From the NCBI GenBank assembly GCA_018340375.1, contig JAFFJZ010000014.1, forward strand, positions 7,440,001 to 7,504,000: a stretch of 64,000 nt of DNA, given 5' to 3'. The stretch comes from Gonatopus flavifemur. Lineage: Eukaryota; Arthropoda; Insecta; Hymenoptera; Dryinidae. Below are positions 1-64,000 of the stretch, one piece after another. A program made the translations under genes and the position numbers. The first letter of the stretch is position 1. Every line of letters begins with the position of its first letter. The notes below the pieces were generated by a model. It did no database searches and was not told the DNA's origin. It saw only the letters and a program-made list of their open reading frames with translations.

Positions 1-206
1 GAAATCCGCAAAGATGGCGCTCTAATCGATATTGTTCCATACTGAATCTGACATTAGAATAACTCGAAAACGAAGGGTCTTGGAGGAGAATGTTTGGGAC
101 AAAAGTTGTCTGATCCCAAGGGGGACCCCTTGAACTGAAACGGAGGTGATGGGGTATAACAGACAAAACACAACACATTTCAATCGTCTACATCACTTGG
201 ATAATT

Positions 207-1331
207 TTAATGCAGTAGATGCTCAAAATGATGGCCTTCGACTTCAATACACATTTCAAAACGTTTTACAAAAGATTGCTGAACTCGTGCTAAAATATCT
301 TCATTGATGCTCGCGCATGCATTGATGATTCGTTGACGCATATTCTCAGGTGTAGTCGATGCTTGTTGATAAACTGTATCTTTTATGTATCCCCATAAAA
401 AAAAATCTGGAGAAGTAAGATCCGGAGAACGGGCAGGCCAATGAACTGGTCCACGACGTCCTATCCATCGTCCGGGATAATCTCTGTCCAATATTTCTCG
501 AGCTGTGACTGCATAATGGGATGGACAACCATCGTGTTGATACCACATATTCAATCGTTCCTGAATAGGTATGTCTTCAAGTAATGTTGGAAGTACTTGA
601 TCTAAGAAATGTCTGTACTTCTCTCCATTTAGCGTATCTGCAATGAAGTACGGTCCAATTACTCGAGATCGAAAAATACCACACCAAACATTCACAGCCC
701 ATTGTCTTTGATGCTCTACTTGACGTAACCATCTTGGATTTTCTGTCGCCCAGTAATGCATATTATGTAGATTTACTTGACCATGATTGGTGAACGTCGA
801 CTTATCAGAAAATAATATGTTGATGAAGTTGTTATTGTGCATTTGCGCTAGACCCCATCGACAAAACTGTACACGATTTTCGAAATCATCACCGTGAAGG
901 TCTTGATACAAACAAATGTGATACGGATGGAATTTGTGACGTTTCAGTATTCGAAGAACACTTCTTCGAGAAATTCCCGAATGGAGTTCAATTTCACGAG
1001 AGCTCACGTGTGGATTATTGGCTACTGCAGCTAGTACATTAACTTCCGCATTTTCTTCGCTAACAGTTCTCATTCGATGTCGTTTTTTCCTTGTAACACT
1101 CCCCGTTTCCGAGAATAATTTTGTAATGCGTTCAAAATACCTAATGGATGGCGTTGTTCTTTCAGGAAATCGTTCTGCATACAAGTCATATGCTTGTCTG
1201 GGGTTCTTATGCACTTCACCGTAAATGTAGATCATATCGATCTTTTCAGAAACCGTGCATCGGATATCCATGATTTTCAATTTGTCATAAACCAAGTAAT
1301 AATCAAATGTAACTGACAAACTGACTTTCAA
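207..1331 (-). CDS. DD41D Tc1/mariner-like transposase
   Basis: Predicted cut-and-paste transposase, 374 aa with no internal stop. The N-terminal ~60 residues after Met21 (MDIRCTVSEK) look like the DUF4817-type helix-turn-helix, followed by a Tc3-like HTH around residues 95-140. The catalytic triad reads D in FSDKSTF, D in QHDGCPSH and D in LTSPDFFLWG. I count 41 residues between the second and third D, so it is DD41D, as in rosa/Visitor-type elements and unlike DD34D mariner. Either Met1 or Met21 could start; Met21 fits the family length better. It lies inside long inverted repeats. It may be functional, but the K after the first D (usually E) is a visible deviation. Confidence 0.85.
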   Translation of the reverse strand: MKVSLSVTFDYYLVYDKLKIMDIRCTVSEKIDMIYIYGEVHKNPRQAYDLYAERFPERTTPSIRYFERITKLFSETGSVTRKKRHRMRTVSEENAEVNVLAAVANNPHVSSREIELHSGISRRSVLRILKRHKFHPYHICLYQDLHGDDFENRVQFCRWGLAQMHNNNFINILFSDKSTFTNHGQVNLHNMHYWATENPRWLRQVEHQRQWAVNVWCGIFRSRVIGPYFIADTLNGEKYRHFLDQVLPTLLEDIPIQERLNMWYQHDGCPSHYAVTAREILDRDYPGRWIGRRGPVHWPARSPDLTSPDFFLWGYIKDTVYQQASTTPENMRQRIINACASINEDILARVQQSFVKRFEMCIEVEGHHFEHLLH

Positions 1332-1390
1332 AATCGTGAATTTCCACTGAACCCCGTCGTTTGTTCACATCGCGTGAGCTCTGAATGGTG

Positions 1391-1782
1391 GTGATGTAGA
1401 CGATTGAAATGTGTTGTGTATTGACAACTTTTGTACGAAACATTCTTTTGCAAGACCCTTCGTTTTCGAGTTATTCGGATGTCAGATTCAAAATGGAACA
1501 ATATCGATTAGAGCGCCATTTTTGCGGATTTCAGGAAAATGGTTCAGACAAAAGTTTCTTGGTTTTTGACCTAGAATCCAAATCTGCAGTAAAAAATATG
1601 AGATGCTATTTAAAAAACAAGAGTTGATCTCAGAATGCCCTCGAAGATGAGATTTGAGGTCAAAGCCAAGGCCACCATCGGATGTCCCCCTTGGTACCCT
1701 ACAACTTTTGTCCGAAAAATTTTCTCGTATCTCACTTCATTTTTGGAAAAAACGCCCGCGACACTTTAAATGTCCCACCCTG
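1391..1782. repeat. Right long terminal inverted repeat of the DD41D element
   Basis: Reverse complement of 1391-1535 matches bases 1-196 with a few substitutions and one ~45-bp length difference. The outer half (1536-1782) has no partner inside the window because the element is cut at base 1. Short plus-strand ORFs here are by-products of the repeat, not genes. Confidence 0.85.
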
Positions 1783-1784
1783 TA

Positions 1785-2377
1785 TCATGAACACGTGATC
1801 AATAAGTATCTTTTTGAAGAAACTTGCAAACTGAGATATTTTGTTCGAATTTCAATTTTAAAACGAATAATATTCGGTCAAACTCAGATGATGGAAAATG
1901 GAATGACATCAATGAACGGTTGCGCAGCGACACATTGATCATCCAATAGAGATGAAGCCGTCGAGTGAAACGAGGATGGCTGTCATCAATGTCGGCACCA
2001 TGTGGATGGAGAAGAACTCGATACTCTAAAATGGCTGCTTGCGGGAACGTGCGAACGTTTTTCAAAAATGCCGGTTCCGGTTACAGCGACACAATGAATC
2101 TCGGCAATTTTCCGAAACTTGGATAATCAGGAAGAATTTCAACGTTTTTTCCTTATATGTTTCTTTGGTGTAGTGAATTTCAAAAACTACAAATTCGTAG
2201 AGTTTGGAAAATAATGCTACCTTATGCATCACCTTATCACACACCGTCGAAATCTTCGAATCGTGAACTTGTCGAATAACTGACCAATATATGTATCGTC
2301 ACATGGAAATAATCAGCGACGCAAGATTTTCCAAACGGTAAAATCACAGATAGCTGGCCAATGTCGAATAACCTCGG
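1785..2377. other. Intergenic, no feature recognised
   Basis: AT-rich stretch between the DD41D element and the TTAA-flanked fold-back element. Short ORFs on both strands have no family resemblance, and I see no repeat structure. Confidence 0.4.
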
Positions 2378-2381
2378 TTAA

Positions 2382-3759
2382 CCCATCAAAGCCCATGGCT
2401 AAACCAGCATAGATATCGGGAGGTTCAGTATTGGATATAGCACATTGACATAGCAGAAAATTTGAGGTGGAAAAAAAGTTGGAAAAATAATTGTTTATAA
2501 AAAAATTGTTTAAACAATTTATTGAAAAATTGATTTTGCACCAAAACTGATACCGCCATTCGATTCTACTGGAGGAATCACTTGAGGATCATATATGACA
2601 CTTTCTCAAATGTCATGCATTTTATTATAAAAAAATTATAAACAAATTCTCGCAAACTGCATACCTTATGACCCACGCCAACACCGGCGTAGATATCGGA
2701 AGGGTCAATATTGGATATAGCACATTGACATAGCAGGAGAGTCTAGGTGGAAAAGGAGTTGAAAAAATAATTGTTTATAAAAAAATTGTCTAAAAAATTG
2801 TTGAAACAATTTTTTTATAAACAATTATTTTTCCAACTTTTTTTCCACCTAGACTCTTCTGCTATGTCAATGTGCTATATCCAATATTGACCCTTTCGAT
2901 ATTTACGCTGGTGTTGGCGTGGGTCATAAGGTATGCAGTTTGCGAGAATTTGTTTATAATTTTTTTATAATAAAGTGCATGACATTTGAAAAAGTGTAAC
3001 ATATAATCCTCCAGTGATTTCTTTCGTAGAATCGAATGGCTGCATCAATTTTTGTGCAAAATCAATTTTTCAATAAATTGTCTGAACAATTTTTTTTTCA
3101 ACTTTTTTTCCACCTAGACTCTTCTGCTATGTCAATGTGCTTTATCCAATATTGACCCTTCCGATATCTACGCTGGTTTAGGAGTGGGTCATAAGGTATG
3201 CAGTTTGCGAGAATTTGTTTATAATTTTTTTATAATAAAATGTATGACATTTAAAAAAGTGTCATATATGATCCTTTAGTGGTTTCTCCTGTAGAATTGA
3301 ATGGTGGCATCAATTTTCGTGCAAAATTAATTTTTCAATAAATTGTTTAAACAATTTTTTTATAAACAATCATTTTTCCAACTTTTTTTCCACCTGAAAT
3401 TTTCTGCTATGTCAATGTGCTATATCCAATATTGACCCTTCCGATATCTACGCTGGTTTAGGCGTGGGTCATAAGGTATGCAGTTTGCGAGAATTTGTTT
3501 ATAATTTTTTTTATAATAAGATGCATGACATTTGAAAAAGTGTCATATATGATCTTTCAGTGATTTCTCCCGTAGAATCGAATGGTGGTATCAGTTTTTG
3601 TGCAAAATCAATTTTTCAATAAATTGTCTAAACAATTTTTTTATAAAAAAGTATTTTTTCAACTTTTTTCCCACCTTAAATCTCCTGCTATGTCAATGTG
3701 CTATATTCAATATTCACCCTTCCGATATCTACGCTGGTTTAGCCATGGGCTCCAATGGG
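2382..3759. mobile_element. TTAA-flanked fold-back element of inverted ~280-bp tandem units
   Basis: TTAA occurs at 2378-2381 and 3760-3763. The element between starts CCCAT and ends ATGGG, with inverted ends sharing AGCCCATGGCTAAACCAGC. Inside, one unit is repeated. Its landmark CCCTTCCGATATCTACG (or variant) lies at about 2891, 3156, 3436 and 3717 on the plus strand, and its reverse complement at about 2417 and 2697, giving steps of 265-281 bp. The switch from inverted to direct copies is near 2790-2805, where TTGTTTATAAAAAAATTG faces its complement. There is no coding capacity. TTAA duplication and CCC ends are known piggyBac-superfamily traits, so I infer a non-autonomous piggyBac-type element. 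The satellite-like interior is unusual. Confidence 0.75.
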
Positions 3760-3810
3760 TTAACTAGAACGATCATTAGTGCATCATCATCATTTATGAA
3801 GTAATCAGTC

Positions 3811-4134
3811 TTATGCCTGGTTTGATGGAATCCTCCAACCCTGTCTATTATCCGCTGACCGCTTTACTTCTGCATATCGACGACAACCTTTATCTTGTAT
3901 AATTCGCTTCATATAACTTAATCTAGGTTCACCTCTCCGAATTTTACCATTCATTTTTCCTTCCAATATTGTTTCCAATAAGCTATCATCCCCTAATGTG
4001 TGTCCCATCATATTGCTTCTTCTTTTCACGACCTGTCTCAAGAGACTTCTTTCTTCATTCACCCCCTCAAGCACTTCTTCATCCTTCACTTCCTCTATCC
4101 ACTTCATTCTAATCATCCTTTTATAACACCACAT
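3811..4134 (-). pseudogene. LINE fragment: C-terminal domain of the RT polyprotein
   Basis: A 107-residue stretch ending WRIPSNQA and a stop. It has the usual post-RT segment of RTE-like insect LINEs: an RMKWIEEVKDEEVL block, LLRQVVKRRSNMMGHTL, and a basic GKIRRGEPRLSYMKRI block. It is separated from the FADD fragment by frame breaks between 4135 and 4285. The 3' untranslated tail is only ~40 bp with GAT repeats. Confidence 0.7.
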
Positions 4135-4284
4135 TTCAAAAACTCCGAGTCTGCGTTGATCTGTTTTTCTGATTGTCCAAGTTTCGCAACCATATAATGC
4201 TGTGCTTCAAACGTAACTCTTCGGAAATTTCTTCCTCACTGCTAAGCTAATATTCTTCGAACATAGTAACTGTTTCTTTTGGTG

Positions 4285-5625
4285 TCAAGCCTGTTTCCCT
4301 TGTGCTATTCTCGCACTGATATCTCTTTCTCTTCCACCGTTTTCTGTAATCATGCTTCCCAGATATTTGAATTCTTTGACTTGCTGAATTGTCTCTGCAT
4401 CTATTTTGATTTTCGTTCTTCTTGATGTTTTCGCTGTTGTACAAATCATGAATTTTGTTTTGTCCTTATTTATGTTCATACAATATTTGTCTTGTAATAT
4501 TTTTTTCGTACTTTCAGAGTGTTTTCTAACACTACTCATAGCTAATATAGCTATGTCATCCGCAAATCTCAATATGCTTACATTTCCACCTTGAATCTGT
4601 AATTTCAATGGCACTTGCTCTCTCACTCCGTTCATCGCTTCTTCTATATACAAATTGAAAATGGATGGGGGCCAAATTAACGAAAAACCAAATCAACGAA
4701 AAGTTGGTTGAAAAGAGAGATACGTCACACTCTCTCTTTTCAAACACTGATTTCGTTGATTTGTCTTTTCGTTAATTCGGCCCCCATCCTTGAAAATCAG
4801 TGGCGATAGTGAGCATCCTTGTCTCACCCCTCTTCCAATTTGTGCTCCTCCTTTTCGACCTCCTATTTCTATTATTGCGGTTTGATTCTTATATAATTCA
4901 TATATTATTCTCCTATCCCTGAAATCAATTCCTACCTTCCTCAAAATCGTCAATATCTCCTCCCAATCAACATCATCGAATGCTTTCTGTATATCTACAA
5001 AACCTATAAACACAGACTTTTTTAACTCCAGACTTTCCTCTACTACTGTTCTGAGCGCTAATATTGTTCCCCGCGTTCCCCTATTTCTCCTGACACCGAA
5101 CTGATCTTCTGCTCGTCTACTCTGTATTTTATTCTCTTTTCTCCCGTATATGATTTTTGTCAGTATTTTCGAGGCATGTGAGGTTGAACTAATCGTTCTG
5201 TAGTTCTCGTATTTGTCTGCTCCTTGTTTTTTTGAGATGGCGACAATTTTATTCTCCTGGAAATCTTTCGGTACTTCGCCTATTTCGTACATATCTCTGA
5301 CCAATCCGAACAGTGCGTCACGAGGTCTCTGACTGGAGGCTCTGATAAGGTCCGCACTTATGCCATCTATTCCTGGCGCTTTATTATTTTTCAATCCTTT
5401 TGAAGCCCTGTCGAATTCTGATCTCAAAATTGAATCTCTCAACTCTTCTTCATCGATATCTCCCTCCCCCTCTAAAAGTCGTATATGCTCGCTCCTTTTA
5501 TACAGATTTTCCAGATGATTAATCCATTGTTCTATTCCTTCCTCCGTTCTTATCAATTGTCTCCCTGGAGAGTTTTCAATCTTACTGCTTCTAGATTTCA
5601 TTTGTCCAGAAAATCCCTCAACCAT
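4285..5625 (-). pseudogene. LINE fragment: reverse transcriptase, interrupted
   Basis: The RT finger and palm motifs are readable: NNKAPGIDGISADLIRA, then RTISSTSHASKILTKII, then VFIGFVDIQKAFDDVDW (catalytic block A) and GRGVRQGCSLSPLIF (block B) at 4800-5625. After a 127-bp insertion the same protein resumes at 4653 with RFADDIAILA, the FADD catalytic block C, and NINKDKTKFMI. The two halves are adjacent residues of one RT once the insert is ignored. Sequence style is close to the RTE-like endonuclease-RT proteins widespread in insects. It is not functional because of the insertion and surrounding frameshifts. Confidence 0.8.
4663..4789. mobile_element. 127-bp hairpin MITE with 8-bp target duplication
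   Basis: Starts GGATGGGGGCC and ends GGCCCCCATCC. The first ~40 bases pair with the last ~40, and the middle (GAAAAGAGAG facing CTCTCTTTTC) nearly completes one hairpin. It is flanked by TTGAAAAT at 4655-4662 and 4790-4797. The 8-bp duplication fits hAT, P or Merlin mobilisation; the GGA terminus is not a classic hAT CA end. It interrupts the LINE reverse transcriptase. Confidence 0.85.
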
Positions 5626-5773
5626 CCTATATGCTCCATCAATTTTCCCTAATGTAATCTATATCTTGACATTTTCTCTCAAACCATTGTTCTTTTGCTT
5701 TCCTTGATTCTCTGATTATTTCATCCCTCAGTGCCTTGTTTGTCTGCTGGTCTGGTTCACCATTCTCATTCTT

Positions 5774-6345
5774 TCATTTCCTCCTTTCATTAATTAAATC
5801 GAGAACTCCTTCTGTTATCCATGGTTTCTTAGGGTCTATCCCATCGTTCTTCAAAATTTCATCTGCACATTGCTCTATGTTCCCTCCCATATTTGTCCAT
5901 CTACTCTCTACTTCCAAGTCTTTTCCTTGTCGATCCTCCAATTTTTCGTCCAACATCGCTTCGAATGCCTCCTGTGTTTTTCCTCGTTTGAGATTCTTCA
6001 AATTCCATCTTCTTCACATTTTCCTTCTCTTTTCCAGAGCTTTGAATTCCAGAGAACATTCCATCAGTAACACTATCTGTATCACTATCTATATCCGCGC
6101 CTGGATAAGTTTTACAGTTTTCCACTTGGTTTCTAAATCTTTGATTCACTAATATGTAATCAATTCGATGTCTTGCTGTATCTCCTGGCTTTTTTCAAGT
6201 ATAGATTCTCCTTGGATGATTTTTGAATAATGTGTTGGTGATGACCATTTTTGTGCGCTCACAGAATTCGATTAAACGTTGTCCTCTTTCATTTCTTTTT
6301 CCTAACGCGAAATCTCCTGTTATGTTGCCAAATATCAAGTCTTTC
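5774..6345 (-). pseudogene. LINE fragment: endonuclease C-terminus and EN-RT linker
   Basis: Read on the minus strand with frame changes, 6150-6345 encodes the end of an AP-endonuclease domain: NERGQRLIEFCERTK, then a tryptophan motif (IYTWKKPGDTARHR) and IDYILVNQRFRN. The IDYI segment is the conserved C-terminal endonuclease block. 5774-6001 continues with a charged linker (AMLDEKLEDRQGKDL, then KKPWITEGVLDLINERRK) typical of the region before RT in this group. The N-terminal half of the endonuclease is absent, so this is a 5'-truncated copy. No start codon can be assigned. Confidence 0.7.
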
Positions 6346-6574
6346 ACGAATTCCCTATCGAATATAGATCACTGAGGTTTTTCTCATCGTTTTCTGGAAT
6401 GGATTCCCCACACTGGATACAATTGATTATTTTTTCCATACATGGAATATCGTTCATATGAATGCATTTTTACCATCAATATCCACATATTTTGAGTTAT
6501 TAAATGATCTACTTCATTATCCACGAACGATTCATGAATTTCCACACACTTCTCTTCTCTAGAGTTACATCACT
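6346..6574. other. No feature recognised
   Basis: Between the truncated LINE and the mariner at 6575. AT-rich, no ORF with family resemblance. It may include more decayed LINE sequence. Confidence 0.35.
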
Positions 6575-7872
6575 AACACGTCGTCCAATGAGTCCCGAGG
6601 CTCACAACGGAAACAACATTTTTTTTTCAAAGACTATGTTTATTCATCACATAATCCCCTTCGAGAGTGATACAATCTTCCCAACGCCTTTTCAACATTT
6701 CTATACCATGTTTATGGAAATATGTTATTTTCCTTCGTTTCAAAATGGGCTTCAGTTTCGGCAATGACCTCCTCATTGGAGCCAAATTTTTTTTTCTGGA
6801 ACATTTGTTCGAGATCAGCGAAGAGCAAGTGGTCGCTGGGGGCTGAATCTGGCGAATACGGGGGCTCAAGGAGCGAATCAAAGCCCAACTCGTTGAATTT
6901 TGCCATTGTTTTCATGGACTTGTGGCATGGTGCATTGTCTTGATGAAGAAGGATTTTTTTCTTCTTCATGTACGGTCGTTTTGCTGTGATCTCTTCTTCC
7001 AAACGTGACAACAAGTCAATATGATGATCACTGTTGATCGGTCCACCTTTTTCCAGGTAGTCAATAAATACCACGCCATGTGTATCCCAAAAAACAGACG
7101 CCATGACTTTGCCAGCAGACTGCTGCGTTCTTAGACGCTTCGGGCGGCTTCCGCCAGCCATGCGCCACTCAGATGATTGCCGATTCGACTCCGGAGTGAA
7201 ATGATGTATCCATGTTCCACCCATGGTCACGTATCGACGCAGGAAATCTTTTTTATCGCGAGTAAATAGCGATAAACAGCTTCCTGAATCGTCGACTCGT
7301 TGCTGTTCTTGTTCCACTGAAAGCAATCGCGGCACCTACTTGGAAAAAACCTTTTTCATGCTCAATTTCTCATGAAGGATTGGAAATACGCTCCCAGATG
7401 ATATCTGTGTCATTTCTGCAATCTCACGGACCTTCACTTTGCGATTTTTCATTACGATTTTCAACACTTCACTCACATTTCCCGGTGAAACGGCTGTCAA
7501 TCGCCTACCCGAACGTTCCGCACGACCGTTTGTGTCTGTACGACCACGTTTCAACTCAACATACCAACGACAAATCGTTGGTTCGGATGGAGAGGAGTCC
7601 GGTTGACGTTTCTCAAGCCATTGCTGGGTTTCTACGGTGTTTTTACCCATTCAAAAACAATGTTTTATCAACACGCGAAATTCGCTTCTTCCATTTTTCA
7701 AACGAATTACAAAGTGACTTCACTCTAATTCCAATAACGCTGCTGTTTGTGATCCGATCAACGAGAAATTTTTACACATTTCATGTGAAGGTCCGCACTG
7801 TAGGGGAACGTGTCCAGTTTGGTACTACTAGCACCATCTCTGGTTCAGTCTCGGGACTCATTGAACGATAAG
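6575..7872 (-). mobile_element. Full-length but dead mariner (irritans-like)
   Basis: The left end carries CCAATGAGTCCCGAGGCT (6585-6602) and the right end the complement of CAATGAGTCCCGAGACT (7847-7863), in inverted orientation 1.3 kb apart. Outer bases TCGTCCAATGAG and TCGTTCAATGAG extend the match. Exact ends are uncertain by a few bases because the TIRs have decayed. The size (~1.3 kb) is normal for mariner. Confidence 0.8.
6627..7704 (-). pseudogene. Mariner transposase pseudogene (DD34D)
   Basis: The N-terminal HTH region (GKNTVETQQWLEK, then PTICRWYVELKRG) and the DDE domain (HHFTPESNRQSSEW, then QQSAGKVMASVFW, then HQDNAPCH, then PYSPDSAPSD) are recognisable over nearly the full ~345-residue length. 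There are 34 residues between the second and third D. Damage: a frameshift or stop before GKNT (near 7650), a TAG in place of the conserved Trp between FSK and VPRLL (near 7336), loss of the first catalytic Asp (TMGGTW where the family has D-E-T-W), and a frameshift near 6715 before the C-terminal block HGIEMLKRRWEDCI. The irritans-like assignment rests on sequence style and is less sure than mariner itself. Confidence 0.9.
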
Positions 7873-8482
7873 TTATGTTGTATACAAAACTGTGACCTTA
7901 AAATCATATGATATGTCATTCATGTTCACATATTATATGTTTCTTACACCAAAATGAATTACTAATTGATTATTACATTGCACAATTCACTCCACTTCAT
8001 TAAGCACTCTCAAAATCTTGTACACGCACCTATTCAATCAATTTTTAAGTGAAAATATACTACAACTTGTATGTTGGACATTACTTTTATTCGCAGACAT
8101 TTACAAATTCAGGAAGACCCTGATTCCGTTCTTGTTGATCAAAGTTCATAGTATTTGTTATGAATTATTTTGGGCTGAACAGGACTACGTTTTGAACTCC
8201 CATGAAGATTCATAGTTAACTGTCATAACGGTCTTTACGAATACTCCTGGATTTTCATTATAATGACATCTTGCGACGGTAGATTCAATGTAAGACTTCC
8301 GATTCCCCTTCTCCTTCCTTCATCTATCACTGTCTTCCGGGCATGTCAGTGTTGTGAAATTGTGAATTCCACTATTGTCAATTTTCTAGCATGGTTGTCG
8401 AATCGGATCGCTCTGCGAAGGATGGAGAATTGATTTCGAGGGTTTCTCTGACATACTTGATCCCAATATTATATTTTGGAGG
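7873..8482. other. No feature recognised
   Basis: About 600 bp of AT-rich sequence between the mariner and the 8483 ORF. Short ORFs only. Confidence 0.35.
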
Positions 8483-8944
8483 ATGATATTTGAATGTCTG
8501 TCGGACCAGATAGGAGGAAAGAGATATTCATCCGGGGTTCCAAGAATTGACCCCACGGTCAGAGGTGGGACCCTCATCGGGAATCCTAGACGTGTCAAGG
8601 TGACCGAAGAAAAACTGACTGCCAGGAAGAATAACTATGCACACTTCCTCGCCGTCGATTGTCACGCCTTGTCAGGCAGCCTCAAAGCCCTTGTTGATTT
8701 GGGACTGCTTGATACTTTCGAGCTTGCCCAACGGAAGCCGTCAGTCGACCGAGTACCCGTGTTGAAACATGGCAAATTCCGCGTTCCCACCATGATGTAT
8801 AAGTCCTGGAGCTACAGCACTCCCGGAACCTCCGACGTGCTGTCAGGTCCAGAGAATCTGGGAGAATCCACGGAATTCACGGAGGTGACGTCCCTGAGAC
8901 CACCAGTAGAACGGCTTCCGCCGAAAAGAACATGGAGAAGTTAA
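8483..8944 (+). pseudogene. Unrecognised 153-aa ORF, probably retroelement-derived
   Basis: Open frame with higher GC than its surroundings. Composition looks coding, but I cannot assign a family with confidence. The segment ARKNNYAHFLAVDCHALSGS followed by LKALVDLGLLD faintly recalls the macro-type (ADP-ribose-binding) region carried by some insect gypsy/errantivirus-like elements. It lies 4 kb upstream, on the same strand, of integrase and Env-like fragments (12.9-14.9 kb). The pogo-like element between them may have split one retroelement. Gag or a linker region are alternatives. The start codon is arbitrary. Confidence 0.35.
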
Positions 8945-9317
8945 GACAACGGAAATCTGAGGATATTGAAAACGATGGGAAGTAATGGAATACAATGGAC
9001 TGTATGAAATGACGGGAAACCCAAAGTAAACTCAAAGTCTGAAACTATATTTCTATTCACATATCAAATATAAATTCAATCAATATTTGGCTTCTTAGGA
9101 TTCACTGTGAATCTAATGAAACCAATTCAAGATAGTAGTGTGAATGGTCAGAACAATACTCACATAGATTCAGTGATTATATCCCGATTATACGAGAATC
9201 AAAAACAAAGAGAGAATCTTATAAGATACCTTTGGCTAAAGAGTTCTCACACATCCACTCTCTCACTCACGCACGTGTCCAAACTTCCCCGCAGGGAATG
9301 AATATTATTCCAATCGG
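8945..9317. other. Spacer left of the pogo-like element
   Basis: No ORF with family resemblance. It may be the flank of the retroelement into which the pogo-like transposon inserted. Confidence 0.3.
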
Positions 9318-9319
9318 TA

Positions 9320-9541
9320 GGGGAGCTCGGGGGGTTGTGAGACGGGTTTTGTTTTTGTGATAAGAATAGTATAAAAATGGCGTTTGTCAACATTTGAACG
9401 GCTGAAATCTCTAGTACACTCCTCAATACAACTTTTGGTCCAAGGAGTTTGAATGATTCAAAACGGTTGAAAAGTTATCACCATTTTCCGGAATGAAGTG
9501 ATTTCAGCATTTCCAAAAACATCGGGGGGGTTGTGAGACAC
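9320..9541. repeat. Terminal plus subterminal GGGGGGTTGTGAGACACG repeats, left end
   Basis: The motif occurs at about 9327-9344 (ending GACGGG) and again at about 9522-9541. Right-end counterparts, reverse complemented, lie at about 12140-12180 (two copies) and 12499-12533 (two copies). Such repeats typically act as transposase binding sites; that is inference here. Confidence 0.75.
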
Positions 9542-9666
9542 GTCTTTAAATGAAAGAAAATGACGCATTTCCATGATAATTCTTCGTTTCAATTGAAAAA
9601 AATGAAAATAAACTTATTCCCGTGAAAAAAGGCGATAAATTTGGAAAAAATGTGAAAAAAGCTTGA

Positions 9667-11985
9667 TCACTCCGATTCACAATGAACACAAGTGTAGTAG
9701 CCCGCTCTTAACTTGGCACACTTCAAGTGCACAGCTCGATCACATGTATTACAATGGATTGAGTTGTTCCTATTCAATTTCTTCGGCATAGGATCTTTGC
9801 AAATGATGCAAAACTCTTCTTCTTCTGAATCGGAGGAACTGGGAATTTTTTTCGCTGGTTTTGAATTGCGAAGGCGCTTAGCTGATGGTTCTCTGACGAC
9901 TTTTTCATTCATTTCTTTATCCCGTTTCGCCCCTTTCGCGCGCTTTGCTTCCGCCTTTGTTCGTAAATTAGCCACATTTTCCGGCGAAGTCAAAATGGTG
10001 CTTTCCATGGCCTTCCGTCCTCGTTTGGATTTCTTAATCGGGGAATAATGTTTGAGCGGGCCAACTCCTGTAATAGCGCTTTGAATTGATGCACCCGATG
10101 TGCTTGGAATCAAAGATGCGCTAGCTATTTCAAAATTAGGAGTGTTCACTTCTGGCTCAGCTGTTTCAATGACATCGTCACGAATAATTGAACGATGTTC
10201 GTGGTCATCTTCAGAGGCCTGATTTTTGCCACTTAGTTCAACAGCTTCGAAATCTTCAACCGTAAAGACATTGGGATCAGATGGATAAATTTCGGTTGCT
10301 CGAGATCCAGATTTGATATTCTTGAGCGTCGCACTCGCATCGAGGCATTTACTAGCAATAGGCACTATGTGCCTCAATTCCAAAACTCTACCAATATGAG
10401 ACTCCATCCAAATTTGACACTGGTTAAAGAACATTGTTTTAAATGGGCCAAATACGCTGACATCGAGAGGTTGCATTCTATGTGTGCAGTGAGGAGGGAA
10501 TGGAACCATAGTGATGCCGTTATCAATTGCCATATCTATGGCCTCCACACTTGGATGTGAGGTGTGGTTATCTAGAATCAAAAGTGTAGGCGAATTTTTT
10601 GATGCGTTGCTATATTTAATAAAATGTCTCATGTACTTGACAAATTCTTGTGACGTCATCCATCCCGATTCATTTGCCACGCCTACAGCACCGGGAGAAG
10701 CATTGTCCATAAATACCGACTGCATTTTTTTTCGAGGAAAAATATAAAATGGAGGGATCGACTGTCCACTCGCACTTACAGCAAACGCCATAGAGGCATT
10801 CGTGCCTCTTTCGGCTGACGTTTTCTGTCCAACTCTCCTCGCTCCTTTCAATGCAATTACGCGGACAGTCTTGGTCGGTACAGTCGGACAACCCGTTTCA
10901 TCCATGTTCCAAATGCGGTGCGCTTCATAAGTTATTCCTCGCTCAAACATCACAGCGGTCAAATTGTCAAAGAATGTCTTCACATTTTCTTTAGAAGAGC
11001 TTTTGGCACGATTTGCACTGATTTGTTCTGGTGTTCGGAGAGAGAGGTTTTGATGCCGATGCATAAATGCATTATACCAGTCCCACGACGCTTTGCCATG
11101 AGTGTCCCATTCCGCTGGATATTCGATGCCAATCTTCTTCGCAAACTCATAAGCCATCGTCTCCAACTCATCGATGGTTAATCCATAGTAAATCGAGCTG
11201 GCGTTGAGGAGATATTTTATCAACTCTTGCTCTTGTTCTGCGCTGAAAATCTAACAAAGAAAAAGAAATAAAGAATCCATGAACAAAATGTTGGAAAATA
11301 TTGAATTAAGGGCATTAGCGACTCCTAAAAATAGGGAACCCAGCCGAAATGTTCGTCATCTTCCAAACAAGAAAATCATGATTCGAACAAAAAACGATAA
11401 CGAGGGCTTCGCACCAGGATAGTTTGATGTGTCAGCTAACATTGTAGCCAACAAACACCCTCGAGATTCCTGCATGCATGTCAAAATAACGAATATACGA
11501 TACACTTCGAAAATTGGGGTGGAAATTGAACGTAATGTATTCAAGATTCCGTATTTTGATGTATCCAGAATTTTTGGGGATGTCGTTTGGATGAAATTAT
11601 AGCTGAAATATTCAGTCATCCTGGTGAAGAACCCTTCTTCGCATATTTTGTATGAATTTTAATTTTTTGTGTTCGAACCAGTGACTGCCTATACTTTGAG
11701 GCGTCACTAGTATCCCCTTAAAATGAAACAAACCTTTTTTCCACCAGTTTGACAGCTCAGCATGGAAACAAAATTGACTAATGTTTCATACGGAGCGGTT
11801 GTGGGATCTATGTCAGCCATTTTCAGCTTCGAAATGTAACGTGACAGTTTCGACTTATCGATGTTATATGCTGTGCCAACGGTCCTCAGTGGCCTTTTGC
11901 CAATGGTTATTTCTTCAATGGCAGCCACAAGGGCATGAACTTCAATCGGTTGTTTGCTACTTGAATTATACTTATGACGCGGCAT
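9667..11985 (-). CDS. Pogo/Tigger-like transposase with C-terminal PHD finger, two exons
   Basis: Predicted 611-aa transposase. Exon 1 is 11985-11734 (starts MPRHKYNSSS, with a pipsqueak-type HTH: ALVAAIEEITIGKRPLRTVG). The donor is AAG/GTTTGT. The intron is 11733-11251 (483 bp) with acceptor TTGTTAG, in phase 0. Exon 2 is 11250-9667. A DDE_1 domain has Asp201 (NMDETG), Asp311 (LILDNHTSH) and Asp347 (MQPLDVSVFG); 35 residues lie between the last two, so DD35D. A Lys/Arg-rich segment precedes a C-terminal cysteine cluster (CIIC, then HCNTC, VHLKC, YTCVHC) with PHD-finger spacing. PHD fingers bind histone tails, so a chromatin-targeting role is an inference. No frameshift or stop seen. TIRs and target duplication argue against a domesticated host gene. 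Confidence 0.88.
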
Positions 11986-12544
11986 GACTGAAGAAATTAC
12001 GAAAAATCATGACAAAATCTTGAAAAACAGTCAACTTACAATAGACGTTCATTGAAATATTGTATAAAACATTCGAAATATTCACGAAAAAAAGCGCCAT
12101 ACGTATGTAAAACACGATTTTAGATCAATAGCTGTAAAATATGACGTGTCTCACAACCCCCTGAAAATTTTGTCTCACAACACCCCGATTGCTATATTTT
12201 CAAAATGGTCACCGCGTCATGCATACATCAAATGTTTCGGCAAATTTCCTTCTGTATGTCGAAAGGCTATTCTCCAAGGAATATTTTGTATACACTTACC
12301 TCCGTGAATGGATTTGAAGATATCACAAAAACGAACGTTCAAAAAAACTTATCCCAACGCCATTGACACCACCCTCTATAGAAATGTTGGGAATGCGTGT
12401 CAACGCCAACAAATTTGATTGAAAAGTGACATCTGAACGAGAAAAACAATTGACAGCGTTTTCTAGATGTCTACCTTTTGAAATATAGATGTCGTGAGCG
12501 TGTCTCATGACCCCCCGTGTCTCATAACCCCCCGATCTCCCCTA

Positions 12545-12925
12545 CTCAACAAGAGAAGACTTAGAGACCGGTGAACTTGACGACTCAATGACTAAAATAT
12601 TGCCTGCGAGCACGTTATCCGATGCGACGGATTCTGAACAAGAAGTCTATACTTGGATGCTCTACATATGATACGTTACAAAGATGAGGAACATTGATAG
12701 CGGTCGTGTGCACAGTGGCCTGCTACGAATAACGTGAGAAACGAGGAGGCGAAAAAAATTGACTAAGGGAGGGAGCCAGCAACTCCCCGCCTGTAGACAG
12801 GTGAAGGAAAATTAGCCCTTCCTCAGGTGCCAACATTGCCACCAACACCACACTTGCTGAATAGCACGTGGAAATTCACTAAGAACTCCCTTATAAACTC
12901 TTGGAATAGTTTTAAGGCATCGCGA
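12545..12925. other. Retroelement flank right of the pogo-like element
   Basis: GC content rises toward the integrase fragment. No assignable domain. Probably decayed pol sequence upstream of the integrase zinc-binding region. Confidence 0.35.
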
Positions 12926-13440
12926 AATGTCCGTAACGCCTCGCTTAGGCGGAATCATTACGGCACAAGAGGGAGAAAGGCGTCCATCGATAGGAGGAAG
13001 CCATACTAGTCTCATGGGCGGTGATGAAGGCGTAAACAAGACCTATAAAAGGTTACGAGAGCGTTTTCAAAGGCCCGGAATGCGGTATCGCATACAAAGT
13101 TTCATAAAAACTCGTCCTGTCTGTCAGCTCCAGGAGTGAGAGGAGATGAAAACTCAACAACCGATGGTGTTGCCCGATACCTCACCCGATTCATTTCGTG
13201 AGATAGCTTTGAATACCGTGGGACCTATCCGCGTCACGGCCACGAGTAACTTCCATGTATGACCATACAAGACCTTTTAACCAAGTACTGCGTGGCTGTC
13301 CCTGTCCCGGATATAAAGTTCAGCACGATCGCTCATGCCTTCGCCCGAAATTACATATCCGTATATGGTAGCCCCCGCGTAATATTGACAGATCGTGGCA
13401 CCTCCTCCGTGAACAAGGTGTTACACAAGCTAGCTGGGAT
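12926..13440 (+). pseudogene. Ty3/gypsy-type integrase fragment
   Basis: 12927-13137 encodes a zinc-binding region of retroviral-type integrase: GGDEGVNKTYKRLRERF, then IQSFIKTRPVCQL, where the family has an HHCC finger (the His residues have decayed). After a frame change, 13190-13440 encodes the catalytic core: an Asp-containing start, DLLTKYCVAVPVPD, the segment AHAFARNYISVYGSPRVIL, and TDRGTSSVNKVLHKLAGI (second catalytic Asp). The third catalytic residue (Glu) is not found downstream. A remnant only. Confidence 0.75.
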
Positions 13441-14100
13441 TTGAAAAATCCCACACATCACCACTTCCGGATATTCTCCTCAAGTCGGGGTTGCCAACTG
13501 GCCGGTTTCGGCCCGGCCTGGCCGGTATTTTTACCCTCAGGCCAGATGCTGGTCAGAGCCTGCGACCTGTCACAAGCCGGTCAAAACCGCTCTCCAAAAC
13601 AATTTGCGGTGGATCCTTGTTCGCTCAAAATTCATGTGATACAAAGTAAAAGTAGAATATTGAGAAAGATGACCTGAATTCGCTGAATTGAGACTGAAAC
13701 GAAAAAAAGTGGTCATTGTTCGTCCTTTTCTCTTGAGAAGAAAACCTTCCTATAGGTTCTCTGTTGATAATGTTGGAATGAATTGAAATGAAGTGAGACA
13801 AAAACCACCAATAAACGGAGAAAATATTCATTCTTCCCATTCTGTAGTGGTATTTGTCCCGGTTTTCTCCGAACTCCCCTAACATTTTCAATAGGGCCTC
13901 ATGGATCGGGAATCTATTTTGAACAATTGGAGGACATCCGAATCGTCCGCATCAAATGGAGATCCGCGACCTATGTGAACGTCAAAGCCCTCCTGGAGCA
14001 GGAACCATCCATCCTGAGCCAAGTAGGAAGACGTCGTGAGTCAATGTAATCAGAGACTCGAATTTGTGTGTGGACCATCTGCGCCACCGCCTCAATCACT
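13441..14100. other. Gap between integrase and Env-like remnants
   Basis: Contains a GC-rich, internally repetitive patch at 13493-13590 (GGCCGG-type motifs) and AT-rich sequence after it. No recognisable domain. Either an insertion or decayed pol/env. Confidence 0.35.
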
Positions 14101-14119
14101 TGGAACAATGAGAGGCCAA

Positions 14120-14890
14120 ACTAGTCAATTTCGTCAATTCCATTGAAGAATTTCAAATAGATCCAAACTCTGGGCATGAAGAAAGAAACTTCTCCCGACG
14201 AGAAGCACCGTTTGCCCCGATAGGAGAAATTTTCAGGGCGCTTTTCGCAACCTTGACCCACCAGGATGCTCAACTTTCCTTCCACAAAATCGATCGATTG
14301 CACGAGGGGCAACAAAGCGTAGCCAACCTCTTAGGGAAGCAGGCTATCATCACGCAATCAAAACTCCATGGAGTCCACGCTGAGCATGACAGGTTGGAAA
14401 ATGCTCCCCCAGCTGAGCGAGCCCGTACTGATTTTCTGCTCAGAAGGATGCTCGAAGAACAGGAGGGAGAGGATCTACGAGCTCATATGAACGCGAGTCT
14501 ATCCTAGATAAAGCATTTGGAATTGGAGGTTATGGAATATGGAGCAGCCACAACTACCTGACCCAACGTTATTCTCTTCAGCAAACTGGGATTGGTGCAC
14601 TCTCAGATACAAGCATCAGCCGAGCTGACTGATATCGCTGGGGGAATCCAACAGGCCACCCGGGAATATGAATTTCCAACCTCAGTGCACGAAATGCATA
14701 TTAATCAATTGATTACGATTTCCGAGGTAAATGTCATGGTGATGAACGGAAGGTTTCTCTCCATCATCGGAGTCCTCCCTGTTGGACCATCAGAAGTTCG
14801 ATCTGTATAGATTACATCCATTCCCTGTGGTCCAGGAATCTACCGGTGGAGGGAACAAACTGGCATATATTCACCCTCTTTTCACACATG
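14120..14890 (+). pseudogene. Env-like (baculovirus-F/errantivirus-type) remnant, broken
   Basis: Two separated open stretches, 14253-14507 and 14592-14810, plus a frame-shifted continuation to about 14880, resemble the ectodomain of the fusion-type Env carried by insect errantiviruses and related to baculovirus F proteins (Baculo_F-like). The basis is the order of a Gln-rich helical segment (KIDRLHEGQQSVANLL), a conserved turn (AERARTDFLLRR) and a beta-rich block (RFLSIIGVLPVG). Breaks: a stop at 14507, a frame interruption before 14592, a stop at 14810 followed by a frame change. Signal peptide, cleavage site and membrane anchor are not visible. It lies on the same strand and downstream of the integrase fragment, as env should. 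Non-functional. Confidence 0.55.
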
Positions 14891-15405
14891 GTTGTGGTGA
14901 GTATTGCCAGATACTGCAATTGAATTCCGCCTCTATCTGAGGGATTGTCCACTTTTTTGATGATAAACTCAAAATTGTCCACAGATGTTTCTGCAGATTC
15001 AAATTCATCCTTCAACTCATCGATCAACCTTGAATATTCCGAATCATCATCAACAGAATGCCATTCATTTCGAGTTTTTCCACATTCTACAACTCCAAAA
15101 GCAGTTTCTAGCTTTTTTTGCATATGATTTGAGATTCCTCCCACTTCTTCATTTATTTGTCTCCTTCTGTTTGGTTTTCTCAGTTTTTGGATACGGGGAA
15201 TGGTGGATTGTTGAGAATTTCGCACACACTATCAATAGATTCTATTACAACAGACTTGGGTTCGAATAATGCATCCAGCTGAACTGAATTTTGAGAACAA
15301 CTTCATGAGCATCTCCACTAGTATTATCAACATTGATATTATCACCATCCAAAATAGTGATACACCATGAACAAATTGCGTGGTCAGGTACAAGATGTAG
15401 ATTCT
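14812..15405 (-). pseudogene. Broken ORF of an uncharacterised transposon-associated protein family
   Basis: Minus strand. 15405-15245 reads through HLVPDHAICSWC, a CxxC pair near the start of an open stretch. In another frame, 15225-14812 gives KLRKPNRRRQINEEVGGI, then YSRLIDELKDEFES and LQYLAILTTTM. The CxxC segment followed by a basic helix, a DELK-type helix and an LQ-LAILT block recalls a family of unnamed arthropod/cnidarian proteins often encoded in repeats. I do not know its function. The two frames imply a frameshift or missed intron. Confidence 0.3.
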
Positions 15406-15617
15406 CATTTGTAGAACTCAATTCTATTGTGATTTCTTTCGAAGATTCATGGATCAGTCTTTGTGAATATCAAACGGATCACAACATTTGTTGGGAAACA
15501 GATGGAAAAGCTTTTGCACATATTACTATGATGATACGTACAAATATTGGTAGAAGGATTGATTTGTAATCGTTTTATCAATAACTGTTCATCAGTATCA
15601 CTCAGTTCACTTGCACT
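15406..15617. other. No feature recognised
   Basis: Short AT-rich spacer left of the mariner at 15620; may continue the broken ORF to its left. Confidence 0.3.
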
Positions 15618-15619
15618 TA

Positions 15620-16904
15620 CCAGGTGTGTAAGTATGAAACCGGAATTGTTTTACACAAAAAACACGTTTCTTGTAATGATATGACACAAAGTAACTCATT
15701 CGAAGTATTGTCCGTCGCTATCTATACATTTTTTCCATCTTGCTGGCAATTTGTGGATTTCGCGCCAAAAAAACTGTTGCTCTCCAGAGGCAAACCAGTC
15801 ATCGAGCCATTTTCGTACATCTTCGTAAGAAGTAAAGCGCTGCTGAGCAAGTGCGTGTCTCATCGATGCAAACAAGTAGTGATCGAATGGGGCAAGGTCC
15901 AGTGAGTAAGGCGCGTGCTGAAGAATCTCCCAATGGAACGACTCCATCGTTTCCTGGACCTGTTTTGCTTTGTGTGCTGGTGCATTGTCATGCAGCAAAA
16001 TCACCTTGTGTTGTCTTTGTTGGTATTCTGGTCGTTTCTCACGCAAAACTCGATCAAAATCGATCATTTGTTGTCGGTAGCGTTGAGTATTGACAATTTC
16101 CCCAGGTTTCAGCAGCTCGTAGTAGATGACGCCCTTCTGATCCAACCAAACACACAGCATTGTCTTTCGTCCCTAGTGATTTGGCCTTGCCATCGATGTT
16201 GATGGTGCAGCCGGAGTAACCTATGACTTTCTGCGCTTGAGATTCTCGAAATATATCCACTTTTCATCGCCAGTCACAATTCGATGGAGGAATGACTTCC
16301 TCTGGAACCTGGCGAGCAGCATTTCGCATGATGTTTTGCGGTTTTCCTGCTGTCTTTCGTTGAGTTCATGTGGAACACATTTCCCCACCTTTTGTATCTT
16401 CCCCATGGCTCTCAACCGGAGGGGGATGGCTTCTCGGGTCACCTTCAACTGATTCGCCAGTTGTTGTTGTGTTCGAGCGTCGTCTTCGTCGAACAAGGCT
16501 CGCAGGTCAGCGTCTTCAAACTTTTCGGTGGTCTCCCACGTTCTTCGTTCCTGACGTCAAAATCACCACTTTTGAACCGTTCGAACCACTCGAAATACTG
16601 TGTTTTACCGAGAGCATGCTCACCAAACGCCTCTACAAGCAGTCGATGCGATTCGGCTGCGGTTTTCTCTAGAAGAAAACAGAAAAGTAGTGCTGTCCGC
16701 AAATCGTAATTTATTGGCACAAAACTTGACATGTTTATCCTTAATAAACTAATGCTACTGAATGAAACTCGTGTCATTGTGACTTGGAAATCTTTGTCGG
16801 ATATCAATACGATAACAAGACACCGCTGACATGATGTGTCGGTAACTGCATCGACATCTAGCGCCACCTATGGGCAAATTCCGGTTTTATACTCACACAC
16901 CTGG
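15620..16904 (-). mobile_element. Full-length mariner (mauritiana/cecropia type), 1285 bp
   Basis: Inverted ends CCAGGTGTGTAAGTATGAAA (left) and CCAGGTGTGTGAGTATAAAA (right, reverse complement), continuing CCGGAATT on both sides, with TA at 15618-15619 and 16905-16906. Size and TIR sequence are typical of Mos1-like mariners. Confidence 0.92.
15696..16732 (-). pseudogene. Mariner transposase with frameshifts (DD34D)
   Basis: Starts MSSFVPINYDLRTALLF. The HTH portion includes KTAAESHRLLVEAFGEHAL and YFEWFERFKSGDFDV. The DDE domain includes HRIVTGDEKWIYFEN (first Asp), ILLHDNAPAH (second Asp) and YSLDLAPFDHYLF (third Asp, 34 residues on). The conserved WVPHELNERQQENR segment has Cys for Trp (KCVPHELNE). 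The protein is spread over three frames with breaks near 16490, 16225 and 16150. All three catalytic Asp codons survive. Non-coding as it stands; a relatively young pseudogene. Confidence 0.92.
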
Positions 16905-16906
16905 TA

Positions 16907-18185
16907 TCAACTCTAATGATTGCGGATGAGTTGATTTGTAACAATCCCCTTTTGAGAACGAACCAACTGAACACTCCATTATTATGTTTCAGTGAACTAT
17001 TCATACTGCACTCGAGCTCAAAATCACAACTACATAGAAGAACGTGTTCTAATTTCACACCATTAGTTATGAAAGACTGCTACCAGTGAAACAAAAAAGC
17101 GTCGATCTCAGACACAAAAGAGTGTCACACGAGAAATTCAAATCCGCAGATACATTTGTTGGATAATGTCAAATTTTGAGTTGATTCCCAAAAAGATGGA
17201 CAATTTCCCAAGATACGGGTGTAATTTAGATGCAGCGAATATCTGGTTAGAAACACAAGAAAGTCGAGGGTAAGATCTGATATATTATCGGAAGTATAGA
17301 GGGAAGAAAGTGGGCGAAAATTGACTGGGAAGATCACGAATACAGTTGGAAATCTTCATCGGGATTGTGAAATAACTAGGTTGATGCCAAGTCAGAATAT
17401 TGTGTATCCGTACATAATACGAGAGCCTCCCAAAGGTCTTCGGAGAGTCTTCAAAGCATCTCTCTCGATTTCCAAGTATGGAGTCCGTTTTTGAGCATGA
17501 AAAATGATAGTGGTCCATATTCGACATGCACACAATGATCTCCGAATGTAAGCTTTCTGCTGTAACATACATATGAGTTGGAACCAGGAAGATCCACCCC
17601 TTGACTGCCTCGTTTCGCTCGGAAGTCCGACCCCCCTTCAGAATTCGCTTTGCTCATTTCAATCGAATCGTCACCTCCATATGCTCGCTCCGCTCGCATC
17701 TTCGATAATCCAAATGTCCGAGGATATATGGAGGAAAACCCATCGGTTTTTCACTTGACTGGAAATATTCATGACGTCCTATTCAGAAAACCTGGAACGA
17801 ATTGAATGCGATTCTTTATACCAACTCCGAGTGATTTAAAAACATGTTTCTGAATAACTGCTGAATTCGGACAACTACCCCTGGGGAAATGTAGCGTGGA
17901 GGCGTGACGGAAGCGTGACTTAAGAGTCAATTGAGCGTAACGGGAAGTCATCTGGGCGTGATTTGAGAATGAATCGAAATATTTTCACGCTTGGTTTGTT
18001 TCAATGACTACTCATTTCACTTTTGGATTCTCCCTGATGTGGAGTCATCATAATGTCAGCCCACTTTTGAAGAGTGTTCGGATACAAGGCAGCGTACGAA
18101 GCGAGATCGAAACTCTCATTTCCCCTGAACATTCGATCCCAGATTTGGATGAAGTACCCTTAAAAACCCCCATCATGTTGAATTA
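16907..18185. other. No feature recognised
   Basis: 1.3 kb AT-rich. Short ORFs on both strands without recognisable domains. No inverted ends found. Confidence 0.35.
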
Positions 18186-18189
18186 GTTC

Positions 18190-18640
18190 TCAGACTACAG
18201 ATTTGGATTCAGAACCTTCGTAACCCCTGTAACCAATGTTCCTTATAAATCTGTGCACGAATGAGAAAATGACTCTTCTCACGTCCGCCATATTGGATTC
18301 ACGATTCCGAATGAATTTTTTGACTACATATCTGGATTCAGAGTCTTCGGAAACCCCTAGAATCCATGTTTCACACGAATCTGTCCAGAAATGCGGAAAT
18401 GACACAATTCACGTGCGTCATCTTGGATTCGTTTCCTGATTGCAGAATCGGTTTCAGTACCCTCGGAAACCCCTAAAATCCATGTTCCATCCGAATCTGT
18501 CCACAAATGCGTAAATGACTGAATTCACGTCCACCGTATTGCATCCGCCATATCAGATTCGTTTCCTCACTGCAGATTCGGTCTCCGCAACCTTGAAAAC
18601 CCCTGGAACCCTTGTTTCATATGAATCTGTCCCATGGAGA
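18190..18640. repeat. ~121-bp tandem repeat array, 4 units
   Basis: The landmark AACCCC following a Phe/Ser-like CTTCGG or CTCGG stretch recurs at about 18232, 18352, 18468 and 18598 (steps 116-130). Each unit includes GATTCGTTTCC or similar and a CATCTTGGATTCG/CATATTGGATTCA block. Period and motifs match the arrays inside the Transib element at 58.3 and 62.4 kb, more diverged. Confidence 0.75.
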
Positions 18641-19152
18641 ATAGAGAAAAGGAGGACGATCACAGTGCTTTGGAAACTCCCCTAAAAGTGTATACTGCAG
18701 TTCACACTCCAATTGAAAAAGGACCGAGAGGGCGCTGGTGGCGATAGGTACCGCAATTGTGGCAAATTGAAATTTTCAATAGATAATTTAGGACATGAAA
18801 TAATGTTTCATTCACAGATAATAGTGGTAATATGATTAGGTCATCATTTTTATAGAGAAAATATAATAGAATTTCCTTCATGTGAATCACAATTGTTCAA
18901 ATTCTTGATCAAACCGGATAAGAACTAGTTTTACCAAATCAGGTTATGGACTTGAGAGCATGGAAAACAATTGAATTCGGCTATGTGATTTTTCAAAATG
19001 AGCAGTGATCAAATATAGTGATAATTAAGTATAGGGTCAGGGTTGTCCGCTAAATATGAGCTCGAAAAGTCGAAACTTCAAATGATCCTCAAAGGATGTA
19101 CACTAACTTGTAAACACAAACTAACCTACAAATGTCAAAAGTTGTGGTCATC

Positions 19153-19188
19153 CCTTACCTTACCTTACCTTACCTCACCTTACCTTAT
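19153..19188. repeat. Pentanucleotide microsatellite (CCTTA)n
   Basis: About seven tandem copies of CTTAC, one with a T-to-C change. Confidence 0.85.
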
Positions 19189-19869
19189 GTTCTCAAATCA
19201 TTTAGGAATCTGAGTTTATGAATATTTCATATCCAATCCTGGGAAAATAACTCATTACTGCGTATTGAAAATTCTCAATCATGAGTTGGTTGGAAGGGAT
19301 GCATCAGAATTTTATCCATTTCTTTTTGTGCTAGAAGACTGTTGGTCTGGCTCGCATCGACCGAACAATAATTATTCCTGTAATGTACAATAGGATGGTG
19401 TTGCAACGAGATGGCAACAGAGCACTTTTGTAACCTCAACGTTACTGTTACATAACAATCAAACATGTCAGTTCGATGTAACTGGAACATGACTTGGTGA
19501 TGTAACAGCTGTGACAAAGCTGCATCACAATCATATCACTGCAATGGAACTGTGTTTGGTGAACATTGTATTCATAAATAAGAATCTTCATCTTGAAATT
19601 TTTGAAAATATGTTTCAAATGATGAAAATAATTCTTTCAAGAATACTACATTTATTAATATTCACTGATATGAACAAAAATAGAGATGAACATCTATCAT
19701 AAGGGAACAATGTATAAACCAAAAAAGAAGGAAATCATCAATACACATATTGTTTACAATTCAGCTTGTTTTCTATGACTTTTTGTTTCCACTCTTCTTC
19801 CTTCAGTTTCTATGTTATAAGATTTGGTTGGAAAATGTGCCCTCGTTACAAGATGAGAATCAATAACTA

Positions 19870-20265
19870 TTAATGGAGAACATTACCGAAGACAACTAAT
19901 GCATTCAAAGCGAGCCATAGAAAAAAACGTCCAGAATGGATGAATAGGCACAGTCAAATAATTCTGCAACATGACAATGCAAAACCGCACACCGCACTGC
20001 TTATGAAAAAATATTCAGATGGACAGAACTGGGGAGTTTTTTTCCACCCGCTATATTCGCCAGACATAGCTCGGTCAGATTACCACTCATTTCGAACAAT
20101 GCATTCAGATCTCACAGGAAAACGGTTCGCTAAATACGAAAGTATCAAAATTTGGCTTAATAATTGAATCAGCTCAAAAGATCAGGATTTCTTCAGGCAA
20201 GGAATACATAAATTACCTGAAAGATAGGCAAAGGTTGTAGCTGCAGATGGAGCGTACTTGAATAA
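19870..20265 (+). pseudogene. Mariner transposase C-terminal relic
   Basis: Reading in pieces gives GEHYRRQLMHSKRAIEK, then IILQHDNAKPHTALLM (second catalytic Asp), YSPDIARSDYHSF (third Asp after 34 residues), and MHSDLTGKRFAKYESIK IWLNN. A stop follows at 20165, and downstream decayed codons resemble the usual C-terminus. The N-terminal half and termini are gone. DD34D spacing identifies mariner; the subfamily cannot be fixed. Confidence 0.8.
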
Positions 20266-20342
20266 AGTCTTCTCCAATTTTGTGATCGAGCAAATGTGTT
20301 TCATTTGTAAAAAAAGGGCGGAATTATATTCACAAACCCAAT

Positions 20343-20500
20343 ACGTTATCAGCGACCCCAAAAATCCCCTCGTATATACATTTTCTCATGATTCGGAAGC
20401 ATTTTATGAATTTCAGTATGCCATATTGAATCTGCCATCTTGAATTTTGAAAATCTGATGCTCGATTCGTTGTGAGTGACCTCAGAAAAATCAAAGTTCT
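20343..20500. repeat. Single diverged copy of the ~121-bp repeat
   Basis: ATCAGCGACCCCAAAAATCC, then GCCATATTGAATCTGCCATC, then TTGAATTTTG: the same succession of motifs as one unit of the 62.4 kb array. Confidence 0.65.
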
Positions 20501-22309
20501 TAACAATTCTGAGTCCGTCACACTATATCCTTTTGGAGGTTCCAATAACCAATAAACGCACAGTACTCGGAACACCTGTGTGAACGATAAAGGGTCAGGA
20601 TGGTCGTTGCTGCCACATGCATGACGCATCATACTGAAAAATCGCTGAGCACAATCAGAAAGTCCTATATGTTCAATTGAATGACGAACCGTTACACTGC
20701 GTCATATATTTGAATCAAAATGATGATCCTCAAAAGAACATAGACTTCTGAGATAAAATTTAGATTCATTGTACGTACACCCACGTTCATGGAAAGCTCA
20801 GTGGACCATCGAATGTCCAGATGTTCATTGCACTTCTATTTAACCTTCTTGGGACTGGCGTATGCTTTTGGGGATTGTATTTTACATAGTAATAATGAAT
20901 ATCAATAGAATACAATGGAGATATAAGAAAAAAAATTGCATAAAAATATGTCCCAGGTAGTATATGATTTCTGAGTAAAAATTAATTCGTTTGAAATATT
21001 GATTGATTAATTATATTTGTGATTTGGGATATGTAAAAATATATTAGTATAGAAAAATCAATTGATAATTGAGAGCGTGGATGCGAGAACCGACGATACG
21101 CTCGAGAAGCGGTAAAAAATTGTCCAAGCCGTCTCGTCAAGGGTTGAAAAAAGTCAAAATTTCGAAAATCTAAGAATACCGGGTGATAGGGCTTGGGAAA
21201 TTTTCCCAAGTCTTCCTCAACGATTATTTCTTATGATCGACAGTCTTCAACAGAGAAATGGAAACTACCTATTTTTCGACATTGAAAATCATTGTTTTGC
21301 AACGTTAAAATCGCTCTAACTCCGTCATTCTTCGATGAATCATAATGAATCTCGCAGATTCCGATTCGTGAGACTCCTTCGAAGACGAACATGTTGAACA
21401 AACCCATAAACATTGACAACAAATTAACAATTTCTCAATTCGGAATGAGAACCGTGTTTTTCATGTTTTGAACTTGAAAAGTTGTGGGGGGGGGGGGTGC
21501 CAGGTACAAAAAACTTCCAGTGACAAAGTTGTTCGTTAGGATATAAAGAAACTTTTTGAGAATTTTGAGATCGATTGGTCTGTGAATTTGTAAAATACAG
21601 CGATTTATTTATGAACGCGCAACGGGAATTTTCCATGATTTTGCGACGTTTACCGTCTGAATATTGAAATACGTAAGAGAGACTGTATTCGTTCGATTTC
21701 TGAAGGTAGGTTTATGTTTTTTGAGTCAGGGAATCCGAATATCGAAGTATTTCTGCAAGACTCGTTGTCCATTTTGTTTTATCAACAATTTCATTGTTCA
21801 TACCGTTTTTACGATCAAACTATTGATTTAAAGAGAAATTCCCCTACACAAACAAGTTTCTTGTCTTGTGAGGAAGAAGTTTTGAATCCAAAATCGGACT
21901 GTTTTTGCGAGGTTCCTCATCCAATTTCCAAACAAACAATTCATTCGGTCAGAACGACTTCCCTAGCAGAAATTATTCCAGGCATTCTCTAGTTATCTCA
22001 AGGCCCCCGCAAGTTTTTCTTAAGGCAAAACTAGTCTAGTTGAACTTGCAAGTTAACAGTGAGCTCCTCACAAATTTGGCTGGTAGATACTTCAGCAAAA
22101 ATCATTCTGGTCATTCTCTAAGCCTTACAAAGGCCTTACTAGTCCCTTTTGAGGGACTTGCTAGGCCTTGTAACAATCTAGAGAATAACTGGAGTGATTG
22201 TATTGAGGTTATGTTTACATAATCGTTGTCAAGCACAAACTTGAGCCGTCGTGGTGAATGTGGAATGAATGATAGATAGTCTATCGTAGTTTATGTGATA
22301 TTTCATATA

Positions 22310-24165
22310 CCTGTTATCTATCACAAATCATGTGAATTACTATGAACTATTGGCACGATAGATACTTATAAGGGACAGATTGTCAAAAATTGCTTAGAAA
22401 TAACTTCATTGAACTATGCATGTAATTATGAATAATTATATATGAACAAATTATAAGGTCCATTTGCAAGAATCAGAATCGATTGAATATTTATATTGTT
22501 GCATGTGAGGTATGGTAGTGAACGAAATTCCCTATGCTTGTAATTTAAGAGATGATCTTCCTAACGGTGAGAATCTTAAACTCCATTCATAACTACATGT
22601 ATCATTCAATGAAGTTTTGTACAAATATTTTTTGGAATCAAATCACAGTCAAGTATCCATCATACCAATTGTCAGAATGAATGTACTATCGCTACCACTT
22701 TTGTAAACCTCTGATGATTTTTCAGGTGATCAAGTGGGATGAAGTGATGTCATTCCTTCGTTCCACAATCTGTATGAAGTGAAATGACCAGCCACTCGGT
22801 TGACATAAATTCTTTGCGAATAAGAAGTAGATATTTACAACACTTGAGTCGATAAAAAAATTGACTTACATACAGTAAGACCTCTCAATAAGAACGCCCG
22901 CAATGAGAACGCTTCCCCGCTTTCCGCTCGTGAGCCATCCTCCACTCCAATTACCGGTTCTGAGCTCAAATTACATTTGTGGGTAACCTCTCAATAAGAA
23001 CGTTCAGTCTTAGAGAGTTGAACAGTCAAAATTTAAATACAAGCCCAGTATTTTCAAGTTATACATAATTGAATACTCCTCTTTTTCCTTCATTTCAATG
23101 AAATTCAATATTATTCGAATATTCATGAAACGAAACTCTTCAATTACCCTTGAAAATAATAATCAATATATGAATATAAATTTTTGACTGATAATCATGA
23201 ATATGTATATTTCGGTGTTTTTGAAAATCATTTTCAACTGCGATGAGATGAGACAGAAATTCTTAGAGGATCCCTCATAGCGAAATGTGTCTCTAGAACG
23301 TTTTCTGAACGTCCAGAAAACCTCCCCTACTTTTTCTAAACCTTCCGTAAACGTTCCAGTGGTACGTTGTGCTGTCCGGGGTGTATTCAAGTGAAGAAGA
23401 ATTGTCTTCATCAGGAGTAACAAGGGTGACTTCTGGAACTAAGACAAAAAATTTGTGACTCTTCAGATCCCTCTTCCACGAACATATTTGATATTCACAC
23501 CATTGTTTGATAGTTTTAATAAAAAACTATTTTTGTAATCAGTATGTATCTTCAGGTCAGCGCAACAAAGACTCTTTTTGCGAGTGAAAACAAGAAAGTG
23601 TTTTCTAATGTTTCAGCGCAAACATTCTTATTAGGAGGTCGCAACCTAAAATGTGAGAGAGAGACAAAAACTCAGTAATTGAGTGTGAATGTACGGCTGG
23701 TAGGGGAACCCTGATTCTTGGAAAAACTCTTCCCCTTTGGGGCTTTTGCGTTCTTATTGAGAGGTCTTACTGTATTGGGAGCGCAGTGAGTTTTCTTCAC
23801 TCTGACTACCATGAACCATTGGCACGATAGATAATTATAAGAGATATTGATTGTCAAAAATTACTTGAAATAACTTCATTGAACTATACATGTATTTATA
23901 AATAATGAGATATGAACAAATTATTCAGTCAATTTGTAAGAATGAAAATCAATTGAATATTTCTCATGTCCCATGTAATTTATGGTAATGAAGGGAATTC
24001 CCTGTGCTTGTGATTTGACAGATGAATTTTCATTGCTCAAACCCTTAGGCTCCATTTATAACCACATATATGTATTGTTCAATAAAGTGATGTAGAAATA
24101 CTCTTTGGGAGCAAATCACAGTTAAGTATCCATCGTGCCAGTAGTTCATTTTGATCAGAGAAAGG
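22310..24165. repeat. Diverged direct duplication (22310-22680 and 23808-24165)
   Basis: Both copies carry, in order, ATTGGCACGATAGATA, ATAACTTCATTGAACTAT, GAACAAATTAT, AAATCACAGT and AAGTATCCATC. They differ by many substitutions and small indels, and flank the 900-bp MITE at 22873-23772. Confidence 0.85.
22873..23772. mobile_element. 900-bp Tigger/pogo-type non-autonomous element
   Basis: Ends CAGTAAGACCTCTCAATAAG and its inverted copy, flanked by TA at 22871-22872 and 23773-23774. The CAGT start with a CTCT-rich continuation is typical of Tigger TIRs. A second CCTCTCAATAAGAACG copy lies at about 22986. No transposase inside. It was probably mobilised in trans. Confidence 0.88.
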
Positions 24166-25237
24166 AAATTCACTGCGCTTCCAATATAAGTGTAAGATAA
24201 TATCTCTAACGATTCAAGTCATACTTATTCGTAGACAATTTATTCCAACAAACTTACAGTTCATTTTATATTATGCACATTATTTGAGGGAGGAAGTCAT
24301 TTCACGTCACTTATCAAAAAACACTCCACTTCACTTTAAGTGATTAAGGTAACTCAATCAGAAGCTCACATATATAAGTGAGCAAAATGATAATGAATGC
24401 CAATGTTACACGAACTTCACTTTGAAACATTAAAAAAAACCGTGACCGCTCTTGTCTTCGAATAATCTAAATGGAAGAGATCTATGTGACTTTTACATAC
24501 CATAAATATGATTCCACAAAAGTCTCCTTTGGGATTCGATTCTGATGAAAAACGGGGACACTTGAAGAATCATGACGATACATTCATAACTTCTAATATT
24601 TTCTAGTTCACTTCTTACACATAACATAATGTGAATAATTTTCCAATGGAAAGCACAAAATAATGAATTCAAACCAAAACATAATCTTATCACAAAAATC
24701 ACATTGATTTATCACTGTTATAAAGAATTTTGTTTCATTAGATACGAAACAAAAACAAATTCCAAAAGTAGGGTTATGTATTTATGTTATGTTTATTGAA
24801 ATCACTTTTCTAAGCACTGTCAATTTTATCACTTATATTTCACGGGAATGAATTTTGACAATTTTTCAGCGTGATGATTCTGATATGTAGAAGTATGAAG
24901 AATGTGTAGTTTAAATGTAGTGGGTCAATTGTCGTGGTACAACCGCCAGGGGACTGATGGAACTGTTACGTTGGCAAGGTGTTAGGTTTCGGTAGGTTAG
25001 GTAGGTAGGTAGAGCAGGTTCGGTTCCCCGTTAGGTTAAAAACTTTTCACCATCGCCAACAAAGTTAATCCAGACATCAATGATTAATGTGTGTCATATT
25101 GCCTTCCTACCAACACATAGTGAAAGCGAAGTTTGATGTTATTTTTTTTTATTATCTTTGAACAAATCAATGAAAGTAAATTTAGTGAAATTCCACGAAA
25201 AGATATGATAAGTTGAAATTGGTATTTATGTAAAATT

Positions 25238-25324
25238 CCCAGATAGCACAATGGTTTAAAAAGAGGTCTATATGAATACATTGTATTCATTATGAGCTCT
25301 TTCAGAACTCTTGTGCTATCTGGG
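25238..25324. mobile_element. 87-bp MITE of the CCCASATAGCAC group
   Basis: CCCAGATAGCACAA at the left and TTGTGCTATCTGGG at the right are perfect inverted ends. The interior is also largely self-complementary (GAATACATTGTATTC). It lies inside the 21-27 kb structure. Confidence 0.85.
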
Positions 25325-25639
25325 ATTACTACATCTTTGACTGGCATTCTTCTCCGTGTAACCTTTTCATGTATAGTTTTTTTCAAGTTTTTCACTATTT
25401 TTCTATGAGTAACTAGTGAGTATGGCTAGTGAGTGCCTCATCATGTTGAGCGTTACATAACTTACAAGGCCCTTGTGAGTTTCACTTGCAAGGCCCTCAC
25501 TATGACGAGAGTTGAACTTGCGAGTGCCTCGAATTTTACTTGAGACAATTTCTACCAGGGTTTATCTCCAAAATATTGGTCTCAGAAACAAATCATTCGG
25601 ACACAAAAAGTTCCTTATTCTGTGAGAGATAAATTTTGT

Positions 25640-26079
25640 ACATATCATTTCTCGATATCTCAATCCTTTATTCGAATATAATTATCAAATTCAAATGGAG
25701 ATGAAATAATCCCGAAGATTCGGTTTTTCAACATAGATTAAGGCTTTTGGGTGGAGGAATTGAAATATTGAACGATTTTGATAACATCAAAGAATCGGAT
25801 TATCAATCACGTCACATCGTATGGTGCGAGCAATTATTATTCTAGTGGAAAGAAATCATAGTTATCTCGCTTGTGGGACAGACGAGGGAGTACTAAAAAA
25901 TACATTGATCACGTGCGATTAAGAATATCGAAGGTTCATATGAAATTCAAATCTTTAGGTGAAACACTTTTCTCGTTTCGATATCGTTTTGCAACTCATG
26001 TTGACAAACTCGAATGTTATTCCCTTCTCCTCTCATTATCGTTTTCAGGGGAGCAATACTTGAGATATTCATGTTTTGT
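25640..26079. other. Interior of the 21-27 kb structure, no gene
   Basis: AT-rich, no recognisable coding sequence. 25450-25560 and 21960-22200 share GAACTTGCRAGT/ACAAGGCC motifs, suggesting the inverted arms extend inward in degraded form. Confidence 0.35.
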
Positions 26080-27171
26080 CCATGAATTTTGCGAAACACT
26101 ATCGAAACGAGAAGAGTATCTTACTCGCAAGACGAGAAACTTGTTTGTTTGTCCAGGGCAATTTCTCTTCAAAATCGATAGTTTGATCATAAAAACGTTA
26201 TGGACAATGAAATTGTTGGTAAAACAGAATGGACAACGGATCTTGCAGGAATACTTTGATATTCGAATTCTCTGACTCAAGAAACATAAACCTACCTTGA
26301 GAAATCGAACGAATACAGTCTTCCCTACGTATTTCAATATTCAGGCGTTAAATGTCGTAGAATCATGGAAAATTTCCGTTGCGCGTCCATGAATAAATCG
26401 CTGTATTCCACAAATTAATAGACCAATCGATCTGAAATTCCCCGTAAAGTTTGTCCATAGACTAACGAACAACTTTGTCGCTGGAAGTTTTTTGTAGCTC
26501 ATATTCTCCCCGCTGATTTTTCAGTGCGGAGCTTGAGAAGCGTGGTGTTCACTTCGAATTGAGAATTCATCAATTTGTTACCTATTTTCACACATTTTTC
26601 CAACATTGTCCTCTTCGGAAGAGCCTTACGAATCAGAATACGTAAGATTCATTCCGATACATTGAAGAATGGCCGAGTTAGCATGAGTTCAACGTTCGAA
26701 AGCATTGATTTCTGGTGTGAAATAATAGGCGGTTTTGATTTCTCTCCTCGAGAACTATCGATCAGAAAAAAATCGTAAACGGAGACTCGGATCGATTTTT
26801 TAATACCTATCACCCAGTCTTTTTCAATTTCCGAAATTCCCACTTTTGATTTTGACGTATGACGTCATGGCTTGGACAATACTTCTATCACTTCTCGAGC
26901 GTATCGTCGATTCTTGCATCCGGACCCTCAATTCATGTTAATCAATTACAACCTCAGTTCTTGGAATTGATTGATTGAAGTGAATAACTCAAATCTCAGA
27001 TCCATTCGAATTTGTGAATTGAAGAGAACGAAACCAAAAAGAAGGAAATCGTAATAAAAAGCTCAAATGTTCCCAGATTCTTGTGTATTCATGGGATTAC
27101 AGTTTGATTAATATTCCGAAGTTATTCCTCATATCCATAATTAACATAGGAAAATACTCAAAGAAGTATAC

Positions 27172-27372
27172 CTCAAGCGCATCTTGATTTAATCGAGCTG
27201 TCATCAGGTATTCAAAGTTGGACTCTTGTTTCAGTATATCGAGGATTTCCAAAGTAGCACGTGAAGTCAGTTGGAGTCCCATCAACGTACTTTCTGATAT
27301 GAGCATGGGTAATTTCGCATGATTCACTTGGAGTTCCCAATTTTTCAAATATTCTTCGAAGGTTTCAATGGC
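27172..27372 (-). pseudogene. Isolated exon of a P-element/THAP9-type transposase
   Basis: A 201-bp open block bounded by acceptor ATATAG and donor GAG/GTATAC, phase 0 at both ends. It encodes AIETFEEYLKNW, then LTSRATLEILDILK, then YLMTARLNQDALE. The ARLNQDALE motif is the conserved block around the catalytic Glu of P-element/THAP9 transposases. No further exons recognised nearby, so it is a fragment or an exon of an otherwise decayed copy. It differs from the P-type gene at 47.6-52 kb, which has CSQDHLEITF at this position. Confidence 0.7.
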
Positions 27373-27800
27373 CTATATTTACAATGAAAATGAATCAATA
27401 ATAATACGAAATATTGATATAATTTTATATTTCCATATATCAATATATCAATATAAATTTCCGCAAATGAAAATTCATAACATACATCATAACCTAATCA
27501 TGCCAAGTCAACGATGGTGAAATTGCATAGTTGGCGTATCACTGTCAAATCAATCAGAAAATCTACCCCAAGAGAACAGGACCGTTCAACGAACGTCCAA
27601 TCAATCTAAAATGAAGCTATGGACATTTGAAGGTTAATTGAACGTTTGTTGGATGTGAATTCATCCAGAATGAACCCAAACTTGATCTATTCGGCTCATC
27701 TTCTCTTGGGATAGACACTCCCTTAATAGCACTGGTCGATGTCTCCATTATAACTCCGTGGACTCCACAAAGATAAAACGTAGAGTATACGTGGAGATAA

Positions 27801-28182
27801 CCCGGGAAAGAATAATTCATATATGGTCATATATGAGCGTATATGAATCATATATGAACATATATAAACATATATGAGATAAAATAGATAGAGGCCAAAA
27901 TCCATATATGCTCATGTATGAATGAGACTGTATATGGCCATATGTGATCATATTCAATCATACATTATCACATACATCCATATATGGACGGAAAAATGTC
28001 ACAATTTTACATGGAATGTGATGAAAAACCAAAGGAGAGAGAAATGAGATCAATGCTGATAGATTCCCCACTTTCATATATGACCATATATGAACATATA
28101 TGACCGGAATCCATATATGCTCATATATGAAAGCATATATGAATCCATATATGGGTCCATATATGGAATTTTTTTCCCCGGG
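27801..28182. mobile_element. 382-bp element made of CATATATG-type repeats
   Basis: Ends CCCGGGAAAG...TTCATATATGG (left) and its imperfect inverted copy finishing TTTTCCCCGGG (right). The interior is a degenerate array of CATATATGA/CCATATATGG, which are self-complementary, so it can fold in many registers. No target duplication was clear. A MITE is likelier than a plain microsatellite because of the CCCGGG ends. Confidence 0.65.
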
Positions 28183-28639
28183 AACTAATACATCAGTAAA
28201 TGTACAATCGAGGTGTGATATTTGGCAATAGAATGATGATGCAGAGGTTATTCAGAGAATATTATGTTAACAAATAAATCATAGTACATTGCAAACCGTT
28301 GTTAACGTATAATGGATATTTAATCGAGGACGAATATGAAATCTCACCATGATCATTGAATTCTGAATCTATATTCACATACAATTCCTTATTAGTGGGT
28401 CCGAGTCATCTGAGACGAATACTGGAAATAAGAAGATGATATTGAGATTTTCTCACAGCATGCAATGAGATTCGAATCATCAATTTACAGAGGAGCACTT
28501 GAATAGTCTCAGTATGGATCAATAAGTATGAGAAGTACATTTATAATCGTGACTAGTAAAATTTAGTAGAAAATTATTGCAACCAGGAAATGATACACAT
28601 GAATGCATATAGTTTGATTGGCCTTTCACGTGACAGGTG
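28183..28639. other. No feature recognised
   Basis: AT-rich spacer before the purine-rich LINE. Confidence 0.35.
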
Positions 28640-29610
28640 CGAGTGAGTAGTGAGTGTGTGACAGGTGTGTGGTTATAGGTGATTCACAGAGGGAAAATAG
28701 AACAGGAGGAAAGTTTTAGTTGTGTCAGGTGGAACTGTAGTGGAAGCATAGGTGTTTTTGGTCAATTTTCCGTAGTGGGGTAGTGTGGAGGAGGAGGATG
28801 AAAAGGAATTCCCAGTAGGTAGGCACGTGGTAGAAAGGGGGCAGGGAGGAGAAGGGGATGTAAGGAGAGAGGAGAAGGAAGTTGGTGGGGGCACCAAGGA
28901 TTGAGTGTTGAAAGAAGTAGTGGATCGAGAACGGTTGGGAGGGTGAGGTAGAGGGGAGAGTGATTTAGTCGATAGTGGGCGGCATCGGGCGGAGAAGTAG
29001 AGGAGGCAGGATCCAGACGAAGGATAGTAGCGAGGGTAGTAGAGGAGTGCGAGTGGAATTCAGACGAGAGATGAGGAATGGAGACGGGAGAAGAGGTAGA
29101 GTTGGGGTCAGACAAGGACCAGAGGGAGACAGAGTTGGTGTCAGTGGAAGCAAAGAGAGTGAACAGGTCAGATGAGAGAAAGGGTAAGGAAACAGAGTCA
29201 AGGGATGGGAGAGGGAGGAGAGGTGTGGTCACCCCAACGGGAGGAGGTGGAGAGGGGAAGTTGGGTGGGAGGGGGGAAGACCGACCAATGTGGTGGGAAT
29301 GGAGAGAGAGAGAGAGGAGGAGGAGGTTGGGGAGCTTGGAAGCCATTAGGAATTTTTGAGAGAGGAAATGGAGGGGGAAGGGGTGAAGATATTCGGGAGG
29401 AAGGAGAAGTCAGACAGTTCCCTGGAGGATAAGAGGATGGGGAGGCAAGGGGGGAAGGGGAATGATGGGGATGAGCAAGATAATGGGGAAGTTGAGGAGT
29501 GGGATTGAGGAAATGGAGGAAGAAATAGATAAGGAGGGGGGATTCAGGGGGGGGGGAAGGGACTAGAGGGAATCAATGAGAGACAGAATAAGGCGAGGGA
29601 GTTATGAGAA

Positions 29611-30253
29611 TCAGAAAGGGAGGAGGTTGAGGAAAGGATGGACAGATGAGACAAGCAAAGTCAGGAATGTGAAGATGGGAGGAGGGAGTTGAAGGAATTG
29701 GAGAATGAGGCAGAGGAGTTGAAACAAAAGGTCGAGGAGAAAGGAAGAGGGAGAAAAATGGGAAGGTTCAGGTCTTGGGGAGTGGGTGGGAGAGGCACAG
29801 TTGGGAGGGTTGAGGAGGAGACTAGAAGAATTGGACGGCAGAGACAGGAGGACAGAGGATGGAGGGAAAGAGAAGGTGCACGGTAACCTCGAAGTCGGAG
29901 AGGGGATAAATAGAAGAGTGATGGAGATGGAAAGGAGGATGGAATTCGAAGACAGAAAGGAGAGGAGAGAGAATGTGGTGATGGAGGATTTGGAAGAGAA
30001 GAAGGGCGTGGGAGGAGAGGTGAGGGGGATAATGGAGGAGTTGGGTGTGGAGGAGCGAATAGAAAGTATCGGGAATTTGGGATCAGGGGAAAAGGACAAG
30101 AGGAAAATTCCAGTAGTTCAATCCGACTCGATAGAGGAAAAGGAGAAGGTAATGGAAAGGCAGGGGATGTTAAGGTTGAGAGGAGAAAATATAGGAAGAC
30201 TACACATGGGAGGAGAGGGAGATGATGGAAAGGGTGAGAGAAAGAGGATATAA
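29611..30253 (+). pseudogene. LINE ORF1-type coiled-coil protein fragment
   Basis: Highly charged Glu/Lys/Arg-rich sequence with heptad-like spacing (MKELENEAEELKQKVEE), followed in another frame by RRMEFEDRKERRENVVM, GEVRGIMEELGVEERIESI and GSGEKDKRKIPVV. The KERR-N-V block followed by a short helix and a GSGEKDK-type turn corresponds to the RNA-binding domain of ORF1 proteins in ant-type LINEs. Frameshifted near 29800 and preceded by out-of-frame pieces back to 29080. Confidence 0.55.
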
Positions 30254-30639
30254 ATCAAGGAAAAAAGAGAGGAAAGTGTGGGCAGGATATGGAGAAATTC
30301 GGATGGACGGGAGATGGTGGAAATTGGACGAGGGACAGGGAAAATTGAGAAGTAGAGGGAAGTACATCGGAGAGATGGAGGGAGTGGGAGAGGGGGGAGA
30401 ACAGGGTTTCATGTGTGAGTCAGGGGGCAGAAAAGGAGGAGAAGGATAGAATGGGGGGGAAGGAAGAAAGAGTTAGAGCGGAAGGGGGATAGGGAGGATT
30501 CAGAATAGGTTTTTAGGACGCAGCCGGCGTAGGAGGAGGAGAGAAGGATCTTTGGAAAGGGATAAAGGAATTGAATGTTGTAGGACTGAAGGAGGCTCGG
30601 ATTGGAGAGGAAGAGTGGGGGAGATAGCTGAAGGGTAAT

Positions 30640-31170
30640 GAATGGGCGGTGCAGTGGGCAAAAAGCAGGAATTAGAAGAGGAGAGCTATGGGGTGAATGG
30701 TGATGGGGATCAGGATGGTTTGGAGGAGGGCGGAGGAGGGGTGGGAAGGGAGGATGAGGAGGGGGTGATTATTAGGGAGATCCAATGGAAGGGGGGATTA
30801 GGGGGTGTTGTGTTGATATATTCGGATGGGGATGTGGAGAAGAGAATTGAGGAGGTCAGGGAAGCTCTGAGAGCGGAAGGAACTGGGAGAGAGGGTCATT
30901 ATAGGAGAGGATTTCAACGCTAGGACAGGGAATGGAGGGGGGTGATATAGGCTGACCGGGGGGAGATAAGATGAGGAGGTCCTTGGAGGATAAGGAGATG
31001 AATAGAGGGGGATTAGAGTTAGTGAAAATACTGGGAGAGGGAGGGTGGGGAATCATGGATTGGATGGTGCGCGATGATTAGAAGGGGGAATTCACATATA
31101 TTGGGAGTCAGTGGCAATTGGTGATTGATAACGTGGGAGGGAATTTGAGAGGATGTAAGGAAGTATGAAG
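30640..31170 (+). pseudogene. LINE endonuclease domain fragment
   Basis: Across two or three frames: GLGGVVLIYSDGDVEKRIEE, then the phosphodiesterase signature GEDFNARTG at about 30905-30935, and a TYIGSQWQLVIDNV-like block near 31095-31135. These are the central motifs of the AP-endonuclease domain. Stops and frameshifts make it non-functional. Confidence 0.6.
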
Positions 31171-31589
31171 AATAGAAGTAGGAGCAGGAGGGGATCCCGA
31201 ACACGCACAAATAATCGTGGAGCTGAAGGGGGAAGGGTCCGAGTGTAGAAGGTAGCATGCAGGGCAGCAGAAATGGGGAGAGATAATTGGTTGGTCAGAG
31301 GGAAGAGTCAGAGGATACAAGAGGAATATGGAGGAATGGAGAGGGGTGGGATTCAAGGGAAGGAAGTTGAAGAGAGAATTGGAGGAGAGGATGAAGGCAG
31401 CGATGAGGAAGAAGTAAGGAAGGATGAGAGGACAGAGGAGGAGGAATAGATAATGAGACGAAGAGTGCAGGGAAGAGAAGAGGGAGATGACAAGAAAGGT
31501 AACAGATGGAGTGACGGGGAGGTGGAGGTGCAGGAAGTGATAGCAAAGAGGAAGGGATATGAGGAGGAGTGCGTGAAGTAGGAAGAACA

Positions 31590-33660
31590 GGACAGGATGA
31601 GAATATGCGAGGAGATTGGAAGAGTGAAGAACGAGGCACAGTTATTAGCTATGATTAAGAGGGGAAGGAGTGGTAGGAAGGAGGTTGTTGAAGGAATGGG
31701 GTTGGAACTTTGGGAGGAACACCTCATGAGACTGTTAGGAGGGGCACAGGGGAGAGTGAGGGATCGAGGTGCGAAGGGATTGAGAGAGGAGGATGATGAA
31801 CGTGGGATAGAGTTGGAGGAGGTGAGGGGAACGGTAGGAGAGTCAAGGGAGGAGGAGCGGTTGGGGAATATGGAACACCGGGCAAGGCATGGGTATATGG
31901 GAGTGGGGAGGTGGCGAGGTCGATATGAGGGATATTGAAAGGAATTTGGAAAGGGGGAAAGATGCCGGAGGAATGAGAGGAGAGGTCGATAGTTACAATA
32001 GTGAAGGGGGGGAAGGGGAAGAGAGTAGAGGACTACCGGGGTGTAGCGTTGACTACAGCGTTGTACAAAGTTTGCACTATGAAATTGACAAGAAGGTTGG
32101 GAAGGGAGGTGGGGGAGTAGGGGATGATATCAGGAGATCAGACGGGGGTTCGGAAGAGGGTGGGTAAGATAGACAACATATATGCTTCGAATCACATTAT
32201 TGGTACGGCAGCAGGAAGAAGGAAAGAGGGGCTCAAGGTGATTTTTGTGCATCTGAAGGTCGCTCCCGATACGGTAGATAGAGCAGTATCATGGGGGAGG
32301 TGAGGAAAAGGGGGGAAGAGGGGGATCTGATGAGGAGAATGAGGAGGTTGTGAGGAGATGAGATTAAGATGTGAGTCAAAGGGGGGGGGGTAACGGAGGC
32401 TTCTTGGACAGGGAGGGGAATTGAGCAGGGGTGTCCTTTGAGCCTCATGCCGTTTGATTTGCTGGCAGTGGACCTGGGAGATGAGGTGTCCGAGAGCAGA
32501 AGGGGGGTGGGGTTAAGGTAGGGGGCAAGAGAATTGGGTCGACATAGGTGTGTTGTCACAGGTGGACGAGTTACAGGAGGTGATGAGGGTGATCAGAAGG
32601 TATTTTGGGAGGAAGTGGCCGGAGGTGAATATATGGACAACGACGGTGATGAGGTTCAGAAGGGGAGGGAGAGAGTGATGGAGTGGTGTTGGAATGGGGG
32701 AAGGAGGTGGTGGAGGAAGTCGAGGAATATGTGTATTTTTGGTATATAATTCAGAGTAATGGGATGGTGAGGAGAAGGTTGAGGAGAGGAATAGAGGTGA
32801 TGAGGACATCATGGAGGATGGGGAACAGGAAATTAGGAGCGGATTGGATGAGGAGGTTGTGGATATAGGATAGGTTTATGGAAACGGTGTTGGAATATGG
32901 GGCGAAGATATGAGGGTGGGAAGAAAGATAGGGAATGGAAGGATGGCAGGAGGAATATTTGGGATGGATGCTTCAGTTGGATTGGAGGATCGGGTTACAT
33001 GGCAAGAGAGGAGTACAAGAGGAATGAGATGAAGGTTAGATTCAGGAAGAGGATTCGTTGATTTGGGGTGAAGTTCGGAGAGGGGTAGGCGGAATGATTG
33101 GTTGTGAAATGCTGGAGGGAGATGAAGGACAGCAGAGCGAAGGTGGGGTGGGAGGAGGGAAGGAGGGATTGTCTGGAGGAATGGGGCATGGAGGGGGAAG
33201 AACTGAAGACAGGGAGAAGAGAGGGACGGGCGGATGGAGGATTGAAAGAGAGGGATAGGAGGAGTCAGTTGATGGGGAGGAGGCTGAGAATAGGTGAGGC
33301 AAAGTATAATCGATGGTATGAGAGTTCAATGGTTGAGGGGATTCCGGGGTATTTGGAGGAGAACAGAGGGTTGAAGTGGGTGAGGTGGATGGAGAGGTCC
33401 AGGTTGGGAAACGGGATGAGGGAGGCGGTGTTGGCAGGAGGAAGATAGGAGGTTGTGCAGGATACGTGAAGGGGAGGTAGAGGTGTTGGAACATGTTTTG
33501 GAGAGATGCATGGGGGGGAGAGGTGAGGTTAGAGGAAAGGGTGAGATAAATATTGGGAGAGGACGGAGGAGGAGGGGGGTGGATAAGGGAATTGCAGGAG
33601 AGAAGGAGAAGGGCAGAGTCGGGGGAGGGGATTGGAGAAATGGGAGATGAATAGACGGAA
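31590..33660 (+). pseudogene. LINE reverse transcriptase and C-terminal region
   Basis: 31597-31938 is the segment leading into RT (MRICEEIGRVKNEAQLLAM, then LWEEHLMRLLGGAQGRV). 32030-32540, in mixed frames, holds YRGVALTTALYKV, NIYASNHIIGTAAGRRKEGL, APDTVDRAVSWG (palm block A with A/F-D motif) and GIEQGCPLSLMPFDLLAVDL (block B). A FADD-type block is not readable. 32683-33448 contains YFWYIIQSNG, then RRLWI, ETVLEYGAKI and a Trp-rich tail, and 33450-33500 has a CRIREGEVEVLEHVLERC zinc-type motif. The order and motifs are as in ant-type LINE pol proteins. Confidence 0.7.
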
Positions 33661-33825
33661 GGGTCAGAGAATGATTCCTCTCACCCACTCCATCGAGTGT
33701 GGATGAATTAGGTTAAGGTTAGATTTCGAATGTCGATTTAGGATGAGGTAGTTGAATAAGGGAGTTTCAGTGAGGTGTGACGGCGCTCACGAGCAATGTG
33801 AGGGGGTGTGATGAAAAATAAATGA

Positions 33826-33855
33826 AAGAATACATACATACATACATACATACAT
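33826..33855. repeat. (CATA)n tail of the LINE
   Basis: Six to seven CATA copies directly after AAAATAAATGAAAGAATA. It marks the plus-strand 3' end of the element. Confidence 0.85.
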
Positions 33856-34834
33856 ATAGATTGATCAAAATGGAACCAAACTCACAACATAGAGTTCATT
33901 GTTCTTCGGATTGAACTCGAAAAATCGAAATTTTCCATCTGTTCACACAGAACTCCAATTTGCATTGTGCAAGAAATGTGGGAATGGTTGGATATGTTAT
34001 GCTACTTGTTGGAAAACATCAACCCGAAGAGCCTATATAGTACAAGTACAACCCAGTATGTCACTAATTCTAGCAAGACACTCGAAGCATTTGTCAGCCA
34101 AAATAAATGGTAACCAGAAACTCGTTGATGAGTGTGCTCTTTTCTTCTTGCATGGTTACAAAATTCTCACATTGTCTTTACTCTCCCCGCGTTCCATGAG
34201 GAAATGAGTGAGGGAAAAGTAGAGAAGGAGTACAGAAAAAATAAGGAAATTTCGCAAGGATGAAGGAAACTTCCCTACAGGATAGCCCGCGCATTTATCA
34301 ATACAATGGAGTCATATGTTTGATCGTTGATGGAAGGTGTCCCCAGAATACAGATTCGAATCCGAAGTCGTTTGTGAGTACTGATGAATTATAATTCGCA
34401 AACGATCGTATTTTCAGGGAAGCAACCTGGAACATTATTCCACGTGAACAAATAAACCGAATAACACACAAGAATTGATGAAGAATTTTGGAAAAAAACT
34501 CTCCCCACTTCCTTTTACAACACTAGAATTCCTCAAGAGTCAGATATTTGCAAGCTCCCTTGAAATCCATCAGTTTTCTCAAACAATTTGAAGAGAACTC
34601 GGGAACTCCCGATGAATGGGATTCTCTTTGAAACCTCCCGAACATTTCAGAATCCTGAAAGGAGTCAGGAAGAATTGCTGTTTCAGAATTTGTTAACCCT
34701 TCAACGACCGAATGTGCTGAAATCTTACCTCGATTTCAACCTGATACCATTCGGAAAAAAATGGGGGACTAGCAGTGAGGGATCAATATCTCACATCTTT
34801 TGGATCGCTCTTCCGAAGGGTGTACACAAAATCT
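33856..34834. other. No feature recognised
   Basis: Nearly 1 kb of AT-rich sequence with short ORFs only. Confidence 0.35.
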
Positions 34835-35515
34835 TTGAAAAACAACGTCTCATTACTGTTTTTGGCAAAAATATCCGAAAAAACGCGATTTCTCAATGAC
34901 GATATTTTTATAAATCAAATTTTTCACTGTGAAGCTACTACTTTGGCGTCTTCTGGAGTTTCGGAAACGTGTTCCCGATACTTCAACTTGGAAAATGTGG
35001 TTCCTAAAATTTTGATTTCCATCGTTTTTTGGATGCAAAATGGCTTCTGAAAGCCAAAATTCGCCGAAATCTCTTCAGTTTTGGATTTCCCAAGTGTTTT
35101 CATAACCCTATGATATGAGTTATTCGAAGATATGGATTACTCATTCTGATATATCAGAACAATATGAGCTCGTATTATGGTATCTGAAGATGGCAGTACT
35201 TACATAGTAAGAGAAGAACGGGTATATTTCGAGCTTCATCAGAGACCAAAGAAGTACAGCACTCACCAATTGTTACCATGTACGCCCACATAACCCAACA
35301 ATTCGAAAAGGATTCCTGATGGATTCATTTGGGACTATAATGATTCAAAATGGATTCATTATGAACTCTCCCTCAACGGTTGTGCTGTGTGGGTGATTTT
35401 AAATATATCTGAACTGGAATCCAGGGTGCATTTCCCAAAATCCAGAATGATGAATCCAATATAGTTCAATGCGGATGTAATAATGAATTATTTCCAAAAA
35501 CTATTCGATGGAATT
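34835..35515. repeat. Dispersed repeat, left copy part 1 (inverted partner at 52.8-53.5 kb)
   Basis: Reverse complement of about 52830-53500. Shared landmarks: GAAAAACAACGTCT, CGGAAACGTGTTCCCGATAC-like, CATCGTTTTTTGGATG, CTCATTCTGATATATCAGAAC and a nested ~109-bp MITE. Orientation is opposite to the 53 kb copy. The open frames in it are not supported as genes, since the partner copy does not keep them. Confidence 0.85.
35285..35393. mobile_element. 109-bp MITE of the CCCASATAGCAC group
   Basis: Begins CCCACATAACCC and ends GCTGTGTGGG. The interior is self-complementary around ATGGATTCATT. Also present in the inverted partner at 52938-53047, so insertion predates the duplication. Confidence 0.75.
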
Positions 35516-35924
35516 AATGTTGTAGAATTCATGTCTCTCCCAGTTGCAAATTCCGGGATGGATGGGATTCTCAAATTCGCATATGGCCCCAGTTTCCCAC
35601 TCGGGTCCTGCCTGGAACCACTCGGGTTCCCGCTCGACATCGAGCGAGTCCCCACTCTCGATCGGTCAGTTCCCTGACCAAGACCTGACAGGCGTATCCC
35701 GGGTGGGGAACTGAGTCAGCATCCCAATTTGGGAATCCTGCGCGTGCACGAATCCACAGCTGGATTGAACTTCCAAATTGTTCATCTTTTCCAATAGTTC
35801 CAAAATTTTTCAATCTCCAATGTTTCTCAGCTGTTGTGAAATGGCACAAAAAAAAAATCTCGATGTGTATGAATGATTCAATTCCTCTTGTTCTGATTAT
35901 GGAATGAAAGCTGCGATTCAGGCT

Positions 35925-37655
35925 TTATTGAGCATGAGCTTCATTGAAACATCCATCGCAGTAATACAAAAAACGAGTCTCACAAAATTCCCTCGTTCGA
36001 ATTTTACAACTCGAGGTACAGTAGTATCGTGGTGGATGTGTGTTCTCTTTGTCGTGTGCAGAAGGTCTCGCTTTGTTTGTTCTGTTTAGATAATCTCCCG
36101 CCACATGCATGGCAAAATCTTTCGTGGTAGCCTTCACTCTCTTACTCTTGGGACAAATATTGTACAAAATTGTGACGTCAGTTAGTGCCGTTTGAATGAG
36201 ACGGATGAAAATAATCCAGGTCCATTTTTTGGATCTCACAACTGGCTGTATTTTGTTGCAACGTTGATCGTGCAGGTCAACTCCACCCATGAACTGATTG
36301 TATGTGAGAATCGCTCTGGGAAATTCCAGTTGTTTTTTCTGTTTCTGACCCTTCTGCCGGCGCTCAACACTCCCCAATGGTGTCACTCCAGCTGCAGTGG
36401 ACAGAATACTCACGGGCCCAAAGTCCATCACTGTCATGGAATTCATGCCACTCTTTTTGTCATGTTTGACATCATACTTCCCTCTTTCATCGGTTTTTCG
36501 AATGTTATTTCGCACACTACCTCTATTCTCTCTCACTGTGCCGGTAGCACATAATCCATATTTCCTCAAATGGACCAGTAGATCTGGGCGAGTGAACAGA
36601 TTATCAAAATAGATCTGCAGTCGATCTCGGTTATGCAAGGATACATCCAGGGAGACTGATTGTAGCATGTTGATTACTACACGACTACCAAGGGGACAGT
36701 TGGATAATCTCTCGTTCCTTTCAGAATTTTCTCCACAATATATTCCAAAATCGGAGAGGTATCCATGGGCACTACAGAGAGCCCATAATTTCATCCCAAA
36801 CCTCACAGGTCCACCCCTCATGAACTGTGTCAGAACAGATCTGCCATAAAATTTCAACATCATCTCATCTATTGACAATGCAGTTGGAAAAACTCCAAAT
36901 TGAATCAGATTTCGTCTAAAGATATCTGTGGATTTCTTTCTAAGGTAGACCCTGTCGGTATTATCTTGATCTTCAGGTTGATGGAACTTTATTCTTGATT
37001 TGATGGTTTCAAATGTCTTGCGAGACATTGCACCTACTACCGGTTCAGCTTTCAAATGTGGATCCTGAGACCAATAATCTCTTCGAGATAATCTCTCATT
37101 GTACATAGTGAATATAATGATAGCAACAAATACTTTGAGGTCACTGATTGACATCTCGTAATCGTTTTTCTTCGTACACTCAACGATATGGGTCTTGAGC
37201 TTGAATGAGAAGAAATATTCAAACCACTGTGTTGGAGAACTGTTCGTTATGTCGGTTTTACTCTTTTGACTCAGTATGATCTCATTTGCAAGACTTCTAT
37301 CACGGTTGTATTCTCCATCGACTCACTGATACTCATGATGAGCCCCCAATTTTTTGTGTGAACTGTTATAATTTTCATAAACACCATCATAGGATTTGAA
37401 ATTCGGCAAAGCATCACTAACATCTCCAATCTCAGGAGAATCTGATTCGGGTTGCCTGACATTTTCATCTATAGAAGTATCCGGTTCAGAACCACCAGAA
37501 TCATCAGCAGGAGGAATGATGTTGGCATGAACAAAATCTCCACGTTTGTCCAATTCAACTGAATTGTGTAGATTCTTTGCAGCCCCTCTCTTCGCTGGAC
37601 CTTTCTTCGCAGCACCTCTCTTCGCAGTTGTTGGATCGCACTTCCTTTTAGGCAT
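35925..37655 (-). pseudogene. piggyBac transposase with one in-frame stop
   Basis: From MPKRKCDPTT (37655) the frame is open to a single TGA at 37323-37325 (after AHHEYQ), then stays open for ~465 codons to the stop at 35925; total ~576 residues, normal for the family. An acidic N-terminus precedes the DDE_Tnp_1_7 core: WFEYFFSFKLKTHIVE, DLKVFVAIIIFTMYN, then catalytic Asp in ALSIDEMMLKF, Asp in YFDNLFTRPDLL and Asp in FMGGVDLHDQ. The C-terminus has the cysteine-rich domain (YYCTSSCKIRTREFCETR, YYCDGCFNEAH). The TGA could be a CGA-to-TGA change. TCA/GTGAGT at the same place resembles a splice donor, but no acceptor gave a sensible junction. Possibly active until recently. Confidence 0.9.
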
Positions 37656-37813
37656 CGTGGGATGAAAAAGATGTATGGATGATAACTTTATCCATATATT
37701 GAAATTCACGTGGAATTTTTAGTCCATTTGAAAACTCATTCGTTCACTTATCCAGGAAAATATGTTCATAAATCGTTTTTCTTGATCAAATGCACTTTCG
37801 AGAAATCTACTCA

Positions 37814-37951
37814 CACTGAGAACAACGTATAGTGGTGATAACAATAGGATTGCTGTCAGACCCGAATTGAGGGTATAATATGGATATCACAGCCAAACTT
37901 CTGGTTGTAATTTCTATACTATTGTTATCAGCACTATACATTTTTTCAGTG
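37814..37951. mobile_element. 138-bp MITE with CACTGAGAA ends
   Basis: CACTGAGAACAACGTATAGTG at the left pairs with CACTATACATTTTTTCAGTG at the right. TGATAACAATAG faces CTATTGTTATCA inside. TA follows the right end (37952-37953); the left has CA. It shares end motif and TA preference with the element at 55942. Confidence 0.75.
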
Positions 37952-38344
37952 TACAACAATTTTCCAAGTTCAACTGATAATTCTGTATAGCTATTAGGTC
38001 GACGCGAAGGTTTTGAGGAATCAATTATGACACAAAACTTTTTTTTTCAAATCCCACAAGAATATCGCACATGGACGAGCTGTGACATCAGCTATCATCT
38101 TATTCGACACAAATGACTCCAGGGAGGTTCAACTTCATTGGAAATACTCGATCACAACGTAGTTCAATTGAGAATGTCTCAAGTGCGAAGGCCCAATGAT
38201 CGCATCAAACTCGGCAGGTGGAAATCATCAACGTACAATGATGGATTTTTATTGGATAACCAACCACCCAATAAAAATCAATTATTATGTGATGATAATT
38301 TCGATTTGTCAGATTCGGTGGGATAATTGCGCCCTCCCACTAAG

Positions 38345-38585
38345 AACATTTTCCATTGAACTGAATTGTGACTAAATATCTCTAATGAAGTTACATTCCC
38401 ATGGATGACTCTGCTTTCGAAGACGAAAGGAGCCCAACACGATTGATTACTGTATTCACATGAATCAATCCTATGTTCTCAGTGTCGCATATTGTCATTG
38501 AGCTCTAAATACATACTGGAGTGAGCGCACCGTTGTAAGCATTTCTGACGAGAGAGGGGGCCAAACGGTGGAGATTCTGTCTCGT
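38345..38585. repeat. Dispersed repeat, left copy part 2 (inverted partner at 52.57-52.79 kb)
   Basis: Shared with the reverse complement of 52575-52790: ATGACTCT, GAATCAATC, GAGCTCTA, ACTGGAGTGAGCGCACCGTT and CAAACGGTGGAGATTCTGTC. It is the second half of the repeat split by the piggyBac segment. Confidence 0.8.
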
Positions 38586-38795
38586 TCTAAGAAAATTTGA
38601 TTGGCTAATTCAGCGAAGATGGTGGCAATGAACGAAATACTACCTCAACCACAAATATTGGTCTGTTCATAAAATGTCAACATTAAATTTCCACTCCCTC
38701 CTTATGATTTCAAAACTTAGTCGTGAACAAATTAGTGAGAAAAACAAAATACAATAAATGCGATCATTGTCAGTAAAGAAAATTCTGTAGTATCC
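38586..38795. other. Spacer left of the gypsy element
   Basis: AT-rich, no feature recognised. Confidence 0.35.
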
Positions 38796-38799
38796 ACGT

Positions 38800-39338
38800 T
38801 GTAACATAAATGTTACAAGAAGAGAGGAGGAGAGGGCGCCAACGAGAAGGTAGGGGGGCAGCAGCGGCGAGACTCGTAATGAGTCAAGGTGGCAAAGGAC
38901 AGTGCGCCCCAGGTTCTTGCTACGCTGAGTGATTCAAAAAGCACTACTGTTTGCACGCCCTACGAGGCCATACAAAAGTACAGTGAAAGTCAATCTTTGT
39001 ACACTACCCCGCGATATTACGAATACTCTCCGCAAGTTCATCGGACCACGGATCCCCTCGAAGCCAACTGTACCTCCACGGCAACCCCCGCGGGACATCC
39101 ACTAGGCCCGGCCAGCCGATTGACACGATGACACACACCGACACCCACGACACTCACACTCATCCTACACACACACACAACTAGCGGTAAGGAACCAATG
39201 TTACGTCGTATCCTATTTTTGTGACCATTCGAAGAATATATCCATCGATATTATTGTGTCACATACGTGGGTCTCACTCTCAGTTTTCTGCATACTCTCC
39301 GTCTTCTGAAAGTCGCCTTCCAAAATCTACTCATTATA
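38800..39338 (+). repeat. 5' LTR of the gypsy element
   Basis: Starts TGTAACATAAATGTTACA, itself an inverted repeat, and ends CTACTCATTATA. It differs from the 3' LTR by scattered substitutions and a longer CACA-rich stretch at 39125-39180 (the 3' copy lacks about 18 bp there). Confidence 0.9.
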
Positions 39339-39339
39339 G

Positions 39340-39357
39340 TGGTGCCGAACACAAAAA
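39340..39357 (+). promoter_or_regulatory. Primer-binding site
   Basis: TGGTGCCGAACACAAAA, one base after the 5' LTR. The TGG start is the complement of a tRNA CCA end; I did not identify the tRNA. Confidence 0.6.
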
Positions 39358-40319
39358 CCCACATACATCACATACGAGCACACATACACACTCGAACAAA
39401 CAAAGACACATCATTGAATATACATACACACCGAACATACTTACGAATACAACACATATATACACACTGAAACACATAAAAACACAACGAATTTTTCCCC
39501 TCTGAGATTTCGCACGCCTCTATCCATCTATGTTTATACACGAAGTCGGATAGAAAAAAATATACAACAAAAAGCAATACACATATATCATATTAAACAC
39601 GTAAAGACAAGATATAAAGGAGAATAAAAACGTTGCAAAATCAAGAAAATTGATCAGAAACCGATTAAACACCGTGTATATGAATTCCATAGAACAAACA
39701 ATGAGAAATACATTATATTCAAAGGAAATTATGAAGGTACGAATATCATACGAAAATATTGAAGCGTGTGTGTGCGCGCATGCATGCATGTAAGAAATCA
39801 TAGGAACACGCGTACACACACGCGAATGAGCCTAGAACGTGAAGGAAGGCATACATATCGTACAGAACGATAATCTACGCGCAAGAAGAAGAATAACCTT
39901 GAGCGCGGAGTAGAGTATCGTTGACGCGATACAAAGACATAAGACATAAACAACATTCCTGAGACGATACAAAGGACAAGAAAGCACGTATGAACGAATC
40001 GATTGAACAAATCGAAGTCTAAAATCCCTTGATAAATCCAAATTGAAGACGAATAATTCAAAAGTAATAGCACGAAATATTAAATAGAAATTCAATTGAA
40101 CAGAATGATCAGCAGAATCAGAAATATAACTACACATATTACTGGACACACAAACCATACAAAAGACGAGCGGAGAACACACATACACACATATAATCAT
40201 GTATGTGACACATACACACAAACACCAAGAAAACTATACGAACTGACAATACGAATAGCACCAACTCTACAATACACACTCATACTAGGAATAGACAGTC
40301 TGAAAATGATGCAAACACG
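39358..40319. other. Gypsy leader region, no gag recognised
   Basis: A/C-rich with many ACACATAC-type repeats. No plus-strand ORF with gag, nucleocapsid or protease motifs. Long minus-strand frames rich in Val, Phe and Cys are the complement of this bias. Confidence 0.6.
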
Positions 40320-43243
40320 ATGAACTGGAAATTGAAAATTACATCCAATGAGAACAAACACGATAAACACTCAGAACAAAAAGAAACAAAGGAAAACGAA
40401 ACACGAAACACTAAGACAGGAAATAGAAAAACGAAAATCACACAAAAACATAGCACACGCAGGGGGAAAGTACTATTGCCAACACCACAAATCAAAGCGA
40501 ACACAAAACTGTACCCAAACGCGCCAATATTAGATAAAAAACAAGTAGAGGAAATGCTATGCGGATCAGATCTCCAAAAACAAGAAATAGAATTCGTTAA
40601 CAGTATAAAAGGATTAAAAGTATACGGAAAAAAACAAATCGATAAAATAGTACAAAAATTCACACAAAACACAGAGGACACATTACAACACACAGAACTA
40701 GTGAAGCACAAGATGAAACTAGAAAAGAACGAACCGAAAAAACAAAAACCTTACAACACATCACCAACAATTTCACAACACATGCACATAGAGGTAGATA
40801 GAATGTCACAACAGAATATAATAGAGCCATCCAACAGTGACTGGTCAATCCCAGTAGTCATGATCCAAAAACCGAATAAAACATATAGATTTTGCATCGA
40901 CTTTAGATACTTTAACTCACTCACAAAAAAAGACGCATACCCAATACCAATAATGACAAACATACTAGACAAACTGAACACAGTAGACTACATATCAAAA
41001 ATTGATTCGAGCCAAGCATATTTTCAAATATTATTAAAAGAGAACAGCAGACAAACGACGGCATTCACAGAGCCGGGAAAAGGATTATACCAATTCAAAA
41101 GAATGCCATACGGACTGACGAACGCACCCGCGACATTTCAAAGACTAATGGACAAACTAATAGGACCGGACTCAGAACCCTGCGCATTTTCATACCTAGA
41201 CGACATAATAATAGTAACAAAAACCCTAGAAGAACACCTTCATTGGCTAAGAACAACCCTGCAGAAGATTAAAAATGCGAAGTTAACAATAAACAGGGAA
41301 AAATGCGAATTCGGATGCACACAGGTCGAATACCTAAGATACATAGAGAACAGAAACGGATTACACATAGACGGGGACAAAATACAACCAATATTGAACT
41401 ACACCCAACCGAAAACAATGACAGATTCGTAGATCAATGGGTAAGACATCATGGTACAGAAGATTCATACCAAACTTCGCCCAAAAATCGGAACCAATAA
41501 GCAGATTATTAGAAGGGAACTGCAAGGAAAAATGAGCAAAAGAACAGGATAAAGCGTTGCAAGGAATAAAAGACATACTTACAACACCACCAGTATTGAA
41601 ACAACCGGACTTCACAAAACCATTTTTCATACACACAGATGCCAGCAACATAGGACTGGGAGCAATGATTACACAAACACACGATAAAACTGGACACGTA
41701 ATAGCGTACGCGAGCAGAACACTGAACGACGTGGAAAAAAACTACTCAGGAACAGAGAAAGAGTGCCTAGCGGTAAAATGGGCGATAGAAAAGTTTAGAC
41801 CGTACATAGAAGGGGAAGAATTCACGGTAATAACAGATCACGCGGCGCTGAAATGGCTACATAACCTGAAAGACCCTGAATGCAGATTAGCTGGATGGGC
41901 CTTAGAATTACGACACCATGATTACGAAATAATAAATAGGAAAGGAAATGGACACTACGTCCCAGACGCACTATCACGACAAAACACAGAAAAAACAGCA
42001 CACATAACACAAACAACAGATACACGGTACAATTACAATAAGCAAGTACAGAAACACCCGGACGAAAACAATAATTGGACGATCAAAGACGAAAACCCAT
42101 ACTTTTACAGACCAAACCCACTACACTCAGATATACTGCCAGATAATAACCCATGGAAACTAGTAGTACCAAAACAGTTACGGAGGAGAATCTTAATCGA
42201 AAATCACAATAACCCACAGGCAGGTCATCTAGGGATCGAGAAAACATACGCAAGGATAGCAGAGAATTGCTTCCGGCCAGGAATATACGGGGACGTGACC
42301 AGATACGTGAAAAAAGGCGAGAAATGCCAAAAATCAAAGGTTGATCAACAAAAACCCGCAGGGCTCATGGGGTAAAGAATCGTAGAGGAACCCTGGACAG
42401 TAGTATCGATGGATATAATGGAACCCAAACCAACAACCAAAAACAGAAACCAATACATATTAGTTATGACGGATCTATACACAAAATGGACAGAAGTAGC
42501 ACCCATGAGGGAAGCCAATGCAGAAACAGTGCAAAAGATAGTTAAAACACAATTAATATCCAGATGGGGAACCCCCCGGGTGATAGTAACAGATAACGGC
42601 CAACCATTCGTGAATAAACCAATGAAAAAGCTCACAGAAACACTAGGGATCAGACACATGACAACACCCCCATACCACTCACGAGCAAACCCAGTGGAAA
42701 GAAGCAATAGAACAACCAACGCAATGATAAGAACATTTTCAGACGGTAACCACGAAAACTGGGACGAACACTCAGAAGATTCACAGTTCGCAATCGACAC
42801 GAGCAAACACAGCACCACAAAATACACATCAGCATTCCTAAACCTAAGCAGGGAACTCACACCACTACAATCATCAAAACACGACGTAGAAAACACAAGA
42901 AATAGAAAACACAGACATAAATCACTGGACAGACAGACTAAAGAACCTACAAATAATTGGAGAAGAAGTACAAAAACACTTATCAGAAGCAAACGAAGCA
43001 CAAACACATCATTATAATTCACGCAGGAGAAACACAGAATTCGAAATGGGAGATAGAGTATTGAAATTGTACCACATACTATCCTCGAAACAGAGAGGGA
43101 CAACAAGTGAATGGGATAAAAAATATACAGGCCCATACACAATCATAAAAAAATACTCGCTGCTAGTATATGAATTATCAAATAGGCAGGGAAACTCTAC
43201 CGGAAGAATACACATGAAAAATCTAAAAAGATTCTACGAATAA
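40320..43243 (+). pseudogene. Gypsy pol: RT, RNase H, integrase, with breaks
   Basis: 40320-41432 covers the pre-RT region and RT: YRFCIDFRYFNSLTKKDAYP, RMPYGLTNAPATFQRLMD, and the catalytic SYLDDIIIV. After a frame change near 41430 and a TGA near 41535, 41557-42375 gives FIHTDASNIGLGAMI (RNase H), YASRTLNDVEKNYSGTEKE, a zinc-binding region (HLGIEKTYARI, CQKS) of integrase. An in-frame TAA at 42373-42375 separates it from 42409-43017: VMTDLYTKWTE (Asp), VIVTDNGQPFVN (Asp), NPVERSNRT (Glu). 43046-43243 is the C-terminal beta-barrel-like end (YTGPYTIIKKYSLLVYEL). No protease seen. Inactive. Confidence 0.9.
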
Positions 43244-44025
43244 CTGGACCAGAACCACCGAACATCAACCGAAATGAATAACCCCACAAACCCTTTACGT
43301 TACAGACGAAACACCGAACAACAGAATAGAATTAGATAAATCGAGTCGACAATCAGAAGAAAAAAACCAACGAACGGGATACATGGATGTATGCGAGCGT
43401 ACACACACGGAAAGGAACACATGGACAATTTTTTTATCTGTATTATCATTATCATTATTCTTCAGTAAGGAGGGAAACAAAATTTTTTTAGTTACACCGC
43501 CTCTCATAGCAGTAAGGATAGACTAAGATTAACAAACCTAGAATAAGCAAACACAAACACACCCACACAAAATGTGAACACGTGAAGAAGACAACGATCA
43601 AATGTAGAAAAAGAACACCCACACCCACACAAAACGATTGTAAAGTGGAGACACACACACAGAAACAAATGTGGAAGAAGAAGTGAACACGCTCACACAC
43701 ACTACACAAATAGCAAACGGAACAAGAACAAACACAAACAATGAAATGGGAAATGAGAATAAAATAGGTAGGATCAAATAAAGAAGAGAAATATTCTTCT
43801 TTTGAAACACACCATATTTTATATAGATTAGAAATAATAAGCGAAACAAAATAGGAGACAAGAATACACATAGATTGAGCAAACATTATGAAGAAAATGT
43901 AGAATTAAGGACACACAGACAGGGGGGACAGGGAAACACACAACACCCCAGACAAGGGCAGGGCAAGGGAACAGGAGGCGTACAGCGGAGGGAAGAACAC
44001 TACGCGCACGCTTCGTCCCACCGTG

Positions 44026-44036
44026 AAGGGAGGGAG
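44026..44036 (+). promoter_or_regulatory. Polypurine tract
   Basis: AAGGGAGGGAG immediately before the 3' LTR start TGTAACATG, the usual position of the plus-strand primer. Confidence 0.75.
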
Positions 44037-44557
44037 TGTAACATGAATGTTACAAGGAGAGAGAGGAAGGGAGCGCCAACGAGGAGGTAGAGGGGGCAGC
44101 AGCGGCGAGACTCGTGATGAGTCAAGGCGGCGAAGGACAGTCCGCCCTAGGTTTCCGCTACGCTAAGTAATTCAAAAAGCACCAGCGTTTGCACGCCCTA
44201 CGAGGCCATACGAAAGTACAGTGAAAGTCACTCTTTGGACACTACCACGCGGTATTACGGATACTCTCCGCGAGTTCATCGGACCACGGACCCCCTCGAA
44301 GCCAACCGTACCTCCACGGCGACCCCCGCGGAACATCCACTAGGCCCGGCCAGCCGATTGACATGACGACCCTCACACTCATCCTACACAGAGACACAAC
44401 TAGCGGTAAGGAACTGATGTTACGTTTCATCATATTTTTGTCACCATTCGAAAAATATATCTATCGATATTATTGTGTTACATACGTGGATTTCACTCTC
44501 AGTTTTCTGCATACACCCCGTCCTCTGAAAGTCGCCTCCCAAAATCTACTCATTATA
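44037..44557 (+). repeat. 3' LTR of the gypsy element
   Basis: Begins TGTAACATGAATGTTACAAG and ends CTACTCATTATA. Nearly colinear with the 5' LTR. Confidence 0.9.
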
Positions 44558-44561
44558 ACGT

Positions 44562-46364
44562 CTCATTGTTTTTAATTTACACCAGATATTGAGATTGATG
44601 TACAGAAAAAAATGTTCAATGATTCAATTTTTTTTCATTTTATTGAAAAATACATCGAAATTGTATTACATTTCAAATTGTATCATATATCCGATTTTTT
44701 TTCTGCTGAAAGACTATATATTTGTAATTCAAAAACTCAATTAATTCATGACCTTTGAAAATAATAATTTCATCCATATTTTCTCAGTGAAATACTGATA
44801 TCATAATGTTGTTTTGCAAAGCGCTTGGGAAATATGATTCAAATATCCTTTTAATTTCCAATGCCAGCAATAATTTGTGGTATAAATCTTTTGTATTCGC
44901 CGTGGGGAATTGAGAGCGGAATTTGTTTTTAGAACGATAGGTCCAAATACGTGCTGTACTGTATGTGCTAGAATACAAGAGTTGAAAATCCTGAAACAAA
45001 AGATTCATCCCAATTGGGGAGGTGTGGATTACAAGAATTCCCAGCATCTTTCCTTACAAACAGCCGTTACCTTATGATCCTGAGAGGGTCAAGATTCTTT
45101 TTGTCATCTCTAGTATTTTGATATTTCAAGTATAATTGTGGATTGAATTTAGTTACATTTACCCACTTACCGCACTTGGTGTAATAAACACACATCAATT
45201 GGAGACATGTTATTTCAGTTCTTGTAGATTTGCGGCCTCAACGATTTCTGTTGATTCAATGAATGTCATATTATATCTGAAAATCAGTTTGTCTCCTAGT
45301 ATTGGTTTCGAGCTATCCAAAAAGAAAACACAAAATCGAATAACTCGAGAGATATGTAAGATTATTGTTAAATAAGTCATAATAGCTGAGTCTTGAGAAC
45401 CCTGTTTCCAGTCGAAGAATCATAGCAATTCATAACCATTCATAATAAGATATGCTAGTATGAAGAAGTGTAGAATTTGCAATATGAGATCCATCACAGA
45501 TTTATGAAATTGTATAGAGTTGTTTCAATGATTCTGTATGAATCCGTATGAAATGAGATTGCGAAAGAATTTATAATAGTCCAAATGTAACATACTTGAA
45601 GATTTTTTGCGAAATTCCATTGCATAAGAATTCATAAAGAAGTATTGAAACAAGTTCATATAAATGATTTGATGGATTTGTTATAATTTTCGGTTGCGAA
45701 TCCCATAAAGTGTTCAAAATAAAAGATTTTATTATGGACAGTCATAAATTGCTGTGACATTTCAAATAGGGAATACAAAAAGAGATGAGATGCTTTCAAT
45801 GTTTGTGAAGTAAATTGTTTGTTAGTATAGAAATGAAATCCGAACATTTTCTTATTTTGAGTTGATTTGTTTTTTGCTCCGATGAGATCCCGTAGTTCTC
45901 CCATTTCAGTTTAACATGATGTAATAGAATCATGATGATGGATATCGTTCATCATTCTCAAAAGCGAATAGAGTATATATAAAGCAGAATAATACAACAC
46001 CATTTCAGGCATGCATGAAAAAGGTTTATTATATTACAAAGTGCGTGTAAGCATGCTGCAGTATTTCATTTCCATAATATCCTGATTGCAATCTTTACAA
46101 ATACAGTTTTGAATTTAAGAATACGAGGAGTTATCGATGAAAAAAAATGAAAATCACAATATTAAGTCTATTCCACGACATCGCATCAAATACTACGTCA
46201 CTCTCATATGAGTTTGCAGAGAAATACAGCAAAGTATATAATTGAATGAATTCTTTGAATTTTCAACACTTCAAATTGGCAAATATTCCCAGAACTGAAA
46301 TATGGCAATATTTACTCTGAACGTTATTCTGACGAATCACCAGTAATATGACGGATATAATCAT
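44562..46364. other. No feature recognised
   Basis: 1.8 kb of AT-rich sequence; ORFs are short and without family resemblance. Confidence 0.35.
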
Positions 46365-46372
46365 GTTTTGAC

Positions 46373-46516
46373 CAGAGATGGGTACGTTACTCGTTACCGT
46401 TACTAATTTATATATAAAATATATATAATGATATCTATTTCGTATAAAAATTATATATTTATTGTATATATTCTATATAAAATTAGTAATGGTAACGAGT
46501 AACGTACCCATCACTG
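46373..46516. mobile_element. 144-bp hAT-type MITE with perfect 8-bp duplication
   Basis: Ends CAGAGATGGGTACGTTACTC and, inverted, CAGTGATGGGTACGTTACTC. Flanked by GTTTTGAC at 46365-46372 and 46517-46524. The arms (~45 bp) and AT-rich loop make one hairpin. A CA-G-G-TGGG-like end and an 8-bp duplication are classic hAT traits. Confidence 0.92.
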
Positions 46517-46524
46517 GTTTTGAC

Positions 46525-47244
46525 TATGAATATTAGCGGCTGGATCAATATCAATAACTCCTTCCACATTTGATGTGACAGAATTACAAAATATGGAGAG
46601 TAGCAAAATTTTTTCAATATCTCTCCTGTTAAATAATCTCCAGAAAGATGAGCACTAAAAATTATTCACAAAAATAAAAAGTAGCATAAAGAAGTAAAAC
46701 AATCATAACATCAAATATAAGAGAGATGAAGAATGAAATTTCAGATTTGCTTATGAAAAATGAACATTTTATAAAATCTTCAATTGTATGAAACTGGTAT
46801 ATAAAATTAATAATTAATATGCAAGATACACTCTCCACTGTGAAGGAAATCGCATTTTCAGAGAAGCAGATATAAAAGAATTTGTGTTGTAGCATATGCA
46901 AACAACACATTCAGTCACATTCACAGTAATGTTATTGTGATCCCACTATGACGAGCGTCTCACTTGGGTAGAAATGAATGAGGAGATTCATAAATAAGAA
47001 AGCGGTCATAGGGAAGAACAGTCATATTCAAGTGTGCAAATGAACTTATTCATGTGCATATGTTCTTCTACATGTATGTGAATTTTTTTATATATACCTG
47101 TAGGTGAAGTGTTTTGTAGAGTGTATATGAAGTGGAAAATAATGATGCATAATAACGTACAAATAAAGCATCTCAACAGAATCTTAACAAATTATCGATT
47201 ATCATTTCGCTGTATCACACAGTTTTTGGTCTTGTACATATAAT
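46525..47244. other. No feature recognised
   Basis: AT-rich; may include decayed 3' flank of the P-type element. Confidence 0.3.
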
Positions 47245-47498
47245 CCAGATAGCAAAAATTCCAGAAATCAGGTTGCATTGAATTCTTTTGGTACCCCTAA
47301 ATGGATATCCGAAATGTCAACAGAATAGAGCCCTTGGAGAATTCATATTGGCTTTTGTCATAATATATATTATACTATATATAATATGGCAAAAACCAAT
47401 TTAAATTCCCCGAGGATTATATCCTACTGAGATTTCAGGTTTTCCTCTAATCCCAAAAGAATCCAATGAGATCTCCTTTCGGGACTTTTGCTATCTGA
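47245..47498. mobile_element. ~254-bp MITE related to the CCCASATAGCAC group
   Basis: CCAGATAGCAAAA at the left pairs with TTTTGCTATCTG at the right. ATTCTTTTGG faces CCAAAAGAAT, and GGCTTTTGTCATAATATA faces its complement in the middle. Confidence 0.7.
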
Positions 47499-47651
47499 GT
47501 AACAGTGAAATGTACAATGTTGTGAAACATTTACTCTTAAATTCTAGTATGACGGAAACAAGTTTTGAATTAATGTGCGCATGTGGAACATTAATAATCA
47601 ACAAGTATTGATAAAATAAAAACAAAACATGAAGTGAAACCATCAAACTTT

Positions 47652-49405
47652 TCAAACATGATAAAAAAGAATTTGTTTATGCAATTTCTGTAGAACGTTA
47701 ATCCGTTCACCTAAATTACCATGAGTACATGTTCTTGCGTAAGTTGGAATTCGTACGTTCAAGTAACTCGAAATTGATACTTTGATTAATTGGACTTCAT
47801 ACAAAGGTTCATCTCCTGTATTGCATAAAATCGGATGAGGAGGATGAGATTTGAAATTTTTCAATAAAAGATGAGTCAAAACAGCAGTAAGGATGTTTTG
47901 CTTGAACTGTGCGTTTGGCATCATTCCTGTATTCACTTCCAATTGAAAAGCTCTTCCCGTCCAAAAAATTATCTGGAAACTTGCATCTGATGGAAACAGA
48001 AGTTTTCCCCTACTAATAAACGTCGTGAAAGAAGCATATTCATTTATATCCACTGTGTAAGTGTGATCCATATTTGCGGAATTAGCTAATAATAATTTTA
48101 TACAGTTTTCACAATTGATTTTTGTCAATAAATTTTGAATCATGCAACCTGTCATATAATATAGTATGTTCTGTTTCATTACACTGAGATTTTGTTCATC
48201 TATCAAACTGATTAGTGTCGTTAATGTTTCTGTTTCTTTGTTATCATCAATTGCGATTTTATTTGTTCGCTGGATTTTCAATATACTTATGGTCTCCGTG
48301 TCATCTCCCAAACAATTCGCATTGATACTGGGTTGTGCGCTGTTCTTGAATAGCATTTGCCGAAGGCTCCATTTAAATTGTAACGTGTTGGGATTATCAT
48401 TCCATCCTCCATGATTCCTTATACAACTGAAAGTGATTTCTAAATGATCTTGCGAACATTTGTATGGTAAGAAATACTTGAATGGACAATTTGTTTTATT
48501 CAAAACATCAGAGGCTAAATCATCAATGCTTTTAATATCAATCAAAAATCCAAGGAACCCGGTTTTTCGTTCATGTTGAAATACAGATTTCTCTTCGATT
48601 TTCAATTTTTGAATGTATTCAAAAGTTTCGCGAAATACAGATTGAATATGAGACAAATTTTTCAGAGAAAAAGGAGATTTGAATCCAGTACCCAATGAAT
48701 TTCTAACATTTAGCATATCGAATGAACGATCGAATATTCGGATAAATTCAACTGTCGCTCCAGAATTTTTGAAACTTGCAGCCCCAGCTTGCCTTAAAAA
48801 ATCGATTGCATTTGCAACTCCGTTACTGATTGTTTGAACAGGAAGTCTAACGTTCATTTTCTTATTATAGAAATTCATATGTTCTCTGGATAATTTGTTG
48901 GACAATTCCAAATCCTCTTCTTCTTGTAAATTATGTGACGCACTTACATAACTGAATAATATGCTTCCTTTTTCAGATTCCAGAACTTTATCAAAAAAAG
49001 TATTCCTAACCAGTTTAATCATATGAGCAGGATCAATAATGCAGTAAACGTTGATTGTAAGTGAACAAGGATGTGGAAACGAAGTTTTGAATGTTTCAAA
49101 CTTTGAATTATCCATTGTTGACAAATCTATACTGAGGAGTTCAAAAGTTTTCAAATTCGCTTTGGTGTCATCGCAGGTGATGGAACGTACAATGATACCA
49201 ACTTCGTAAAGTTTACTGAGTGCATGAATAAGTAATTGTTTCTGAATGACTGCACATAACTTATTGATAAAAAAATATGCAATTGGGCACTTGAATTTTC
49301 TTGTATATGAAACTATTTGCAGCACTAAAACTTCTGATGCCAATTCATTGCTACATTGTGAGTTGTCTATTTCTTCATTAAAATTGCCAAAATCAACGAA
49401 ACCTC
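47652..49405 (-). pseudogene. P-type transposase C-terminal exon
   Basis: Resumes after the mariner with RGFVDFGNFNEEI, the block that follows the first catalytic segment, and runs ~580 residues without a stop to KLHKQILFYHV. Visible motifs: LVLQIVSYTRKFKCPIAYFF, SITCDDTKANLK (second catalytic Asp region), YCIIDPAHMIKLVRN, and CSQDHLEITFSCIRNHGG (catalytic Glu region). The middle corresponds to the GTP-binding insertion of the P-element family. Joining across the TA does not, by my reading, restore frame without a 1-nt adjustment. Apart from the mariner the coding sequence is remarkably intact. Confidence 0.85.
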
Positions 49406-49407
49406 TA

Positions 49408-50730
49408 CGAGGTGTGTTCAAAAAGTAAGGTGACTTTGTATTTTTAAGAAGAAATATTTATTTATTTATCAATATTTATGTTGTCCCCTTCAAAGTAATT
49501 CCCCTCAGATACAATACACTTATGCCAACGGTTTTTCCAATCCTCAAAGCACTTCTCATAAGCACTTTTCGGTATAGCCTTGAGCTCTTCCAGCGATGCA
49601 GTCTTTATCTCTTCAATCGTTGCAAATCTCCGTCCTTTCATAGGTCTCTTTAGTTTTGGGAACAAGAAAAAGTCACATGGGGCCAAATCCGGTGAATATG
49701 GTGGCTGAGGCATGATTGTGGTGTTGTTTTTGGCCAAAAAATCTCTCACAAGCAAAGATGAGTGAGCAGGGGCATTATCGTGATGCAAAAGCCATGAATT
49801 ATTCTTCCACAATTCTGGACGTTTTCTTCGTATTGCTTCTCGCAAACGGCGCATAACTTCAAGATAATACTGTTTATTGACCGTACGACCATATGGTAAG
49901 AACTCCTGATGCACCACGCCATGGTAATCGAAGAAAACAGTGAGCAAAACTTTGACATTTGATCGAACTTGACGTGCTTTTTTCGGTCTTGGCTCATCTG
50001 GGGTCTTCCATTGGGACGATTGGACTTTGGTTTCGACATCATAGCCATATACCCATGACTCGTCACCAGTTATGACCCTTTTGAGTAAATCTGGGTCGTC
50101 GTTGACGTCATTCAACAGTTCTTGAGCGATGCTCATGCGACGGTTCTTTTGGTCAAAATTTAGCAATTTCGGAACAAACTTCGCTGACACACGTCTCATG
50201 CCCAAAAACGTTGGAAAAAATTTCATGGCACGAGCCAAGCGATAAACCAACATCCTCAGCAACTTCTCTGATAGTGATTCGACGATTTTCCAAAACAATT
50301 TTCTTCACTGCTTGAACGTTTTCATCAGTTGTTGACGTGCTTGGGCGTCCAGAGCGAGGCTCGTCATTGGCATCTTCCCGGCCATCTTGGAAGAGTTTGT
50401 ACCACTTGTAAACATTTTTTTTACTCAGAACAGTTTCACCGTATGCTACTGTCAACATTTTAAGTGTTTCAACGCACTTTATTTTATTTTTTACACAAAA
50501 TTTGATGCAAATCCTTTGATCCATATTTTTCGATAGCAAGAAATCGCCGAGCACGTAAAACACTTATAACCTTTATGCCTCTCACAACCAAACAAAAAAT
50601 GCTATACACTTGAAACTTGGTACAGATGTTCGGGAAGAGTGTGCCAACATAACAAAACAAAAAAATCGATAATCGAAAGCACGTTGCCCGCGAAATTTGA
50701 AAAGTCACCTTACTTTTTGAACACACCTCG
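49408..50730 (-). mobile_element. Complete mariner (1323 bp) inside the P-type gene
   Basis: Inverted ends CGAGGTGTGTTCAAAAAGTA continuing AGGTGACTTT on both sides, with TA at 49406-49407 and 50731-50732. The TIRs are nearly identical, indicating a recent insertion. Confidence 0.95.
49462..50524 (-). pseudogene. Mariner transposase, one frameshift (DD34D)
   Basis: Starts MDQRICIKFCVKNKIKCVE. HTH part: VLSKKNVYKWYKLFQDGREDA, then RRITIREVAEDVGLSLGSCH. A frameshift near 50210, at an A/T homopolymer, separates GSCHEIFSNVF from LGMRRVSAKFVPKLL. DDE domain: VITGDESWVYGYD, WLLHHDNAPAH, YSPDLAPCDFFLF; 34 residues between the second and third Asp, all three present. C-terminus: CFEDWKNRWHKCIVSEG. 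With one lesion and near-perfect TIRs it is the youngest-looking mariner here. Confidence 0.92.
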
Positions 50731-50732
50731 TA

Positions 50733-51367
50733 TATGCGTCTTTCTTTCGGTCATACAAAATTTGTTGACGCAAAGACATCGAGTCAAAAATCAGTGCTAC
50801 GTCAGTGAGGAATTCTAATTTCAAACTATTCTGTTTGAAATATTCAAAAACTCCAGTAATGAAGCCAACCTCGCAATCATGAGCAGCCATCCATGGACGA
50901 ATCGTGGCACTATGCGGCAAACAAAGAACAGTGCATAAAAAGTTGTAAGTTTTTGGACTGTAAAAGTACACTGTCATAGCGAATTGTTTCATGCTTTCGG
51001 TATATTCGGAGTGATTCGAAGTGGTACGTCTGTTATGCAACTCATTCAGAATACATCCCAATTTCATTCCAGTGAATTGCTGTTTTATGATGGTTTCTAA
51101 CTCTTTCGAATCCGACTTGCGTAGATACTTAAGCAATTCTTTGACGTTCATGAGTTTGAAGTTTTTGTGCTTTACCTTTGCATGCAAGGCTTTCACCTTC
51201 TTTCTAACACCTTCTTCGCTTGGAGAACCCAATAATCTTTTAGGAGATACCTGAGTACCTATTGCTTTGGTGTGTACAGATACTTGTACACCTTTTTCTG
51301 TACTTTTCATGAAAAGTTCTGTGATGTCTTCGAAATGTGGAGTATTTGGTTCACAATTCTCTTCATC
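50733..51367 (-). pseudogene. P-type transposase middle exon (coiled coil and first catalytic Asp)
   Basis: Acceptor ATTACAG at 51368. It reads DEENCEPNTPHFEDI, then a basic helix (VRKKVKALHAKVKHKNFKL) resembling the dimerisation coiled coil, an HTH-like part, SPKTYNFLCTVLCLPHSATI, a DUF-type block RPWMAAHDCEVGF, and VALIFDSMSLRQQILYD, the block holding the first catalytic Asp of P-type transposases. It stops where the mariner inserts (TA at 50731-50732), within KKDAY. Confidence 0.8.
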
Positions 51368-51607
51368 CTGTAATCAGTTGGAATGGAAAGAGTTGTAATG
51401 ACAATATATAGAGGAGAATCATAGTTATTGTGGAATAGCATTGTTTATAACACAAATAAACGCACGCGCTCCAATTATAGACAGAATTAAAACGAGAATA
51501 AACTTCTATTGAAATTATTATTAACACTGAATCCCATCATGTTATATGTTATCACTCATGTTCAATGCCTACCAAAATATTATTATATTATATATTATTA
51601 GATGCAC

Positions 51608-51946
51608 ATCTATCCTCAAATAGTGACGGACATCCATCTGGTTTTAATCTGGGTGAAGAGCTTGTTATACGATACTCAGATTTCCTGAAATGTTTACTAC
51701 ATATGCGGGGTGATTTATAACTTTTGTGTGCAGAGAGTAAATGTTTTGGAATATTGTTTATCCATTTCTGGAACAGCTTGGTATCTGGAGATGAAAATCT
51801 GAAACAACAGTTTACATATTTCATTTATTGTGTACAATAAATCCATTATGATTACATATATGTATGTATACATACCGATGAAAAATTAACTCTGTGTTGG
51901 GAGTCCATTCGGACAAACAATCCTTTATTGCGCATCGTTGCACCAT
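51608..51946 (-). pseudogene. THAP DNA-binding domain exons of the P-type transposase
   Basis: Exon 1 (51946-51876) starts MVQRCAIKDCLSEW and ends FHR at donor CATCG/GTATGT. Exon 2 (51798-~51608) starts after TTTCAG with FSSPDTKLFQKWINN, then ICSKHFRKSEY and LKPDGCPSLF. This is a C2CH THAP zinc finger: CAIKDC, the invariant Trp in KWI, Cys-His in CSKHF, and the C-terminal P. The junction keeps frame (phase 2). The donor of exon 2 is unclear: the GAT/GTGCAT candidate at 51606-51607 does not keep frame with the next exon. Fragment type chosen because the whole gene is disrupted. Confidence 0.8.
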
Positions 51947-52020
51947 TTTAAATGATTGTATTTTGCAACTGTAAATAAACCACTCACGCTGTTCCTTCTG
52001 ATCAGGGACGGACAAGTACT

Positions 52021-52574
52021 TTATTGCATGTGATCTACATGTGAATTACTGTCAAAAACCATTGATGAGACATCAATTCCTGCTTATGATTGTTTAAAAG
52101 TAAGCATTTCTGTTCGTACACCTTCAATCAGTAGTAGTAATTCACTTGATTGCCTCAACATGGGCAATACATAAAAAATCACACCTCCAATCGGAAAAGT
52201 AGAGGTTATAGCTTATAGCTTATAATGGCTTAGGCCTTTCAATTGCTTCCAATAGCCTACACTGGGAAAACTTTGAAGTGGTCTCGACGTGACGTATTCA
52301 CGTTGCCCGTTTCAAGTAGATTCTACCTGAAAGTTGGACCTGCAGCTCATGAGACAACGTAGTAACTACGTGAAAGTCAAGCTGAATCAACTTGTAAACA
52401 CCACTTGCATCAGTCAGGTTGAGTTGCCCTTGATTCCAAGCAGAATCTATCCTAAATCATCTTAAATTTCTCCCAGTGTATATGCCAGTATCAAGTCTTT
52501 TGACACGTGGAGGTTATATCTCGAGTGATTTCGAAACATCTAGAGGAAACTGATGTTTTCAGAATGGTCTTCCA
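52021..52574. other. No feature recognised
   Basis: Upstream of the P-type gene; AT-rich, no ORF or clear repeat. Confidence 0.35.
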
Positions 52575-53500
52575 TAGGTAAAAAGAGACAGAATCTCCAC
52601 CGTTTGACCCTCTCTCTCGCCAGAAGTTTTTACAACGGTGCGCTCACTCCAGTATGTATATAGAGCTCAATGCATATTGTAAAAACAAGATTGATTCGTA
52701 TGAAAACAGTAATTAACCGTGTTAGACACCTCTTGTTTTCAAGACAAGAGTCATTCGTGTCATAGTTCAGTTGAATTAGACGAACGTAGAAATGCGTGGG
52801 AATTTTGTTTATTCCAACATCATGGGAAAATAATTTTGGGAATAATCGATATTACACCCGCATTCAACTATATTGGATTCATCATTTTGGATTTCGAAAA
52901 ATGCACCCTGAATTTCAGTCCAGATATATTTATAACCACCGATACAGCACAACCGTTCAGAGAGAGTTCATAATGAATCCATTTTGAATCATCAGAATCC
53001 CAAATGAATCCATTATGAATTCTTTCTGAATTGTTGTGTTATGTGGGCATACATGGTAACAATTGGTGAGTGCTGCACCTCTATGGTCTCTGATGAAGCT
53101 CGAAATATAACTGTTTTTCTCTTACTATGTAGGTGCTGCCATCTTGAAATACTATAATATGTGCTCATAATGTTCTGATATATCAGAATGAGTAATGCAT
53201 ATCTTCGAATAACTCATCTCATATCATGGGGTTATAAAAACACTTGAAAAATCCAAGACTGAAGAGATTTCGGCGAATTTTGGCTTTCAGAAGCCATTTT
53301 ACATCCAAAAAACGATGGAAATCAAAATTGTCAGACTATATTTTCCAAGTTGGAGTATCGGGAACACGTTTCTGATACTCCAGAAGACGCCAAAGTAGTG
53401 GCTTTACAGTGAAAAATTTGATTTAAAAAAAAATCATCGTTGAAAAATCGCGTTTTTTCGGATATTTTTCCCAAAAACAGTGATAAGACGTTGTTTTTCA
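52575..53500. repeat. Dispersed ~0.93 kb repeat, continuous copy
   Basis: Inverted relative to the split copy at 34.8-38.6 kb (see landmarks there). No coding capacity. Contains a MITE at 52938-53047. Confidence 0.85.
52938..53047. mobile_element. 110-bp MITE, counterpart of 35285-35393
   Basis: Left end GATACAGCACAACC, right end GTTGTGTTATGTGGG; centre self-complementary around AATGAATCCATT. The left terminus is degraded. Confidence 0.7.
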
Positions 53501-54302
53501 GAGATAGAATGTTGGTAGAAAATATTTAGAATGAATTTTATCTCCAGTCATAAGAAAACCAATCGATTCCAATGGTTTCCGATAGAACATGGTTTATCAT
53601 TGGGAAATGATGTGTATTTGTCACAGCAACTCCACATGGATACCAATGGAAGGTCAACTTTCTGAAATATGGAGAGCGTATTGAAATGTATCGGAATCTG
53701 TTGGTATTTTCCCACAGGTCATCTGATGTTGTGTGTTCGAATTGGATTCCATGTGGAATGATGAATGATAAATGTTCCTGAATGGAATTCATTCGGAGAT
53801 ACCAATTTGTATACTTTGATATATTTTCGTATGGGTATTCATTGGATCTTATACGGAAGACCAAATAACCAAGTTTTATCAATGCAATTCATCTGGAATG
53901 ACAGAAGTGGGTTATTTCATGGACGTTTGTATTGGCATTCATTGGATCCTATCGGGAATACAGGAAACGTGTGTTTTCAAGGGAATCCATTTGAAAATAC
54001 CGAATTTTGAACCCTGAGGAATTGAATTTTTCAAAATTTAAGAAACACATTGGAACCTATTGGAAATTCCCAAACGCCATTCGATGTCACAGTTTTGGAT
54101 TGGATCCTATGTGGAAACGCGAAACAAAATGTTTCCGAAGGAATCCGTTTGGACATACCATACTAACTCATCCATTTTTGTATTGGTACTTATTGGGTTG
54201 TTCCACATGCAACCAATATTGGGAACAAATAGTTTTCCCTCATGGTATTTAATCGAATAATACACCCAGAAGAAGGAGGTTGTAAAATTTTCTTCTCCTC
54301 AA
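53501..54302. other. No gene; loosely repetitive sequence
   Basis: Contains recurring short phrases such as ATTGGAT, CATATGGA and GGAATCCA at irregular spacing, which continue to ~57 kb. ORFs here are not supported. Confidence 0.4.
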
Positions 54303-54403
54303 CCCACACAGCACAGAAGGAATTCATAATGAATTCATTTGAAGCCATGAGGCTTCAAAATGAATGCATTGAGAATTCTTCCTGAATTGTCGTGGTGAGT
54401 GGG
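54303..54403. mobile_element. ~101-bp MITE of the CCCASATAGCAC group
   Basis: CCCACACAGCACAGAAGGAA at the left, with a decayed inverted end GTGGTGAGTGGG. GAATTCATAATGAATTC and a GCCATGAGGC centre make a hairpin. Confidence 0.7.
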
Positions 54404-54498
54404 AAAGGAATATATGGACGACTTGAAATACAGTTAGAGATACTACTATTTTAGTTGATTTCACAGCGGGGAATGTGAAATATTATACAACTGTTGAA

Positions 54499-54719
54499 CA
54501 GAGATCGGCAATAATGATTTTTTTCGGTAATGATTCCGGGATTTATCATCATTATCGCTGAAATCAGAATTTTCTTTTTCCGCCGTTTCAATTGAAATGG
54601 ATATTTTTCATTTCTGTAACTCAAAATGGAAACTGCGGAAGATGAAAATTCTGACTCTGAAAATAATGAGTAATATATCTCAAAATCGTTAATCAGAATA
54701 TCATTATTGCCGATCTCTG
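54499..54719. mobile_element. 221-bp hAT-like MITE
   Basis: CAGAGATCGGCAATAATGAT at the left and its exact inverted copy at the right. Flanks CTGTTGAA (54491-54498) and CTGTTGTA (54720-54727) match 7 of 8, consistent with an 8-bp hAT duplication. Confidence 0.85.
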
Positions 54720-54841
54720 CTGTTGTAGTACACTTGACATCAGCTATGGTATGTTTCACATTCGCTATTGTAAAATCAACTGAAATTGTGCTAGTTTGAA
54801 CTATAACTTGAATCATCCATATATTTACTCAATAAAACATA

Positions 54842-55038
54842 GGGTAGACCGAGGCGAATCGGATCATACTAAGTTTATTGGCTATTCTGGATCATTCCCA
54901 TCTCAATTCCGCTGTTTGTAAGCGTGAGTTCAACTGACGCACAGAGACAGTGAAATTGTGAATAGGAATGATCCGAAACAGTCAATAAATTCAGTATGAT
55001 CCGGTTCGCCCTGTGATCCGATCCGCCTCGATCTACCC
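54842..55038. mobile_element. 197-bp TA-flanked MITE
   Basis: GGGTAGACCGAGGCGAATCG pairs with GGGTAGATCGAGGCGGATCG from the right end. TA at 54840-54841 and 55039-55040. An inner TTGAATTTATTGAC-type pairing continues the hairpin. TA target suggests Tc1/mariner/pogo mobilisation. Confidence 0.85.
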
Positions 55039-55941
55039 TAAATTTAATTTGAAAATGACAGCGTGCAGGAAGCGTGATCTGGAATAATTCTACGCTCAAA
55101 TGTTCCAGTTTACGCTACATACACGTTCCCTCAACTTCAAATATACTCTTGCTACACGCTTGACACGTTTCCCTTTCGCCAGGGATACCAACGCAGTCGG
55201 ATTTCAGATATAAGATTCCTATTCCAGATGCATTAATTAGTTGATATGTATTGGATTTCAATTGCATGCTCTCAAAGAACAACTTAATTGAATGAGGGAT
55301 CCCTAGCAAATTCGACCATACTTTGATCATACTAAAATTATACTGACAGAACATTGAAAATTTCGGTATGATCTGATTGGATAGGGATTTCGATAAGGAA
55401 TTTCGCGAACATATAGCTCTTCCGAATGTTTAGCTGCATGCGTATCCCAATGGAATCCGATAAGAAATACATATGAATAAAATGAATGTAAATCGTTATT
55501 TCATTCATACATGTTATATGGACATCCTCCAATTCAGAGAACAAATGCAACTTGATGGAAAACGCCATGCCGTACTCGTAAGTTCTTATTCAATCAAATT
55601 CTCTGCCACTTGGAAAAACTTCTAATGCAATGTCATTCTTTCAATGGAAAGTTACGATACAATCCAATGGATTCTCTTACAATATTTATACCGGATATCC
55701 CAATCGCTTCCGATAAAAAATATCAGTGAAATGATTTTGAATCGCTTCTTAATGCACACATGTCATATGGACATCCTCCAATCGGAATACTAAATGGAAA
55801 TAGATGGAAAATCGCCATGGACGTGAATTTGTATTCAACCAAATTCTCTTCCATTTAGAAAAACCCTGAACGAAAGTTCGAGTGGAAAGTTCCAATGGAA
55901 ACCAATAATTTCTTTCACGATATTTATATTGGATATCCTAC

Positions 55942-56196
55942 ACGGAGAAAAATTGTCTATTATGAATTACTAGACTCGCTAGGATATTGCGGATCTACTT
56001 GCATTTTGAAGTTATTTACCAAACATTCTCTTCAAAAGTACTAGACTTTCTGGGAGTTAATGGTAGGATAATGACATTCTATAATAGAAAGTCTGATGCT
56101 TGTGATGAGAATGTTTGGTACATAACCTTAAAGTGCAAGTATATCCTCAATGGACTAGCGAGTCTAGTAATTGATAATAGATAATTTTTCTCAGTG
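55942..56196. mobile_element. 255-bp TA-flanked MITE with CACKGAGAAA ends
   Basis: CACGGAGAAAAATTGTCTAT at the left against CACTGAGAAAAATTATCTAT at the right (inverted). TA at 55940-55941 and 56197-56198. GAATTACTAGACTCGCTAG and GAGAATGTTTGGTACATAACC-type arms make it one long hairpin. Confidence 0.85.
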
Positions 56197-57727
56197 TAAT
56201 AGATTGTGATGAGAAAACATCAATGAAATGCATTTGAATCGCTATTCCATTCATGCATACCATATGGACGTCCTCCAATTGGAATACCAAATGCAAATGG
56301 ATGGAAAATCGTAAAATTGAAAATCGTAGGTATAAAGGGTTTGATCCCATTAGATTCCCTCTCAACTCAAGGAACTTAGAATGACATGTAATTCTTTCAC
56401 TGGAAAGTTCCAACAAAATCCACTGAATTTTCTCATGATATTCACATCGGATATCCCAATGGATTCCGATGAGACCTATCAATAACATCATTATAGGACG
56501 CTATTAAATTTATACATCTCATATGGATATCCTTCGATTGGAGATTCCAATCATAAGGCGATAGAAGTGACTGAATAAATGATTTGTCCTCTCCGATAAC
56601 AGGAATTTTTGGAACTTCCAATAGCAGCCTACGGCACTGTGAACTGATTTCAATTGGAAAATCATGTATATTCGTCACAGCATTCCCACATGGAATAAAA
56701 TAACGGTATTATTGATCATTCAATCGCACTTCCCAATAAAATCCAATGAAATTCATACACCCAAAAGTTGATCTATCCAGATAGAAATGCATCAATATAA
56801 ATATTGGATTAACCTCATCCAGCCTATTGAAATAACCCGTATCATCGAGTTATTCCCAATATCATTGAAAATAAATGTTTCATTGATGATTTGAATGATT
56901 CTAATGATTATATGAATGTTGAGGAGGAATAATTCAAGACAGAATGAATTGCACATCAATATCTTTGCATGAACAATTCTTATGGTTTATTCATCAAGAC
57001 AATCATCGTTAGAAGAGAGGCAATATATGAATATAACGATGCAGTCAAATTTTAAAACTTGTTTCTCCACTTCTCATACAATAGTCATTATTCTCCTTAT
57101 CATAGTCTAATTCACATGATTAAGGAAATCCCGACAAAATACATTCTAATAGGCATACAAAATGTCCTTTCACAAATTCATTTAGAATGATTATTGTTCA
57201 CGTGAGAGAGAAGAGAGGAGGACTTATCTTGTTTTCTTCGTTGAACGGAGTCTTGGTCGGTGTTGTAGCCACGTGCGCCTCGCAATAATTCCATTAATTA
57301 TCATCTATGCGAATACTGGATATTATGATCAGTCATGAACTTCAGGATCCATCAAACTCCAAAACGATTCGTTGGAAGACGATTTATACAGAATCGTACG
57401 TCTCTGATAATAAATGAAAAAGAACAAATCCTTGAATTCCAAAAGTTTTGTCTTACATCAATTATGGTGATCGTGATCGTATGGCGACTTATTCGTGACT
57501 GCCTCTCCTGTCCGCGTATCATCTCTTCATCCCCACTGGTATCTCCTCTTCCTCCCTTCTCTCTCTCTCTCTCTCTCTTTCTCTACTTTCTTCTCTCTCT
57601 CATTTTCTTATATCACACGTTACACTATCCATTTTTGAAATGCCAATCCCAATAGAAAACGATTGGTACACTTCATGTACGAATACGGCTCAAACTATTT
57701 TCTCAGGCCCATATGGAATCACCGATG
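56197..57727. other. No gene; includes a (CT)n microsatellite
   Basis: AT-rich. (CT)n occupies about 57558-57587 with further CT-rich sequence to 57605. Nothing else recognised up to the Transib element at 57728. Confidence 0.5.
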
Positions 57728-57762
57728 CACAGTGGGGCCAAATGCCAAAAAGCTGGCCAAAA
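57728..57762 (+). repeat. Transib left TIR with RSS-like heptamer
   Basis: CACAGTG, 22 bases, then CCAAAACCC, which matches 7 of 9 positions of the RSS nonamer ACAAAAACC. The right TIR (62986-63020, reverse complement) has CACAGTG, 22 bases, then ACAAAATTA, 6 of 9. Confidence 0.85.
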
Positions 57763-58345
57763 CCCCAAAAATGAAGTTTGTAGTTGGGGATATTTGACCC
57801 TTGGGATAAGTAAGGTGATGTCCCAAGTATTGGAATTCTGATATAAGAAGATCTGATCCCCTCCCCCTGCCCTTGTGTACCAGTTGCAAAATACCCTCCT
57901 TGAAGTATAATCCGCGTGATTGAAAGACAGTAAAATAACGAGCATGTTCAAAAAGACGCTGTGTCTCGAAAAATGAACCGATTTAACTTTTTCAAATTGG
58001 AGTCTATTACTGAAACTATGTAGAATACACTAAAAATTGAGAGAATATCAATTTGATGAGTGGAAAATACTGACAGAGCAATGATTGGATGTAATTTCTA
58101 TATCTATAAATGAGAAAATGTGTTCGGTTTTTGAAGGAATAGTAATGAATTACGCAAAATTACGTCGTTTAACTTATTGGAGGTGGTGGATGGGACTCTT
58201 ACCTAAAAATCAGAAAAAAAAACGGCTGCCCATGTCTGCCCCTAAGCAATTCCGCCATGTTTTTGTGCAGGAAATCACAAAAAATTAGACGGAGTGATGA
58301 GGATCCCTTAGATCCGTCTGAAACTTGATATGCAGAAGTTTGTGG

Positions 58346-58780
58346 GGTCGCTGATTATGAATCCGTTGTCTTCATTTCGGAATTCAAAATGGCAGATCCA
58401 ATATGGCGGACGAAAATTGAAAGAAATCATCGGATTTTCTTCAAATTCGTTACCCAGGGGTTTCTGAGGTCGCTGATTACGAATCCGTTGTTTGAATTTC
58501 AAAATTCGAAATGGCGGATCCAATATGGCGGATGAAAACTGAAAAAATCATCGGATTGCCTTCAAACTCGGTACCCTGAGGTTTTTAAGGTCGCTGATTC
58601 CGAATCCGGTGTCTGAATTCCGGAATTCAGAATGGCGGATCCAATTTGGCAGAAAAAAATTGGAAAAATCATCAGATTTCCTTCAAACTCGGTATCCAGG
58701 GTTTTGTTGGGTCATTGATTACGAATCAGTTGTCAAATTCCGAGAATCAAAGATAGCGTATCTAATATGGTGGACACAAA
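58346..58780. repeat. Transib left subterminal array, 4 units of ~121 bp
   Basis: The landmark GGTCGCTGATT (or GGTCATTGATT) starts at 58346, 58469, 58589 and 58710 (steps 123, 120, 121). Each unit has an AATCCGTTGT block, AAATGGCGGATCCAATATGG and a TCATCGGATTT block. Orientation is opposite to the right array. Confidence 0.9.
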
Positions 58781-59440
58781 ACTCAGAATTCAGTAGATTC
58801 GCTTTGAATTTTATCTCAACGTTAGTATGTGTCTTATTTCCAGTGTACATTTGCTGCACGAGGAAAACTGATTGATTACCATTCGTTTTTTTTTTCATCG
58901 CGGGCTTAGGGTACACGAAAGCCAGAAATCATTGATATTTAGGAAGATGATGGACCATTGAGAGAAAAACAGTATTGCTGGAGAATATTCGTAGTGAATT
59001 TACTATGAGTTGATGAATTCACTATGGGAAATGACAATAAAACTACCAACATTTAGTATTATTACTACGAATTTTTAGTAACTTCACTGCTAACATTCTT
59101 CAGCGATGCTCTTTTTCCCTAAAGTGACCGTCATTTTCCTAAATGTTTATAAATGTTATTCAAGTATTGATATCTCTTTTCTTTTCGTGAACTGAATCAT
59201 GACTCGCAATTTGGTGATGGTTCTTATGTTAACCTATCGTTTCCATGGCAACGTAAACAGTTGGTTGTAATCGGTCTGATTTCAAATGGTGCTTATCACA
59301 ATTGTGCAATAGCTGTCACCGTATTCTTACTCTTGCTAGTAATCGTTACCGTAAACTTTTTTCCGCGTGCAAGTTTGGAGCTTGGTGAATATTTTTCGTT
59401 TTTTAAAATCATTCAATGTTAACATACAATTCCAAATGAG

Positions 59441-62149
59441 ATGGATTCCGCTGCCATAGGTGAGTGTTTCAACAACCTATATTTTCTTAGTAGTTTAATT
59501 TGAACAGTTGACTGCAAAAAAAATTAGCTTAAGAGGGTTGAATCCAACCCAAGAAAATTAGGAAAATTTTTAGAAACACATGGGGTTTCTGTAGCGAATT
59601 TCATCGAATTCTACAACGTTTGTGGATTTCAAAGATGATTCAATATCTATGACTCGGAGAGAGATGTACAATATTTTAAGGAGCAGTCCTCTACCTACGT
59701 TGGATGGGAAGTTCACTTCCCTTCAAGGAAAAATCATCGAGATAACGTGTTGTCCGGATAACAAAACTACAGAGATCTCTAACTTTTTATCTACTTTTAA
59801 ATGTGTATTTAAAAAGAGATGGGAATCTTCTCAAAGGACCGAAGAACGATTTCTTAAAAATAATGAAGAATGGTTAAAACGAGAGGTAGTGTTTTGTACT
59901 TTCAGGAATCCCCATTCTGTAACTGTTCACACGCGAGTGGGAAGACCTCTTGTTGAATTCAACGAATGTTCAGAAAGAACGAAACGTAGGAAAACGGAGA
60001 ATATCAGAGTAAATACTCCTATCTCAGAGCTGTCTTACGCCACACAAATGTGTTTGAGAGCGTCTGGACAGATCGAAGCCGCAAAAATTGTAAAGGATAT
60101 TACATCTCCTGATCCTGAGCTTGCCAAAATGTATATGAAAGGTTATCAAACTTTCAAGCGAAATGAGCCAAAGATGTTGAATGATGAAGATGCTCTAGCT
60201 CTCCTAGTAGATGCCGAGCTCTCAAAACATCAGTACTGCTTATTGCGTGAAGCTGATCCGCAGAAATTTCCACCTTATAAAAAAATTCAACTGGCCAAAC
60301 GCATGTGTTTCCCTGACAAGGAATTTATTCAAATAACAGAAACCTGCGCTGTTATGCAACTACAAGCACTTCTTGATCACACAGCTACATGTATTTTAAA
60401 GCTACAGAACTCGGTTTTGTCAACTTTATCTGATGAAGAGTTACAAAACCTGGTACTTATTTCCAAATGGGGGTTTGATGGGAGCTCTGGCCACTCCTCA
60501 TACAAACAAGCATATCAAAGTTCGGAAGCTAGTGATTCCGCTGTGTTCATTACTTCACTTGTGCCTCTCCGCCTACACTGCAATTCAAAAATAATTTGGC
60601 AGAATCCAAGGCCATCATCAACTAGATGTTGTAGGCCAATCAAAATAGAGTTTGTGAAAGAATCAACTGAAGTTTCGGTTGCAGAGAAGCTACGGGTTGA
60701 TAATGAAATAGAAAATCTGAGGGCTACTTCTTTCAGAACTGATGAAAAACATGTTTCAGTGAAACATGAGATGATTTTTTCTATGGTGGACGGGAAGGTA
60801 TGCAATGCCATAACTGAGACAACCCATACCCAGAAGTGCTATATATGTGGTGCCACATCTAAGAAATTCAACAAAATTGATGATATAGTATCCAGGCCGG
60901 TCAAAACCGAAAACCTCCAGTTTGGTTTGTCTTGTCTACACGGCTGGATACGATTTTTTGAGGGCCTCCTGCATTTGTCTCATAAGCTACCTATTCAGAA
61001 GTGGCGAGCACGAAAACAAGATAAAGCTCCGGTGGAAGAACGAAAAAAGGTTGTACAGAAAAGTTTTAAAGAAAAATGTGGCCTCATTGTCGATGTTCCT
61101 AAGCCAGGGTTTGGGAACTCAAATGATGGGAATACCGCTAGGCGATTTTTCGCACAACCCGAAGTTTCTGCCGAAATCACAGGGGTGGATGTCAACCTAA
61201 TACAACGACTTCATGTAGTATTAGCTACCGTTTCAAGTGGCCATGAAATAGACGTTGAAAAGTTTCGGAGTTACGCTTCAGACACGGCACGCTACTACGC
61301 GACAAAATATCCGTGGTACCCAATGTCACCTACGATGCACAAGTTTTTGATCCACGGACCTGAAATCATTGCATCTGCTCTTCTACCTATAGGCCAATTG
61401 ACTGAGGAAGCACAAGAGGCTCGTAACAAAAATTTTAAAAGGTGAAAATGATGTATATCACTCAATAATAGTCTATATTTGTCACAGTGGACTCGACACT
61501 TTGAAGGGAAAAATTTGACTTCTCAAGTACTGCAATCAGTTTGATACATTGCACAATACGTTTTTGACTACTAGGCAAACTATATATTTATGGTACCCAC
61601 GAGAATATATGTTCGCGAAGATTGTTTTGTTCTGGTAAGGAATTCGGGGAATTATGAATATTCATATACTTTTTTTCATTAATAAGCCACATTGTTCATC
61701 CTCTGGAAACATGAATTCATAGACTAGAAAACAATTTTGAGAATCAAGTAAACTTATGAATTAGAGGATTTATTCAAAACTTTATACTGATGACCCCAAA
61801 GTGCAGCTGCTTTTTGTTTTTCCTTGATTTTGCTTGTCATGTTGAGATCGAAAGCTTTAACGGTGTCGATGAATACATAATTATATTCAAATATCTTAAC
61901 AACATTCATTTCCAAAGGTACCGAGAGCATCACTCCAGGAAATGCAGTAGAGAAAAAACGAATGAAGACATTTTTGAATGGTTCCTTTTGAGTTCTGATC
62001 CAATGTTATCGAGTAAAAGACAGTTGCCCAAGAAAAAACTGAAGTTTCTCCCTAGAGACGTGTTAAGCCTGATCAAAACTCCGGATATACTTGATAAAGA
62101 CAACGTAACTTTCCCATTATCTTCCTCTGAGAGTGAAGAAGAAGACTGA
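59441..62149 (+). CDS. Transib transposase (RAG1-core homologue), three exons, 685 aa
   Basis: Exon 1 59441-59459 (MDSAAI; donor ATAG/GTGAGT). Exon 2 59635-61441 (acceptor TTTCAAAG; donor AAAAG/GTGAAA). Exon 3 61918-62149 (acceptor TCCAAAG). The joins keep frame and give 2058 nt including the stop. The protein would cut at the TIRs by a D-D-E mechanism shared with RAG1. Visible residues: Asp288 in SKWGFDGSSGHS, Asp392 in SMVDGKV, followed by the CYIC zinc pair, and Glu601 in EEAQEARNK, matching the RAG1 triad order. The segment FITSLVPLRLHCNSKIIW and RPSSTRCCRPI are typical Transib blocks. The C-terminus is acidic (SSSESEEED). No stop or frameshift in the body. An earlier acceptor at 59593-59594 would lead to a stop after ~14 codons. 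The first exon is the least certain part. Confidence 0.9.
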
Positions 62150-62394
62150 TCTGAGTAAAAAAAGTGTGGCAAAAGTAAAAACCATTACGATTTCAGTTTT
62201 CTATATTATTGTATATATTGTGAATGTATATATCTTCCGATTTGACACATTTGGTGTGTTAATATCATTCGATAATTATATTAATGATGATTCAATGTTG
62301 GAAATAATAATAATAATGATCATAATAGGAACAACAAAATGGGCCGTTTGGTTCTTGTTTAATATTAAGTTATTAATGAAGTTTTGATTTTTGG

Positions 62395-62945
62395 CATCCG
62401 CCATCCTGAATTTCGGAATTCTGACAACGGATTCGTGATCAGCGATCCCGAAAACCCCTGGGTACCGAGTTTGAAGGGAATCCGATGATTTTTACAATTT
62501 TCGTCCGCTATATTGGGTCCGTTATTTTGAATTTTGAATTCCAGACCGTGGATTCGTAATCAGCGACCACAGAAACCCCTGAGTACCGAGTTTGAAGAAA
62601 ATGCGATGATTTCTTCCAATTTTCGTCCACCATATTGGATCCGCCATTTTGAATTTCGAAATGAGAACAACGGATCCGTGATCAGCGACCCCAAAAACCG
62701 TTGGGTACCCAATTTGAGAAGAATCCGATGATTTTTAAAATTTTCGTCCGCCATATTGGATTCGCCATTTTGAATTTTGGAACTCAAACAGCAGATTCGT
62801 AATTAGCGACCCCAAAAACCCCTGATCACCAAGTTTGGAGAAAATCCGATGGTTTCTTTCAATTTTCGTCCGCCATATTGGATCCGCCATTTTGAATTTT
62901 GAAATTCTGACAACGGATTCGTAATCAGTGACCCCATGAACTTCC
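62395..62945. repeat. Transib right subterminal array, 5 units of ~121 bp
   Basis: AGCGAYCCC-type landmark at 62441, 62562, 62684, 62805 and 62927 (steps 121-122). Same unit as the left array, reverse complemented, with GTCCGCCATATTGGATCCGC and CATTTTGAATTT blocks. Confidence 0.9.
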
Positions 62946-63214
62946 CGAGTACGAAGTCGCAAGCGAATTTGAGAGCCCCTTATAATTTTGTCCAGCTTTT
63001 TGGCATTTGGCCCCACTGTGCGATGCATGTGAACAGGCCGGAAAATCCTCATCGAATCAAATACTCCTCAGCATTGTAATTCCAAATAGAAGTCAATCAA
63101 TGCATAAAACCCATGAATTCCGATTCATGGGCTATAAGGATTTCCAAATCAGAGCACAATGATGGAGACCCCCAACAATATCCAATACATCCATTGTTTA
63201 CATTTTCTGTCTTC

Positions 63215-63320
63215 CCCACATAGCACTGAAAGTTCTCTGAACGTTGTCAGAACCTTTAGAGAACTCTGAACGTTTTAGAAACGTTCTCAGATTGTTCTCA
63301 AAACTTTCATGCTATGTGGG
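63215..63320. mobile_element. 106-bp MITE of the CCCASATAGCAC group
   Basis: CCCACATAGCACTGAAAGTT at the left pairs with AACTTTCATGCTATGTGGG at the right. The interior is built of GAACGTT/AACGTTC inverted motifs. No clear target duplication. Confidence 0.85.
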
Positions 63321-64000
63321 TCCAAATAGACCTCATAGATTCCAATGGATTCCAATAGGTTTTCTATCGGAATCCATTGGATTTTTTTAATAGGGATATC
63401 AGTCAGGTTGACCTGTAGGTATTCTAAAACAATTCCTATGATCAGAATACTTTTGTATCTCCTCAATTTCCGTCGAGTTGATCCTAGACAGTCTGCGTAA
63501 TCATTCGTCAATTGATCAGTCAAATGCATCCGATGCAAAAATTTGTGTTATATCCACAGCGCTCCTGTCTTTTCTCCATTTTCTTTCAACGCTACCTAAT
63601 GATCAGGACGTTGAGTGACATACAGTCCTCGTGGAATATTTTCAGAGATTTTCAGAATTATTCTGAGTTTTATGGAGACTTGCAGAGATTTGTAGGAAAT
63701 GTAGAAATTTTGAGAGTTTTTCAGAGATTCTCAGAGATTTCCAGATAAATATTTCCACCAGGGAGATGTATAGTACATCTGCGTCCTCCTTGCTTCTTCT
63801 TCATCTACCAGTGATTTCATTGAAATAACCTGATGGTAGTATGCTCGAGACAAGGAACTGTTGTATATCCTCTGCGTTTCTGCCTTTCCCTCATTTTCTT
63901 ACAACGCTACGTATTGAAATTGATCCTGCTGGTACATGATATACAGATGTATGATATATCCGCATCTTGCCTGTTTCCCCTGCATCCACCTGTAATTCTA
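63321..64000. other. No gene; degenerate short repeats to the window end
   Basis: 63640-63750 is a loose array of TTCAGAGATT/TTCWGAGA. 63765-64000 repeats a phrase of CATCTGCGTCCT, TGCCTTTC/TGTTTCCC and CATCTACC in diverged form. No coding sequence. Confidence 0.45.

Follow-up and report, generated by a model that had tools for sequence, protein, structure and literature searches.

Transib transposases are distantly related to the recombinase that rearranges the antibody genes of vertebrates. The described element closest to the one analyzed here is HzTransib of Helicoverpa zea, which is 3518 bp long, encodes a deduced protein of 489 aa, generated the target site duplication GCTCG and was deposited as GenBank DQ788836 (PMC1852546); its PDB reference is 6pqn (6 entries of the same sequence), and its catalytic triad is given as D126, D225 and E436 (PMC6941560). 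Transib target duplications are 5 bp long and GC-biased (PMC7204232, PMC8289069). Subgroup II Transibs, which lack the alpha11-alpha12 region present in RAG1L and in Subgroup I, lie further from RAG1L than Subgroup I, and the same source places HzTransib in Subgroup II by implication (PMC9435367). Autonomous Transibs are typically present in one, at most a few, copies per genome, and the rare survival of active copies has been tied to the genome instability that they can cause (PMC4411706). Counts are given for transib2 in Drosophila simulans (approximately 27-55 per genotype; PMC7141027) and for Helicoverpa armigera (40 Transib sequences, 188 copies; PMC7764229), and in the wasp L. boulardi Transib is highly abundant, among other superfamilies, with autonomy unstated (PMC6035795).

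Here, we describe an element in a window, i.e., a stretch of 64,000 nucleotides of contig JAFFJZ010000014.1 from the dryinid wasp Gonatopus flavifemur. It is very probably one copy of an HzTransib-like cut-and-paste Transib, autonomous by its anatomy, whose family has spread fairly recently to several hundred similar copies.

Anatomy of the window element

The element spans window positions 57728-63020. Its features, with window coordinates and strand, are the following:

57723..57727, no strand: left target site duplication CGATG, identical to 63021-63025
57728..57762, plus: left terminal inverted repeat (TIR), starting with CACAGTG
58299..58783, plus: left subterminal array with 4 units, each about 121 bp long
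59441..59459, plus: predicted exon 1, 19 nt, holding the ATG, from splice signals alone
59635..61441, plus: exon 2, transposase core with the D-D-E, zinc residues and GRP motif
59940-59948, plus: GRP motif, residues 109-111, a short motif only
60477-60479, plus: D288 of the DDE triad, aligned to HzTransib chain position 109
60789-60791, plus: D392 of the DDE triad, aligned to HzTransib chain position 208
60837-60848, plus: C408 and C411 (CxxC), aligned with the same HzTransib residues
61338-61355, plus: H575 and H580 (HxxxxH), aligned with the same HzTransib residues
61416-61418, plus: E601 of the DDE triad, aligned to HzTransib chain position 419
61918..62149, plus: exon 3, C-terminal part; the HzTransib alignment is gapless across the exon 2/3 join
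62391..62941, minus: right subterminal array, inverted relative to the left one, with approximately 4.5 repeats of the 121-bp unit and 5 hits to its motif
62986..63020, minus: right TIR, identical to the left TIR at 34 of 35 positions
63021..63025, no strand: right target site duplication CGATG, identical to 57723-57727

The first-pass annotation had claimed matching TIRs and a perfect 5-bp duplication, and both were recovered. The TIRs are 35 nt long with the RSS-like CACAGTG heptamer at both ends; when 36 positions of the two ends were compared, 34 matched, whereas bases drawn at random 20,000 times from the two 300-bp element ends gave at most 20 matches. The CGATG duplication is exactly 5 bp long and directly flanks the window copy on both sides. 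Among 26 copies with both ends readable, the flanking 5-mers were identical in 19 and unequal in 7; duplications were CGNCG-like in 20 copies, the window copy with its CGATG counted among these, and they display the GC bias of the superfamily. Clean insertion was found at three paralogous empty sites, each aligned without a gap (141/148 identical positions for L040, 88/111 for L030 and 102/140 for L044). By analogy with HzTransib biochemistry, the transposase would bind the CACAGTG ends, form hairpins on the flanks while leaving the transposon ends blunt, and join these ends 5 bp apart at CGNCG-like targets.

The three predicted exons, of which exon 2 has 1807 nt and exon 3 has 232 nt, join into 2058 nt, i.e., 685 codons and one terminal stop, in agreement with the earlier claim of a three-exon gene with in-frame joins; the predicted transposase has 685 aa. 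Besides the ATG of exon 1, an in-frame ATG is present within exon 2. For intron 1, the GT donor is present in 39 of the 40 examined copies and the AG acceptor in all 40; for intron 2, the donor is present in 40/40 and the acceptor in 37/40 (one not readable). The AlphaFold model of exon 2 alone, from a single sequence, reached a mean pLDDT of only 32.8.

The two inverted subterminal arrays of approximately 121-bp units are absent from the first-pass annotation. The unit number varies among copies: there are 5 right-hand units in the window copy versus 8 in 19 of 28 measured elements, a deficit of three units relative to the most frequent form. The earlier description of a complete, apparently intact Transib is upheld for the ends, the target duplication, the frame and the catalytic residues, and is qualified by the short right array. 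The arrays may be inner binding or regulatory DNA; alternatively, they may be passive minisatellites that expand and shrink. The literature searched (titles and abstract openings) contains no mention of subterminal arrays in a Transib.

Copy number and variation of the family

A genome-wide search with a 29-nt TIR core, allowing up to 2 mismatches, returned 912 ends (467 forward and 445 reverse), whereas the reversed control returned 0. Exon 2 had 478 candidate places in the genome, and all 40 scored matches, the window included, showed 98-100% identity and spanned at least positions 1-1805 of the 1807 nt. These counts indicate that a single Transib family of closely similar copies accounts for 467 or more insertions; the TIRs are shared by other copies, and other copies carry 5-bp duplications, so the proposal passed the refutation test attached to it. 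Copies are mostly 5.3-5.7 kb long, and no short non-autonomous derivative under 5,293 bp was found among 34 pairs built from 100 of the 912 ends. In 12 of 39 copies, one TIR was missing from the fetched stretch; some stretches ended early.

The 40 examined copies are the window copy and its 39 best exon 2 matches, not a random sample, and the fraction of open frames is biased upward because of this choice. The spliced frame is open in 22 of the 40, 21 of which retain all seven catalytic and zinc residues; in 14, the frame is broken by an internal stop or a shift in frame, and the other 4 are disqualified by a splice site, by the final stop or by the absence of exon 3. With hundreds of copies indicated and 22/40 of these best matches having an open frame, the statement that intact Transib copies are few does not apply to this genome. 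The bias of the sample shows in the distinct indels, which number 2 in exon 2 versus 11 in exon 3. Copies differ from the column majority by 0.29-1.16%, and 447 of 591 minority variants are confined to one copy, a star-like pattern that suggests a fairly recent spread. A Transib-specific hypermutation was also considered and dropped, as a Tc1/mariner-like control family has the same sequence context.

The foremost alternative, to which we assign a substantial probability somewhat short of even, is that this Transib family is extinct or nearing extinction, its copies having multiplied earlier and none being active now. Consistent with it, 18 of the 40 best-matching copies lack the combination of open frame and splice sites, and the ratio of observed to expected nonsynonymous changes is 1.15 for shared variants, i.e., no purifying selection, and 0.76 for private variants, a weak signal only. 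Conversely, divergence is low, 22/40 frames are open, and the 100 ends listed out of 912 all match the TIR core exactly, although exact matches apparently come first. Variable sites are found at 375 of 2058 exon positions versus 175 of 651 intron positions; given that the copies were ranked on exon 2, this difference is not taken to demonstrate selection. The window copy itself may be inactive despite its open frame, since only two of the 40 copies are more diverged than it is (1.08% from the majority, with 18 nonsynonymous and 5 synonymous differences) and since it is short of three array units.

Placement relative to HzTransib and RAG

Judged by its sequence, the window element is a Transib DNA transposon, HzTransib-like. 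In the PDB sequence search, the chain closest to the transposase was HzTransib 6pqn (E 7e-126, 424 bits), with 208 of 441 aligned residues identical (47%), whereas RAG1L and RAG1 chains matched only weakly, to the C-terminal part, and the Pfam RAG1 match (E 3e-5) was under its curated cut-off; this answers the profile check proposed for Transib and RAG1. A single offset of 17 converts chain positions 109, 208 and 419 into the reported D126, D225 and E436, which corroborates the predicted D-D-E triad, as the aligned C408 and C411 do the CxxC pair. The zinc role of CxxC and HxxxxH we take to be the one known from RAG1. Both elements have the DDE, CxxC and HxxxxH residues in register, TIRs and a 5-bp duplication; unlike HzTransib, the Gonatopus family has a 685-aa protein with a longer N-terminus, three exons, 121-bp arrays and several hundred copies.

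With Subgroup II, to which HzTransib would belong, the element shares HzTransib collinearity, symmetric TIRs and the GRP motif of the NBD-like region. No meaningful match to the RAG1 nonamer-binding domain was obtained for residues 82-190 against PDB sequences or 1-190 against Pfam. The GRP motif is not new, because a GRP-bearing NBD equivalent is reported for both Transib subgroups (PMC9435367). In the alignment, the transposase is collinear with HzTransib, with no large insertion, and the element is probably outside the Transib branch nearest RAG. The earlier identification as a Transib is supported, but the claim that an autonomous copy informs how V(D)J recombination arose holds only indirectly, because the protein is collinear with HzTransib, by implication a Subgroup II member, and Subgroup II is further from RAG1L.

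The CACAGTG heptamer, the 5-bp duplication and the weak C-terminal match are shared with ProtoRAG/RAGL transposons and vertebrate RAG1/RSS, from which the element differs in its symmetric ends. A RAG-like transposon of the RAG1L-RAG2L, ProtoRAG type in place of a Transib, which those C-terminal matches would favor, is nevertheless very improbable: the HzTransib match is approximately 400 bits stronger, and no RAG2-like gene was found between the TIRs, where the longest other stop-to-stop frame has 129 aa and contains exon 3, although a heavily intron-split gene could escape this search. No relatives were found in viral contigs. That the single open spliced frame represents a Transib transposase gene co-opted by the host is scarcely credible, given intact TIRs and target duplication, ends dispersed by the hundreds, and stops or frameshifts in 14/40 copies.

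A high-copy Transib family

The window copy alone is unremarkable. The surprise is the size of the family, because PMC4411706 gives one to a few autonomous copies per genome as typical. In the literature searched (titles and abstract openings), no statement on a high-copy Transib was found apart from the abundance remark of PMC6035795, and that remark on L. boulardi argues against full uniqueness of the present family.

Tentatively, and with a probability well below that of the family assignment itself, these observations could mean that a relative of the RAG transposons is invading this genome or did so very recently, and that it comprises autonomous full-length copies by the hundreds, few miniatures, and variable inverted 121-bp arrays that act in transposase binding or regulation. 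If true, this invasion would contradict the view that Transib survives at very low copy number only, and would provide a natural system for studying the control of a RAG-like transposase. The many natural copies would allow tests of which end, array and protein features accompany success.

The element and its predicted transposase

The window copy carries the following features:

57728-63020: Transib element, 5293 bp, with 35-nt terminal inverted repeats (TIRs) and flanking CGATG
58299-58783: left subterminal array of ~121-bp units
59441-59459, 59635-61441, 61918-62149: exons 1 to 3 of the predicted transposase gene, 685 residues
62391-62941: right subterminal array of ~121-bp units, inverted relative to the left array

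The first-pass annotation of a complete, apparently intact Transib transposon was borne out in its structural claims: both TIRs start with CACAGTG and are identical at 34 of 35 positions, the CGATG duplication is present at both flanks, and the three exons join in frame without an internal stop codon. Without splicing, the exon 2 frame would end at a stop (61443-61445) nine codons past the catalytic glutamate; therefore, the C-terminal part can be reached only by removing intron 2. The alignment to HzTransib, the Transib of Helicoverpa zea with a solved structure (PDB chain 6pqn), is gap-free across the exon 2/3 join. We compared 40 copies, i.e., the window copy and the 39 best genome matches to exon 2, a non-random set. 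The donor GT and acceptor AG were found in 39 and 40 of these copies, respectively, for intron 1, and in 40 and 37 for intron 2, one of the remaining three acceptors being unreadable. The placement of exon 1 is predicted from splice signals only. No other stop-to-stop frame between the element ends exceeds 129 aa.

The proposed profile check gave a strong match to Transib and weak ones to RAG1. Using phmmer against PDB sequences, we obtained matches to 6pqn (E 7e-126, 424 bits, query 188-651; 208 of 441 aligned residues identical), to RAG1L 6b40 (E 3e-5), and to ten RAG1 sequences (E 0.0007 to 0.01), best in the C-terminal part; the Pfam RAG1 match (E 3e-5) was under Pfam's cut-off. The annotated D-D-E triad (D288, D392, E601) and CxxC pair (C408, C411), as well as H575 and H580, have the same residue in the aligned HzTransib chain; adding 17 to the chain triad positions yields D126, D225 and E436, the published HzTransib triad (PMC6941560, in part). 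The window element fits the description, in an excerpt of PMC7204232, of Transibs as single-gene elements with <22% identity to RAG1/RAG1L.

The two subterminal arrays are an addition to the first description; matched stretches between them are mostly 75-89% complementary. In 28 elements with both ends, including the window copy, the left and right unit numbers were 4+8 in 19, 4+7 in four, 4+6 in two, 4+5 in two (the window copy and L017) and 3+8 in one; therefore, the number of right-hand units differs even among highly similar copies, and the window's own element is a shortened version. The arrays may be extra transposase sites or a passive minisatellite, neither being strongly favoured. Diverged relatives of the unit, tandem or single, are found elsewhere in the window (18193-18640 and 20341-20488); given these relatives, at about 18.3-18.6 and 20.3-20.5 kb, the 121-bp sequence is not unique to the Transib element.

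Size, state and insertion sites of the family

The genome (636 Mb, 402 contigs, the window being C46:7440001-7504000) contains 478 candidate places for exon 2, of which the best 40, including the window's own, were scored at 98-100% identity (39 spanning 1-1807 and one 1-1805). It also has 68 matches to PF02949 (7tm_6, the insect odorant receptor family), against none in 14 control genomes, which marks it as probably that of an insect. The TIRs proved common to other copies: a search with a 29-nt core of the TIR, allowing no more than 2 mismatches, gave 467 forward and 445 reverse matches (912 ends), compared to 0 for the reversed control. Because an element can contribute no more than one end in each orientation, these counts point to at least 467 insertions. 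Among 100 of the 912 ends, all were exact, and 34 forward-reverse neighbours were spaced 5,293 to 14,809 bp (33 of them less than 7.6 kb apart), with no short elements among these pairs.

A frame was counted as open if it began with an ATG, had GT-AG at both introns, contained no frameshift (in-frame indels were permitted) and had its only stop at the end. Among the 40 best-matching copies, 22 have such a frame, so that the expectation of few intact copies does not hold in this genome; the seven catalytic and zinc residues are all retained in 21 of these, the exception being L046. Of the remaining 18 copies, 14 contain an in-frame stop or frameshift; L016 and L039 fail at a splice site, L013 fails at the final stop, and L026 has no exon 3.

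Both TIRs and readable flanks were available for 26 of the 39 fetched copies; 12 lacked one TIR in the fetched stretch (some stretches being too short), and one lacked the right flank. Flanking 5-mers were identical in 19 of the 26. With the window copy, the 20 duplications read C-R-N-Y-G (R, purine; N, any base; Y, pyrimidine), with 18/20 for the first C and 18/20 for the final G, CGATG itself occurring in three; the element ends, the 5-bp stagger and the target preference are directly visible in these copies. The 20 joined flanks all represent different sites (the sole resemblance is L030-L044, 76%), and these are therefore separate insertions, not duplicate contigs. Three joined flanks match paralogous empty sites with a single 5-mer, gap-free: L040 at window 995-1142 (141/148), within a Tc1/mariner-like frame, and L030 (88/111) and L044 (102/140) at a window repeat near 26.4 kb, across the insertion site. 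L032 was dropped, as its match barely crosses the insertion site.

Recent spread and recurrent A-to-G changes

The 40 copies differ from the column majority by 0.29-1.16% (window copy 1.08%, third highest of 40), the mean pairwise distance is 1.46%, and 447 of the 591 minority variants occur in a single copy: the spread is star-like and recent. At an insect mutation rate of ~3e-9 per site and generation, the spread would date to a few million generations ago or less, a rough estimate because of a candidate A-to-G mutation hotspot. Signals of selection are weak (nonsynonymous observed/expected 0.76 for private and 1.15 for shared changes).

In the gene region (59420-62189, 40 copies), recurrent A-to-G (T-to-C) changes are strong and fall mainly on the A that opens an A-run preceded by T or G (TAA, 125 events at 95 sites; GAA, 117 at 148; NAT, ~0.05 per site). 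They account for 38 of 44 variants common to at least three copies, and a single tree cannot accommodate 1391 of the 1692 overlapping pairs of shared sites. A control transposon (window 207-1364, 20 copies) has its changes in the same context (12 events at 32 TAA sites and 21 at 62 GAA sites), without an A-to-G excess among widely shared variants (2/6). The pattern reflects either a mutation hotspot throughout the insect genome or a systematic assembly consensus error.

The control is a second recently amplified DNA transposon (202 candidate places; best 40 scored at 98-100%). Its 385-aa open frame, with Pfam DUF4817 and, under cut-off, HTH_Tnp_Tc3_2, reads as Tc1/mariner-like. The window is densely filled with transposons:

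4696-5658: reverse transcriptase
9670-11250: long frame with DDE_1, pogo/Tc5 type
35928-37322: long frame with DDE_Tnp_1_7, piggyBac type
40209-42372: polyprotein with RVT_1, RNase H and integrase zinc domain, LTR type
47655-49457 and 50708-51373: P-element-type transposase pieces
49465-50304: mariner-type transposase frame between these pieces, same strand, which looks like a nested insertion

Mechanism and place among Transibs

For HzTransib, a hairpin forms on the flank and a blunt cut at the element end (PMC6941560, in part). By homology, the transposase would bind both CACAGTG ends, excise the element with a flank hairpin and a blunt element end, and insert it with a 5-bp stagger; cleavage chemistry and transposition activity are inferred from this relative.

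According to parts of PMC9435367, Transibs comprise Subgroup I, nearer RAG1L, and Subgroup II, with a GRP-bearing NBD equivalent in both; HzTransib's place in Subgroup II is implied there rather than said outright. The window element likely belongs to Subgroup II, because its predicted protein is collinear with that of HzTransib and its ends are symmetric.

Autonomous Transibs typically have one or at most few copies (PMC4411706, in part), whereas the Gonatopus family has several hundred; high Transib abundance is described for one wasp in a portion of PMC6035795. The copy number is the outstanding feature of this family, the single window copy being ordinary, and a Transib spread of several hundred copies is of interest for transposon specialists.
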